Assembly: GCA_009829735.1 (NCBI GenBank)
Contig: CM020618.1
Span: 35,502,894-35,566,893, forward strand
Origin: Pyropia yezoensis
Taxonomy: Eukaryota > Rhodophyta > Bangiophyceae > Bangiales > Bangiaceae
Length of the DNA: 64,000 bases
Reading direction: 5' to 3'
Numbering within the stretch: the first letter of the stretch is position 1; each line of letters opens with the position of its first letter. The position numbers were made by a program, and so were the translations under genes. This document shows positions 1-64,000 of the stretch, one piece after another. Under the pieces are notes generated by a model. The model worked only from the letters and a program-made list of their open reading frames with translations. It was not told where the DNA came from and did not search any database.

Positions 1-533
1 TTCGCTTGCTTTTCGCTTGTGTTTGGCGACCGGGGGTTGATTGGTGACCCTCGGCGCCCCAGTGTAACCCCGGTGTAGGGGATGCGCTGGAGGACCTGGT
101 GGAGGTCAGACGCCTTGCTGGCGCTCGACCCGCCAGAGGCGCTTTCTAGGGGCCCCGCTCTAGGCCCCTGGAGGGGCCAAGGGAGAGGTTCTTGAGGGGT
201 GCTCCGGGGACTCCCCGGGGCCAACTTGTAAAATCAACGGTTCTTTGGGTTCTTGCTCCCTTGGGCTTTTGTCCTTTTACCCTTGCCTCTGAAGGGGCGG
301 GCGAGTGGATCACGCTGGGACCTTTACCCGTTCCTTTCTGACCCCGTTGTGGTTTCTTGTGTGTGTGGACCCTGGTCCAGAAGGGCCACAACGCTACAGC
401 GACCGGCACACATTCAACCAGTCTCGTGTTTCTTCTTGCAGCGCCAGTCGACTCCCTCTGCCCTCCAAAAAAAAACACCGAGGTACGCGCCCGGGGCACG
501 CAGGACGCGCCCGGGGCACACACACACACACAC
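1..533. other. No gene recognised; simple repeats at the right edge
   Basis: I see no conserved protein on either strand here. Near 481-516 an imperfect tandem of a GC-rich unit of about 20 bp (core CGCGCCCGGGGCAC) occurs, followed at about 515-533 by a short (CA)n microsatellite. These lie just downstream of the transposase stop, so they could be part of that element's 3' flank. I could not recognise a terminal inverted repeat. Confidence 0.5.
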
Positions 534-2258
534 TCAACGCCTAATCGAGCCTCGAGCAACACGAGCAGCCAGCTGGCCGACTTGCCACCACAGCACCGAT
601 AAGGGGGCCGCACTCTCAACATCGCCCACCCGTCGCCGCTGCCGCGCCGCGCGCAGACGATGTGTCTGCTTGCGTCGGGTTGGCAGCACGGCAGACATCC
701 TCAGCTGGGCCACCTCGGCCGACAGCTGGCAGACCTGGCGCCAAACCAGCTCCGCCCTCCTCCGCTTGGCAGCTGCGTCCTTGGCGGCCTTCTCGACCAG
801 TTTGTCGGATGCCCGCTGCTCGCGTGCGCGCTTACCGGTTTCCTTAGCCTCAGCCTTATCCAGCTTGTCCTGCTCTAAGTCCTGCAGCGCCTGGATGACC
901 TGTGGCGCTGTCAGCACCACCGCGGTCCCGGCCGTCGACAGTGTCCCGTTCGTCACCACCGGCTGCGCCATATCCTTGCGGACGACAGGCACCAGACGCG
1001 CGGCCAGCAGCGCCAGGTCCACGTCCGGCGCGGGTCGGTCGGCGCCTTTTCTGAGCATCTCCTGTGACACCCGCGAAGGGTCTGGCGGCCACAATCCAAC
1101 ACGCTGGAAGGCCGACGCGAGAGTGCGCTCTGTAAACGCCTCCAGCGCTGCGGCTCGCACGCAATCCATCAGGTCCAACACGTTGAACCGGCGTCCCTCC
1201 ATAACACAGGCATCGCCTTGTGTCCGGATGCCGCGCCGCACCGCTGGCTGGAATCTTCCGAAGAGAGAGGGCGTGTCAAGCGCCTGCAAGACGTGGCTCG
1301 TCTTTGACGGTTCAGTAATCACTGTCACCTTGGCATCCTGCAGCGCGAGCAGCCCAGCCATAGACAGATGAACCTTCGCCCCATCCAGACACAGCAGCTT
1401 CTCCTCATTGGGGAAAAACTGCTTGGCCCACTTGGCGAACATTGCCGCGAACAGGTCAAAGACGGCCTTGTCAAGGCCCGGCGGCTTTCGCCGAACCACC
1501 ACCCTCCCATCTTTGAGCCTTGACGCGAGGGCAACCTGCCGGGAGCCTCCATCGTCCGCAACGGTCACGAAAGCGTGACCGGGCCCGCTCCCCTCCACCA
1601 CCGCAAAGTATGGCGCTACCGTCCCGCTGGGGGACACTGTAAACGCCACAGTGCACCCTGGCGCCCCACTGCCGAGGGACGGCGCGATGACCTCTGGCTT
1701 GTCCATGCCCACCGGCCCGACAGTGGACACGCGAGCGCCTTGCAGCAGGTCTCGCGCTCGCACATGAGTTTCGTCCATTTTGAACAGGTGACGCCCGTGC
1801 TTGATGCTCAGGTCCCGCATGCACAGCTGCACAGTTGCGAACCACCGGGCGAGGACGTCTGGCCTCGAGTTCTTGGCCCTCGCGTCCTCGAGCGTGCCAA
1901 CTCTGTACCGCTTCAAGGCTGGCCAACGGCTCAAGAAAGAGTTTAAAAAAAATTTACCGGGCCTCGTCTTCGCGTTGAACCTAGCCCTCGCCATAGCCTG
2001 ACGTTCAGGGGATAACGCCAGAAAGTACTGTTCGCAAGTGTCGAGGAAGGCGTCCCGCGTCATCCCCCTGCCAATCAGAGCCCTTGTCCGGACGTATCTC
2101 ACCAGCAGCTCCTCCTCCTCCGGCAGAAAAAACGGCCTGCGTCCCGGTGAGGACGTCTGCCCGACAGAGTTGATGGCGTGGCGGGCGGCCGACCTCGATA
2201 CTGAGGCGGCCGCCATGATCTCTGCCGCGCTGTTGCCCTTGGACGCGAGGTCCGCCAT
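534..2258 (-). CDS. pogo/Tigger (CENP-B/Jerky-like) DDE transposase
   Basis: This is a 574-residue uninterrupted reading frame. The N-terminus (about residues 1-35, MADLASKGNSAAEIMAAASV...) looks like a psq/CENP-B type helix-turn-helix. A second DNA-binding-like segment follows to about residue 130, with the pattern FFLNSFLSRWPALKRY. The catalytic core shows the pogo-type triad: first Asp in FKMDETHV, second in LCLDGAKVHLS, third in TSHVLQALD. In this family the enzyme excises and inserts DNA by a DDE/D transposition reaction. The C-terminal 170 residues are Lys/Arg/Ala-rich with coiled-coil character. The start was taken at the Met opening the helix-turn-helix; just upstream lies a 24-G run, so extra N-terminal sequence in another frame is possible. 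The intact frame and catalytic residues indicate a recently active or domesticated copy. No terminal repeats were found, so the mobile unit is not delimited. Confidence 0.85.
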   Translation of the reverse strand: MADLASKGNSAAEIMAAASVSRSAARHAINSVGQTSSPGRRPFFLPEEEELLVRYVRTRALIGRGMTRDAFLDTCEQYFLALSPERQAMARARFNAKTRPGKFFLNSFLSRWPALKRYRVGTLEDARAKNSRPDVLARWFATVQLCMRDLSIKHGRHLFKMDETHVRARDLLQGARVSTVGPVGMDKPEVIAPSLGSGAPGCTVAFTVSPSGTVAPYFAVVEGSGPGHAFVTVADDGGSRQVALASRLKDGRVVVRRKPPGLDKAVFDLFAAMFAKWAKQFFPNEEKLLCLDGAKVHLSMAGLLALQDAKVTVITEPSKTSHVLQALDTPSLFGRFQPAVRRGIRTQGDACVMEGRRFNVLDLMDCVRAAALEAFTERTLASAFQRVGLWPPDPSRVSQEMLRKGADRPAPDVDLALLAARLVPVVRKDMAQPVVTNGTLSTAGTAVVLTAPQVIQALQDLEQDKLDKAEAKETGKRAREQRASDKLVEKAAKDAAAKRRRAELVWRQVCQLSAEVAQLRMSAVLPTRRKQTHRLRAARQRRRVGDVESAAPLSVLWWQVGQLAARVARGSIRR

Positions 2259-2285
2259 CAGTGTCCGCTGCTCCGGGGTGGGCTT

Positions 2286-2309
2286 GGGGGGGGGGGGGGG
2301 GGGGGGGGG
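2286..2309. repeat. 24-bp G homopolymer
   Basis: An unbroken run of 24 G lies about 28 bp upstream of the chosen transposase start (the transposase is on the minus strand). It is length-unstable sequence and a likely place for assembly or replication error. If the real N-terminus lies beyond it, its frame cannot be trusted. Confidence 0.9.
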
Positions 2310-3947
2310 AGGAGTCTACCTCGGGTCCAGAGGGCTGGCCGGCGGCCCGGCCGCCGCGGGAGGACCCGGCGACCATGACTGCCTGTCAGGGAGCCGCCAG
2401 AGAGTGCCCGTCACCCTCAGGAAGCCGGGCGAGGGCCCTGGTGGGGGCGAGTTGCCCCGGCGATGGCGCGGACGATGTGGCAGGAAGGAGGAGGGTACCC
2501 TACGTGCTGCACGTCTGCACGGCTGGGCAGGATATCAGCCAGATGGGTCACACACACCGGAGTTGTCGGATGTAATGTATATGTGGCCCCTTTTCTTGGA
2601 TGCGGTGTGGAGCACCTGGGAGGGCATAGCTCAGGCTGCTGAAGGGCGTTTGCGCGCCTGCACATACGCTTGGGTAGCCCTGGACTTCGCGCGTCCAGTG
2701 GTATAAACACTTCTTGCCCAGCATTTTTCTTTAAAGGCCTCTCTGGGACGGAAAGGTGCCTGATGCCCCTCCTGCCGGTGTGAGAGACCCCGGTTTCATA
2801 GGAAAACACTGTGGAAATCGGGAGGTCGCAATTAGAGGTCGGTGGTCGCTATTAGCGGTCGGACAAATATGGCTGCAGTGGGGAATATCCGCCGCCCACG
2901 GTGCCAGGTCACCTGGCATGTACCTGGCCGACTTATGCCCACGACGAGCATCGCTGCGAGTGCGCTGCCGGTCCTTCCTCCCCGCCCGCCCCCTCCCCAC
3001 CTTCACGGCTTGGTGTGCGCAGCCACGGCCGAGGTCGGAGTCACGATCCTCTGGTGAGCTCTCTGGTGGAAACGTCGTCGAGGTACTGCGGCGGCTGCGG
3101 TGGGCGTGGACCAACGGGCGGGCCCCCTGCTGGAGGTGCGTGCCGTGGCGACACCGGCCCGCGGCGCGGTCGCCACGCAGCCGCCGCTCCGGTTGCCCCA
3201 CCGCTGCTGCACGCCTGCCTTGCGGTGACTCTGGGGACACCCCCCCGGGCGGGGTCTGGCGGGGGACGGGTGGCGGGTGAGGGCGGGAAGGGCCAAGCCG
3301 CCCCTGTCGTCGGCGGCGGCGCGGGAGAGGGCCCCCCTGCAGGCCTCCCCCGACGGCAAGCTCGGACCGCCAGCGTTGCCTTTTTAGACGCCCCACGGCG
3401 GCTGCGGCGGGGGAACCTGGTTGGCGTGACGGGCGTGCCGTGTAAGACCCGCAAGGGGGAGCTCTCCATCACTTTTCAGGCACCGATGCGGGCGGTGGGG
3501 CGTGTGCTGCGCCGGCCCTCGCTGCGTTTACTGTCCCCTCTATTGCCTCCACCCTGTCCCGCTGTGATCCTACCGCCGCCGCTTACTCAGCCGCTGCCAC
3601 CTCCTCCCACGCGGCCGCCCCTGACGCCGTTACCTGCCTGGCCGCCCCTCTCTTCGGACACGCCCAGCGCCCGCCGCTGGGATTCCTGGTATCATTGGCG
3701 AGGGGGGTCTTCGAGTCTCGTACCAGGAGTCAAGACGTTTGCCTTCTTGGCAGACGCTCACTCTCCCTTTGCGTCAACTGGCGTTTCTACCACGACGACG
3801 GGGCGATGGGGCTGCTTTGGTGGCCAATCCCGTCGCAGTGTGTCACGCTCTACGCGGTCTCTGCGCGTCGCTGCTGGTGTACCCGGTGCTGATGGTGACG
3901 GCGGGGACGACTTGACGGAGACGGGCGCTGCAGGGCCAGACGGGCAC
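2310..3947. other. Intergenic, Pro/Gly-rich in all frames
   Basis: No conserved domain seen. The plus-strand frame of the downstream NTPase gene stays open back to 2901, but its first 349 codons are proline/arginine/glycine low complexity typical of GC-rich non-coding DNA. Short imperfect direct repeats with the core GGTCG-C-ATTAG occur at about 2822-2862. Upstream exons of the NTPase gene could lie here but I cannot define splice sites. Confidence 0.4.
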
Positions 3948-6587
3948 ATGGAGCAGGACCCCTACGAGAAGCTGGTGGAGACGAACCAGAAGATCGCAGA
4001 TAAGGAGGACGAGCTCCGCCGCGTCCGATCCCTGAAACGCGACCAGAGAGCCGCGCTGTCCCTGGCCGGCCGTTCGGACAAGGAATTAGACATCCTCATG
4101 TTCCAGGCGAAGGAGCTGTCGGCCGATATCCAGGAAACGAAGGAGGAGCTGGCGGAGCTGAAGAGCGCAAGGGACAACCTGACCCAGCTGTTGATGGCAA
4201 CCCGGCCGATGCAGATGCTGTTGCGGGAATCCAGGCGTTTCCTGAAGCAGTCCAAGGAGCGGTCGCTGACACTTACGTTGGAGACCAAGCCGCCGTATGA
4301 CCCAGCTGGGTCCGGGACGCCCATCAACCGCGACTTGCTTGTCGCTAGCGCATGGCACTACTTTGTGGTGGGAGATGCATTGGCGGCGCCCGACCAGTTA
4401 GACCAGGACACGAGTGATGCTGTGAAGCAGACGCGAAGGACTGCTGACGCCGGCGGCCCGGAGGACGCCTCTGAGCCAGACGTACGTCACGTTGGCCTGA
4501 TTGGGGGGAGCAGCGGCATGGGAAAGACCCACTTTGGTCTTGACGTCTGGCACTACCGTGACAAGCTGGACCAGCCTCGCTTTGCGAAGGCGGCGGCGGA
4601 TGCTGGTGTCCGTAAGGCGGATTGGGCGGACGTCTGCTCCGTTGCCCAGGGCATGCGGGTGTGCTGCATCAACTTCAACGGCGGTAGTCCCTGGAGCCCA
4701 GATGACGTGTCGCTCGTGAAGCTAAGCCCCTGGTATAAGGCGACGCATCCCGATGACGGCGTCAAGCAGGTGCCAGGTGCCCAAGAGGTCCCTGACGCGC
4801 ACTTGTTGCCGCTGTACCTGCGTGTGTTGTGGGGATTGATGCACCAAGCGGACATGTCGTACGCCTCGTTTTCTCGGATGGCGCTGACGCGGCTGCGCCT
4901 CGGCCATGTCACGGCGGAGGGCATTATTGCAGAAGCGGAGGAGGCGCTCTTGGCGCATCGTCATGCGGTCATTGTTGACGAGCTCACCCTTGCCACAATG
5001 CATGCTGGTGACCGACAGCTGTCCGAGCTCTACCGCCACGTCATCTGCACCTTTACGGGGTTGCAAGCAAGTGTGCTCTTCCTGTCGCTGTCCTTCCTGT
5101 TTGTCCGTGCCGAGATCGACGCTGGGTCATCTGAGGTCTTTGTACCGCACGGCGGGATACCGCCGGGGACCGCCGCGTTGCGCACCACTGGTGAGGGCGG
5201 GGATGGCTCCCCGTGGAACCTGGTGGTGGTCGGTCAGCTGACGCGGAAGAGCTATGCGGAGGTGAAGAAGAACCTGCTGCCGGTTGCATCCAAGCGGACC
5301 GTCTACTCGCCGCGGTCGGTCGGTGGCTCCAACTATGCAGCAGCAGCAGACGTTGCTGACGCTTTCGCGCATCTCAGCGGGGGCCACATGCGCTCTTACG
5401 CGTATCTGCGGCGCAAGCTGAACCGCTGCCCGGCGAAGGTCACCTTGTGGCGTGTGGTGGAGGACGCCTTTCTGGCCACCGGCGTGACGAAGTCGGCCCG
5501 CCAGCTGCTGAGGCATTCGGTCTTCTTTCCTGGGCTTCTCGTGGCCGGGCTGCTGCCATGCACTGTCCGAGGGCGGGCCAGCATGCCCATGGTCGGAGCC
5601 GGTGCTCCTGTGGGCTTCTCGATGACGTTTGACGATGCCATCTCGCGCAACCTTCTGTACGGCAGCCCCGACAAGAAAGGAGTGTATAAGAACCCGTCCC
5701 TTCCGCCCTCTATGATCGTCGGGCTGTCAACGGAGTGGGAGGACGCCCTGTCGGAGCTGAAGAATTCGGGCTACCAGGTGAGCCCCGTGGTGCGGAACTT
5801 TTTGTGCGCGTGCTCCCGGATGTTGTCCGCGGCCGACGTAGCCGACCCTGGCCGTGGCTGGGAGTTGGCTTGCTTTTGGGCGGAGGTTATGATGAGCCAC
5901 GTGCGGCACGGTGCGGAGCTGTTCCTGATGGGTACGCCTGGGGTGAGTGGGGTCCAGGACTTCTCCCGCGTGTCGCTGAAGGACCTGTACAAGGGAGTAG
6001 ACAACCTGGAGCGGAAGCCGGTCCATCATCCTTTGCTCTCTGACGTCCTGGTCGACGCGACCCGGCCATTGACCCTGGAGGACGAGATCCCGGAGCTGAT
6101 TACGAGGTACCGCGACGTGAACGACGTGCTGAAGCTGCCACCAGACCTGCTGCTGTCGCGGGCGTTCATGATGGTCAACGCCCACCTGTCGTTTGATGTG
6201 ATCCGGTTCCTGCCGGTAGTGGACGATCCCCGACCGCATGCGGAGTCGTCCAAGAGGACCAACGGCATGATTGCCGTCTGCATCTCCTGCAAGTCAACCA
6301 CCGACACGGCCCTCTCGGTGCCCCTTGAGCTTGTGAAGAAAGGGGAGAAGCTGTTGCCCAAGGTCTTTGGTGACGAGAGCTGGGACTCGTGGCAGTACAA
6401 CGTCGTCCACGTCACCATCTGCAACCACCGCCGGACGAGCAGCCCCAGCGTCTTCCTGGATGACGTCCGTGCAGCGGAGCGTATTGTGGTGGTTTGCCGA
6501 GACAATTTCAAGAGCATCTATGGCGTGGGGCTGAGCGGGATCATGTCGAGTGCACCTATGCTTCACGGCACCAAGGTAGTGCGCTGA
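3948..6587 (+). CDS. Coiled-coil P-loop NTPase with C-terminal PD-(D/E)XK-like nuclease (Crinkler/RHS-like)
   Basis: An 879-residue frame from the ATG at 3948. Residues 1-115 are a highly charged coiled coil. A Walker A motif, GGSSGMGKTHFG, lies at about 186-197 and a Walker B-like VIVDEL at about 341-346, followed by further STAND/AAA-like helices. Near the C-terminus (about 748-790) an Asp-bearing strand, SFDVIRFLPV, precedes IAVCISCKSTTD, matching the D...xxK pattern of the restriction-endonuclease fold. NTPase plus REase is the layout of the CR class (Crinkler effectors of oomycetes/fungi and trypanosomatid RHS proteins), where the NTPase is thought to control a nuclease acting on DNA. 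I see no ubiquitin-like Crinkler header or secretion signal. The frame runs upstream to 2901, but that part is low complexity, so I start at the coiled coil. The nuclease assignment is by motif only and the kinase-like gene 4 kb downstream supports the context. It could alternatively be a plain STAND NTPase with an unrelated tail. Confidence 0.6.
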   Translation: MEQDPYEKLVETNQKIADKEDELRRVRSLKRDQRAALSLAGRSDKELDILMFQAKELSADIQETKEELAELKSARDNLTQLLMATRPMQMLLRESRRFLKQSKERSLTLTLETKPPYDPAGSGTPINRDLLVASAWHYFVVGDALAAPDQLDQDTSDAVKQTRRTADAGGPEDASEPDVRHVGLIGGSSGMGKTHFGLDVWHYRDKLDQPRFAKAAADAGVRKADWADVCSVAQGMRVCCINFNGGSPWSPDDVSLVKLSPWYKATHPDDGVKQVPGAQEVPDAHLLPLYLRVLWGLMHQADMSYASFSRMALTRLRLGHVTAEGIIAEAEEALLAHRHAVIVDELTLATMHAGDRQLSELYRHVICTFTGLQASVLFLSLSFLFVRAEIDAGSSEVFVPHGGIPPGTAALRTTGEGGDGSPWNLVVVGQLTRKSYAEVKKNLLPVASKRTVYSPRSVGGSNYAAAADVADAFAHLSGGHMRSYAYLRRKLNRCPAKVTLWRVVEDAFLATGVTKSARQLLRHSVFFPGLLVAGLLPCTVRGRASMPMVGAGAPVGFSMTFDDAISRNLLYGSPDKKGVYKNPSLPPSMIVGLSTEWEDALSELKNSGYQVSPVVRNFLCACSRMLSAADVADPGRGWELACFWAEVMMSHVRHGAELFLMGTPGVSGVQDFSRVSLKDLYKGVDNLERKPVHHPLLSDVLVDATRPLTLEDEIPELITRYRDVNDVLKLPPDLLLSRAFMMVNAHLSFDVIRFLPVVDDPRPHAESSKRTNGMIAVCISCKSTTDTALSVPLELVKKGEKLLPKVFGDESWDSWQYNVVHVTICNHRRTSSPSVFLDDVRAAERIVVVCRDNFKSIYGVGLSGIMSSAPMLHGTKVVR

Positions 6588-7855
6588 GACGCTCCCTGTG
6601 TCGGCTGCGGCTATCGGCCTTCTCGGCGGCGGTGGGCCCGACGGGACGGGCAAGCTGTGCGGGGGTCGGCCAGGGGAGAGCCGGCCGGCCTTCCGTACCC
6701 GCAAGCGCTGCGCTGGCGCTATGCGGTGAGGCCGGCTGCCCTTTTAACTGCGCACGCGTGACCGGGCGGGGGAGGCGTCCCGTGCTTCGATGGCGTTCTT
6801 TGGGCGCGGACCGCCAGCGGGGTGCCGAATGAGGACACCGCGCCGTCTGTGCCCGTGGCCAGCCCCAGACTGCCTTTTGTTTTCGTGCCGCCGCAGGGGG
6901 GCGGGCGCCTGGCGGGAGGGGGGCGGCGGTGTGTCTACTGAATTTGACGGGCGCGGCGGTGATGGCGTGGGCTCCGACGGGTTGCGGGACGACACGGCGG
7001 CGGCCGCGGCGGCGGCTGACGCCCACCCCCCCGCCCGGTGAGGGGCGCTACGAAGCGCAACCGCCCTTATCGCCAGATCTGCCGACGCCCGCTTGTCCGC
7101 ACCCCGGCCTGGCAGTGGTGGCGCGGGCGGTGCAGCAGCCGGCGGCGGGACTGGCAGCGCTGGGCGGCAGCCTGTAGTTTTTAAGGGGGCTGCCGGGGCT
7201 GGACCCGCCCCTGTACCAACTTGCCGTTGGAAGGGAGGAGGGTGGGGAACGCGCGGCGTCGCCGAGGCGGCGGCGGCCCCCCTGCTCTTTGTCGTGTCGC
7301 TGCTGCGGGCGGCGGTGCTGGCGCTGACGGCGCCCCCGCCGTCTAGCGGGGGAGGCCGAGGACCGGGGCACCGCCGCGCCACCGCCGCCGCTGCCGCTGC
7401 CGCCGCCGCCGCCGCCGCCCCCGCCGCGTCCGCCGCTGCAGCGTCGATAGCATCTGGTGGTGGAGGTGATGCGGGGCTTCGCCCGGGGCGGGCGCCCCCA
7501 CCGTCGCCCCCGTCGGCGGCGGCACCTTCACCCGCCCCCGCGCCCGCGGTCGGGGCGGTTGCGACGGGTGCCGCCGCCACCACCGCTGTCGGCACTATCC
7601 GCGGCGGGCCGCGGCGGCGCCCCCAAGCGCCAGCATGGCCGGCACAGCGCTGGTGGCGGGTTTGGCGGCGGCGACGACGGCGGCAGCCGCCTTGACGCCC
7701 ACCCCCCCCCGCCCCGGCCGACGCCGCCCGCGCCTCTCCCCCCCCCCGCCCCCCTCGGCGGCGGCGGCGGTGGTGGTACGGGCGGGGGCGCCCGCCCCCC
7801 CCGCTCCTGTGGCGGTGGTGGCCCCCGACGGCCGGGGCGCACCGACGGGCACGAC
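6588..7855. other. Low-complexity GC-rich stretch, no certain gene
   Basis: All six frames are long and Ala/Gly/Pro/Arg-rich because stop codons are rare at this GC content. A poly-Ala encoding GCC tract sits at about 7380-7440. It may be the 5' part of the PPR-like gene that follows (a disordered leader or plastid transit peptide would look like this), but no motif proves it. Confidence 0.35.
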
Positions 7856-8465
7856 ATGGCCTCAGTGGCGGCGGTCAACGCGGGGCGGGGCCGGCGGCGG
7901 CTAGTGCCGCGGCTGGCCGCCACCCCGGCCGCAACGCGGGTGGGGGACGCGGGGGTGACGTCGGAGGGAGCGGGCGGGGAGCTGGGGGACGTCCCGGCAG
8001 GCGAGCCCGCTGGGGGGGAGCGCGCGCACCCCCCCCCGCCCCCTTGCCCCGCCCCCGCCTCCGCCGCTGGCTCCCTGACGGCCCCCCCCTCCCCCCCCCT
8101 CACCTATGCCCAGATACACGCCGTTGTAGTGGCGGCCGCGGCGGCCGACGACTGGCACCTTGCCCTCCGCGCCCTCACCATCATGCACACGCAGTTCCGG
8201 TTTGTGCGGCGCCCCACGATTGTGGCGGTGGCGCCGCTGCGGCGACGCTCATGGACGGCTACGTCGCGGCGGGGCGGGTAGAGGCGGTGGCGAGGGTGGC
8301 CGCGGCTGTCTGGGCGGGGGGGGTAGTGCTGTCCCCGCGGGACTATACCGTCGAAGTACGGGCGGGTGGAGGCGGTGGACGCCGCGCGGGCGCTGATGGG
8401 GGAGGTTGCCGCGGCAGGGGTGCCGGTGGGGGTCCGCCTCCTCATTGTACTTGCGGGCGTCCCAA
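7856..8465 (+). CDS. PPR-like repeat protein, partial, spread over frames
   Basis: Three helical-hairpin repeats of pentatricopeptide type can be read on the plus strand. The first, at about 8099-8230, has LTYAQIHAVVVAAAAADDWH followed by LALRALTIM. The second, at about 8244-8350, has TLMDGYVAAGRVEAVARV and ends SPRDYTV. The third, at about 8361-8450, has GRVEAVDAARALMGEV followed by GVPVGVRLL. PPR proteins bind organelle RNA in plastids or mitochondria. The three repeats fall in two frames, switching between the first and second and again between the second and third, and an Ala/Pro-rich leader (start proposed at the ATG at 7856) precedes them. Small introns, assembly indels in the G/C runs, or real decay could each explain this. 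No repeats were recognised after 8465. The family call is moderate and the gene limits are weak. Confidence 0.4.
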
Positions 8466-9180
8466 GAAGCTGCGGCTACGGCGGCGGCCAGCGCGGCGGC
8501 GGCACTCCACAGTCCAGACCGCTCCCAGATCGTCTACGTGGTGTGTGTGGCTGATAGTTCTGGAGACCGAGGGGGGGTCGATTATCCGTGTGGGGGGACC
8601 GGGGAGGGATTGCAAGTCCGGGCGTACGTTAGTGCGGCGGCGATCGGGCGAAGCCACGCCCGCGCCGGGGGGGGCGAGCGCCAGCGTCTCCGCCAGCGCC
8701 CGCAGCAACGCGCCGCTACCGCTCGACGGCAGCACCACCGCCGGCCCGGGGGGGGCGGCCACCGCCGCCGCCAGCCGCGGCCGCGTCTCCGACGCGGCCG
8801 CGTCCATGGCGGCGGCCGCCTCCACCGCCGCCGCCTCCGCCGCCTCGTCATCGGGGGCAGCCGCCTGCCGCCCACTGTGCCGGGACTGGGTGGGTGAGTT
8901 GGTCCCATTCATGAACGGGGGTATTTGTAAGGATTTTCCCCCGGTGAAGGCGGTGGAGGCGGTGGAGGCGGTGACGGTGGAGGCGGCTGTGGCTGTGGCG
9001 GTGAAGGTGGAGGCGGTGTAGGCCGTGGAGGCGGTAGAGGCGGTGGCGGTACTACCAACCCTGTGTGGGCGACGACCAGACTCGTTTCGGTGAAGGCTCT
9101 GGACGGGGCCACTGCTCTTTCCCGCACAGCGACGAGCCCTGCCGGCGACGGCGGGGGAAGTCGTCGCGCGGTTCATCAGT
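8466..9180. repeat. Low-complexity stretch with GTGGAGGCG minisatellite
   Basis: At about 8945-9052 a degenerate 9-bp unit (consensus GTGGAGGCG) is repeated about ten times. The rest is GC-rich with long open frames on both strands that share no domain with known families. I treat those as compositional artefacts. Confidence 0.6.
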
Positions 9181-9286
9181 GATAGTGTAGGACCCTCTTA
9201 GAGGGCTTCGCTATGAGCCCCTCTCGGAAAGGGGGGCTTCCATTGATCGCAAACGTTAGATACCCGATGTATTGGTCGTAAAAAGG

Positions 9287-9341
9287 GTTCATTTTAGTTC
9301 GCCACGTGTTTCAAAAGAGTTCATTTTAGGTCGTCACGTGT
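9287..9341. repeat. Direct repeat, 23 bp, period 32
   Basis: Two near-identical 23-bp copies (9287-9309 and 9319-9341) share GTTCATTTTAG and end CACGTGT. They sit immediately outside the left arm of the foldback element and mark the start of an AT-richer island of about 900 bp. Confidence 0.7.
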
Positions 9342-9371
9342 GCATACGTGTACGCTCTTGAGTGGTTGGAC

Positions 9372-9979
9372 TATTGCAGTTCTCCCAATTTTGTCCCATG
9401 TGGACAAGAGCAAGAGCAAACTGTGTTTGACCAATGATATGACTCAGATGCTGCCTCTCTGGCCAATGACTGCTCTGCATGAGGGTCCGTTGTTGGACGA
9501 ACAGTGTGATCGGGGATTCTCTCGGGATTTCTGACCACTTCGAGGGCAGAACAAGCACCGGCTGAGCGCTTCGCACTGTTCTTGACAGAAATGACCTGAG
9601 ATAAAGGGCCAACCGGCGAGATCCGATGAAAAAACAAGAGTGTTTCCACCAACCAGCGTTCGTTGCGAGAGTAGTTGTGGTCATAGCCAATCATCACGTT
9701 GTTCCGACAGACGTGTTGCAGCACGCCATTGGTAAGCCCTCTGCTGCCAGCGCAGTGGGACTAAAACCGTGTACCTTACGATCCGTGCAAAGCGGCGTTC
9801 ACGGCCTCTGTGGGGGGGTCGGCTTTTGTAAGCAGGCCCTCACGACCCCGTGAGGGCCGTTTGGCAGAGAACGTAAGGTACACGGTTTTAGACCCACTGC
9901 GCAGCATGCGATTGGCCATTGCTCTTGTGCACTTGCTCTTGCTCTTGTCCACATGGGACAAAATTCGGACAACTGCCAT
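9372..9979. mobile_element. Foldback/MITE-like element with two nested inverted repeats
   Basis: An outer inverted repeat pairs 9372-9420 with 9933-9979; about nine of ten positions match, including an uninterrupted core containing GTCCCATGTGGACAAGAGC. An inner inverted repeat pairs 9751-9780 with 9872-9901, 30 bp with one mismatch, around a 91-bp loop that itself contains a perfect small hairpin near 9835-9856. There is no coding capacity. This is the look of a non-autonomous DNA transposon or foldback element. The exact termini and target duplication are not clear. Confidence 0.6.
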
Positions 9980-10745
9980 ATCGGGGACCCGTGGGACTAT
10001 GTAACCCGACGACGTAAGGCCCGGGTATGTTTGCAAACGCTCTTAAGCGCTTCTGACTTATCACTTGATTCCTGATTGCACGTATTTCTTCTGCTACTTG
10101 ATGCGTGATCTGTTCTTGTCCCTGTCCTCCGCAACTGAGCTCAGCCAGAGAGCGCGCAGTGTATGACGAGCGTGGCTGAGCTGGCGGCTGTGTCTATTGC
10201 GCAGCGGGAAGGTTTTGCGACAAGGTGTCAAGGACTGGCCCTGCGATAGGGTCCCAGGGGCTGACCCTGTTATTTTCTTTGGTGCTTTTCTTACTCTTGC
10301 GCCCTGCGGAGGTGGTCAAGGTTCTTCTCCGGCGCCGTGTTTTCTTTTTCCACCACTCATCGTTGTCGCAGCCGTGGACTCGACCCCTGCCGCTGGGTTG
10401 CACTTCGCTGCTCACGATCGGCTTCGCTTCAACTGCGTGTGTGATCGTCAACCTGCGAGACAACGGGGTGGCAGTGGCGGGGGCGGCCGTCGCAGCGGCG
10501 GCGGTGGCGGCGGAAGCGGCGGCTCTGTCGTGTGACGAGTTCCAGTTTGCGAAGCGTGTGGGCTCCGGGGCGTGAGCGTGGCGGGGGAGAGTGCAACGAT
10601 TGTCGCAGGGCGTGAACGGTGGGAATTGGGCCGCGAGGCGTCATCAGGGTGGCTATTGGAGCTCCCCTCGGAATCAGCGGCTGGAGTAGGGCCTGGCCGC
10701 CGCACCGACCCGGCACTGCGGCGAGCGTTTGGCTGCGACCAATCG
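9980..10745. other. Upstream region of the kinase-like gene
   Basis: A plus-strand frame at 10,225-10,575 starts with a hydrophobic stretch (LTLLFSLVLFLLL) that could be a signal anchor. It then becomes Ala-rich, ends just before the kinase-like frame opens at 10,572, and has no recognised domain. It could be an upstream exon of the kinase-like gene or chance. No promoter element was identified with confidence. Confidence 0.25.
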
Positions 10746-12689
10746 ATGGCATTTGTACTGCCTCCGATGGCGTTTGTACCGCCTGGTGCCTTTACGGCAC
10801 GCACCCACCGCCACGTAATCCCTGGAGGCCGCCGTGCTGCGCTCTCCGGCGGGTTCGGCAGCGGCAGCGGCCGGGTTAGCGGCGGCGATGCCGATGGTGT
10901 ACCGAGGCCCGCTGTCGCGCGCGGCCGGTGCTCGATGTTGGCGGTTGTAGACGGTCAGGGCCCCCCCCGCCCCTCAACGGCCTCCCGTGTCGACGAGCAG
11001 CTTCTGGAGGCGCACGCTACGTATGAGGTCTGGTCGGAGCAGCTGTCGTCGGTGTCTGAGGAGACAGACCCAGAGTGGTATGCAACGGTATGCGCCAAGC
11101 TGGAGGAAGCAGAGGAAGAGGTGATGCGGCTGGTTGTGGCGGCGCCCGTCGCGACTGTGGCAGACACGGGCGCTGACCTGCCCCCTTCCCCGTCTCTGGC
11201 GGATTTTGTCAACCGCAGCCGCCGCTTTGCGATGAGCAGCGGCGAAGGGGGGGCAGGGGACGCGGCGGACGAGTCGATCACTTCTTTGGTCGCGTCGGAC
11301 AAGGCGTTTGCGGTCTTGACGGTTCGCCCGTCAATGTCGTTGGACTTGCCCGTCTCGTTGAAGGTGTTGGAATCGTACCGAGACATGGGTATCCTTGACC
11401 TGGGGCGACTGACGTCGGAGCGGTCGTTTGAGCCATTGGCGATGTCGGCCGTACCGAAGGGGTTGACGGTGGTGGGCCTGGGGACGGGCGACATCCCGTC
11501 TTCGGCCTCAACTGCGCATCAGATGCTGCCTGACTTTCTTCTCCCGCTTCCCATGAATAGTGCTTCCGGCCAGCCGTCACCGTCGACCGTCGGCTCCTCC
11601 CGTTGCAGCTTGGACCTCCAGTCCTTGCCGCAGTCGGCGCTGACGCAGTGGTTTTGGAACCCGCTGTTGACGATGGTGAGTAGCCAGTTTGAGGGGGGCC
11701 CTGGGCGCTGGCGCTACTACAATGCGCCACCCGTGGCGTATTGTCTGGTGGGGCTTCCTTTTGTAGGCTTCTTCATCGCTGTTGAGTGGGTTGGCAAGCT
11801 CCACGCCACTTTCGCGAGCGACCCCTTTTTCGTCGGAACCAAGCAGCAGGAGGAGGCGGCACGTAAGCTTCCTGTGCGCGGCGCTGGGCCTTACATGGAC
11901 GTGCCGTTGGACGAGGGCTGTTGGGCTAGCCAGCGGTCCGCAGCGGACGTGATGGGCAAGGTGTACACGACCAAGCCAATGATCAACGACGAGGGGGACC
12001 TCCGCTTTTACAAGGTCGTTCCGTGTATGGCGTTTGACCGGGAGGCAGCTGATGAGCTGAGCGCGCCTCTCCCCAGCCTTATGTTCCGCTGGCTGTTTTA
12101 CACCTACCGCCGCTACGAGCAGATTCTGGCCGCCGCGGGCGACACGGTGCCATCGATGCTGGTGCCCGCGACGCTGCGCTTTGGGGCCTTTAGCGTGCTG
12201 GTAGATATGCCGTTCGTGGCTGGCCGGGACGGCGTGGAGGCTGACTTTCAGGACCCAGACATCATTGAGGCTCTCGCGAACGTTGTCGTGTGGTTGGCCC
12301 ACCGGGGCCTCTTGTACTACGACCTGCGTCCGGCCAACATCCGCATTGATAATGAAGAGGGCGACCGCAAGGTGACCCTCATCGACTATGACGACATGCT
12401 GGTGCGCGACGTGGGCAGCATCAGCACCATGGCGTCGTACGAGGCGGCACTCAAGGAAGAAGGCCGCCAACGGCGCTACCCGCTCACCAAGCCCCTCACC
12501 CACTACACTACCGTGCGGGATGCGCTTGAGCGCGCCTTTGCGTCGTCGCCGCCGCCCGACGTGCCGCTTGGGAATGGGGCCGGAGAGCTGGAGGACTCGC
12601 ACAAGACCCGTTTCATGCGTGCGTGGAGCCGGATGGGTAGGCCTTCTGCGGCGATCTCTGTGGCGGACCCGGGGACCGGGCCGCGCTAA
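10746..12689 (+). CDS. Divergent protein-kinase-like protein (Crinkler-associated type)
   Basis: A 647-residue frame from the first in-frame ATG at 10,746; the frame is open from 10,572 and a later ATG at 10,935 is also possible. The first 60 residues are disordered. Residues of about 75-130 are acidic and coiled-coil-like. The C-terminal 240 residues have a kinase skeleton: an N-lobe Lys in LRFYKVV (about 420), a catalytic loop LLYYDLRPANIRI (about 521-533) with the Asp and Asn in place of HRDxxxxN, and a DFG-equivalent LIDYDD (about 545-550). The glycine-rich loop is not obvious. Such divergent kinases would phosphorylate protein or be used as effector/toxin domains. Similar kinase modules are known partners of Crinkler-type architectures, and the NTPase-nuclease gene lies 4 kb upstream on the same strand. 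The role here is inferred only. Confidence 0.6.
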   Translation: MAFVLPPMAFVPPGAFTARTHRHVIPGGRRAALSGGFGSGSGRVSGGDADGVPRPAVARGRCSMLAVVDGQGPPRPSTASRVDEQLLEAHATYEVWSEQLSSVSEETDPEWYATVCAKLEEAEEEVMRLVVAAPVATVADTGADLPPSPSLADFVNRSRRFAMSSGEGGAGDAADESITSLVASDKAFAVLTVRPSMSLDLPVSLKVLESYRDMGILDLGRLTSERSFEPLAMSAVPKGLTVVGLGTGDIPSSASTAHQMLPDFLLPLPMNSASGQPSPSTVGSSRCSLDLQSLPQSALTQWFWNPLLTMVSSQFEGGPGRWRYYNAPPVAYCLVGLPFVGFFIAVEWVGKLHATFASDPFFVGTKQQEEAARKLPVRGAGPYMDVPLDEGCWASQRSAADVMGKVYTTKPMINDEGDLRFYKVVPCMAFDREAADELSAPLPSLMFRWLFYTYRRYEQILAAAGDTVPSMLVPATLRFGAFSVLVDMPFVAGRDGVEADFQDPDIIEALANVVVWLAHRGLLYYDLRPANIRIDNEEGDRKVTLIDYDDMLVRDVGSISTMASYEAALKEEGRQRRYPLTKPLTHYTTVRDALERAFASSPPPDVPLGNGAGELEDSHKTRFMRAWSRMGRPSAAISVADPGTGPR

Positions 12690-13544
12690 TGCACCCGGTG
12701 GGCGGCCGATGGGCTCGGCGGAGCGGGTGAGTCCCCCCCCCCCGACCCCCCCCCCCCCTTCCTCCCTTCGCTGCCTTCCCTTCCGATACGCCACGTCTGC
12801 ATCGTTCCCTGCTTTACCCCCGCAAACCTACTCGACGAATAGCCCGTTCGAGGTTGTCGATCGCCCCCATTTGTCTATTTTTCTCCTTGCCCTTCTCTTC
12901 TTGTCATGCACTCCCACCTTTCTTCCGCTAAGGCTATTGAACTGACCGGAGGGGAGCGCAGGGTGGGGGGGCCCGCGGGGGGGGGGGGGGGGCGGAGGGA
13001 GGTGTTGCGGCAGTGAGAGGTGGTCAAGGTGGGCGGGGGTGACCGCGGTGTCCGGTGTGGCCGTACGTGCTCGTAGTCTCGATTCTCGTCGCCAACTGAC
13101 CAGCATCATCGACGCAGGGGGGAGGTGGGGGGGGGGTGCGGGACAGCCAGCGTCGGGGCCCTGGCCGCGGTGCCCGCGTGGCGGCAGCGTCCCTCCGGGG
13201 CAGCGCGACCTGGCAGCCGCACGGTGCGCCGCCCCCCCTCCCCCCCTGATCGGGATGCGCGTCTCGCCCGGCCCTCTTCATGACACAAGGCTGGGCGCCG
13301 TCTTTTAACCCTCACCGCCCCCGCCCCGTTATCCACGAAAAAGAAGAAGTCCCGCAGCGACCCCCCCACGACACCCCACCGTGCGCATGCCCCCCCCACC
13401 GCCATCACCAAGCCACCACACACCCCGTGCCCCCACCAGTGCGCTGTACCGGTCGCCATCGTCGATCCTGGAGACGGCAGACGAGTGCACGTGTTCACAA
13501 GGTGCGGTGGCTGGCTCATGCGGGCGCCTTTGGTTTACGGTTCT
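12690..13544. other. Convergent intergenic region with G/C homopolymers
   Basis: Between the ends of the kinase-like gene (plus) and the pseudouridine synthase (minus). It contains several C and G runs (for example about 12,736-12,762 and about 12,975-12,992) and no recognisable coding sequence or RNA gene. Both 3' ends and terminators should lie here, but I see no clear polyadenylation signal. Confidence 0.5.
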
Positions 13545-16283
13545 CTACTGGCCCCCGCGGCCGCCAACGCTGCCCCCCTCCCCGGCTCCCCCCGCTCGCC
13601 CCGCTCGCGGCGCGTTGGCCGCCCGCCGTGCGGTGCGCGCGGCGGCTGCGGCGCCACGCGCCAGCGCCGCCTCGGCGGCCGACCGGTACTCGTCGTGTGG
13701 GCGTGACGCGGCCGCCGCCACCGGCGACCGCCCGGCGGGCGTCCGCGCCTCGGCACCCGCCCCCGCCCCTCCACCGTCGCCGCCACCGCCTCTACGCGAG
13801 GGCGGTGCCCCCCTCAGGCCGCCCCCCCGCCGCTGCGCCCCCGTCTTGGCCGTGAACGCCGACGACGGCGACGAGGACGAGGACGACGAGTCGACACCCT
13901 TCTTCACGCGGTCCACCTCGGCAGCGGTGAGCGGTCGCCACTCCCCCCGGCCGAGGGTGCCCAAGCTGAGCCCCGCGAACGCCACGCGATGGAGCCGCGC
14001 GACGGGGTGGCCGACGGCGTCAAACATGCGGCGCAGTTGCCGGTTGCGCCCTTCCGTCAGCGTGATGGACAAGCGGGTGGTGGCGGTGGGGGCGCCACGG
14101 ATGGTCGCGGCGGACGGTCCGAGCATCGTGATATCCTGTTGGGGGAAGGACGGAGGCGGGGGTGGGATACAGAGAGCAACGTTTGGCGGGGAAGGAGGCA
14201 GCCGAGGACGATGAGGACGCGGACGTGTCAGAAGACGCGAGGGCGGAGGCGCAAGGGAGCAGGGCAGGGGCACAGCCACTGCGGCGCCCACCATCAGGTC
14301 ATCCACGCGGGGCCCAGACCCATCTGTCGCGGAGAGAGGGAGGCGCCAAGCAGCCGTCACGAGGCGAAGCCACTGAATTGGTGGCGAAGAAACAAACGAC
14401 ACAAAACGTACAGCTGGGGCAGTGGGCCGGCGCTCCCCGTCGAGGAGGATGCCGGCGCTCAGCTGCTGGGCCGTGGCAACCGAAACGCGGCCTGCCACGT
14501 CCACCACGTACGTCTTGGTGTGGCCGTGCCTGTGATGGTTGGCGGGGAGAGCAGAAACAGGAGGGGGGGGGGGAACATAGAACCACGAGAAACAGAGCGC
14601 ACGTCGTCAGTCACCGTGCGCCCAAGAAATGACGACAACGCCCCGTCGACAGAGCCGATAGGGTGGCGGGGCACGCAGCGCGCAGCCGACTATGCCACTG
14701 GCAAACTGGGCGGTGCAACGTACTTTGGGTGGGTGAGCTTGTTAATCCACGCATTGTCGTTGGTGAGGAGCAACAGACCTGTGCCGACCGCAGGGCGGCA
14801 AAAAAAGAGACAAAAAAGGGAAGACAGGGGAAGCGGGAGGGGGGAAGGGGGGGTGGAAGCAGGCCAGCGCCTCAAGGAGCGTTACCACGGGAACACACCA
14901 GCTGGGTCAGTGACAGCATCAGAGAGAAGAGGGCGGCGCACTCCCCGCGTCACCACCTCTGGGATGCCACCGCGGCCGCCCGCGCACGCAACGGACGACG
15001 AAGACGCCACCCACCGCGTGTGCCACCGCCCGCCCGCGCGCCGGCGCGCACCTACCTGCCCGACCACGCCCCCGCGTCGACCCTCTACCCAACAGCCACC
15101 ACCCGCATTGGTCGGTCCGTCGGGATACCCCCACCGGCCGCCCTACCCCACCGACAGCGCCCCACTCCCACTTCACCATCCCCCCCCCCACCACGCACCT
15201 GTGCTGTCCCGGTCCAGCCGCCCGACCGGCAGTAGCCGGCGGTCCCGCCCGCCCGGCACCGCGTCCACCACCGTCCGCCGTCCCGCCTCGTCTGAACTCG
15301 TGCACAGTAGGTCCCGCGGCTTGTGTAGCACCACCCACTCGGCGACAATGGCGCCCACGTCCCGCACCCGCCGCCCGTCCACAGTGATGACCGGGGGTGC
15401 CCCCCCCCCCTCCCCCCCCCCCCCCCCACAGCCACCTTCGCGCCCACATCGGTAACCACCACCCCATCCACCGCCACCCGCCCCGCTGCGATGGCCGCCT
15501 CCCCCGCCCGTCGGGAGCACACCCCCGCCCGGGACAGCACCTTTTGCAGCCGCTCCGCGCCGCCCAGGTCGTCGCCCGTCACGGGCGTGCCCCGCCGGTG
15601 GCCCCCGCCTTCCACGTGCAGCCGGCTGGGGCGCGCGGCGGACGACGACCCGCCCCCGCCGCCGGGTCTGCCGCCGCGAGGGGGCGGCCTGCCGCCGGCA
15701 CTGGCGGCGGCCGCCGCCCCACCCCCGCCGCCCGCCGCCCAGGTGGACGGCGGTGCCACCCCGCGGGCCGCCCCGCCGCCCCCACCGCCGCCCCCACCGC
15801 TGCCACCGCCGCGGCCGCCGCCACCCCCCGGCGGCGCCACGTACACCCCCCCCGACGCCGGCGGCGGACCGCGGCGGCGGCGGCGGCGCCCGCCCCCCCC
15901 CCCCGGCGCAATCGTACGCGGCGGCGGTGCGCCGGGGCGGCCGCCGCCACCGCCCGCCCGGCGCCAGTCCCCGCCGGCCCCCCCCTCCGCGGCCGTCACG
16001 GCCGTGCGCCGGCCGGCGGCGGTGGGGGGGGGGGGGCGGGCGCGCCGCGGCGGCCCGCCGCAAAGACGGGGAGGAACGGAGAGCGGCCGAGGAGGGGCGG
16101 CGGCGGGTGGACGAGGGGCAGGCCAACGGCGGGCCGCCCCTGACGGGCCTGCCGGGAGACGGGGGACCACGGAGAGAGGGGCGGAGGGGGGAGGGTGGCC
16201 CGCCAGGTGGGGGGGAGCGCCAGGAAGGCCGCCACCACCCGCCCGGGGGCGGCGGCGACGACGGCGACGGGCGGGGACGCCAT
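13545..16283 (-). CDS. RsuA/RluB-family rRNA pseudouridine synthase, four exons, probably plastid-targeted
   Basis: Isomerises uridine to pseudouridine in rRNA. Reading the minus strand, exon 1 (16,283-15,199) starts MASPPVAVVAAAPGRVVAAF, a transit-peptide-like leader, then a long Gly/Arg-rich linker. Next come an S4 RNA-binding domain (ERLQKVLSRAGVCSRRAGEA) and the start of the catalytic domain, with WVVLHKPRDLL and GRLDRDSTG holding the catalytic Asp. Exon 2 (14,778-14,724) gives LLLLTNDNAWINKLTHP, exon 3 (14,529-14,412) KTYVVDVAGRVSV, exon 4 (14,135-13,545) LTEGRNRQLRRMFDAVGHPV and a low-complexity tail. Introns of 420, 194 and 276 nt have GTGCGT, GTACGT and GTACGT donors and CAG acceptors, and exon phases fit exactly. 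The leader, S4 and catalytic parts of exon 1 are in three frames, with changes at homopolymers 16,024-16,036 and 15,400-15,427. If the first is ignored, the Met at 16,170 could be the start. Arabidopsis SVR1 is a chloroplast enzyme of this family. Confidence 0.85.
15400..15427. repeat. C11-T-C16 homopolymer inside the pseudouridine synthase exon 1
   Basis: On the coding strand this reads G16 A G11, exactly between the S4 domain and the catalytic domain. The conserved protein continues in a different frame on the other side. A one- or two-base length error, a length polymorphism, or a very small unrecognised intron would explain it. Confidence 0.9.
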
Positions 16284-16660
16284 GCAGGGAGACGCGCCAC
16301 GCCGCGCGACGGGCAGTAGACAGAGGCGAAGGGGCGCGCCGGCGTGACCGCAGGGAGGTGCGCGAGCCACAGCAGAAGCAAGCTACAGAAACGCGCTACG
16401 GCGCGGATGACAAAGAGGACGGGGGTGAGGGCCACTGTGGGACCAAGAACGCTCCTACAACTGTGTGTATCTCGAGCGCGCCGGCCCGGCAGTCGGGGTG
16501 AGCGCAAAGGGGACGACGGGACGTCGGCGAAACCTCGACACGTGGAGATCCACTTCAGCACCATCAATAGTGACAAAAACACATGCATATTCCAGTGTAC
16601 AACATCGTCGCGAAAACGTACCACGGTTACTGGGGTATACTGCGGGATACTCGTGGTATC
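16284..16660. other. Upstream of the pseudouridine synthase to the DIRS boundary
   Basis: The 5' flank of the minus-strand pseudouridine synthase. Composition drops in GC towards 16,550-16,660, where a short hairpin (GGGATAC/GTATCCC, about 16,644-16,662) abuts the left end of the DIRS element. No gene seen. Confidence 0.5.
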
Positions 16661-16683
16661 CCGCTACCTCGGACCGGCTTGCC
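16661..16683 (-). repeat. DIRS terminal repeat B2
   Basis: A 23-bp sequence identical to 17,106-17,128, starting CCGCTACCTCGG. It is the outermost left repeat and is taken as the 3' end of the DIRS element. Confidence 0.7.
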
Positions 16684-16826
16684 GTCAAAGTACGTTTACG
16701 TCAAGTGGTTGGCTAAACTACGACTAACAAAAGAAGCACAACAACGGAGGCGCAGATCTACAAGAGAAACGAGAGGGGGGCGCAGGTCCCCAGCGGGTTG
16801 CGTCACGAGTGGGAAGCGAGGGCGGG

Positions 16827-17102
16827 AGGCGCGAGAGGACGGACGTGCCGGGCAGTGCCGGCTGCGGGGGCTGGCGCGTGCCCCGCTTAAGGCCCCCTGC
16901 CGCGGCCGCCCCGGTCCGTTGCCGCTGCGCCCCCGCCGCGTGCCGCCTCGGCAGCGGCGGCGGTGCCGCCTGGCAGCGCCCCGGCGTGGCCGCCAGGAAT
17001 CCTCCAGAGCCCCGGCCACCGGGCGCCCACAGTTGCACCTCCCCCAAGAGAAAGAGAGAGAGAGAGCTCATTACCCGATTCTACATCGTTGGTATCAAGC
17101 AT
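16827..17102 (-). repeat. DIRS direct repeat A2
   Basis: About 275 bp, near-identical and in the same orientation to 54,309-54,583. It includes a GA-rich microsatellite (GAGAGAGAG near 17,050-17,066) and ends TCAAGCAT in both copies, beyond which the two diverge. Confidence 0.8.
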
Positions 17103-17105
17103 AAT

Positions 17106-17128
17106 CCGCTACCTCGGACCGGCTTGCC
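17106..17128 (-). repeat. DIRS internal repeat B1
   Basis: The internal partner of the left-end repeat, lying between the recombinase stop and repeat A2, as expected for a PAT-like split direct repeat. Confidence 0.7.
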
Positions 17129-17161
17129 CACCAGAGGCAGTGAGCGCGCCACCCCGCTCCA

Positions 17162-18198
17162 TCAGTGGCGGGGCAGGAAGCGGTCGAAAAACCGGCGGGC
17201 CGCCGGGCACGGGTGGACGAGGGCGTCAACGTAGTGCGTGTGCGCCGTCACCGTGTCTCGGCGGTTGTGGCCGAGGAGGGCGACAATGCGCCCGTCCGGG
17301 ACGACCACCGAGTAAGCAGCGGTGGCCGCGCCGCCGCGGGTCGAGTACGGGGCGAAGAAGGCGCCCACCGGCGCAGTGATGCCCAGGTCGTGGCACGCCT
17401 CGATCAGCCATTGCGCCATGGTAGCGCGAGTGGGCGGCCGAGGGTCGCCGAGCGCCGAGAAGATGGGCTGGGCCGGCGGCGCGCCGGCCGCCGCCAGCCA
17501 TGCCAACCGCTCGCGCAGTAGCGCGAGCGGGAGGTTGGGGTCGTGGAGGGCGGGTGGTACGGTGTACGTGAGCCGGGTGGCGCCCGCGCGCCGCTCGGCG
17601 TTGTATCGTGTCACCTGGAACTCAATTGTACCATCCGGCAGCACGCGCACGTCTTCGCGCCGCAGGCGCAACAGCTCCGCCGTTCGGCGGAAGAAGATAA
17701 AGGCCGCAACGATCGTGGTGAGCCGGCCGCGCTTGATATGGCAGGTTGTCTTGGCGGCGGCCACAGCGATAGACCAGGCGGCTGCGGCGGGGAACATGGC
17801 CCGCTCCATCGGCAGGGCCCTCGCCCAGTCACACCAGCGGCGCCCGTAGGCGGCACGGAGGGAGGCGAGGAAGGGGCCGACCGCGGGTTGCGGGCAGCCC
17901 GCGACCGCGTGACGGGTGCTGAGCGGCGACAGGTACGCCTGCAGGCTCTTGAGCTGAACTGAGCCGCGCAAGAAAATGCTGCGGAGGTAGGCCGCCACCG
18001 TGTCGGGCGAGGCAGGCAGCGCCTGGCGGCGGGTTGCCGCGCAAAACCGGGAGAACTGGGCCCAGTCGTGCTCGTACTTGGCGGCGGTGTCGTCCGTCAG
18101 CGACGATGCGTGCAGGTCGGCAGCGCACTGCGCCGCAGCGTCGCCGCCAAGGCGGTCCACGATGTGGGTGCGCACAAGCGTTCGCCACTTGGTGGCGG
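17162..18198 (-). CDS. DIRS tyrosine recombinase
   Basis: About 345 residues of a phage-integrase-type recombinase. An N-terminal SAM-like core-binding domain (KYEHDWAQFSRFCAATRR, then TVAAYLRSIFLRGS) precedes the catalytic domain. The catalytic pattern is visible: first Arg in FFRRTAELLRLR, a Ser-Thr-Arg-Gly-Gly box in YSTRGGAATAAY, GHNRRDTVTAHTHYVD with the His and the nucleophilic Tyr. The family integrates circular double-stranded cDNA without target duplication. The upstream end abuts the LTR of element I at 18,199, so the N-terminal part of the ORF has been separated by that insertion. Confidence 0.85.
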
Positions 18199-18560
18199 TG
18201 TAGCACAATAGGTATCCGCTGCACGTCCACTCTCAGGGAACACTCACCACGGGGGATCGGCACCAACGTCACCGGGAGGCCAAGGTTGCTGTCCTTGGAG
18301 CGCAAGCCACGGGACCAAGATGGGAGCCCAAATGGGAGGGGCTTGTTGTTCTACCATGGCCGGCGGTGGATTCGCCGCCGGCCCCCTCGTTATAAACCCT
18401 CGGAGACACTACTAACTACCCTCCACCCCAAGATGCAAGTCCCTCTGGTCATACGTAACTTATAGATACCGTGACCAGTACGGACCCCCAAATTGAAAGT
18501 TAAGGGTTAGAAGTAGCCCCCCTATATTAGGGTCACAATATGGTCAACCATATTGCTACA
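18199..18560 (-). repeat. LTR A (3' LTR of element I)
   Basis: Starts TGTAGCACAATAGG and ends ATATTGCTACA, so the ends are inverted TGTAGCA/TGCTACA. It carries the family hairpin at 18,358-18,383 and a TATA-like TTATAAAC/TTTATAAC region just right of it. Confidence 0.95.
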
Positions 18561-19149
18561 TATCCTCCCCTTAGATTCGGCCCGTCCTCGGGTCGAGTTG
18601 CATTCGGGTTTCCGAATGTAAGTGGGTCGCGCGACCGTTTACCAGTCGGGTGGGGCTTTGCGCCCTGTCTCGACAGACACCCCTTGTCGAGATTGTCTGA
18701 GGGGGGTGCCCCCCTTTGTGTGGTACACACGCGATCCGTTTTCCGGACCGTTGAGTTCCCGATGCGGGTTTCTGTTCACGACCCCCCTTTCCGAGGGGTG
18801 GTGCAAGCGGATCCGCCACCAGGCGTCTGGTGGTAGGGGGGCCCCTCTCGCGGGCCGATTGAGTGGGCGACGGGGGTTGCCCGCGTTGCGTTGGGGCGGT
18901 TGGGGGTGACCCCCCCCTTTTTTACCCCGTATGGGGGGGCGTGGCCCCGATCCAGGTGCCTGAGTGGAGCGTCCTCGTAGCTCGGCTGGCGCGGGTCGTC
19001 CCGCGCTGCCGTATCGCTCTTGCTGAGCTGTGTGGTTACAAGCGCGGGTGCCCGCGCTTCCCTGGCTCGTCCGCGCGAGCGTTCGTTGTACTGGTTCGAG
19101 CCGGCTGCGGCTTTTTGGCACGGGGCGCCCCTGCTACCCCGGCTCCACC
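18561..19149. other. Element I leader between 3' LTR and antisense ORF A
   Basis: About 590 bp with a purine tract (minus strand) next to the LTR, several C runs and no ORF. The equivalent stretch of element II (40,132-40,716) is clearly homologous. It would act as the 5' leader of a plus-strand antisense transcript. Confidence 0.6.
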
Positions 19150-20415
19150 ATGTCGGACCCCCAGGTACCCGGGGGCGAGGACGACCTCCTGCTTGAGGAG
19201 GAGGAAGAGGTGATGGTGGACGACGTTCCCGTCTCTGCCACCGCCGCCGAGTGCTCCTTGCAGAGCTCGTCGGAGGACGAAGGCGACCGGGTGACCGTTC
19301 GTGTGGCCCCGGAAGGTGCGCCGGGCGGATTGTCGTCCGTGTGCAGCGGCGAGACGGCTCCGTCGGGTCGCGGGCAACCGCGTGTAGCGGCTGCCTCTAC
19401 CCCTACTCCTCCGGCGGCCCGGATGGCTCCTGTCGCCGGTGCCGGCGCGGCTCTACCTCAGGACGGCGTCGCCGGCGTGTTGGACGGTCGTGGCGGCGCC
19501 CCGGCCGGGACGGCGGGTCAAGACAGCGCGGGTGCCCGCCAGGTTGGTGCGTTCCCGGCGGCGGGTAACGGGTCTACCCCTGCTGCCCCCGTGGTGCCCA
19601 CGTCGGGCCCGGGTGGCGGCGATGCTCTGCCCGCGGTGCCGCGGGCGCTTGATGGTCAAGAAATGTCTACCCCGATGGCAGTGGACTCCGGGAGTTACTC
19701 CGGGCGGGCGCCCGCCCTTCTTCTTCCTCCTCGGCCCCGTGCTCCTCCGGTGCCGGCCGATCTGCCGGTGGGGCTCCCCCCGGCGCCCCCGATTCTTCCT
19801 GGTCCTGACCGGGTTGCCCCGTTGGGTGGCGGCGTCGCCGTGGCGGCAGGTCAACCCGCCATGTCGATGTCCGACTTGGTGGCTCGGGTTCGAGGCATGA
19901 CTGTGCAGGAGTCGATGGACTCCGCTGGGCGGATGCGGGTGGACTTCCACCAGCCGCGTCTCCCTGGAGAGACCTCCCGGCGCGTCAAGGTGGACCCGAG
20001 TTGGGAGCGGGAGTTGGTGCGGCTTGTCAACCAGCCGAACGCGGTCCGGGTGGAACATCATTGGATCCTGAGCCAGCCGGACGACCGGCATGCGCAGCTC
20101 TGGCGCACCCGGATGAGGCGGGGTGAGGTCCACCTCGACTCCGCCTTCGGGATATGCGACTTGATTGCCCCCGCGTTGCCGCGGGAGGTTGACTACCCGG
20201 CTAGTGCTCGGGGGGTTGCGGCGGCGGCGGAGCCGGTGGCGTTTGGGGAGACGGTGGGTGATACCGGCCGGTGTACCGGGTTTGAGTCCTTCCCAGGGGT
20301 ATCCCCGTACCTGACGTTGACGGCTCCGTACCCGCCCATGGCGGGATTGAAGTCGGCGTCGAGTTGGCGACGCAACCATGGCGTCATGGCTGTGGCAGTA
20401 TTGACCCCCAGGTAG
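19150..20415 (+). CDS. Antisense ORF A of element I
   Basis: About 420 residues on the strand opposite to gag-pol, starting MSDPQVPGGEDDLLLEEEEE. It has an acidic N-terminus, a long Pro/Ala/Gly-rich middle and a conserved C-terminal block (MSMSDLVARVRGMTVQESMD, then SWERELVRLVNQPNAVRVEH). The same ORF is present in element II at about 80-90% identity by eye. No known domain recognised. Element III is inserted near its 3' end at 20,391. Antisense ORFs downstream of pol are known in some plant Ty3/gypsy lineages such as Retand, with unclear function. Confidence 0.65.
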   Translation: MSDPQVPGGEDDLLLEEEEEVMVDDVPVSATAAECSLQSSSEDEGDRVTVRVAPEGAPGGLSSVCSGETAPSGRGQPRVAAASTPTPPAARMAPVAGAGAALPQDGVAGVLDGRGGAPAGTAGQDSAGARQVGAFPAAGNGSTPAAPVVPTSGPGGGDALPAVPRALDGQEMSTPMAVDSGSYSGRAPALLLPPRPRAPPVPADLPVGLPPAPPILPGPDRVAPLGGGVAVAAGQPAMSMSDLVARVRGMTVQESMDSAGRMRVDFHQPRLPGETSRRVKVDPSWERELVRLVNQPNAVRVEHHWILSQPDDRHAQLWRTRMRRGEVHLDSAFGICDLIAPALPREVDYPASARGVAAAAEPVAFGETVGDTGRCTGFESFPGVSPYLTLTAPYPPMAGLKSASSWRRNHGVMAVAVLTPR

Positions 20416-20860
20416 GGGGGCAACACGTGCCATGCAAGGGGCGGCAGGCCACTAGCCTGATCCGTTCCTCCCCCTGCATTTGGGTCCATATTCCCCAAGT
20501 TTGGGATAGTTAGCTTAGTAGTAAATCCAACTTGGATTTGAGGGTTTTCTGCATTTTATCGTCTTGAATTTTCGTGTGGCCCGGTGGGCAGGTGCTGGGG
20601 TGGGAGATTCTGAGTGGTGAGATTCTGAGGGGACCCTGGGGGGATAAGGGGAGGGACAGCGGGGCTTGGCCCTGCGTCCCCGTCCCGACGAAGAAACTGT
20701 TGGCCCACACACCATCTTCTTGTTTGTCAGTGGGGGGATTGCCCCACAACAGGGATAGAGTGTGTGCGACTTGCACTTCTTCCGGTTCCTCCGACACGGG
20801 AGGCAGCCCTTGTACACCGCCCCTACTTGGGTGCCGCGTGTGCGAGTGGTTTTTGCCACA
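20391..20860 (+). repeat. 5' LTR of element III
   Basis: Begins TGTGGCAGTATTGACC and ends TTTTTGCCACA; the termini are inverted TGTGGCA/TGCCACA. Confidence 0.95.
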
Positions 20861-20862
20861 TT

Positions 20863-20880
20863 TGGTGGAGCAGCAGGGGA
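20863..20880 (+). other. Primer-binding site of element III
   Basis: TGGTGGAGCAGCAGGGGA, two bases after the LTR. It is complementary to a tRNA 3' end reading TCCCCTGCTGCTCCACCA, including the CCA tail. The same 18 bases occur in elements I, II and the TRIM. Confidence 0.9.
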
Positions 20881-20979
20881 CAGAGGTAAACTTTACCTCC
20901 GGGTGCACCCGGGTGTAGGGGGCCCTCTGTCTCAGAGGAACGGTGGACTTGGACCGTGTCTTACGGATCGTTAGCCAAC

Positions 20980-22927
20980 ATGGCTAGCTCGGACCCCCCG
21001 TCGTCCGGGGAGTACACGGGTGACGCACGTACTTCAGTGCCTTTGAATACTGGTGAGACACAGGTGGGTTTACCTGGGGTCGCAGAGGGACTAGAGGTCC
21101 CTCAAGCCAGCAGGACTGGAAGTGCGGGCGGGCAACAGGCCACCCCGACTCAGTCAGGAGTTCACTCGGGTGACACTTCTGATGTGGGTGGGCCGAAGTC
21201 TGGCCACCGTGTGGCAAACTCAACGGGAACGTCCCAAGGGGTGAGGACTCTCCCCGCGGGTTCCACTCGGGTTGGAGCCAACTTTGGCGTGGAGTTGTCG
21301 CCAACCAGGCTTTCGGAGGACGGCGGACCTCCGTTGGTCGGCGATGGGCTCGCGCCCATGCCCCCGGTCGAGACCCCTGAGGACTGTGGTTACCCCTCAG
21401 GTGGACTTCCGGAGGCGGACCGAGACTCAACTGGAGTCGACAATCCACTCCTTGCGGAAACTGTCCGTCGGGAGGTGACCAACGTGTTGCGGCAGACTTT
21501 GCCGGACCTGGTGGTCACGATGACGAATACTATTCTGAATCAGATTGTGGCGAGTTTGCCAGATGGTCTTAATGTCCAGACCGGATTGGGGCTTTCGAGC
21601 CCGCAGGCGCAGGGGGAATCCCTCCTGACGCCTATTCCGGGTCGCCCCGAACAGGGGGGCGACCCCTGTGTCTCCCAACGTGGGAGCCACACCATTCTCG
21701 GTGGGGCGTACACCCTTCACGGGGGAGTTCCCCTCGGAAACGCCGGCGGCTACACCGAGCTCGCCGCACCAGACTACAGGCACTGAGGGTCAACTTACCC
21801 CAGTGCCACAGCGGCTGTTCCCTCAACGTGAGGTGCCGCCCAAGATCCAGGTAGCCAACCCGGTCTACCAGAGTATCTTTGACTGTGAGACCTACGCCCT
21901 CCACAACAAGTCGGTGGTGTATGGTCCAGTCCAGGCCCGAGCTATGGGTCGTGCCAAGAAGAATGCACTTCACTCTTTTGGGCACAAAGCGGAGTGGGAT
22001 GGAACTCCCCCCCTCCGTGTCTTTGAGTTTCTACGTCGTTTCAAAGAAGCCTGTGACGACAATGCCATAAGTGAAGGCATGGCTTTCTATATGCTACAGG
22101 AGTTTACGAAGGGCGACCTGCGGACAGAACTCATGTCCGTCATGCCCAGCTCCTCAAGTGGAGGCGCCGGTGAGGTGACGTCCTATTTGGAGCTCGTCAA
22201 CTGGTTGTTGAGAGCCATGGTTGATGAAGCAGCGTTGGCTTCTCAAGTCGAGGAGTTTACGCAAGCCCATCAGGAAGAGGCCGAGGACGAGTTGTCCTTT
22301 GCGGAGCGAGTCCGTAAGCTCAACAATCTTTGAGGGTTTCTTCATCCACAAGCTGTGGTGAAGAGTCGGTTTGTGGAGGGACTCCATTGGTCAGTCCGCA
22401 TGGAGACCCGGGAGCATAACACTGCCCGGGCGACCCTGGCCGAGTTGGCTAGGTTCGCCTACCGCAGAGGTGAGGCCTACCGCAAGTTGCGGGAGGAACA
22501 ACGCCAGGAGCGTCAGGCCGAGTTGACCAAGGAACGCGAGGAGGCGCGCCGGACCAGAGAGTTGAGAGAGGCGCGCCGGATCCGCAAGGAGAGGGTGGTA
22601 GCTGCCGTGGGAACTTCCCAGGGTACCTCGTCGTCTTCCCCAGTCGGGAAGACCCCTCCGGGCACTGACAATCGGTGTTGGAACTGCAACTCCGATGGAC
22701 ACTGGGCATATGATTGCCCGAAGTTGAGTCAACGCATCCAACAACCTGTTAGGAATGCGAGTAAGAAGTCGGCTAGGAACGAGGTGCGTTCACGCCGCGA
22801 GGGTGGGCCTCGACCGGTAGTGGCGGCCGCCACACCCTTGGCGGAGGGGGCGGACACGTCGTCCTCAGACTCGTCGTCTTCCTCCCCGCCCTCAGATTCG
22901 GACGCCAAGTCGGCGGGAAACGAATGA
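20980..22927 (+). CDS. Element III gag region
   Basis: Starts MASSDPPSSGEYTG. The capsid-like part is near 21,940-22,330 (FEFLRRFKEACDDNAISEG, as in the gag of element IV), then a charged Arg/Glu helix and a CCHC zinc knuckle (CWNCNSDGHWAYDC, about 22,678-22,720). Gag packages RNA in the virus-like particle. The reading frame is interrupted about once or twice. Confidence 0.8.
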
Positions 22928-25900
22928 CCGTTGGGGCTGGCCGTCCGAAGCTCACAACGGCAGCCTCGGCCAAGTGGGCCAAGAGGACGAACCAACCGTG
23001 CCGGATACTGCGGCGACCTAAGGGAGTCCGCCCACCTCGGGTAGGACTCCCCAAGAACGTAAACCCACGTCGGGTCCTCGCGGTGCTGACGGGTGAGAAC
23101 TTCCAGGTGGCTGGACGGGTGCAACTTGCACCCGGCAGTGCCTGCTGTGCCCGTATCGTACTAGATACCGGGTCAGGAGCCTCCTTGATACGCAAGTCGC
23201 TATTACCAAAGGAGATGAAGATCCAACGCTGGAAGTCTAAAGCTGACCATCTGATCGATATCATTGGTGGGGTACTTCCCATCGTTGGTGCCGTGACCCT
23301 ACCGACTAGGTTGGGAACCCATGAGGTCGACGAGACCTATGGAGTAGTCGAGAATATATCGGTACCCCTGCTTCTGGGTACCCCTTATGTTGTAACTCAA
23401 GTGCCTTTGATATGTGGCCCTGAGTATTGGGTCAAGTTGATGAATGGGGAGACTATTCCCATCCTTGGTAAGGGAAAGTCTGTGGCTCCTGTGACAGTCT
23501 CACAGTCGAAGCCTGATTGCTCGGTGAGAGAAGGGTTTACTGCTACCCTGCGTCTAGCTCGTAAAGTCACGTTGCCCCCCAACTCGGTGGCGCACGTTGA
23601 CGTTGTAACTGATTATATGGGGAACGGGTTGGTGCACCCGTACCCCCGTCTTGCTCGCCGACACCAAGTGCATGTTGCCCTTGGCACGATGGACTCCAAA
23701 GCCGGAGTCCCGTGGAGGATTCAGGTGATGAACCTGAGCTCGTCGCCCCAGTACTTCAAGTCGGGAGCCAAGTTCGGCTATATCGACCAATATGAGGGAC
23801 CGGTCGTAGCGGTCACCCTCAATGCGGGCGCGAGTAGCGACCCGAAGTCCGGGAAGGAGAAGCATCAAGCCAAGTCGGCCGCCTCTCCTCGGCTCCATGT
23901 GAACATGGAGGGTGTCCCACCCAGGTTGAGGGTTCAAGTTGAACGCCTCTTGGACCAATATCACAAGTTGTGGGATGGTCAATTGGGACTCATGAGAGCC
24001 ACCCAACACCGGATCGAGTTGAAGCCCGGTGCACCCCCTATACGCCAGCAACTGTATAGGGCAGGACCATGTTCAAGGGCCCTCGTTAAGGAGCAAGTCG
24101 CTCGCATGGAGGCCCTCGATGTGATCGAGGCCAGTAACGCCGAGTGGGCGAGTCCGGTGGTTATTGTCCCCAAAGTTGATGGGACTCCCCGGTTCTGTAT
24201 CGACTACCGTAAGCTCAACGAGAGCACGGTGAAGGACAGTTATCCCCTACCTAGGATGGACGACTGTCTGGACTCTTTGGGGGAGGCAAACGTGTTCTCT
24301 ACCCTGGACTGTAACGCGGGGTATTGGCAAATTCCCATTGCCCCGGAAGACAGGCATAAAACTACCTTTACCTGTCACTGTGATACCTACCAGTGCAAGC
24401 GCCTACCGTTTGGACTGTGCAACGCGCCGGCAACTTTCCCGCGCGCTATGGACATGATTCTGGCCGGAGTACGGTGGCAGATCTGTCTCGTGTACCTAGA
24501 CGATATCATTGTGTTCTCCCGAAGTCCGGAGGAACACATTGGCCATCTTGGCCAGGTGTTCGAGCTACTTGCTGACGCCGGTGTGTCACTGAAGGCGAAC
24601 AAGTGCCACCTCTTCACTCAAGAGGTGGAATACTTGGGACATGTTGTCCGTCCGGGGCGCCTCAGTGTCAACGAGAAGAACTTGAGGGCCATCCGTAAGG
24701 CTCAGTACCCCCGGACCCAGACCCAGATGAGGAGCTTCCTCGGGATGTGTAACGTGTACCGACGTTTCACCAAGGGCTTCGCCAAGGTGGCGAAGCCGTT
24801 GAATGAGCTAGTTAGCTCAACGCTACCGAAGAACCTGCCTCCCCCAAGTCGGGTGGAGCAGGAATCCTTTGAGACCCTTCGGGACCTTTTGCTGAAGCCC
24901 CCTATCTTGGCTATTCCCAGGTTAGGAGGCCACTACATCTTGGATGTGGACGCTAGCTACGACCAACTTGGTTGTGTGTTGCTTCAGCAACAGCCGGACA
25001 AGGAGTACTTGCCGGTGGGATACTTCAGCAAAGGGCTGAACTCGGCCGAGAAGAACTACGGAGTCACCGAGTTGGAAGGACTCGCAGTGGTGTGGGCGGT
25101 GACGTCACTTCGTCACTACCTGGAGGGTGAGAAGTCCTTCATCCGCTGTGACCACCGCGCGTTGCAGTTCATCTTCAAGACGGATTGTACGAGCACTCGT
25201 CTCAACCGGTGGAGGGTGCGACTGGCACCCTTCAACTTTGATATTGAGTACCGACCTGGCAGGCAACATGCCCTTGCCGACGGCCTCTCTCGGGTACCTA
25301 CCGAGGGGCTGGACACCAACCCAGTCGATGAGGACATCCCCATCGTGGGGGTAGTCACGCGCTCGGGTCAGGCGTTGAACCCCGAGACGCCAGCGAACAA
25401 GAAGTACTTGCCCCTGTCCCTGGACGAGGTGGTGACGGCCCAGGCCGAGGATCCCTTCTGCAAGTCGCAGAGGGATACACTGGATACAGTGTCGGAGACG
25501 CGGTTCTTTATCGGGGACGATGGCCTCCTCATGAGGAGGGGGGTATTCCAGGGGACCGAACAGCTTGTCGTCCCCGCATCCCTCAAGGACAGTATTCTTG
25601 AGAGGGAGCATAACGCTCCCACAGGTGGACACCTAGGGTCTAGTAAACTGTACCAGACCCTGAGGACCAGGTACTACTGGCCGTCCATGGTGGTAGACAT
25701 CTATAGTTGGGTGGCTGCCTGCACAAGTTGTGCGCAGAACCGTCTGATGGAACGACGGCCTACTACGGCTATGCTACTGTTCCCGGCCAAGGAGCCCTTT
25801 GCCGCGTTGGCGATGGACATCCTTGGGCCACTGCCAGTGACTGAGGAGGGCAACCACTACCTTCTGGCCATCTGTGACCGCTTCACGAAACTTACGCGAG

Positions 25901-26757
25901 CGATCCCACTGGCAGAGATCACGGCCATGTCGGTCGTGTCAGCCTCCCTAGATCACTGGGTTGCCGCGTATGGCATTCCGGATAGTACACTATCGGACAA
26001 TGGACCGCAATTTGCGTCTGTACTGTTTCAGGGAGTGCTGGATATGTTGGGGGTGCAGGCAAACTATGCCACCCCCTACCACCCACAAACTAATGGGCAG
26101 GTGGAGCCCTTCAACAAAACTATTGTTCATCAGCTGCGCCACTATGTGAGTGAGCATGTGAAAACGTGGGACCAATACATTTCTATTCTTACTACTGCCT
26201 ACAATTCGCAGGTTCACTCATCTACCGGGGAAGTACCCCTCGCTTTTGTGACCCCCCGTCGCGTGCGGTCTATTGCCGTGCTGCGGCCGCTCCCAACTAG
26301 GGAGGATGGTGGCAGTACGCCTACTCCTACTGAGAGTAGGGCGGAGTTCGCTGCTAGGCTTGAGAAGCTCATCCCTAAAGTCAGGGCTGAGATGGACAAA
26401 GCACAAAAGCGCTACAAGCGTACCTTTGACAAAAAGGTGTGCAATGCTAAGCATGTCCCCGAGCAGGGTGACTGGGTATTGGTACACTCACACACCCCAA
26501 CTGGGGGTAAGTTGGTATTCCAGACGAAGGGGCCGTACCAGGTCCTTCGTACTGATGGGCGGCGCTTCACCATTGAAAGTGACGATGGGGTCCGCACAGT
26601 AAACGGACAGGACGTGGTCAAAGTTGCACCACCGCCAGCAGGCGACCCAGTTTGGGTGCCGCGTGTGCGAGAGGTTTTTGCCACATTTGGTGGAGCAGCA
26701 GGGGAAGATGCCAGAGCATCCCCCGCCGCTGGACACAGAACACCCAGGTCGACATGA
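22924..26757 (+). CDS. Element III pol polyprotein (PR-RT-RH-IN)
   Basis: 1,277 residues in one open frame. Protease is at about residues 75-90 (VLDTGSGASLI), reverse transcriptase at about 400-580 (FCIDYRKLNES, TLDCNAGYWQIP, VYLDDIIVFSR) and RNase H from about 670 (LDVDASYDQLG). Integrase has an HHCC zinc finger (HNAPTGGHLG ... CTSCAQNR, about 895-945) and DDE core (AMDILGPLP, DNGPQFAS, NGQVEPFNKT). The pol order RT-RH-IN marks Ty3/gypsy. The last about 35 codons are not a chromodomain as in elements I, II and IV: they run through a 54-bp copy of the element's own LTR end and primer-binding site. Confidence 0.92.
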   Translation: MTVGAGRPKLTTAASAKWAKRTNQPCRILRRPKGVRPPRVGLPKNVNPRRVLAVLTGENFQVAGRVQLAPGSACCARIVLDTGSGASLIRKSLLPKEMKIQRWKSKADHLIDIIGGVLPIVGAVTLPTRLGTHEVDETYGVVENISVPLLLGTPYVVTQVPLICGPEYWVKLMNGETIPILGKGKSVAPVTVSQSKPDCSVREGFTATLRLARKVTLPPNSVAHVDVVTDYMGNGLVHPYPRLARRHQVHVALGTMDSKAGVPWRIQVMNLSSSPQYFKSGAKFGYIDQYEGPVVAVTLNAGASSDPKSGKEKHQAKSAASPRLHVNMEGVPPRLRVQVERLLDQYHKLWDGQLGLMRATQHRIELKPGAPPIRQQLYRAGPCSRALVKEQVARMEALDVIEASNAEWASPVVIVPKVDGTPRFCIDYRKLNESTVKDSYPLPRMDDCLDSLGEANVFSTLDCNAGYWQIPIAPEDRHKTTFTCHCDTYQCKRLPFGLCNAPATFPRAMDMILAGVRWQICLVYLDDIIVFSRSPEEHIGHLGQVFELLADAGVSLKANKCHLFTQEVEYLGHVVRPGRLSVNEKNLRAIRKAQYPRTQTQMRSFLGMCNVYRRFTKGFAKVAKPLNELVSSTLPKNLPPPSRVEQESFETLRDLLLKPPILAIPRLGGHYILDVDASYDQLGCVLLQQQPDKEYLPVGYFSKGLNSAEKNYGVTELEGLAVVWAVTSLRHYLEGEKSFIRCDHRALQFIFKTDCTSTRLNRWRVRLAPFNFDIEYRPGRQHALADGLSRVPTEGLDTNPVDEDIPIVGVVTRSGQALNPETPANKKYLPLSLDEVVTAQAEDPFCKSQRDTLDTVSETRFFIGDDGLLMRRGVFQGTEQLVVPASLKDSILEREHNAPTGGHLGSSKLYQTLRTRYYWPSMVVDIYSWVAACTSCAQNRLMERRPTTAMLLFPAKEPFAALAMDILGPLPVTEEGNHYLLAICDRFTKLTRAIPLAEITAMSVVSASLDHWVAAYGIPDSTLSDNGPQFASVLFQGVLDMLGVQANYATPYHPQTNGQVEPFNKTIVHQLRHYVSEHVKTWDQYISILTTAYNSQVHSSTGEVPLAFVTPRRVRSIAVLRPLPTREDGGSTPTPTESRAEFAARLEKLIPKVRAEMDKAQKRYKRTFDKKVCNAKHVPEQGDWVLVHSHTPTGGKLVFQTKGPYQVLRTDGRRFTIESDDGVRTVNGQDVVKVAPPPAGDPVWVPRVREVFATFGGAAGEDARASPAAGHRTPRST

Positions 26758-27532
26758 CCTCGAGGAGCCACTGGGTGGCCAACATGGCCCACACCAGATG
26801 ATCCGGGCTAGCCGTCAACATGACGGAGCCGAAGTGGTCGAGTAACCGTGGCAGCAACGCCGGGAACCCGTAGGGGACCACAACTTGAGGCCACCACTCG
26901 GGCTTCTTCGGGTAGTACTGCTCCTTACTGGCAGCAGACTGCTGAGGAAGCTCAAGTTGAGCCGAGGTCACCAAGTAGGGACCTCGACGGAAGTCCTTCT
27001 CCATCCGCACATCAAAGTGATGAGTGTGCGGATCGGCCTCGTGAAGGTACGGGGGGCGAGTTGCCACCGCGTCCCAAGTGAAGGTCGGCAAGTCGCCGGG
27101 ACCCGGGATAGTTCCCCCGCGGTCCACCATGGCCTTGGCCCGCTGTACGTCTTCGACCTCCTCATCGTCCAGGAAGGCAAACGTGTCCGTCCTGAAGCCG
27201 GCCGGGAACCCGACCCTACGGGGAAACTTCTCCCGTAGGCGGTCCCATACCCGACCCATCGCTGCGCCAAGTCGGCCACAGCGAAGAACAGTCAATCCCT
27301 CCTCATAGAGAGGCCAAGCGGGGTAAAACCACCGCCACAAGGCCTCACGCGGGACAACGTGTCCCGCCTCCGGGGGAGATCCCGCCGTCAACCCAAGGCC
27401 GGGTGACGCGGGAGTCCCATCCCCCGGAGCGATCACAGAGCCCCCACCGGAAGTCCCGGCGGGCGCTGCACCGTAGGAGGTGTCCTCCATACGTTCATCG
27501 AGGGAGTCCGTCTCCACCCCCGGAGTCGCCAT
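26618..27532 (-). CDS. Antisense ORF of element III
   Basis: 304 residues on the strand opposite to gag-pol, starting MATPGVETDSLDERMED. Conserved features shared with the first antisense ORF of element IV are RAKAMVD, RPPYL, YYPK-x(8)-VVVPYGF and LATQWLLEVM (IV: RALKVWD, EPPFL, YYPK...IPVGF, LAANHWLHEV). No database family is recognised. Its 3' end overlaps the last codons of pol and the LTR/primer-site relic. An expressed protein would need a promoter firing from the 3' LTR towards pol. Confidence 0.65.
   Translation of the reverse strand: MATPGVETDSLDERMEDTSYGAAPAGTSGGGSVIAPGDGTPASPGLGLTAGSPPEAGHVVPREALWRWFYPAWPLYEEGLTVLRCGRLGAAMGRVWDRLREKFPRRVGFPAGFRTDTFAFLDDEEVEDVQRAKAMVDRGGTIPGPGDLPTFTWDAVATRPPYLHEADPHTHHFDVRMEKDFRRGPYLVTSAQLELPQQSAASKEQYYPKKPEWWPQVVVPYGFPALLPRLLDHFGSVMLTASPDHLVWAMLATQWLLEVMSTWVFCVQRRGMLWHLPLLLHQMWQKPLAHAAPKLGRLLAVVQL
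26652..26705 (+). repeat. Internal copy of LTR end plus primer-binding site
   Basis: 54 bp matching the junction of the 5' LTR and primer-binding site (from 20,825 to 20,880) with about one mismatch, located at the pol/antisense-ORF boundary. It marks an old recombination or template-switch joint. Confidence 0.9.
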
Positions 27533-27871
27533 GACTCTCCCCAAGTTGGGGAGAAGCGCCCTGGCTACAGCGGCACGAGACCCGCCTCGAGTTGAGGGGG
27601 GCTCGGATCGTGGGTAGATGGGTGGCCTCCCCAGCGTGGGGCGGCCAAGGGGAAGATGACGGGGATGTGTTGGTGATGGTGAAGTGGGAACCGGGGAGAG
27701 CAAGCTGCCGAGTGGGCAAGCTTGAGGAGAGGGGCGGTCAACGTGTCCGCCTCCACATCTGCGTTACGTACTCGAGGGGGGACAGCAAGTCGCGCCCCCC
27801 AACGCCGAGACGTGCGTTTACGCACCCCCTCACAGGGCCGACCGGGTCGGTCGGAGCTGAGGAGAGGGGAG

Positions 27872-28341
27872 TGTGGCATTATTGACCCCCAGGTAGGGGG
27901 GCAACACGTGCCATGCAAGGGGCGGCAGGCCACTAGCCTGATCCGTTCCTCCCCCTGCATTTGGGTCCATATTCCCTAAGTTTGGGATAGTTAGCTTAGT
28001 AGTAAATCCAACTTGGATTTGAGGGTTTTCTGCATTTTATCGTCTTGAATTTTCGTGTGGCCCGGTGGGCAGGTGCTGGGGTGGGAGATTCTGAGTGGCG
28101 AGATTCTGAGGGGACCCTGGGGGGATAAGGGGAGGGACAGCGGGGCTTGGCCCTGCGTCCCCGTCCCGACGAAGAAACTGTTGGCCCACACACCATCTTC
28201 TTGTTTGTCAGTGGGGGGATTGCCCCACAACAGGGATAGAGTGTGTGCGACTTGCACTTCTTCCGGTTCCTCCGACACGGGAGGCAGCCCTTGTACACCG
28301 CCCCAACTTGGGTGCCGCGTGTGCGAGTGGTTTTTGCCACA
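27872..28341 (+). repeat. 3' LTR of element III
   Basis: 470 bp, preceded by a purine tract (GAGGAGAGGGGA, 27,859-27,870) that fits the polypurine tract of a plus-strand element. Confidence 0.95.
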
Positions 28342-28346
28342 ATGGC

Positions 28347-29239
28347 GGATGCGTTCCGCGCCGATACAACGTGTGCGTTGCAGATTGGTAACGGTCGTGC
28401 GCCGGTACACTGCTGTGCGCCCGTTTCTGTGGCAGGAGGGGTGGGAAACCGCCCCTGCTTTCCTGTTTGACACCGGCTCCCATCTCCGATACTTCGGGAG
28501 TGTGTTGGCATCTCGGCCGGTCCACCTGTTGCAGGGGACCTTCACCCTTGCGGTTACCCTCGGGCAGGCTTCCTCCTTCTTGCTGTCCGTCCGCCGGCAG
28601 GGGCGCCTGCTTCATCTTACGACGGGTGTCCGTCGGCATATCGGGCAGCTGGGCGTAGACATGATAGCTGCCAAGACCGGGTTGGCCCGGGAGTTCGAGG
28701 CCCTGCTGGCCGTTCACGATGCCGTGAACTGGGCTGGGGTGTTGGCCCTTCCCCCGTACCGGGACCCGCAGGCTGGGGCTGCCCCCTTGCCTCGTCACTC
28801 GTTGCGTATCTGGCGTACTCAGCCGGGTGAGCCCAATTTCCGGGGGTGGGCGTCCACCGAGGCTGTTGCTGACCTGGGTATTCTCATAGTTATCCATGAC
28901 CCTCTTCAGATCCTCGCCCCGTGGTTCGGTAACCCGATACCGGTGGCGGTTGGCCGTCGTCCCCGAGAGTGGGGCTCTGCGGGTGGGGAGCGTGAGGTGT
29001 CCCGTCGTCGGGCGGAGCCCCGCCGGGGTTACGGTGGAGCCCCTTCAGTGGGGTCCTACCGGGCCTCGAATCAGGCGCCACCGGCTCCGGTGGTAGCCGT
29101 GTCGGCTCCTGTGGCTCCTCTGGCTGCGCCAGTGTCACCTCCCGCCCCTTTCATGCGTGACGGGGGTCCCCGTCTATGGTATGAGGGCGTTGACGCCCTT
29201 GTTGCCCGCGAGATGCGGGAGGGTCTCTCTGTTAGCTAG
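28347..29239 (+). CDS. Antisense ORF B of element I
   Basis: Plus-strand frame opposite to gag-pol, with blocks TFTLAVTLGQASSFLLSVRR, LAVHDAVNWAGVLALPPYRD and a Pro/Ala-rich linker before WYEGVDALVAREMREGL. A longer homologous ORF lies at 42,115-43,086 in element II. No known domain. The open frame extends left into the LTR of element III only by chance. Confidence 0.6.
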
Positions 29240-29912
29240 GGGGATATCCCCCCAGCTGCTGCGCTGGTCGGTTCCGCGCGTTGATTTGGTGGCGTGTTGG
29301 ACCGCCTGCAGACAGCTCTGGAGGACGTGGAGGCTGGCCGCAGCACCCTCGTCCAGCTATGCACCGAGGTAACTCGGGCGATTGACCGTCGCGAGATTGC
29401 CGACCGGTGGAGCATGGAGGTGTACGCGTTCACGCGTGAGTGGCCTCCCTCGGGCAGTGGGTCTACCCACTGAGGTGTGCATTTGTTGTGAGGGAGAGGG
29501 ACCCGGTGACCCTTATGGTGGCCGGGTAGTAGTGAGTATAAACTCATCCCCCGCTGGGGCGGTTGCATGATACCAATGCCTGCCTTTTGGGATTACCCCG
29601 TCTGCCTTAGCCGTGGCCTGCCTGGGTTCTTTCTCGCGCCCCCCAACCCATCCTGGTTGGTTAATACTCATGAAGGTCAACCTTCCTTGGTCCGTCACTT
29701 GCCCCATGGATGAGGGTTTGCATTGGTGTAAGCCCCAGGTTACTTTGAAATTATCGGAGTCATCTCCTTCAAGTAAACTTGTAAAAGTCAGTAGCTTACT
29801 TAGTTTGCCTACGTCAGCTCCAACTTAGTGAACTTAAGTCTTGCCGAATCCATGTGACACCCTACTTAGTAGCCTCACCCCCCAACAGCCGAAGTCGGTG
29901 TCGGTTGGGTTG
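29240..29912. other. Element I spacer between antisense ORF B and pol
   Basis: The distal remainder of ORF B homology up to about 29,470, then AT-richer non-coding DNA with scattered ACTTAG/CTAAGT motifs near 29,790-29,870. The same region in element II has expanded into a 24-bp tandem repeat. Confidence 0.6.
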
Positions 29913-32900
29913 TTACAGTAGGCGTCGTCGCCTCATGTAAGGCAGGAGAAGTTGGCGGGGTATATTGGCCGCCTGTTCCCAGGTGGGTGAGTCGTATCCG
30001 ACCCACATCACCTTGACGTACGAGGGTCCTGGTAGGTTTGGGTCGGTGTGTCCGACCACGCTCTCTACTTGGCATGGAATCCCATCCGGTCCCACCGGGT
30101 CATCTGACCGGTGGGTTGTAAGAGCTTCATGTAGCAACCCAGCCGGTACCGGCTGAGGCTGTTCCGGCTTCGGAGCAGGTGTCACATCATTGAGATTGAT
30201 GCGTTGTATCTCCGTATCGGAGTGCAGGATGACAGAGTGATCATCTCTGTGCAGGATCTGGTATGGTCCCGTGACCGGTTGCATAAGCTTGATCCCTCGG
30301 AGCTTCTGGCGTCTGATGTAGACCCAGTCACCTGTGACCACGGTTGCGTTTCGTACCCGTAGCCGGGCGTCAAAGTTCTTCTTGTATCGAAGTTGTGTAC
30401 GGTCAAGGGCACCCTTGAGCTTCGGAATCATCAACGATAGCTTGGCCAACCAAGCTAAGTGGATCCGTTCCGCCGGTCGGCCCTTCAGTATGTCAAACCG
30501 AGTGCATCTGCCTGGTGGCAGCGTCAGGTTACCGACGCCCATCGGCATGACCCATTCCAGTGGGGCAATGCTGGTACTTCGGTGGGGCCTGGCATTGTAT
30601 GACAGGGTCAAGACGGACAGGAGCCTGTCCCACGTCTTCGTGTGCTCTGCCACATAACATTGAAGCATCTTAACGATGGTGCGGTTGAACCGCTCCACCT
30701 GCCCGTTGGTTTGTGGGTGGTAGTCGGATGCCCGACGGGGTTCGATACCGAACATCCCCAGGACCTTAGTGCAGAATGCTGACGTAAGGTTTGCTCCGTT
30801 ATCGGAGAGGAGTTGCTTCATTACTCCGTAAGCACTGATCCAGTGGTCAACCACTGCGTTCATGATTGTGTAGGCCGTATCGTTCGGGATTGCTACTGCC
30901 CGTGACAGCTTAGTGAAGCGGTCAGACATGACCAGGATGTACCTGTTCCCTTCTTCCGTTACCGGAAGTGGCCCGAGTGTGTCGATAGCGACTTGCTCGT
31001 TGGGCCCATCGGGGGGGAACAGTTTCATAGCGGATGCCCGCCTAAGAAGACTCATACGATTCCGTGCACACGGGTGGCATCCCCGCACGTGGTCGATTAC
31101 GTCGACGGCCATTGCTGGCCAGTAGAAGAACCTTCGCGTTGCTGCGAACATGCGCGAACCCCCCGGGTGTCCGGCTGTGGGGTTCTCGTGTTCTCGTTCC
31201 ATGACAGCTTGCCGTAAGGACACGGGAACTACGACCTGATGCCGACCATCGGCGGGTGCCTGCCGGTATATGAGTCCGTCCTCGTTCTCGGAGAAGATGC
31301 CTGTCGTGCCGGCCAGGACGTTAGCACGAAGGCGTTTACAGTCATCGTCATTGGCCTGTGCCTCGCGGAAGTCCGCGAGGGTCAATGGGCACGCAAGGTG
31401 TGCCATGGTATGGTCAACCATACCTTGGGTGGCACTACCCACCATGCAAACCGGTACAACCGGGATGTCTTCGTCCACCTGTCGGGTATCCCCGCTAGGT
31501 GTATCGAGTCGCGACAGCGCGTCCCCCAGATGATGGGTAGAGCCGGCCTTATAAATGATCCGGTAGTCATGCTCGGCCATCTTCAGCCTCCACCGGGCTA
31601 GCCGACCGTGGCTGTCGGAATGCTCGTCACCAAGGTTGAGAAGCCATCGTAGAGGTTTGTGGTCGGACCTCACAATGAGCCTGAAACCTTCCAGGTATGG
31701 CCGGAGCAGTTGCACTGCCCATATGACTCCGAGGCACTCGCGCTCTGTGGCACTATAGTTACGCTCAGCCGGGTTGAGTGTCCGGCTGAAGTACCCTACC
31801 GGATGTAGGTCCGGGATAACATTATCGGTACCGATCAACGTCTCTCCCTGTAACAGGGTGCATTCCACTTGGGTATCGCAGGCGTTGACGTCGATGACGA
31901 AGGTCCCGCGTCCATGCGGCAACTCAAGCACGGGTGTGGCTAGCAGAGCTTGCTTGAGCAGCTCGAATGCCTCTCCCTCGCTGGGCGAGGGAGGTTGGAG
32001 TACCTTTGGCAAGGCGCTGCTCGTCAGAACCGTTAACGGTTTGGCTATACGAGCGAAGTCCTTGACGAACCGTCAGTATGCGTTGCACATCCCCGGAAAG
32101 CTTTTCAGCTGTGTCTGGGTGGTCGGGTATCGCGCAATTCGGAGTGCCCGGGTATAAGCTTCGAGCACTCCCAGTTTACCTGGTGTGATCTGGTGACCCA
32201 GATACTCGACGGTCTGCTGGAAGAAGGCGCACTTCTTGAGGCGCAGGGTTACCCCGGCGTTCCGCAAGAGAGTGAGTACCTCGTCGACATGTTGCACATG
32301 GTCATCCATGTTACGCGAGAAGAAGATGACATCGTCCAGGTACACCAGGCAGTGACGCCACTTCACACCCGACAGTATAATGTCGATGGCCCGCTGGAAT
32401 GTGGCGGGGGCGTTGGACAATCCGAAGGGCATCCTTAGGAACTCGTACACTCCACTGTGACAGACGAATGCCGTCTTGGGGATATCCTCGTCCGCCACCG
32501 GGATCTGCCAGTATCCGGCATTGCAGTCGATAGTGGTAAACACTGTGTCCTCCCCCAGCGAGTCGAGTCGATGCACTCGTCCATCTTTTGTAAAGGGTAT
32601 GAGTCTTTCTTGGTAACCAAGTTGAGGCGTCGATAATCGATGCAGAACCGAGGAGTTTGATCCTTCTTCGGTACGATGACGACTGGGGCACCCCACTCCG
32701 ACATCGAAGGTCGGATCACCTTAGCTTCGCTCATCCTCTGCACCTCTCCATCAACGATCTCTCGTTGCATAGGTCCCGCGCGAGGCGGTTGCGACCGCGC
32801 TGGTCGAGCACCTGGTACCAGGTCTATACGATGTTGGGTTGCCCCAATGGTACCCAGCGCCCCGCCTGTCCACATGACGTCATGCTTTCTTAGCATCCGT

Positions 32901-34009
32901 CGTACCCCTTCAGCTACTGAAGGGGGAAGGTGGTCGAGGTCAGCCTCGGCCAGTGCCTTCAAAGCTTCTTGGTCCTTTGGCGGAATGTCCGCCGGAGCTG
33001 TCGATGGGTTAGGCTTCCCGTCATCGGGTTGCTGCCGCTCGGTGGTCTCGGCGACCGCCAGTACCTCAAGTGGTTCCACTTGACCTTCCTTGTCAGGGGT
33101 AAGGATATCTCCTTCGTAGAGCTCGGCAATCCCGAGGATAGTTCCCTTCGGGAGGGTGACTGCCTTACGGCGATAGTTCGCCATCACGAGCAGTGATGAC
33201 CCCCCCGCTGGGAGGTCTACGATACCGTTGGCCATGGTCAACCCATGGCGCTTGTACGTCCGCAAGTTGGACCGGACTCTGCAGATGCCTGCGAGGTCGC
33301 AGTTAACGGGGAGGACTGTCTCCGACAACGGCTCAAAGCGAGTCCGCTTGGCCAGCCGGAGTGTCTTCAGTTCTACGCTGGCGTATACCGCAGCCAGGTT
33401 AACGTGGCTCCCTTGTAGCGTCAGGTCCCTGACGATAGCTGTCTGTCCTCTCTTCGTCCCGTCGGCCTCTTGGAGCTCGACGGTCCTCCGGCCTGGCCGG
33501 ATTGCATCAACGTGAACGTTGATGAAGGTGCACCCCAGTATGCAGGGCACAGATAGAGTCTCACACACCAGGAAGTCAACTTCCGTAGTGAGCTCCCCGA
33601 TGGTGACCCGCAGCGACATCGCTGCGGTCGTACGAATGAGACGACCATTCGCATCCTTGATCGTGGGTCCCCGAGCAACTCAGACTCGCGGGAGCCACTT
33701 GTCCGGGAGGGTATCCTTCCGTATCAGGTTAGGTCCAGCCCCTGTATCCAGTACAGGGTAGTACGATCGTGTCGACTGGGGGTCAACCCCCAGTGTGGCT
33801 GATACCTTCAAGTTCTCCAAGGTGATCAGTACGTGGCCTACACCGATATCCGGTGTAGCTCGGGCATCCTGAACAGGGCCCTTGTCTGGTTCCATGTGAC
33901 GGGGCTTCCCGTCCTCTCCTCTCAACCTTGGAGGTTGGTCATCAATCCCCTGACGCCGTGTCGTCGGGGCCGGAAGGTGTACCCGGGGGTTGATGCGGCG
34001 TCGGCTCAA
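29913..34009 (-). CDS. Element I pol region (PR-RT-RH-IN-chromodomain)
   Basis: Minus strand. Protease at about 33.8-33.6 kb (VLDTGAGPNLI), RT at about 32.7-32.2 kb (FCIDYRRLN, YLDDVIFFSR), RNase H at about 31.9-31.5 kb, integrase at about 31.2-30.5 kb (AGHPGGSRMF, CHPCARNR, AIDTLGPLPV, DNGANLTSAF, NGQVERFNRT). A C-terminal chromodomain (VKVMWVGYDSPTWEQAANI) lies at about 29.96-30.03 kb; chromodomains direct integration to marked chromatin. The region carries a few breaks. Confidence 0.85.
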
Positions 34010-34092
34010 CCGCGCTCTCCATGGGGCTTTCCCCGCGGCAGTCCGGGGTGGCTTGCTAGGGTTACCCCAGCGACCCCGTGTCGTCCTTCCTC

Positions 34093-36278
34093 TTACTCGT
34101 TTCCCGTGCTCGGCCGGGTACTATCTTCCGGGATGTCCGGGAGAGGAGGTGCCTCCTCGACTGCCAGTACTCCTCCTGGAGCTTGCTGCCTACCCGGTGC
34201 CGGGCCTCTGGCGGGATACCCCCCAATGGATGCCTTGCGTTGCGCCGCTGCCCGTCGAGACTCCTCCGGGATGAGCGGGCATGCGGACACCCAGTGTTGG
34301 GGGTCTCCGCATAACATACGTCCGGACGTGCCAGCCGTCCCGGGCGTCCGCGTCGGGTTGGCTCCATAGGTCCGGTTGCCTGCCTCGGGCGCACGAGTGC
34401 CCGCCCCTTGGTAGGCCTTGGGTCCCGGTGCCAAGCGTAACAAGGATTCCCCCAGCCGATTGGTTCTACCAGCGATGCGCGGAGGTGCCTCCGTCCGCAC
34501 TGGGCATGTCGGCAGCGGTTGATGAGGGTTATCCGTAACCGGGGCATACCCTGTAGTCCGCACATACGGGACGCGCCGTCCCGCTCCCTCGTTGACCTGG
34601 AACTGGGTCCCAGCCGGGGCGATGTACGCTACCGTACCATGCTCATCAATCACCGGCGTCGCCGGTAGCAACAGGTGGCCCTGTTGGTCGACTAGAGGTT
34701 CATCCTCGCCCGTAGGGGTATGTACGGTCGCCACAAGTACTGGTGCGGCCTTACGCTCCACCTTCTCTTGCCTCGGTTCCGAGGTAAGACTGGGCTTGCC
34801 TCCCTCACCCTTGGGCTTCGGGGCCAAGGCACATTCCGGGTGTAGCACCCGGTAGGCATCCCCTAGGGACTTGCACATGTGCATCAGTCGACTGAAGTTC
34901 GTCCGAGCCGTATTGGCTCCCCGTGCGGATATCCGCACGTAGTTGGGTACTCCTGCGAACAGGATGGCCCGTAGCTCCCCTTCTCCGAGGAGCTTTCCCA
35001 GCTCGTAGTCGAGCTCTTGGATCCGGCGTCCAAACATCTACTCAACCTCCCAGGACTGGGCGGTGGCAGTGCGAAGGGCCCAATAGTGGTCTTCGCACTT
35101 GTCCTCACTGAGGTAGCTGCTAATCAGCTCCTTCAGTATACCACAGTAATCCATGGGGGTGGCTGCGACCCTCATTCCCGGTATCGGGGATGCCTGGCGG
35201 AGGATGCCTCGGACCCGTTCATCGACAAAGAACGGAAGGATCTCCAGTGCCAGCCCCTCGTTGACGAGTGCCTTGTCCGCGGCTGCCTTGAAGCTAGTCA
35301 AGAAGCCAATGACTGCCAACGGGCGTCCGTTAGGACCCCCGAACACAGGGACTCCCTTCATAAGTGTCTACATAGAGCGGATCGCTCGGTGCGAGGTCGT
35401 ACGCATCGACTCCGATACGGTAGTGGATCGGTCCTCCAAACGATAACGTTCAGGAGTCAGTACCGACCTGAAGACTTCGCTGACTATCTCCGTGTCCGCG
35501 TCCTGGATGTCCAGTCGATTGGCCAATTGATGAGTAAACTCATCGGACTCCATCCGCTTCAGTAAGCTCGCAGTGACCTGCGCTGTCATTGCTTGCACCA
35601 ATGACGCTGGAACCTCCGGCGTCGGCGCCTCGGGTACTCGAGTTGCTTGGCTCCCTTCGTCGATGGAATACTGCGAGGCGGTACCGCCTCCCCCATCGCT
35701 GACTCTGTTCCGGCGTACGTATCCGCCGGATCATGTCCGCGGAGCCCGCTCTGGGTGCTCCGAGCGTAGCGCTCGGTATGGCTACGTTCCAACTCAGCCG
35801 ACGAGTCGGATTTATAACCCGCCGTGTCCGGGGGTCGTCCAGGAGTAGCCACACCGGGGTTGACCCTGGTGGACTCCGAAAGTAGCCCGGCCGGTTCGAA
35901 CCGCACCGGTGTGGGAGGAACACGACGGGGTACCGTCGTATAGCGTGCTGAGATCAGCACAGCCATTGCGTGCTCCGTACGCTCTTGACGGGCGTCGAGT
36001 CCAGTGAACCGGGCCTCGATGCGGGCCAATGATGCCATCAGGGAATCCCCTGGTGAAGGTGGCGGCGGCGTGAGGTCGGCAGAGGACAGTTGCGGCGGTC
36101 CACCGCCCCCGGCCGTCCGTGCCGTACCAAACGCCGATCCGGCCCCGGAGAGCACCGGCGTCTCAATGCTGTCGATCGGGTTAGCGATCCCGGTTCCCGG
36201 GTTCAGCTCCGGGTTCGGCGTCGACGCCGATCCGTCATCTTGAACGTTCCCCGTCTCTTGGGTAGAAATAGTCACCAT
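34093..36278 (-). CDS. Element I gag region
   Basis: Homologous along its length to the gag of element II: a Pro-rich N-terminus, a capsid-like part with RVRGILRQASPIPGMRV, and MFGRRIQELDYELGKLLGEG opening the second half. The zinc-knuckle part near 34.3 kb is degraded relative to element II. Several breaks. Confidence 0.75.
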
Positions 36279-36475
36279 CAGTCAACCGACGTAACAGTCA
36301 CCACGAATAAGAGAGCGAGGGGGTAGTTGGGGGAGCGTAATCGTAGATCGCAGTCAAACGCAACCACTCAAAACAATCAACCAGATCGCAGCACCACGAG
36401 TACAAAAAAAGGACCGGATGCCTATCCGTGTGCCAGGGCCGAAGACGGCGTCACCACAAGGGTGACGGAAACCCG

Positions 36476-36493
36476 TCCCCTGCTGCTCCACCA
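36476..36493 (-). other. Primer-binding site of element I
   Basis: On the minus strand TGGTGGAGCAGCAGGGGA, one base inside the 5' LTR; identical to that of element III, which belongs to a different family. Confidence 0.9.
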
Positions 36494-36494
36494 A

Positions 36495-36856
36495 TGTAGC
36501 ACAATAGGTATCCGCTGCACGTCCACTCTCAGGGAACACTCACCACGGGGGATCGGCACCAACGTCACCGGGAGGCCAAGGTTGCTGTCCTTGGAGCGCA
36601 AGCCACTGGACCAAGATGAGAGCCCAAATGGGAGGGGTTTGTTGTTCTACCATAGCCGGCGGTCGATTCGCCGCCGGCCCCCTCGTTATAAACCCTCGGA
36701 GACACTACTAACTACCCTCCACCCCAAGATGCAAGTCCCTCTGGTCATACGTAACTTATAGATACCGTGACCAGTACGGACCCCCAAATTGAAAGTTGAG
36801 GGTTAGAAGTAGCCCCCCTACAGTAGGGTCACAATACGGTCAACCATATTGCTACA
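36495..36856 (-). repeat. LTR B (5' LTR of element I)
   Basis: 362 bp. Its right flank GGCGT compares with GGCGG left of LTR A. Its 3'-side sequence variants (plus-strand right third) match LTR C. Confidence 0.95.
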
Positions 36857-37253
36857 GGCGTCCACGCCCTCTCGCCTCGTCGGAAGACGAAGGCGGCTGC
36901 CCGCCACGCAGGGCTGGGTGTGGGGATGCCCTGCCGTCCGACCATGTAGTGCACCGCCGCGCGCGGGAGGAAGCACACCGCGTCCGCCCGGGCGCGCGCT
37001 TCTGCCCACAAAAGGTGCGCCCGCCACACCGTCAGCACGAGCACTGCTCGGCCTTGTTGTTAACGACCTTTCGCAGCAGCAGGGCGGCTTGGAAGAACGG
37101 GGTGTTGGCGTTGTTGTGCTCGCCCCCCCACGGCTGGCGCCAGGCGTCGACGGCCTCGCACTCGGGGTCCAGGTCGCAGCTGTTGAACCGCGGCAGCTGG
37201 GTGTTGTGCAGGGCGGCAGACCGGTCAATGGTGCACGGCCCCCACGCCGAGGC

Positions 37254-37871
37254 CTAGGTGGCGAGCACGGCCGGACATAACCGCCAGTCGGTCCGGTCCC
37301 TGTCCCGCGACAGCCGGTCGGCGAAGGCGCTGGCGAAAGAGCGAAGCCACGTGGCGGTTACACGGAGGCCCGGCGTGTGGAGCGTGTCGTGTAGGCGTCG
37401 GACGTCCTCCATGAGGCGGGGGGAGCGGGAACACATGGCGTTGAGCACTCCCATCGTCACCCGCGAGTCGGTGCGCACGGCCAAGGTCGCGCCGGGCCAA
37501 AATAGGTGAGAGAAGGACTGCACCGCCCATCGCACCGCCGCCCGCTCCTTCAAGTTGATGTGTGCGTCGCGCATCGCCGAGCGGAAGAATCTGCGCGCCG
37601 GCACTAAGCGCTGAAACGTGGCGCCCCACCCGTAGGGGGAGGCGTCTGTGGCGACCTCGCCCGCAGGCGGGGTCGGCCAGAGGGCGCGGCCCACCGACGA
37701 GCCCCTCGCCAGATCCCTCCACCACGCCGAATCCCGCAATGCCAGGGCGTCCAGTTGGACGTCGCGCCGGCGTGCGGCGCTACGCAGGGCGTCGTACAGC
37801 GCCCGCAAGTGGAGCTGCGCCAGGGGAACCGCGAGGAGGGTGGAGACCGCCAGGCCGCAAAAGAGGCGCAC
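37254..37871 (-). CDS. DIRS RNase H domain, copy 1
   Basis: DIRS-type RNase H with EVATDASPYGWGATFQRL, HINLKERAAVRWAVQSF, RTDSRVTMGVLNAMCSRSPR and WLRSFASAFADRLSRDRD. The order fits the segment after RT in DIRS elements. It removes RNA from the RNA/DNA hybrid during cDNA synthesis. Further DIRS sequence continues to 36,857, where element I interrupts it. Confidence 0.8.
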   Translation of the reverse strand: MRLFCGLAVSTLLAVPLAQLHLRALYDALRSAARRRDVQLDALALRDSAWWRDLARGSSVGRALWPTPPAGEVATDASPYGWGATFQRLVPARRFFRSAMRDAHINLKERAAVRWAVQSFSHLFWPGATLAVRTDSRVTMGVLNAMCSRSPRLMEDVRRLHDTLHTPGLRVTATWLRSFASAFADRLSRDRDRTDWRLCPAVLAT

Positions 37872-38131
37872 GCGGGTGAAGATGACCCAGCGGCGGCGGT
37901 GGGCAGCCCGGCGTCACAGGTCGAGAGCAGCCTAGCGTAGGCGGGTGAGGCAGTCGGGATGCAGGAGGAGGAGTCGGCGGCGTGTGTCCACCACGAAGCC
38001 GAGCAGTGGGAGCTGCTGCGTGCTTTGGGATGCCCCCTTGTCGGGCGCCACTTGCAAACCAAAGGACAAGAAGATCTCGAGCGCCGCGCTACGGCCCTTG
38101 GTGGCGGCCGCCTTTGTCGATGGCGCCGCCC

Positions 38132-38493
38132 TGTAGCACAATAGGAATCCGTCGCACGTCCACTCTCAGGGAACACTCACCACGGGGGATCGGCACCAAC
38201 GTCACCGGGAGGCCAAGGTTGCTGTCCTTGGAGCGCAAACCACGGGACCAAGATGGGAGCCCAAATGGGAGGGGTTTGTTGTTCTGCCTTGGCCGGCGGT
38301 GGATTCGCCGCCGGCCCCCTCGTTATAAACCCTCGGAGACACTACTAACTACCCTCCACCCCAAGATGCAAGTCCCTCTGGTCATACGTAACTTATAGAT
38401 ACCGTGACCAGTACGGACCCCCAAATTGAAAGTTGAGGGTTAGAAGTAGCCCCCCTACAGTAGGGTCACAATACGGTCAACCATATTGCTACA
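38132..38493 (-). repeat. LTR C (solo, recombinant)
   Basis: 362 bp. Its left part carries the variants of LTR D (GGAATCCGTCGCACG, TTCTGCCTTGGCC) and its right part those of LTR B (CAGTACGGACCC, CCTACAGTAGGG). The left flank equals that of D and the right flank equals that of B. The switch lies between about 38,301 and 38,413. No 5-bp duplication of its own. Confidence 0.9.
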
Positions 38494-39768
38494 GGCGTCC
38501 ACGCCCTCTCGCCTCGTCGGAAGACGAAGGCGGCTGCCCGCCACGCAGGGCTGGGTGTGGGGATGCCCTGCCGTCCGACCATGTAGTGCACCGCCGCGCG
38601 CGGGAGGAAGCACACCGCGTCCGCCCGGGCGCGCGCTTCTGCCCACAAAAGGTGCGCCCGCCACACCGTCAGCACGAGCACTGCTCGGCCTTGTTGTTAA
38701 CGACCTTTCGCAGCAGCAGGGCGGCTTGGAAGAACGGGGTGTTGGCGTTGTTGTGCTCGCCCCCCCACGGCTGGCGCCAGGCGTCGACGGCCTCGCACTC
38801 GGGGTCCAGGTCGCAGCTGTTGAACCGCGGCAGCTGGGTGTTGTGCAGGGCGGCAGACCGGTCAATGGTGCACGGCCCCCACGCCGAGGCCTAGGTGGCG
38901 AGCACGGCCGGACATAACCGCCAGTCGGTCCGGTCCCTGTCCCGCGACAGCCGGTCGGCGAAGGCGCTGGCGAAAGAGCGAAGCCACGTGGCGGTTACAC
39001 GGAGGCCCGGCGTGTGGAGCGTGTCGTGTAGGCGTCGGACGTCCTCCATGAGGCGGGGGGAGCGGGAACACATGGCGTTGAGCACTCCCATCGTCACCCG
39101 CGAGTCGGTGCGCACGGCCAAGGTCGCGCCGGGCCAAAATAGGTGAGAGAAGGACTGCACCGCCCATCGCACCGCCGCCCGCTCCTTCAAGTTGATGTGT
39201 GCGTCGCGCATCGCCGAGCGGAAGAATCTGCGCGCCGGCACTAAGCGCTGAAACGTGGCGCCCCACCCGTAGGGGGAGGCGTCTGTGGCGACCTCGCCCG
39301 CAGGCGGGGTCGGCCAGAGGGCGCGGCCCACCGACGAGCCCCTCGCCAGATCCCTCCACCACGCCGAATCCCGCAATGCCAGGGCGTCCAGTTGGACGTC
39401 GCGCCGGCGTGCGGCGCTACGCAGGGCGTCGTACAGCGCCCGCAAGTGGAGCTGCGCCAGGGGAACCGCGAGGAGGGTGGAGACCGCCAGGCCGCAAAAG
39501 AGGCGCACGCGGGTGAAGATGACCCAGCGGCGGCGGTGGGCAGCCCGGCGTCACAGGTCGAGAGCAGCCTAGCGTAGGCGGGTGAGGCAGTCGGGAAGCA
39601 GGAGGAGGAGTCGGCGGCGTGTGTCCACCACGAAGCCGAGCAGTGGGAGCTGCTGCGTGCTTTGGGATGCCCCCTTGTCGGGCGCCACTTGCAAACCAAA
39701 GGACAAGAAGATCTCGAGCGCCGCGCTACGGCCCTTGGTGGCGGCCGCCTTTGTCGATGGCGCCGCCC
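38494..39768 (-). repeat. Tandem unit 2: DIRS RNase H piece, second copy
   Basis: Second copy of 36,857-38,131, including the RNase H coding stretch at 38,891-39,508. It ends at the CGCCC target duplication of element II. Confidence 0.9.
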
Positions 39769-40131
39769 TGTAGCACAATAGGAATCCGTCGCACGTCCAC
39801 TCTCAGGGAACACTCACCAAGGGGGATCGGCACCAACGTCACCGGGAGGCCAAGGTTGCTGTCCTTGGAGCGCAAACCACGGGACCAAGATGGGAGCCCA
39901 AATGGGAGGGGTTTGTTGTTCTGCCTTGGCCGGCGGTGGATTCGCCGCCGGCCCCCTCGTTATAAACCCTCGGAGACACTACTAACTACCCTCCACCCCA
40001 AGATGCAAGTCCCTCTGGTCATACGTAACTTATAGATACCGTGACCAGTCCGGACTATCAAATTGAAAGCCAAGGATTAGAAGTAGCCCCCCTAATATTA
40101 GGGTCACAATAGGGACAACCATATTACTACA
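39769..40131 (-). repeat. LTR D (3' LTR of element II)
   Basis: 363 bp. The adjacent purine-rich tract (minus strand CTAAGGGGGGATA, 40,132-40,144) is the polypurine tract. Confidence 0.95.
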
Positions 40132-40716
40132 TATCCCCCCCTTAGATTCGGCCCGTCCTCGGGTCGAGTTGCATTCGGGATACCGAATGTAAGTGGGTCG
40201 CGTGACCGTTTACCAGTCGGGTGGGGCTTTGCGCCCCGTCGCGACAGACACCCCTTTTCGAGGTTGTCTGAGGGGGGTGCCCCCCTTTGTATGGTACACA
40301 CACGATCCGTTTTCCGGACCGTTAATTTCCCGATGCGGGTTTCTGTTCACGACCCCCCTTTCCGAGGGGTGGTGCAAGCGGATCCGCCACCAGGTGCCGG
40401 GTGGTAGGGGAGCCCCTCTCGTGAGACGATTGAGTGGGTGGCGGGGGTTACCCGCGTTGCGTTGGGGCGGTTGGGGGTGACCCCCCTGGTTACCCCGTGT
40501 GGGGGGGGCGTGGCTCCGGTCCAGGTGCCTGGGTGGAGCGCCCTCGTAGCTCGGCTGGCGCGGGTCGTCCCGCGCTGCCGTATCGCTCGTGCTGAACTGT
40601 GTGGTTATATGCGCGGGCGCCCGCGCTTCCCTGGCTCGTCCGCGCGAGCGTTCCTCGTACCGGGTCGAGCCGGCCTCGGCTTTTCTGCACGGGGCGCCCC
40701 TGCTACCCCGGTCATC

Positions 40717-41856
40717 ATGTCGGACCCCCAGGTACCCGGGGGCGAGGACGACCTCCTGCTTGAGGAGGAGAAAGAGGTGATGGTGGACGACGTTCCCGTC
40801 TCTGCCACCGCCGCCGAGTGCTTCTTGGCGAGCTCGTCGGAGGACGAGGACGACCGGGTGACCGTTCGTGTGGCCCCGGACGGCGCGCCGGGCGGGTTGT
40901 CGTCCGTGTGTAGCGGCACGACGGCTCCGTCGGGTGGCGGACAACCGCGTGCAGCGGTGGCTTCTACCGCTACTCCTCCGGCGGCCCGGATGGTTTCTGT
41001 CGCCGGTGCCGGCGTGGCTCTACCTCAAGATGGTGTCGCCGGCGTGGCGGATGGTGGTGGCCGCGTCCCGGCTGGTACGGCGGGTCAAGACGGCGCGGGT
41101 GCCCGCCCGGTTGGTGTGTCCGCTGCTGCGGGTAACGGGTCTACCCGTGCTGCCCCCGTGGTACCCCCGTCGGGTCCGGGTGGCGGCGTCGCTCTGCCCG
41201 CGGTGCCGCGGACGCGTGATGGTCAAGAGGTATCTACCCCGATGGCAGTGGACTCCGGGAGTTACTCCGGGCGAGCGCCCGCCCTTCTTCTTCCTCCTCG
41301 GCCTCGGGCACCGCCGGCAACGGCCCCTGTGCCGGTGGGGCATCCCCCGGCTCCCCCGATTCTTCCTGGTCCTGCCCGGGTTGCCCCGTTGGGTGGCGGC
41401 GTCGCCGTGGCGGCGGGTCAACCCGCCATGTCGATGTCCGACTTGGTGGCTCGGGTTCGAGGCCTCACTGTGCAAGAGTCAATGGAGTCCGATGGGCGGA
41501 TGCGGGTGGACTTCCACCCGCCGCATCCCCGTGGAGAGTCTTCCCGGCGCGTCAAGGTGGACCCGAGTTGGGAGCGGGAGTTGGTGCGGCTGGTCAACCA
41601 GCCGAACGCGGTGCGAGTGGAACACCATTGGGTCCTGAGTCAGCCGGACGACCGGCATGCGCAGCTCTGGCGCACCCGGGTGGGACGGGGTGAGGTCTAC
41701 CTCGACCCCGCCTTCTGGGTGTGCGACCTGATTGCCCCCGCGTTGCCGCGGGAGGTTGACTACCCGGCTAGTGCTCGGGGGATTGCGGCGGCGGCGGAGC
41801 CCGTTGCGCTTGGGGAGACGGTGGGCGATACCGGTCGGTATCCCGACTTTGATTAA
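40717..41856 (+). CDS. Antisense ORF A of element II
   Basis: 379 residues opposite to gag-pol, homologous to 19,150-20,415 of element I over the acidic start (MSDPQVPGGEDDLLLEEEKE), the Pro/Ala-rich middle and the conserved C-terminal block (LVRLVNQPNAVRVEHHWVLS). Conservation of this ORF between two diverged copies, while pol and gag also persist, suggests selection on it. Function unknown. Confidence 0.7.
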   Translation: MSDPQVPGGEDDLLLEEEKEVMVDDVPVSATAAECFLASSSEDEDDRVTVRVAPDGAPGGLSSVCSGTTAPSGGGQPRAAVASTATPPAARMVSVAGAGVALPQDGVAGVADGGGRVPAGTAGQDGAGARPVGVSAAAGNGSTRAAPVVPPSGPGGGVALPAVPRTRDGQEVSTPMAVDSGSYSGRAPALLLPPRPRAPPATAPVPVGHPPAPPILPGPARVAPLGGGVAVAAGQPAMSMSDLVARVRGLTVQESMESDGRMRVDFHPPHPRGESSRRVKVDPSWERELVRLVNQPNAVRVEHHWVLSQPDDRHAQLWRTRVGRGEVYLDPAFWVCDLIAPALPREVDYPASARGIAAAAEPVALGETVGDTGRYPDFD

Positions 41857-42114
41857 TACCCGGGGGTATCCCCGTATCTGTCGTTGACGGCTCCCTACCC
41901 GCCTATGGCGGTGTTGAAGTCGGCGTCGAGCTGGCGACGTAACCATGGTGTCATGGCGGATGCGTTCCGCACCGATATAACGTGTGCGTTGCAGACCGGC
42001 AATGTTCGTGCACCGGTATACACTCCCGTGCGCCCGCCTCTATAGCAGGAGGGGTGGGAACCCGCCCCTGCTTTCCGGTTTGACACCGGTCCCTGTCTCC
42101 GATACTTCGGGAGT

Positions 42115-43086
42115 GTGTTGGCCTCCCGGCCGGTCCACCCGTTGCCGGGTACCTTTACCCTTGAGGTTACCCTCGGGCAGGCTTCCTCCTTCTTGCTGTC
42201 CGTCCGCCGGCAGGGGCGCCTGTTTCATCTTCCGACGGGTGTCCGTCGGCACATCGCGCAGTTGGGCGTAGACCTGATAGCTGCAAAGACCGGGTTGGCC
42301 CGGGAGGTCGAGGCCCTGCTGGCTGTTCACGATGCCGTGAACTGGGCTGGGGTACTAGCCCTTCCCCCGTACCGGGACCCGCAGGCTGGGGCTACCCCCT
42401 TGCCTCGTCACTCGTTGCGCTTCCGGCGTACTCAGCCGGGTGAGCCCAATTGCCATGGGTGGGCGTCCACCGAGGCCGTTCCTGACCTGGGTATTCCCAT
42501 GGTTATCCATGACCCTCTTCAGGTCCTTGCTCCGTGGTTCGGTAACCCGATGCCGGCGGCGGTTGGCCGTCGTCCCCGAGAGTGGGGCTCTGCGGGTGGG
42601 GAGCGTGAGGTGTCCCGTCGTCGGGCGGAGCCCCGCCGGGGTTACGGTGGAGCCCCTTCAGTGGGGTCCTACCGGGCCTCATATCAGGCGCCACCGGCTC
42701 CGGTGGTAGCCGTGTCGGCTCCTGTGGCTCCTCTGGCTGCGCCAGTGTCACCTCCCGCCCCTGTTCTGCATGACGGGGGTCCCCGTCTCTGGTATGAGGG
42801 CGTTGACGCCCTTGTTGCCCGCGAGATGCGGGAGGGTCTCTCTGTTCGCTGGGGGGATATCCCCCCAGGTGCTGCGCTGGTTGGGTCAGCGCGTTGCTTC
42901 GGTGGTGTGCTTGACCGCCTTCAGAAAGCTCTGGAGGACGTGGAGGCTGGCCGCAGCACCCTCGTTCAGCTATGCACCGAGGTAACTCGGGTGGTTGACA
43001 GTCGTGAGATAGCCGACCGGTGGAGCACGGAGGTATACGCGCTTACGCGTGAGTGGCCTCCCTCGGGCAGTGGGTCTACCCACTGA
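42115..43086 (+). CDS. Antisense ORF B of element II
   Basis: 323 residues opposite to gag-pol with a non-ATG first codon, so the true start or an upstream exon is unresolved. N-terminal block TFTLEVTLGQASSFLLSVRR, Pro/Ala-rich linker, then a C-terminal domain (GGPRLWYEGVDALVAREMRE, then VLDRLQKALEDVEAGRSTLV, ADRWSTEVYAL). That last part resembles the end of the second antisense ORF of element IV (GGP..., VLNNVVDRVF, QWSETF), tentatively. Confidence 0.6.
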   Translation: MLASRPVHPLPGTFTLEVTLGQASSFLLSVRRQGRLFHLPTGVRRHIAQLGVDLIAAKTGLAREVEALLAVHDAVNWAGVLALPPYRDPQAGATPLPRHSLRFRRTQPGEPNCHGWASTEAVPDLGIPMVIHDPLQVLAPWFGNPMPAAVGRRPREWGSAGGEREVSRRRAEPRRGYGGAPSVGSYRASYQAPPAPVVAVSAPVAPLAAPVSPPAPVLHDGGPRLWYEGVDALVAREMREGLSVRWGDIPPGAALVGSARCFGGVLDRLQKALEDVEAGRSTLVQLCTEVTRVVDSREIADRWSTEVYALTREWPPSGSGSTH

Positions 43087-43397
43087 GGAGCGCTATTGTT
43101 AGTGCGGGAGAGGGCCCCGGTGACCCTTATGGTGGCCGGGTAGTAGTGAGGATAAACTCATCCCCTTTGGGGGCATTGCTTGTGTCTGTTTGCTGCCCTG
43201 GGGAGTACTCCTTCTGGCTCAGTGGTGCCTTGCCTCCCGCCCAACTTCTTCCGGTTGGTTCATGCTTGGGGAGGTCATCCTCCCTCACTTTGTGTCTTGG
43301 CTTGGGGAGGTCATCCTCCCGTGTAAGCCCCGTAGTTACTTCGATATTATCGGAGTTAGCCTTTACCTTTAAGTTAACTAATTAAGGTTCAGGTTTT

Positions 43398-43490
43398 ACT
43401 TAGTTACCTAAGCTTGACTCTACTTAGTTACCTAAGCTTGGTTCGACTTAGAAACCTAAGTCTGATTTGACTTAGAAACCTAACTCTGCC
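43398..43490. repeat. 24-bp tandem repeat, four copies
   Basis: Units begin at 43,398, 43,422, 43,446 and 43,470 with the core ACTTAG(TT/AA)ACCTAA. Not expanded in element I. Confidence 0.9.
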
Positions 43491-43563
43491 GTAACCATGT
43501 CACACCCTACTTAGTAGGACTAAGCCCTACCCCCAACAGCCGAAGTCGGTGTCGGTTGGGTTG

Positions 43564-46500
43564 TTACAGTAGGCGTCGTCGCCTCATGTAAGGCATGAGT
43601 AGTTGGCGGGGTATATTCGCCGCCTGTTCCCAGGTAGGTGAGTCGTATCCGACCCACATAACCTTGACGCACAAGGGTCCTGGTAGGTCTGGGTCGGTGT
43701 GTCCGACCACGCTCTCTTCTTGGTATGGGATTCCATCCGGTCCCACCGGGTCATCTGACCGGTGGGTTGTAAGAGCTTCATGTAGCAACCCAGCCGGTAC
43801 CGGCTGAGGCTGTTCCGGCTTCGGAGCTGGTGTGACATCATTCACACTGATGCGTTGGATCTCCGTATCGGAGTGCAGGATAACAGAGTGGTCATCTCTG
43901 TGGAGAATCTGGTACGGTCCCTTGACCGGTTGCATGAGCTTGTTCCTTCGGAACTTCTGGTGTCTGATGTAGACCCAGTCACCTGTCATCAGGGTAGCGT
44001 TACGCACCCGTAGCCGGGCGTCGAAGTTCTTCTTGTATCCAAGTTGTGTTCTGTCAAGGGCACCCTTGAGCTTCGGTATCATCCATGATAGCTTGGACAA
44101 CCAAGCTAGGTGTATACGTTCGGCCGGTCGGCCTTTCGGTGTATCATACCGAGTGCACCTGCCTGACGGCAGCGTCAGGTTACCGACGCCTAAGGGCATG
44201 ACCCACTCCAGTGGGGCAATGTTTGTGCTCCGATGTGGCCTGGCATTGTATGCCAGGGTGAGTACGGACAGAAGCCTGTCCCAAGTGTTCGTGTGCTCGG
44301 CCACGTAGCACTGTAGCATCTTAACGATGGTGCGGTTGAACCGCTCCACCTGCCCGTTGGTTTGTGGGTGGTAGTCGGATGCCCGACGGGGTTCGATACC
44401 GAACATCCCCAGGACCTTAGTGCAGAATGCTGACGTAAGGTTTGCTCCGTTGTCGGAGAGGAGTTGCTTCATGACTCCGTATGCACTGATCCAGTGGTCA
44501 ACCACTGCGTTCATGATGGTGTATGCCGTATCATTTGGGATGGCTGCCGCTCGTGACAGCTTAGTGAAGCGTTCAGACATGACCAGGATGTACCTGTTCC
44601 CTTCTTCCGTTACCGGAAGTGGCCCGAGTATGTCGATCGCGACCTGCTCGTTGGGCCCATCAGGTGGGGGAACAGTTTCATAGCGGATGCCCGCCTAAGA
44701 AGACTCATACGATTCCGTGCACACGGGTGGCATCCCCGCACGTGGTCGACCACGTCGACGGCCATTGCTGGCCAGTAGAAGAACCTTCGCATTGCTGCGA
44801 ACATACGTGAACCCCCCGGGTGTCCGGCTGTGGGGTTCTCGGATTCTCGTTCCATGACGGCTTGCCGTAAGGACACGGGAACCACGACTTGATGCCGTCC
44901 ATCGGCGCGTGCCCGCCGGTATATGAGTCCGTCTTCATTCTCGGAGAAGATGCCGGCCGTACCGGCCAGGAGGTTAGCGCGATGGCGTCTACAGTCGTCG
45001 TCATTGGCTTGTGCCTCGCGGAAGTCCGCGAGGGTCAATGGGCATGCTCACTGTGCCATGGTATGGTCAACCATACCTTGGGTAGCGTTACCCACCATGC
45101 AGACCGGTACCACCGGGATGTCCTCGTCCACCGGGCGGGTATCCCCGCTCGGGGTGTCGAGTCGAGACAACGCGTCTCCGAGATGGTGGGTTGACCCAGC
45201 CTTGTACACGGTACGGTAGTCGTGCTCGGCCATCTTTAGCCTCCATCGGGTTAGCCTCCCATGGCTATCGGAATCCTTGTCACCAAGGTTGAGGAGCCAT
45301 CGTAGGGGTTCGTGGTCGGACCTCACGATGAACCTGGAGCCCTCCAGGTATGGACGGAGCAGTTGCACTGCCCATATAACTCCGAGGCACTCACGCTCGG
45401 TGGCACTATAGTTACGCTCAGCCGGGTTGAGTGTCCGGCTGAAGTACCCTACCGGACTTAGGTCCGGGATAACGTTATCGGTACCGATCAACGTCTCTCC
45501 CTGCAACATGGTGCACCCCACTTGTGTATCACATGCATCGACATCGATGACGAAGGTCCCCCGTCTATGCGGCAACGCAAGCACGGGTGTGGCTAGCAGA
45601 GCTTGCTTGAGCAGCTCGAATGCCTCTCCCTCGCTGGGCGAGGGAGGTTGGAGTACCTTTGGCAAGGCGCTGCTCGTCAGAACCGTTAACGGTTTGGCTA
45701 TACGAGCGAAGTCCTTGACAAACCGTCGGTATGCGTTGCACATCCCCGGAAAGCTTTTCAGCTGTGTCTGGGTGGTCGGGTATCGCGCAATTCGGAGTGC
45801 CCGGGTATAAGCTTCGAGCACTCCCAGTTTACCTGGTGTGATCTGGTGACCCAGATACTCGACGGTCTGCTGGAAGAAGGCGCACTTCTTGAGGCGCAGG
45901 GTTACCCCGGCGTTCCGCAAGAGGGTGAGTACCTCGTCGACATGTTGCACATGGTCATCCATGTTACGCGAGAAGAAGATGACATCGTCCAGGTACACCA
46001 GGCAGTTACGCCACTTCACACCCGACAGTATAATGTCGATGGCCCGCTGGAATGTGGCGGGGGCGTTGGACAATCCGAAGGGCATCCTTAGGAACTCGTA
46101 CACTCCACTGTGACAGACGAATGCCGTCTTGGGGATATCCTCGTCCGCCACCGGGATCTGCCAGTATCCGGCATTGCAGTCGATAGTGGTAAACACTGTG
46201 GCCTCCCCCAGGGAGTCGATGCATTCATCCATCCTTGGTAAAGGGTAGGAGTCCTTCTTGGTAACCAAGTTGAGGCGTCGATAATCGATGCAGAACCGAG
46301 GAGTTTGATCCTTCTTCGGTACGATGACGACTGGGGCACCCCACTCCGACATCGAAGGTCGTATCACCTTCGCTTCGCTCATCCTCTTCACTTCTCCATC
46401 AACGATCTCTCGTTGCATAGGTCCCGCTCGGTGCGGTTGTGACCGGGCGGGTCGTGCGCCTGGTACCCGGTCTATACGATGTTGGGTTGCCCCAATGGTA

Positions 46501-47732
46501 CCCAAGGCTCCGCCTGTCCACATGACGTCATGCTTTCTTAACCTCCGTCGTACCCCTTCGGCTACCGAAGGGGGAAGGTGGTCGAGGTCAGCCTCGGCCA
46601 GTGCCTTCAAAGCTTCTTGGTCCTTCGGCGGAATATCCGCCGGTAATGATGGTCGACTAGGCTTCCCGTCATCGGGTTGCTGTCGCTCGGTGGTCTCGGC
46701 GACCGCCAGTACTTCAAGTGGTTCCACTTGACCTTCCTTGTCAGGGGTAGGGATATCTCCTTCGTAGAGCTCGGCAATCCCGAGGATAGTTCCCTTCGGG
46801 AGGGTGACTGCCTTACGGCGATAGTTCGCCATCACCAGAAGGGACGACCCTCCTGCTGGGAGGTCTACGATACCGTTGGCCATGGTCAACCCATGGCGCT
46901 TGTACGTCCGCAAGTTGGACCGGACTCTGCAGATGCCTGCGAGGTCGCAGTTAACGGGGAGGACTGTCTCCGACAACGGCTCAAAGCGAGTTCGCTCGGC
47001 TAACCGAAGTGCCTTCGGCTCGACGCTTGCGTACACCTCAGCCACGATAACGTGGCTCCCTTGTAGCGTCAGGTCCCTGACGATAGCCGTGTGTCCTCGC
47101 TTCGTCCCGTCAGCTTCTTGAAGCTCGACGGTCCTGCGGCCTGGCCGGATTGCATCAACGTGAACGTTGATGAAGGTGCACCCCAGTATGCAGGGCACCG
47201 ATAGGGTCTCACACACCAGGAAGTCGACTTCCGTGGTGAGTTCCCCGATGGTAACCCGCAGCGACATCGCTGCGGTCGCACGAATGAGACGACCATTCGC
47301 ATCCTTGATGGTGGGTCTCCGAGTCACTCTGACTCGCGGAAGCCACTTGTCCGGGAGGGTATCCTTCCGTATCAGGTTAGGTCCAGCCCCTGTATCCAGT
47401 ACAGGGTAGTACGATCGTGTCGACTGGGGGTCAACCCCCAGTGTGGCTGATACCTTCAAGTTCTCCAAGGTAAACAGCACGTGGCCTACACCGATATCCG
47501 GTGTAGCTCGGGCATCCTGAACAGGGCCCTTGTCTGGTTCCATGTGACGGGGCTTCCCGTCCTCTCCTCCCAACCTTGGAGGTTGGTCATCAATCCCCTG
47601 ACGCCGTGTCGTCGGGGCCGGAAGGTGTACCCGGGGGTTGATGCGGCGTCGGCTCAACCGCGCTCTCCGTGGGGCTTTCCCCGCGGTACTCCGGGGTGGC
47701 TTGCTTGGGTTACCCCAGCGCCCCCCGGTCAT
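43564..47732 (-). CDS. Element II pol region (PR-RT-RH-IN-chromodomain)
   Basis: Protease VLDTGAGPNLI (about 47.4 kb), RT FCIDYRRLNLVT and VYLDDVIFFSR (about 46.3-45.9 kb), RNase H VIDVDACDTQVG (about 45.55 kb), integrase with zinc finger (AGHPGGSRMF ... CHPCARNR), DDE core (DNGANLTSAF, NGQVERFNRT) and chromodomain VKVMWVGYDSPTWEQAANI (about 43.6-43.7 kb). Most of it is one 894-residue frame; about one break in the integrase half. Confidence 0.9.
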
Positions 47733-47740
47733 CCTTCCTC

Positions 47741-49930
47741 TTACTCGTTTCCCGCTCTTGGTAGGGTGCTGTCCGCCGGGACATCCGGCTGAGGAGGTGC
47801 CTCCTCGGCGGCCAGTACTCCACCTGGAGCTGGCTGCCTACCCGGTGCGGGTCCGGGGGCTCTGGCAGGATACCCCCCGGTGGATGCCTTGCGTTGCGCC
47901 GCTGCCCGCCGAGACTCCTCGGGGATGAGAGGGCAGGACGACACCCAGTGCTGTGGATCCCCACACAACATACATCGGGACGTGCCGGTCCCTCCTTGAG
48001 TTCGCATCGGGGTAGCCCCGTAGCTGCGGTTGCCTCCCTCGGGCGCCCAAGTGCCTGCTCCCTGGTAGGCCTTGGGTCCTTGGGTCAACCGGAACATGGA
48101 CTCCCCCAACCGGTTGGGTCGGCCCGCAATCTGCGGAGGTGCCTCCGTGCGCACCGCCCATGTTGGCAAGGGTTGGTGAGGGTTACCCGTCACCGGGGAG
48201 TACCCCGTAGTCCGTACATACGGGACGCGCCGTCCCGCTCCTTCGTTGACCTGGAACTGGGTTCCAGCCGGGGCGATGTACGCTACCGCACCATGCTCAT
48301 CAATCACCGGCGTCGCCGGTAGCAACAGGTGGCCCTGTTGGTCGACTAGAGGTTCATCCTCACCAATAGGGGGATGTTCGGTTGCCACCAGTACTGGTGC
48401 GGCCTTACGTTCCACCTTCTCTTGCCTCGGTACCGGGGTAAGACTGGGCTTGCCCCCCTCACCCTTGGGCTTCGGGGCCAAGGCACATTCCGGGTGTAGC
48501 ACCCGGTAGGCATCCCCTAGGGACTTGCGCATATGCATCAGTCGACTGAAGTTCGTCCGAGCCGTATTGGCTCCCCGTGCGGATATCCGCACGTAGTTGG
48601 GTACTCCTGCGAACAGGATGGCCCGTAGCTCCCCTTCTCCGAGGAGCTTTCCCAGCTCGTAGTCGAGCTCTTGGATCCGGCGTCCAAACATCTACTCAAC
48701 CTCCCAGGACTGGGCGGTGGCAGTGCGAAGGGCCCAATAGTGGTCTTCGCACTTGTCCTCACTGAGGTAGCTGCTAATCAGCTCCTTCAGTATACCACAG
48801 TAATCCATGGGGGTGGCTGCGACCCTCATTCCCGGTATCGGGGATGCCTGGCGGAGGATGCCTCGGACCCGTTCATCGACAAAGAACGGAAGGATCTCCA
48901 GTGCCAGCCCCTCGTTGACGAGTGCCTTGTCCGCGGCTGCCTTGAAGCTATTTAAGAAGCCAATGACTGCCAACGGGCGTCCGCTCGGTCCTCCGAACAT
49001 AGGGACTCCCTTCATGAGGGTCTGCATAGAGCGGATCGCTCGGTGCGACGTATTACGCATCGATTCCGATACGGTGGTCGAGCGGTCCTCCAAACGATAA
49101 CGTTCCGGAGTAAGAACCGACCGGAAGACCTCGTTGACGATCTCCGTGTCAGCTTCCTGGTCATCCAGTCGCTTAGCCAGTTGATGAGCAAACTCATCGG
49201 ACTCCATCCGCTTCAGTAGGCTCGCAGTTAACTGCGCGGTCATAGCTTCCACCACTGAAGAGGGTACTTCAGGCGTCGGCACCTCGGGAACCCGAGTTGC
49301 CTGGCCTCCTTCGTCGTGGGGATACTGTGAGAGGGTACCCCCTCCCCCAATAACCGACTCTCCACCGGCGTAAGTATCCGCCGGGTCGTGTCCGCGGAGT
49401 CCGCTTCGGGCGCTCCGAGCGTATCGCTCCGTGTGACTCCGTTCCAACTCTGCCGACGAGTCGGATCCATACCCCATTGTGTCCGGGGGTTGTCCAGGAG
49501 TAGCAACACCGGGGTTGACCCTGGTGGACTCCGAAAGTAGTCCGGCCGGTTCGAACCGTACCGGTGTGGGAGGAACACGACGGGGTCCCGTCGTGTGGCG
49601 TGTTGACATCAACACTGCCATTGCGTCCTCCGTCCGCTCTTGACGAGCGTCGAGTCCGGAAAACCGGGCCTCGATGCGGGCCAATGATGCCATCAGGGAA
49701 TCCCCTGGTGAAGGAGGCGGCGGAGTGAGGTCGGTCGATGACAGTTGAGGCGGGCCCCCGCCTCCTGCCGTCCGAGCCGTGCCAAACGTCGATCCGGCAC
49801 CGGAAAGCATTGGCGTCTCATTGTTGTCGATCGGGTTCCCGATCCCGGTTCCCGTAGTCACCTCCGGAGTCGGCGTCGACGCCGATCCGTCACCTTGAAC
49901 GTTCCCCGTCTCTTGGGTAGCCATAGTCAC
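47741..49930 (-). CDS. Element II gag region
   Basis: Two consecutive ORFs (49,930-48,692 and 48,691-47,741), the same arrangement as in element I. The first holds a Pro-rich leader and capsid-like helices; the second opens MFGRRIQELDYELGKLLGEG and has a CCHC zinc knuckle (CMLCGDPQHWVSSC). Binds and packages element RNA. Confidence 0.8.
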
Positions 49931-50130
49931 AATCAGTCAACCGACGTAACAATCACCACGAATAAGAGAGCGAGGGGGTAGATTGGGGAGAGTAACAGTA
50001 GATCACAGTCACAGGTAAAAGCTCAACAAAATCGATCAGGTCGCAACACCACGAGTACAAGAAAAGGACCGGATCCCTATCCGTGTGCCAGGGCCGAAGA
50101 CGGCGTCACCACAAAGGTGACGGAAACCCG

Positions 50131-50148
50131 TCCCCTGCTGCTCCACCA
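50131..50148 (-). other. Primer-binding site of element II
   Basis: The same 18 bases as in elements I, III and the TRIM, one base from LTR E. Confidence 0.9.
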
Positions 50149-50149
50149 A

Positions 50150-50512
50150 TGCAGCACAATAGGAATCCGTCGCACGTCCACTCTCAGGGAACACTCACCA
50201 AGGGGGATCGGCACCAACGTCACCGGGAGGCCAAGGTTGCTGTCCTTGGAGCGCAAGCCACGGGACCAAGATGGGAGCCCAAATGGGAGGGGTTTGTTGT
50301 TCTGCCTTGGCCGGCGGTGGATTCGCCGCCGGCCCCCTCGTTATAAACCCTCGGAGACACTACTAACTACCCTCCACCCCAAGATGCAAGTCCCCCTGGT
50401 CATACGTATCTTAAAGATACCGTGACCAGTCCGGACTATGAAATTGAAAGCCAAGGATTAGAAGTAGCCCCCCTAATATTAGGGTCACAATAGGGACAAC
50501 CATATTACTACA
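50150..50512 (-). repeat. LTR E (5' LTR of element II)
   Basis: 363 bp, ends in ATATTACTACA like LTR D; target duplication CGCCC follows at 50,513-50,517. Confidence 0.95.
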
Positions 50513-50517
50513 CGCCC

Positions 50518-51006
50518 CTGGCGTTGCTGCCAAAAAGTTGTCGACGTAGCCCAGCACGCGAGACCTGGCCGCGCACAGCGCTGCAAGGACGGGGCCGAAA
50601 AGCTTCGTCCACTCTACGGCGCGAGGGGCAGCCCACAGGCCAGGCACTGCGGCTCGTACAGCTTGGGGCCCACGCGGAACACGAGGTATGGGCGGACTTC
50701 CTTGTGTAGCGGCATGTGATGGTAGGCGCTCTTGATGTCCCACGACACGAAGTGCTCGCCGAGCATCAGCTCCATGGCGAACGCCGCCAGCGACTCGTAC
50801 CGAAAGGGGCCCTTGGGAAGGTGGGAGTTGATGTACCGGTAGTTGATGACCAGGCGGGGCTTGTCGGGCAGGTTGGAGACAAACGCGTCGGTCACCCAGG
50901 GGGCTCGGCGCGCCTCCTCCCGTGATGGCTCCCGCACGGTCCCCAGGTGCGTCATCTCGCCGGTCTTGGTGTCCCCGCCCAGGCCTCCCAAAGGGGGGGT
51001 AGTGGC
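50518..51006 (-). CDS. DIRS reverse transcriptase segment
   Basis: DIRS-type RT palm and fingers: KPRLVINYRYINSHLPKG, FVSWDIKSAYHHMPLH and, near the left edge, GYVDNFLA (the catalytic box). Bounded left by element II and right by the solo LTR, so it is one fragment of the DIRS polymerase. Some breaks. Confidence 0.8.
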
Positions 51007-51011
51007 AGTTG

Positions 51012-51374
51012 TGTAGCACAATAGGTATCCGTCGCACGTCCACTCTCAGGGAACACTCATTACGGGGGATCGGCACCAACGTCACCGGAAGGCCAAGGTT
51101 GCTGTCCTTGGAGCGCAAGCCACGGGACCAAGATGGGAGCCCAAATGGGAGGGGTTTGTTGTTCTGCCTTGGCCGGCGGTGGATTCGCCGCCGGCCCCCT
51201 CGTTATAAACCCTCGGAGACACTACTAACTACCCTCCACCCCAAGATGCAAGTCCCCCTGGTCATACGTAACTTATGAATACCGTGACCAGTACGGGCTC
51301 TCAAATTGAAAGCCAAGGATTAGAAGTAGCCCCCCTAATATTAGGGTCACAATACGGACAACCATATTGCTACA
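51012..51374 (-). repeat. LTR F (solo LTR)
   Basis: 363 bp of the element I/II family with an exact 5-bp target duplication AGTTG on both sides (51,007-51,011 and 51,375-51,379). A full element once inserted here and collapsed by LTR-LTR recombination. Confidence 0.95.
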
Positions 51375-51379
51375 AGTTG

Positions 51380-51889
51380 TCGCGCTCTGTACGGGGCGGG
51401 ACGTGCGAGCCAGGGCAGCTTCAAGCCGTACTTGATGGTATTGACCACCCACGGGGAGGCGCCCGCGGCGACCCAGCGCGGCAACGGTCGCCGCAGACGA
51501 GCTCTTGGGGAGAGGGGTGGCGACGGACGCGTCCCGGTGGTATCCCGCGTACGCAGGTGCATCGGCGGCCGATTTCGAGTGCGGACCTTGGGGGGGGCAG
51601 ACGACTGGCCAGGTCCGGAAACAAGCCCCCCCGACCTTAAGGGCCGTGCCCCCCGTGTGCGGTCGGCCACACGAGGGGGCGCCGCGCCGCCGAGCGGCGC
51701 GGCTAGGCTCGGGCCGGCGCTGTAAGGATTTGCCCCTTGAATCCCCACCCGGAACCGAGGGGATATAGACTGGGACCTCTCCTTACATGTCTGGAACCGA
51801 TGACTCCCCCCAAGACACACCAATTCCCCACTACCCTGGGCGACACCACGCTGTATCCCTGACATTCTGCGGACGTCGGCCGACCGCAC
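51380..51889 (-). CDS. DIRS upstream RT-proximal region
   Basis: Contains WVVNTIKYGLKLPWLARPAP near 51,380-51,450, typical of the segment just N-terminal to DIRS RT, preceded by low-complexity sequence. Degraded. Confidence 0.55.
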
Positions 51890-52623
51890 GAAAACCGCCG
51901 TCAGCGCACGGTCGGAACCGTGTCATGGACGTCGAAACTCGACAACGAGGAGCGAGTGACATCGTCGACCAACCACGGGCGGACATCCCCGTCTGTGCTG
52001 CCTGAATTTTATTCTCTGCGCTGCTTGAAAGCTGGCATCAAGGACCAGTCACATATTTTACCGACACTGAGGACACCACACATCCTCGCTGGCGGCTGAG
52101 TGCGATATGACTGGCTCGCCGGCTTTTGGATTGATTGAATTCGGCCAGCTGGTTGGTGACTGGCTGGCCGGTCAATGGATTGATTGCATTTGGCCTTGCT
52201 GGCCCTTACAGCCGGTCGGACCTTCTGGCCGACAGGCGTTTGGAGCCGGCTGGTGGGGCGCGCTGGGCGCCACCCACGGGACCCCCTTCGTTTCGGGCAA
52301 ACTGGGGCTGCACTCCTTTAGTGCGCACGCCCGCCCATGCTTTGTTCTGAGAGACATGCTTTGCTTTTGGACCGTTCTGTGGCTACCGGCAGTCCGATGG
52401 GGAAACGCATGCTTTGGGGCGCCTCGGGTGCCCCGACGCGAGTATATAGTGTGTGGGTGTCGTCGCCACCGGGGGAGACGAAAGGGGCAACCACAGACAC
52501 AGACCAAAGACACTGTTTACCTTTTGTACCCTCGATCCCCACCGACGTCGCGCCCATCTTCTTCCCCAGACCCATCCCCGTCGAGACCACCGTCCCCTTC
52601 CCCGTGCCCCGCCGCCCTATTGG
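51890..52623. other. DIRS spacer between gag and RT
   Basis: No conserved protein. At about 52,100-52,200 an imperfect direct repeat (GGATTGATTGAATTCGGCC-like, about 51 bp apart) with many GGCTGGCC motifs. A TATATA-like site sits at about 52,443. Confidence 0.45.
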
Positions 52624-54274
52624 CTAGCAGGGCCCGCTGACAACCCCACGAGTACGTTGAGGGATCCCCGGTTTTGGGTGGGTCCTCACAGGCGCGGGGG
52701 GAGGACCCCCCGCACCACGGCCGCGGCCGCGGCCGCGGCCTTGGACGTCGCCGGCGACGTTGCCGCCAGCGGCCGCGCCGGGGTGCTGTGGCTTTTGGCG
52801 TTGGTGGCAGGCACCGGGCGGCTGCTGCTGCGGGTGCGGCTGCGGGGGGGCCTGCTGTTGCTGGGCGCGGCGCGCACGGCCGCCACGTCCGTGTCTGTCG
52901 CCGCCCGGGCCGCCGCCTGGGCCGCCACCATGGCCACCGCCACCGCCGCCGCCGTGGCCGCCACCCCCGGGCTCCCCGCCCGGCACAGCGCCGTTTCCAA
53001 AGCGGCCGTCTTGAGCGTCGTTGCGGTAGGAAACCTCCGTGCGCACGTGGTCGCGGGCCCCAAACCCTGCGCGGTCGGCGGCGACGCGGACGTTGTACCG
53101 GGGAACGGCAGGGGAGTCGCGACCTGCGCCGCGGTTGAGGAAGAGGTCGCGGTAGAGGTTGTGGCCAAACGTCTTGTACCGGCGGAGGTAGAGAAGGATG
53201 TCGTAGGACGCCGACTTGGACGCCAACAGCTGGTAGACGGCCGTCCGCCAGGTTGCCACGTGGTCGCCGAGGTCGTCGGGTTTGACGGTACCGCGGCAGA
53301 TGCTCTTCTCCAACTCCATAAGCCCATTGATGATGACGCCAAGACACGCGCGGGTAGTGCAGATCGCGGTGGCCTCCCGGTGGGCGTTGGAGTTCTCGGG
53401 GAAAGCGCCGACAAGCTCCGTGTCGCTTCGGACGAGGTAGGGGCGCGGGTAGATGGAGTACGCGCCGCTGGTGCCCAACCCGGCCGGGAGGTTGTACCCA
53501 CGGATGGAGGGGTGGCCGATGAGAGCGGCGTAGATGCCCGCGCGGCTAAACTCGTCCTCCATCGGGCCGCGCTTGGGCAGGCCGGCATCCAGGTCGTCCT
53601 CGCTGCTCCAGCCGACGTCTGAGTGGCGATCGTCGCCGGAGGAAGGCCCGCCACCGCCCGTAAGGATCGCCGCGATGGGAGGCACCGGGGGCCCGGCACC
53701 GCCATCGCCGCCCGCTCCGCCGGGCCCATTGGCCGCCCCATCGGCGTTTTCCGGGGCTGGCGGCTGATCGCCGCCGCCCGGCAGGTCGTCCCCGGGTGGC
53801 GGGGGCGGGGGAGGGCCCGACGGGGGGGGGCGTGGGGGGGGGGGGGGGGGGGGGGGGGGGGTCAGGAGGCGGCGGGACGCCGGCGGCCACCCCGTCTCGG
53901 GGAGCCCCGCGTCCGCCCTCGCACCTGTCCGGCGTGTTGGGCGGAGCGGGTGGCGACCGGACGCCCGCAGATGGGGCCCTAGGGGGTCGCGTCACCGTCG
54001 CGCGGTAGACACTTGCACCCCCGAGGGGTAGCCCACGCGCCAAGGCCCCGCCGACCGTCAGCGAGGTAGCCGCAGGGTCCGACATGTTGCACTGGTTCTC
54101 CTGCTCCTCGTCGGCTATGGCGAGTGCCGGCACTTGCATGTGCCGGGGCAGCTCCCAGTGCAGCTCCTCATCCGTTGCGGCCGCGATGTCGCCGGTACCC
54201 TGAGCCGCGCCAACGACAAACCCACGCGCCTTCATAGGCCACATGGGGACGTCGTCTAGAAACGACGGGCCCAT
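52624..54274 (-). CDS. DIRS gag-like ORF region
   Basis: N-terminal part starts MGPSFLDDVPMWPMKARGFV at 54,274. The conserved helical part (53,685 down to about 53,080) has RAGIYAALIGHPSIRGYNLP, RACLGVIINGLMELEKSICR and YDILLYLRRYKTFGHNLYRD. The tail is Gly/Arg/Gln-rich and nucleic-acid-binding-like. The fold resembles gag-like first ORFs of DIRS/PAT elements. A 28-G run lies between the first two parts. Interrupted about once. Confidence 0.65.
53834..53861. repeat. 28-bp G homopolymer
   Basis: The longest homopolymer in the window, within the DIRS gag-like region; its length in the assembly is unreliable. Confidence 0.9.
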
Positions 54275-54308
54275 CCCGCAGGAAGTCCTCTCGTGACTGG
54301 GTAATCCC

Positions 54309-54583
54309 AGGCGCGAGAGGACGGACGTGCCGGGCAGTGCCGGCTGCGGACGCAGGCGCGTGCCCCGCTTAAGGCCCCCTGCCGCGGCCGCCCCGGTCCG
54401 TTGCCGCTGCGCCCCCGCCGCGTGCCGCCTCGGAAGCGGCGGCGGTGCCGCCTGGCAGCGCCCCGGCGTGGCCGCCAGGAATCCTCCAGAGCCCCGGCCA
54501 CCGGGCGCCCACAGTTGCACCCCCCCCCAAGAGAGAGAGAGAAAGAGCTCATTACCCGAATCAACATCACTGGTGTCAAGCAT
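54309..54583 (-). repeat. DIRS direct repeat A1
   Basis: Right-end copy of the repeat of about 275 bp at 16,827-17,102, same orientation; marks the 5' end of the DIRS element. Confidence 0.8.
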
Positions 54584-55416
54584 TGGTACCACACAGCACC
54601 CCAGATTGGGCTGAGATAGTCTAGAATGGGCCCAGTACAAATACTCGCCGACGCGTATTGTGGTATAAAACTCGATCCTCTCAGACACGTGTCAATATCC
54701 CTCGGGGGAAAGGGGCAGGTAACACAGAAAGGGGAACTACGAGAATGGTATGCCTGTTGCCTCACGTGCCTGCTCGCAGAGCAAACAGATACGCACGGTA
54801 GTGCACACGGGGAAGAGGAAAGCAAACGCGCAGTTGTCTTTTTCCCTGAGGGCGCGGGCCAAGGGCGCCTCGCTGTCCCTCTTAACGTGCATCTGGGGGA
54901 GCCTTGGCACGTCGGCCAGGTAGCCCCCCCCATACCCCCGAGTGGTCCCGACCCGAGTCTAACCTCGTCAGGTCGGGGGCCACTATCACTACTAATTCTA
55001 TTCCCACTCACTAATCTCACACTCAATTTCTCTCAAATCAAGTCCCTCACAAATATGCAAAAACCCATCAGAAATCCCTCTCTCGCGTGTGGGTAGCGTA
55101 GTCCACCGCATCCCAGTGCCGGGCACGGGCCACGGCCGCCAACCATCACCACACGGCGGGCGTGTTCTGGCACCTGGTGCCCTCTGGTCGCAGTCCCGGG
55201 TCGGCGCTAAGCCGGGGCCAGGGATGCTACATAGCTCCCTCCCTAGTCCGGCACGTCCTCGGGCCGAACCAGGTGCCACCGTGCACAGCCTCGAGCACGT
55301 CCACACCGGTGCCGAGGTCGAGTGTCTTCACCCCGGTCACGATCACCTGCTCCGATTCCTTCCCCCCCCCCTTCTCTTCTTCACCTTGGCCCTCTCGTTC
55401 CCGGAGTCTGGACGTC
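54584..55416. other. Probable 3' LTR and leader of element IV
   Basis: AT-richer than its surroundings, with a TATA-like GGTATAAAACTCG at about 54,661-54,673 and no ORF of interest. A pyrimidine-rich stretch (plus strand) at about 55,355-55,382 could be the polypurine tract of the minus-strand element. LTR ends not resolved. Confidence 0.4.
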
Positions 55417-56475
55417 ATGTCCAGTTCCGACATCCAAGCTGGGCCCGTGGTTCCGGCGGCGAGTGTTGCGGAGGAGAACTCGGGTAGTCGCGCCCCTCTC
55501 CTGCCTCCGGTTCCTCGAGTGTCGGTGCCGGCGTCGGTCGCCACGGCGGAGGCGAATCGGGTTCCCCCGGCTTCTGCGTTGCACCCGGTCGAGACCCCCC
55601 CGGTGGGTCTCCCGGAGATGCTTCTTGGCCAGGATCCTCTGGCGGGCCGGCGCTGCTCCACGGTGGTCGGCAACGCCAGCGCGGCCCAGTGCCAACAGGA
55701 TTGTTTGGACATCTGGCGCAAGGAACTCCAGCGCGGGGTCTTGACCGAGATGGACAAGGCACGTCTTCATACGGCGGACCAGATGCGCCTGGCACAAGAC
55801 CGCTCCCAGAGCTTCTCGGGTTCCTCTTGGGTTGCTCGTCTGGAGGATCTCCCCTTCGCACTGGTACTGGATCTACCCTTGACCGAGCGTCGCGTGTCCG
55901 CGTCCGTTCTCCGGTGGCCGGAGGAGGAAGGGTACGTCCACCGGGCGCTCAAGGTCTGGGACGAGGCGCTCAAGGGGTCGGGGAGCCTGATCTGCGATCC
56001 CCGTCCGAGCATGGTCGCTCTGGAGCCGCCTTTCCTGACCCGGAAGTATTCCAAGTTGTCGCCGGCGCGGGAGCAAGGCGAGCGACGCGGCCGCCAGCGT
56101 GACTTCATCGTGAGCTGCAATCATCAGGTGTTCTGGAAGCTGGACAAGGCCAACCGGGCAGCGTACTACCCCAAGGTCATCCCGCAGCAGCAGGAAATCG
56201 ATATCCCAGTCGGGTTTGCTCCATCCAGCATCCCCTTCACCTGGTACTTCTTGGACGCCTTGACCCAGGCGTCGATCAAGGGCTTCTTCCACTCGATCCC
56301 GTACATGATGTACACCTCTGAGTTGACGGTCTTGGCGGCCAACCACTGGCTCCACGAGGTCTTAGCGTCCAACCGGCTTTGGTTCCTCCCCGACCTCCTG
56401 ATGGTCTGGATCGTTGACAAGTTGACCGTCGACTTCCTGTGCAGCCAGGACGAGGAGTACAAGAAGCTCGTCTAG
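55417..56475 (+). CDS. Antisense ORF 1 of element IV
   Basis: 352 residues starting MSSSDIQAGPVVPAASVAEE, opposite to gag-pol. Contains ALVLDLPLTERRVSASVLRW, RALKVWDEALK, EPPFLTRKYSKL, AAYYPKVIPQQQEIDIPVGF and LAANHWLHEVLASNRLWFLP. These blocks occur in the same order in the antisense ORF of element III, so the two are homologous. No known family recognised. A second ORF follows at once. Confidence 0.7.
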   Translation: MSSSDIQAGPVVPAASVAEENSGSRAPLLPPVPRVSVPASVATAEANRVPPASALHPVETPPVGLPEMLLGQDPLAGRRCSTVVGNASAAQCQQDCLDIWRKELQRGVLTEMDKARLHTADQMRLAQDRSQSFSGSSWVARLEDLPFALVLDLPLTERRVSASVLRWPEEEGYVHRALKVWDEALKGSGSLICDPRPSMVALEPPFLTRKYSKLSPAREQGERRGRQRDFIVSCNHQVFWKLDKANRAAYYPKVIPQQQEIDIPVGFAPSSIPFTWYFLDALTQASIKGFFHSIPYMMYTSELTVLAANHWLHEVLASNRLWFLPDLLMVWIVDKLTVDFLCSQDEEYKKLV

Positions 56476-56478
56476 GCG

Positions 56479-57534
56479 ATGATCGACTTCCGGCGTCGTC
56501 TGCCGGTGCAGGATCGAAGCTTCTTGAACGCGATTGCCGACCAGAACAGCCCGCGTCGGGATGGCTCCGGTTGGGTGCAGGTGGTCTACCAGTCTTCTCC
56601 GGCCAAGGTGCAGCTGGCGACGCCGCTTCCGGCGTGGCCGCAGCTAGGTAGCTTTCCTGCTCCGGTTGCTCTTGATCTCCTGCCGACTGGGCCGCCGGTG
56701 CAAGAGTCGGGATGGGCCGCGGCGGTCGGTCGGGCGTCTGCGGCGGCTCCGCTTGCTCCAATTGCACCTGTCGCCCCGGTGGCTTCACCTGGACCGTCGC
56801 CGGCGCGTTTACGTTCTACTCCGTCTGTGCCGGTGCTTCAAGCTCCTCCGGCACCGCGCTTGTCTACAGCGAGACTTGGCGTGGCCGTCCGGTTGCCGAC
56901 TACTCCGGCCATTCTACCTCGGACGCCTTCTTCCAACGTCGGCGGCCATGTGCCTCCACTAGAGTTGGGGACTCCGGTTTCTGGGGCTGTTGTAGACCGT
57001 CCAGTAGTGGCATCCTCGGGGCGGTTCGAGATCCCGCCGCCGACTCTGCGCCTTACCCGGTTCCGGGTACCTGACTGGTACCTGAACCAAGGCGGTCCGA
57101 CATGCGACCAGTACGACGTCGGTATGATTGAAGACCAGCTGGGTCGTCTTCCGGTGCAGGTTGAAGGCGTCGGGTCTTCCCTGGTGCTGGGTACTTACGC
57201 CCGCGTCTTGAACAACGTGGTTGACCGGGTGTTTGCTTGCGCGGACAGCGGCCAGATGTCGGACAGCCCGGTGGTTGGTCAACTCCTGGCGACTTTGAAG
57301 CGGCACGGCTTGGCCCAGCAGTGGTCAGAGACCTTCACTGGCTTCCAGGGGCGCCGACAGGCATATCTGGATGGGCGGGAGCCCCTGGCAACTACCGGTA
57401 CTACTCCGTTGGCGTCATACCGGGATGCACCGCGCCCACCGCACTACGTCATCCCGCCTTCCTCCGGTTCCCGTCGTGCCGCGGAGGCAGCGCTGAAGGA
57501 CGCTCCCGCGGCGCAGCGTCCGCGACGGGAGTAG
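56479..57534 (+). CDS. Antisense ORF 2 of element IV
   Basis: 351 residues starting MIDFRRRLPVQDRSFLNAIA, a Pro/Ala/Ser-rich middle, then a C-terminal domain (FRVPDWYLNQGGPTCDQYDV, VQVEGVGSSLVLGTYARVLN, GLAQQWSETFTGFQGRRQAY). The C-terminal domain looks like a distant relative of the end of antisense ORF B in elements I and II. Position, between the 3' LTR and pol and opposite to pol, is the same as there. Confidence 0.65.
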   Translation: MIDFRRRLPVQDRSFLNAIADQNSPRRDGSGWVQVVYQSSPAKVQLATPLPAWPQLGSFPAPVALDLLPTGPPVQESGWAAAVGRASAAAPLAPIAPVAPVASPGPSPARLRSTPSVPVLQAPPAPRLSTARLGVAVRLPTTPAILPRTPSSNVGGHVPPLELGTPVSGAVVDRPVVASSGRFEIPPPTLRLTRFRVPDWYLNQGGPTCDQYDVGMIEDQLGRLPVQVEGVGSSLVLGTYARVLNNVVDRVFACADSGQMSDSPVVGQLLATLKRHGLAQQWSETFTGFQGRRQAYLDGREPLATTGTTPLASYRDAPRPPHYVIPPSSGSRRAAEAALKDAPAAQRPRRE

Positions 57535-57851
57535 TACTTGGAGGCAAGGAGGGTGAGAGTCTTGGCAGAAGCGAGGAGGGAAGAGGCGGAGAGAAGGGTT
57601 GCTCGAGCGGGTGCTTGTCTTTCTTGATTGTTCCATGCTTGCATTGCGTGTTTTCCTTGATATACCCGTTCCCTTCTTCTCAATCCTCTTGTTCCGCACC
57701 CGTTGCGGGTGAGCTCGGCTCGTCCTGAGGGTCTTGATCGGCCCCGTCCTCCTGGTCCTCCTCTGAGTCTGACTCCAGGATCTTGCCGGCTCTGGCCATC
57801 GGAGTACCCTCAACCCCGTTCCGTCGCGTGTAGGCGCAGACGTCCGCACTG
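57535..57851 (-). other. 3' tail of element IV pol
   Basis: Minus-strand acidic tail of pol (ILESDSEEDQEDGADQDPQD at about 57.74-57.80 kb) followed by AT-rich non-coding DNA. It continues the chromodomain region cut by the TRIM. Confidence 0.6.
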
Positions 57852-57856
57852 GGTAA

Positions 57857-58059
57857 TGTAGCATAATACATAATCACCGATCGGCTTACCTAAAAAGGTA
57901 GGTACTCGTAATGAGATGGGGCCAAAACCCCAAATCTGGCTCGAGATGTAAAGGGATTTCACCCGGTTGCCTAGTGGTTTGAGCGCGCCATTCCGCTTAC
58001 TTCTCAAGGGCCCGGGTTCGATTCGGACTCTCCGACATCTACTTTTTCGTTATTCCACA
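57857..58059 (+). repeat. 5' LTR of the TRIM
   Basis: 203 bp. A-box-like TTGCCTAGTGG at 57,967-57,977 and B-box-like GGTTCGATTC at 58,015-58,024, 37 nt apart, reading in the direction of the element. Confidence 0.9.
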
Positions 58060-58084
58060 ATGGTGGAGCAGCAGGGGATCTCCC

Positions 58085-58152
58085 ACGTGCGAACAGGGCC
58101 GAAATACACGTGGCATCATGCAACGTGCGAACAGGGCCGAAATACACGTGGC
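58085..58152 (+). repeat. 30-bp repeat pair inside the TRIM
   Basis: Two identical 30-bp copies (58,085-58,114 and 58,123-58,152) with ends ACGTG...CACGTGGC, separated by 8 bp; a candidate packaging or hairpin signal. Confidence 0.9.
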
Positions 58153-58274
58153 GGGAACCGCCTGTAAGGAATGACGAGGAAATAGGTGTCGTTGCTGGAA
58201 TTGGGGAATTCCAGATGGAGAGGGCCGGGGACTTAGGCCGAATCGGGGACGATTCGGACTTAAGGAGGGAGTTA

Positions 58275-58477
58275 TGTAGCATAATACATAATCACCGATC
58301 GGTTCACCTAAAAAGGTAGGTACTCGTAATGAGGTGGGGCCAAAACCCCAAATCTGGCTCGAGATGCTAAGGGATTTCACCCGGTTGCCTAGTGGTTTGA
58401 GCGCGCCATTCCGCTTACTTCTCAAGGGCCCGGGTTCGATTCTGACTCTCCGATATCTACTTTTTCGTTATTCCACA
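58275..58477 (+). repeat. 3' LTR of the TRIM
   Basis: 203 bp; A-box-like at 58,385-58,395 and B-box-like at 58,433-58,442, both unchanged relative to the 5' LTR although seven other positions differ. Confidence 0.9.
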
Positions 58478-58482
58478 GGTAA

Positions 58483-61400
58483 CCGGTTTGAGGGTTCCCA
58501 GGTATCATCTGCCGGGTTAGTACCGAACCAGCGTACTCGCAGGTACAAGCGCCCGTCTCTCCAGGCATGGTCGACAAACTTGACGTAGACATATTCCCGG
58601 CCTTCTTCTTGGGATAGCCAGGGTACTGCGGCCCGCTTGCGCCGGGTCAAGTCCCGTTTGCTTGGCGGTGGAGCTCGGGTGACATGGTCGCTGCTCACCC
58701 GGTACGGGGAGCCATCCACGTCTAGAAGGAAGGTCCAGCCATCCGTATTCAGGATCTCATAAGGTCCATCCGTCTTAGAGTCCAGCTTCCCCCAGGTCTT
58801 GCTATGGTTGTCCACAAAAACCCAGTCGCCACCACCCAGTTCCTTGATCTTTTCCCGGACTCCCTTGTCGTAGTCCCGCTTGTATCGCTCCTGGGTCTTC
58901 GAGATTGACTCCTTCACTCTGGGGAGCAGGAGCTTCAGTTGTTCCAGGAACTCATCCTTGGCCTTGGGACCGGACTTCAATGCAGGCTGGAGACCGTCTG
59001 GTATTTTTTCCAGGGAGAAGTTGGTCAGCCGCCTTGGGGTGACAAAGTCGAGTGGAGCGACCCCCGTTGTCCGGTGAGCTCGGGAGTTGTAGGCTAGAGT
59101 GAGGACAGCCAGGAGCTCATCCCAGTCTTCTTGGTGCTCCTCCACGTAGTGCCGTAGCATGTCCACTAGGGTCCGGTTGAATCAATCCACCTGGCCGTTC
59201 GTTTGAGGGTGGTACGTCGTGGTGTACAAGTTCTTGATGCCCATCAGGTCACAGACTATTTGGAAGAACAGGAATGCAAACTGGGGGCCATTGTCTGTTA
59301 AGACGGAGTCTGGAGGGCCGTAGGCAGCTATCCAGTACTCGCAGAAGGCTGACGTGGCATCCGGGGCCGTGATGGTCCTCAGCGGGATCGCTCGAGTGAA
59401 CTTGGAGAACCGGTTACAAATGATGAGCAAGTATATGTTGCCACTGGATGTTTCAGGTAGGGGCCCCAGGATGTCCATGCTTAAGCTTGCAAAGGGCTCC
59501 GCCGCCGGGAATAGGCGTAGCTTAGAAGTCTTCTTCCTCTGGGACAACCGGTTCCTTGCACAAGAAACACAAGCCTCCAGGTGCTTATGGACGTCACTGG
59601 CCATGGCTTCCCAGTAGTAATGTCGTCGCATTGAAGCATACATCCGATTGATGCCAGGATGTCCGGCCTGGGGAGACGAGTGTTCCATGCGTAGGATGTC
59701 AGCTCGCAGACTTCGGGGTACGTAGACTTGAGTTGCCCCATCAAAGGGTGACACCCGTACCAGGAGTCCATCTGTAGACTCGGAGAAGCGACTGTTCCGG
59801 TTCAGGTCCATTTGGTGGCGAAGCTCCAAGCATTGAGGATCCGTCAGTTGTGCCTCCAGCATCCGGTGAATGGTCACCGGTTGATGAGCTTCAGGTGTCT
59901 CATACAGGGGAGCATGCCAGCCACGTCCAACATTCGGGAGGATGAAGCAAGGTATTTCCTCCGGAATAGGACCGGTGTCGGCTGCAGGAGTCTCCAGCCG
60001 GGACATGGTGTCGGCGCAGTGGTGCTCCCTCCCTGCTCTGGTGCACACCATGTACTTGAACTCTGAAAGGCGTAGGCGCCACCGGGCGACCCTTCCTTGG
60101 CTGCTGTCCATACATAGCAGCCACCTTAGGCTGGCGTGGTCCGTCCGGATGAGGAACTCTTGTCCTTCAAGATATGGACGTAGCAGGAAGCAAGCCCACA
60201 CGACCGCCAAGCACTCGCGCTCCGTCGTGGAATAATTCTTCTCGGCTGGAGTCAGGACGCGACTGTAGTAGCCTATCGGGAGGAAGTGCCCATCAGGTTG
60301 CTGTTGGAGTAGTGAGCACCCCACCTGGACGCCACAGGCATCAGTCTCCAGAACAAACTGGCCCTCCCGCTTGGGTAACGCCAGTACTGGAGTGGTGGTC
60401 AGGCGCTTCTTGAGCTCTTCGAAGGCCGCGGTCTGCTTCTCGTCGAACACCGGGAGTTGTGCGGGAAGCTTCTTGCTGATAAGCTTGGTCAGTGGCCGGG
60501 CAATCAAAGCATAGTCCCGTACGAACCGGCGATAGACGTTGCACATACCCAGGAAGCTCTTGAGTTTCGTCTGGGTTTTAGGTTGCCGTGCATGCCGGAG
60601 GGCCTTGATGTTCTTCTCATTGACTCGGAGCTCCCCCGGACTCAGAACGTGCCCCAGGTACTCCACCTCAGTTTCAAACAGGTGGCACTTCTCGGCCTTC
60701 AGGGTAACTCCAGCCTTGGACAGGAGGGCCAGGACCTCTCGAAGGTGCTCCAGGTGTTCCGCTGGGGTCTTGGAGAAAACGATAATGTCGTCCAGGTAGA
60801 CCAAACATGTTCTCCACCTTAGTCCCGACAGGATGATGTCGATGGCTCTTTGGAAGGTGGCCGGAGCATTGGTGAGACCAAAAGGAAGATGCTTGCACCG
60901 GAATAGTCCCAGGCGGCACGTGAAGGTGGTCTTGTCCTTATCCTCTTCAGCCAGAGGGATCTGCCAGTAACCGGCATTACAATCCAGCGTCGAGAAGAGG
61001 GTGGCATCACCAAGAAAGTCGATGCAATCATCCATTCGCGGTATCGGGTATACATCCTTGACGGTCATCTCGTTCAGGCGCCTGTAGTCAACGCAGAAAC
61101 GGAAGTGACCGCCAGGTTTCGGGACGACTACCACCGGGAAAGCCCACTCGCCATCAGATGGCTCGATAACATGCATCTTGAGCATCTTGTTAACCTGCTT
61201 CTCAATCTCATCCCGGCGGTGGGGTCTAGCCCGGTATGGTTGCAGGTGTACTGGCTTAGCTTCCGGCTTGAGTTGAATCCGGTGTAGAGTAGCGTCCATC
61301 TTGCCCAGCTCTCCCGACCACAGGTGCCGATATTCCTGGAGAAGCTTCTCCAGTGCCTCCTTCAAGTCGGGAGGGACATTTTCTTGTTTGACCTTCGGCA

Positions 61401-62265
61401 TCCCGGGTGGTGCTTGTTCGGGCTTCGGAGTAGCGCTGCCAGCCAGCTCTTGTTTCGGAGGTACGTCTAAGGCCGTCAAGTTGGATGCCAGCTCTTGTTG
61501 CAGGTTCAAGAGGTCTTCCTTGCTCATAGCACGGGCGGACCCCCGGTAAGGCTCTGCTGTACCAACTCGGGTGCCCTTGGCGAGGGTTATTGGCTTTCGG
61601 CTCACGTTGACGATCAGCACCGAGAACGGGGTGTGCCTTTCTACCTTCTTGTGATGTCCGTGGGCCAAGTATAACCGGTGTTTCGCCAGAAATTCCTTAC
61701 GTCCGTAGATCAGGCATTGACCTGCAATCCGGGTCGTTACTTGAACCTTGGTCTCCGAGCGAGGAGGTAGGAGCACCGGTTTGAAGAGATTCAAGGTAGA
61801 GGGTGGGATGCCTTCCCTCTTGTTCTTGGCTACACGAACCTTGGCGTCCAGATGCTCCAATACCGGTGACACATACCCATGGTTGAACTGGACCTTCCCT
61901 TCTCCGGGTAGGATGCTCTTGACATGCTGCTTCTGGAAGTCCCAGCCTAGGATAAGGGGGACTGATAGGGTCTTGACTACTAGAAAAGGAAAAAGCATTG
62001 GTTCATTGTTGACATAGATGGCGACGGGAAGGCGGCCCAGCGGTCGTAGGGTTTGACCTGATGCGTCGACAATGTGGGTTTTGGTAGGCGCTCTCCAGGC
62101 ATGTCGACGCCAGCCCGGAGGTAACAGGTTCTCAGTGATGACGCTTGGTCCGGCTCCCCTGTCAACCACCGGCGTAACAGCTTGGGGAAGGCTATCCCCC
62201 ACACGCATACGGGCGTTAATCTTGAGGTTCTCCTTACGCAGGACGAGCAAGGTCCCCTTGAACAA
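58483..62265 (-). CDS. Element IV pol region (PR-RT-RH-IN-chromodomain start)
   Basis: Protease-like segment near 62.15 kb, then VLILGWDF-type aspartyl-protease tail. RT has FCVDYRRLNEMTVKD and VYLDDIIVFSKT (about 61.1-60.8 kb), RNase H VLETDACGVQVG (about 60.35 kb). Integrase zinc finger is AGHPGINRMY ... CVSCARNR (about 59.6 kb), DDE core SMDILGPLPE, TDNGPQFAF and QTNGQVD (about 59.47-59.18 kb). The chromodomain KFVDHAWRDGRLYLRVRWFG starts at about 58.59 kb and is cut by the TRIM. About one other break in the integrase region. Confidence 0.9.
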
Positions 62266-62282
62266 ACAGGGTGTCCAGGCGG

Positions 62283-63953
62283 CTACCGGTTGGGCAGGTA
62301 ACTGCCGTCCTTTCTCCCGGCACGCAAGGGGAGAACGGGTAGAAGTACCCTGCCGTTGGAGATTCGGGAAGACACTTGGGGAGAGCGCCTGCCGTACTCG
62401 TTTCCCGGGTCCGAGGAGTCCTTAGAGGTCTCGGTCTCCAGGTCGAAGTCCGTAGGAGCTTCCCTTGCCAGAGCTTCCGTGATGCTCTGTAAGGTTGCCA
62501 CTCGGATTGCGTGTACCTGTGCCTTGTCCATCTTGGAGGGTGCTCGCCGGTCAGCCCAGTTTACCGCCTTTGCAAACACCAGTCCTTGACGCTTGAGTTT
62601 CTCCTGGAGATCCTTGGGAATGGTCGGGCACTGGTAGGACATGTGGTCCTCCTTCTGGCACAGCCAGCAAGACCGGAACCGCTGGTTCTTGACCTGCTTG
62701 GGGGCGACCAGGGAAGGTTGCTCCTTAGAAACGAAGCCGCCCCACTTGTCCCCTGACCCCATGGGTGAGGCCTCGCCAACTGCGAGTACCGGTACAGGGC
62801 TATCACCTCCCTTATACTTGTCGGGTCAGGGACGAACTCGCGACAACGGCTTGGGAGTTGATACCATGAGAGCTTGGAGGGCCTTGGCTTGCCGGTACTT
62901 GCCCTGGGTGTAGGCCATCAACTGCTGGAAGGTATGTTCTTGATGTTCCTGGTTGTAGTTCTCCGCATCCACTTGAAGATATTCAGGAAGCCCTTCTGAG
63001 AAGATCATCTTGAGCCTGTCCTCAGGGTAAACGTTGCCACAAGCATCGCTCATCTCCCGGACACGACGGGCGAATGCCTCTGGAGTCTCTTGTCTCTCCA
63101 TGGTTGCCCGGCTCAGCCTGCCGACTGCTTTACGCAGGGAGTCCGCGTCAGCGTAGTTGGACAGGAGCCAGTTGACCGCCTCAGGATAACTCGCGACGGT
63201 ACGTCCGACAATGTGTCCGGCAGAGTCTGGTAGAACCTGTGCAAACCGCTGTTCCGCTTCTCCGGTCATGAAGTTAACCAGGAGGTAGAGAGCCTTGCCC
63301 TCGGACACATCGTTGTCATTGCATGCCTTGACAAACCGGCGCAGGAAGACAAAGATAAGCGCCGGTCTCTTCCCGGAAAACTTAGGATGTCCCCCAAAGC
63401 TCGGCTGCATTCGCCGGTTCAGGGATGCCATCTTCTTGGCCATCTTCCGGGTGTAACCTTGGTCTTGGTTCTCCAGCCGGTAGTTACCCCAATACGTGAC
63501 CTTGTTCAGGGTGGCATCTTCCACTTGGTGGGCAGGGAAGTCAAACTCGACTAGCCAGCGCCGGGTGGGACCGGGAGATGCATCCCAGTCATATCCCTCC
63601 TCAGAGCTGGAGGAACTGGTCTCGCTGGTGCTAGAGCGACGGCGACGACGCCGACGCCTCCGGCTGCTTCGGTTACCGGTCTTGGAGCTCCCCGCCCCAT
63701 AGGATGCAAGGGGAGGAAAAGCTTGGCCGGTCCCAGGAGTCGAGGTCTCAGGGAGACCCGTAGAACCAGTCACAGCGGTGCCTCTGGCACTGCCAGTGCC
63801 CACAGGAAGAGGTGTATACACCCAGCTGCCATGTGTGGGTCCAGGAGTAAACACACCAGGGGCTATCCCTGGAGGTTGAGGAGTAGAACCGACAGGAGGG
63901 AGACGTCTGCTGCGAGCGGACTCAAACGCCGTTGACCCCGGGGTGGCTCCCAC
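62283..63953 (-). CDS. Element IV gag region
   Basis: Starts MGATPGSTAFESARSRRLPP with a Pro/Ser/Thr-rich leader and a poly-Arg patch. A capsid domain follows (FVFLRRFVKACNDNDVSEGK, matched by FEFLRRFKEACDDNAISEG in element III) and, in the second part, a CCHC zinc knuckle (CWLCQKEDHMSYQC, about 62,630-62,675). About one break between the two parts. Confidence 0.85.
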
Positions 63954-64000
63954 AGGAGGAACAGCCGGAGGAACGGGAGCAGGTGGTTCTTGGCCGCCTG

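Follow-up and report, generated by a model that had tools for sequence, protein, structure and literature searches.

tRNA-SINEs (SINE2) carry an A box and a B box and encode no protein, and SINEs have no LTRs, no primer binding site (PBS) and no polypurine tract (PPT). TRIMs with tRNA-derived sequence in their LTRs were named Helenus by Kojima, who described them in fungi, animals and Selaginella, and who coined the term TRIMp3 for Helenus together with Cassandra and Ajax, of which Cassandra is the only validated case (Kojima 2024, PMC10886601). Cassandra is a land-plant TRIM in which the LTR contains a Pol III promoter, derived from 5S rRNA, and a terminator. A super-hairpin joining its two LTRs has been reported as a prediction, and RT-PCR of its tandem arrays led to the presumption that the LTRs in between are read through (PMC7215508). 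Ajax, from a nemertean, also has a small-RNA promoter in the LTR (again 5S-derived), 5-bp duplications and a tRNA-Leu primer (Kojima 2024, PMC10886601). As regards red algae, TRIMs were found in Chondrus crispus and not in Cyanidioschyzon merolae by Gao (2016, PMC4717578), in whose account no TRIM besides Cassandra is reported to contain 5S; red-algal TRIMs as such are therefore already known.

The element described here belongs to the red alga Pyropia yezoensis and lies in a 64-kb window (the whole stretch of DNA analysed, to which coordinates without a contig prefix refer). It is a complete TRIM of 621 bp, at 57857–58477, with two direct LTRs of 203 bp each. It is inserted at the end of a Ty3-type polyprotein frame on the minus strand, and its features are as follows.

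57852–57856, no strand: 5′ target site duplication GGTAA, as read from the sequence
57857–58059, plus: 5′ LTR, 203 bp, TGTAGC...TTCCACA, from the LTR comparison
57967–57977, plus: A-box-like TTGCCTAGTGG of the 5′ LTR, exact in 38 of the 52 LTRs aligned
58015–58024, plus: B box GGTTCGATTC of the 5′ LTR, exact in 35 of the 52 LTRs aligned
58043–58047, plus: TTTTT of the 5′ LTR, a Pol III-type terminator by sequence, 18 nt 3′ of the B box
58060–58274, plus: internal region, 215 bp, in which no protein domain was found
58061–58080, plus: primer binding site TGGTGGAGCAGCAGGGGATC, 18 of 20 nt against the 3′ end of tRNA-Ala(TGC) with CCA
58085–58152, plus: 30-bp unit present twice at 38-bp spacing in the internal region, from the repeat comparison
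58262–58271, plus: polypurine tract AAGGAGGGAG, followed by TTA (a 3-nt gap) and then the second LTR
58275–58477, plus: 3′ LTR, 203 bp, from the LTR comparison
58385–58395, plus: A box TTGCCTAGTGG of the second LTR, identical to that of the 5′ LTR
58433–58442, plus: B box GGTTCGATTC of the second LTR, identical to that of the 5′ LTR
58461–58465, plus: TTTTT of the second LTR, as read from the sequence
58478–58482, no strand: 3′ target site duplication GGTAA, as read from the sequence
58468–62421, minus: Ty3-type polyprotein frame in two pieces (58468–59181 and 59182–62421), from Pfam on the second piece

The original prediction, made from the letters of this stretch, had noted TG...CA direct repeats, a primer site, a purine tract and a 5-bp duplication, and all of these are present where it placed them. 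Its description of an A box 37 nt before a B box, unchanged in two LTRs about 3% apart, is likewise accurate: the two LTRs show 7 differences over their 203 sites and no indels. It made no mention of the TTTTT run that follows the B box by 18 nt in each LTR. The longest frame fully within the element, on the minus strand, has 128 aa, and a Pfam search with four of its frames (66–128 aa) gave nothing over the cut-off (best E 0.028); at 621 bp, the element falls within the definition of a TRIM (less than 1000 bp, no coding capacity). Two other members of the family, at C2:18153004 and C2:26802630, have internal regions of 177 bp, 38 bp shorter than the 215 bp of the window copy, a length difference that is possibly the mark of a subfamily.

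The resemblance to Helenus, as that group is described by Kojima (2024, PMC10886601), extends to the short TRIM format, LTRs with tRNA-like A and B boxes, the PBS and PPT, and solo LTRs with duplications, which are of 4–5 bp in Helenus and of 5 bp here; moreover, the tRNA-like part of Helenus is mostly no working tRNA, and that of the red-algal TRIM likewise has no predicted tRNA fold. The original prediction that a TRIM of this kind would be undescribed is therefore not tenable. The differences concern, firstly, the host (Pyropia yezoensis rather than fungi, animals or Selaginella) and, secondly, the details of the promoter and the primer. Box A reads TTGCC where most Helenus have TRGCY, although the YGG of the Helenus consensus (TRGCY...YGG) and the GGTTC of box B found in most of them are both present. 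A terminator is mentioned in Kojima's paper for Cassandra only, whereas the red-algal LTR has its TTTTT. tRNA-Ala, the best fit here, is not among the Helenus primers that its results text names; and, whereas animal Helenus combine a Gypsy relationship with 4 bp and fungal ones a Copia relationship with 5 bp, the red-algal TRIM has a Ty3/Gypsy-type primer site and 5 bp, a combination of primer and duplication size that is unnamed in that text (PMC10886601). Cassandra and Ajax differ from it in that their promoters come from 5S rRNA while its own putative promoter is tRNA-like, and Ajax differs also in its primer; the boxes plus TTTTT would correspond to Cassandra's promoter plus terminator, and the 5-bp duplications are shared with Ajax. 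The TRIMs of Chondrus crispus, compared here by their description, are also red-algal, but the term "tRNA-like" has no occurrence in Gao (2016, PMC4717578).

How far the LTR resembles a tRNA gene was measured with a box-scoring matrix built from 20 host tRNA genes, out of 43 matches listed (63 scored of 1453 candidates). The LTR scores 20.2, as against 21.0–28.6 for the 20 tRNAs from which the matrix was built and 6.4–9.3 for four control stretches at Ty3 LTRs (one of which, 36495–37300, is longer than its LTR). After dinucleotide shuffling of the LTR, 1 of 2000 sequences reached this score. Nevertheless, in a scan of the window with 1276 tiles of 203 bp, it was reached not only by the two tiles of the LTRs themselves but also by two overlapping tiles at 18901–19203, and the score is therefore unlikely for any one LTR without being unique in 64 kb. 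On the B-box side, 14 of 14 nt (CCCGGGTTCGATTC) are identical to the host tRNA-Gly(GCC) and, on the D-arm side, 13 of 14 nt match the host tRNA-Val(CAC); in an alignment against 24 tRNA sequences, 1 of 300 simple shuffles reached the best score. A run of T4 or longer occurs within 25 nt in 15 of the 20 host tRNA genes.

Whole-tRNA models gave a different answer. The covariance score proposed as a check yielded no match of the LTR to the Rfam tRNA model up to E 10 (nor of a longer stretch up to E 1), ARAGORN found no tRNA gene in the LTR, and all Rfam families, searched at E 1 and E 10, gave no match, so no 5S rRNA sequence was found there. A tRNA fold of the LTR RNA was rejected, since the predicted fold has no cloverleaf and a z of −1.1. 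With boxes and local identity but without such matches, what remains would be promoter boxes and tRNA scraps rather than a tRNA. The predicted tRNA-derived LTR promoter thus stands as regards the boxes, the matrix score and the tRNA-Gly and tRNA-Val identity, but not as regards a recognizable tRNA; as judged from the letters, a tRNA-like type-2 promoter in the LTR is supported.

The P. yezoensis genome consists of 48.0% repeats, mostly LTR retrotransposons (PMC7423979). The assembly searched has 107,475,971 bases, with three large contigs of 43.6, 34.3 and 29.4 Mb. The best 40 of 99 candidates were scored in the search with the whole element and the best 40 of 112 in that with the LTR, and the internal region gave 24 matches; because only the best candidates were scored, the copy counts are lower bounds and, because copies were gathered by their likeness to the window element, old ones are under-sampled. 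There are at least 13 complete elements (with LTRs paired by position), all with a common internal region containing the primer site and purine tract, and 12 of them have exact 5-bp flanking duplications; the exception, at C3:23338766, has LTRs identical to each other. The paired LTRs differ at 0 (two elements), 3 (three elements), 6, 7, 16, 19, 21, 25, 30 and 43 of about 200 sites, and this range indicates that the family was mobile both long ago and recently. To these are added at least 16 full solo LTRs, 12 of them with exact 5-bp duplications. The genome-wide collection of copies, another of the proposed checks, thus yielded solo LTRs with 5-bp duplications and, in those read, no A-tails. 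Five further matches to the tRNA-like part that were absent from the results of the LTR search (L115–L119) each proved by eye to be a solo LTR; the duplications of four are exact and that of L117 agrees at 4 of 5 positions, and no A-tail was seen by eye in these five. A 23-mer searched exactly against GTDB contigs and a 20-mer against viral contigs gave no matches.

Some loci have a more complex structure. At C1:19846745–19848451, two copies of the TRIM LTR lie about 1.3 kb apart in opposite orientations. At L056 and L059 (C2:21.01–21.02 Mb), which are 99% alike over 2.6 kb, the TRIM internal region adjoins foreign sequence, a low-copy repeat that follows a TA and sets this region about 2.3 kb apart from a TRIM LTR. 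A chimera of the TRIM with a second type of LTR was considered and rejected, since a nested insertion at TA fits better; the foreign sequence starts after TA in two of three further copies read at the edge (L120 and L122, not L121). On sequence grounds, the pair resembles a nested insertion within a segment that has been duplicated.

A free form of the tRNA-like part was looked for with the 58-nt unit from A box to B box, which at up to 3 mismatches occurs at 61 places in the genome (reversed control, 0), and with the first 38 nt of the LTR, which occur at 92 places. The LTR start lies 92–117 nt upstream of 57 of the 61 units, at exactly 108 nt in 44 cases and, conversely, 57 of the 92 LTR starts carry the unit at up to 3 mismatches. 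Of the units without such a start, that at C2:31319044 is the 5′ LTR of an element among the LTR matches already tabulated, and that at C3:2867148 (L116) is, by eye, a solo LTR with an ATTCC duplication in which U3 is deleted and the tRNA-like unit is whole. No free unit was seen among the 59 of 61 places read (which do not include C3:29126869 and C3:28620407), and the traits of a tRNA-SINE, namely a solitary unit, an A-rich or simple-repeat tail and long variable duplications, were not seen in the copies read.

It had been proposed that the boxes should be the most conserved part of the element, and this was not borne out by the copies that were alignable. The alignment has 52 rows, comprising 47 of 52 LTR matches (five short of both ends were dropped) and L115–L119. 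In exact form, 38 LTRs have the A box, 35 the B box and 46 the TTTTT; 26 have both boxes and 24 have all three. Substitutions per site and copy amount to 0.034 in the boxes plus TTTTT versus 0.041 in the rest of the LTR; when these positions are shifted around the circularized LTR, 61 of 203 shifts give a value at least as low. Variants common to at least three copies number 0.19 per site in the boxes plus TTTTT versus 0.18 elsewhere. On the tree, the ratio of inner to terminal changes is 7:37 versus 50:263 (Fisher p 1.0). The set of copies has little power, because most changes are private, single-copy decay and because paired LTRs are not independent. Inner changes per site are highest at U3 positions 61–105 (0.62) and few at positions 1–60 (0.12). 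A first count in which indels seemed rarer in the tRNA-like part was discarded, as most of its signal came from two bases that only the window copy has; the recount against a 201-bp copy gave 18 events in U3 (1–110), 7 in 111–168 and 3 in 169–203, with no clear difference.

The primer site is best fitted by tRNA-Ala(TGC), with 18 of 20 nt and the 12 terminal nt exact (L104 and L109). The other 18 tRNA genes match it at 6–14 of 20 (one of them, L094, compared 2 nt out of register), and no perfect match exists among the 20 tRNA genes compared; a gene-like candidate for the primer tRNA at C1:39021732 (L113) was rejected as unlike a tRNA by eye. The genome contains 632 places that match a 16-nt core of the primer site with GGGGAT at its end (control, 0). 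Many places in the genome read TGGAGCAGCAGGGGATTGGA on the primer-site strand (rows TCCAATCCCC...), and these are perhaps a large LTR family with the primer of the TRIM.

Within the window, the first 18 nt of the TRIM primer site recur identically at 20863 (plus), 26688 (plus), 36476–36493 (minus) and 50131–50148 (minus); these four sites read GGGGAC or GGGGAA and so fall outside the 632. Three of the four directly follow the LTR end of an element that has a Ty3-type coding frame, and two of these frames (22777–26757 and 45048–47837) were submitted to Pfam. The element that offers a candidate type of helper is as follows.

20391–28341, plus: Ty3-type element with LTRs at 20391–20860 and 27872–28341, its primer site identical over 18 nt, candidate helper type

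It has ATGGC on both sides (a 5-bp duplication) and reverse transcriptase, RNase H and integrase domains according to Pfam; from the order of these domains, we take the frame 22777–26757 to be Ty3. Beyond the primer site, the TRIM shares only weak stretches of 18–23 nt with the rest of the 64-kb window. Given the 18-nt identity with the Ty3 elements of the window and the fit to tRNA-Ala, a Ty3 element is likely, on sequence grounds, to be the helper of the TRIM.

Other repeats in the window deserve mention. At 26652–26707, a 36-bp copy (97%) of a Ty3 LTR end precedes the primer site; it sits within the polyprotein frame, in its 3′ part, of the very Ty3 element whose LTR end it copies, and perhaps arose from a template switch. 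An LTR at 36495–36856 begins with TGTAGCA, as does that of the TRIM. The region 36495–40131 is a tandem array with a 1637-bp period, in which LTR-like blocks (TGTAGCA...TGCTACA) alternate with units that contain an identical frame (37254–37913 and 38891–39550) with an RNase H-like match just below the Pfam cut-off. Two minus-strand frames gave no Pfam match: one of 356 aa at 17162–18232, which by eye is similar to a tyrosine recombinase of the DIRS type, and one of 593 aa at 534–2315, which by eye we take to be like a DDE transposase.

How, then, might such an element move? The explanation that we favour, and which in its entirety we consider fairly probable, is that the TRIM is transcribed by Pol III from the tRNA-like unit of its LTR, primed by tRNA-Ala and moved by Ty3 machinery; it starts from the anatomy, the copies, the duplications and the common primer site, which are observed. 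An ancestral LTR probably acquired the tRNA-like part when a SINE or a tRNA inserted into it. This part would recruit TFIIIC and RNA polymerase III, and transcription would start some 15–20 nt before the A box, near 57950. Pol III would stop at 58043–58047, so that a genomic RNA would need read-through at this site and a stop at 58461–58465; the read-through product would be about 510 nt long, and the tRNA-like unit would form its R at either end. tRNA-Ala would then prime reverse transcription in particles supplied by Ty3, and the Ty3 integrase would insert the copy with its 5-bp duplications. From its sequence, the use of the LTR promoter by Pol III is plausible. The TTTTT of the 5′ LTR should, however, stop most Pol III transcripts, which speaks against a Pol III genomic RNA. 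Further points against the favoured explanation are the unexceptional conservation of the boxes, the negative Rfam and ARAGORN results, the TTGCC of box A and the fact that both boxes are exact in no more than 26 of 52 copies. In the predicted folds of the putative genomic RNAs (472–514 nt), the 5′ R pairs with the 3′ R over at least 32 nt in 9 of the 13 complete elements; z lies between −1.5 and −9.9 across all 13 (12 shuffles each) and is −7.1 for the window element (100 shuffles); since R is partly self-complementary, this R–R hairpin may be a by-product. The putative genomic RNA of the window element, 57952–58465, is predicted to form a long hairpin joining both copies of R, like that reported for Cassandra (PMC7215508).

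An ordinary Pol II TRIM, in which U3 drives the genomic RNA and the tRNA-like part is a passenger, the fossil of a caught SINE or tRNA fragment, is a possible though not a probable alternative. It would sit well with boxes whose conservation does not exceed that of the remaining LTR, with the lack of a tRNA covariance match and with a 5′ terminator at odds with a Pol III genomic RNA; it does not account for the joint occurrence of A box, 37-nt spacing, B box and TTTTT in a tRNA-like order, for the retention of TTTTT in 46 of 52 copies or for the solo LTR that lost U3 and kept the whole unit (L116). More doubtful is a reading in which an independently born red-algal Helenus lineage depends on Ty3 machinery and a tRNA-Ala primer, with the unit plus TTTTT constituting the whole of R, termination giving a short LTR RNA, read-through giving the genomic RNA, and the R copies closing a long Cassandra-like hairpin.

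That the Pol III unit gives only a short RNA of about 96 nt (to the first TTTTT) from both LTRs, Pol II making the genomic RNA, seems unlikely: the position of TTTTT 18 nt past the B box, its presence in 46 of 52 copies and the similar T runs of 15 of 20 host tRNA genes agree with it, but the promoter would then be useless for mobility, and the fold predicted for the short RNA is not unusual (z −1.1). We think it very unlikely that the boxes are a chance match within a normal LTR, as the equally high score at 18901–19203 could suggest, in view of the 1 in 2000 shuffles and of the additional D-arm tRNA identity outside the boxes. Finally, a plain tRNA-SINE inserted twice can hardly be the answer. 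Solo 203-bp units are indeed common in the family, but they have exact 5-bp duplications (12 of 16), TG...CA ends and, in those read, no A-tails, and the 13 complete elements have in common a single internal region that includes the primer site and the purine tract; on the duplications and this common region, we regard the SINE interpretation as ruled out, and the original assignment to the TRIMs is upheld by the 13 elements, their 12 exact duplications and the lack of a free unit in 59 of 61 places read.

In the literature searched, Kojima (2024) alone has TRIMp3 or Helenus as its subject, and red algae, Porphyra and Pyropia have no occurrence in its main text, where the sole mention of "alga" refers to green-algal TRIMs; likewise, nothing was found in this main text on how a terminator is to be reconciled with a full-length RNA in Helenus (PMC10886601). 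Besides Gao (2016), no red-algal TRIM appeared in the titles or abstract openings of the papers listed, and the literature searched yielded no red-algal TRIM that bears tRNA sequence. A tRNA-bearing TRIM is thus known as a kind, and its occurrence in a red alga seems to be new within that literature; the element looks like a new branch of Helenus-type elements. If Pol III does use its promoter, the uptake of small-RNA promoters by TRIMs would extend beyond fungi, animals and land plants to a red alga, and this would support a repeated, convergent origin of such promoters in TRIMs. Young copies, two of them with identical LTRs, in a small genome would make P. yezoensis a practical test bed for the conflict between a terminator in the 5′ LTR and a full-length Pol III RNA.
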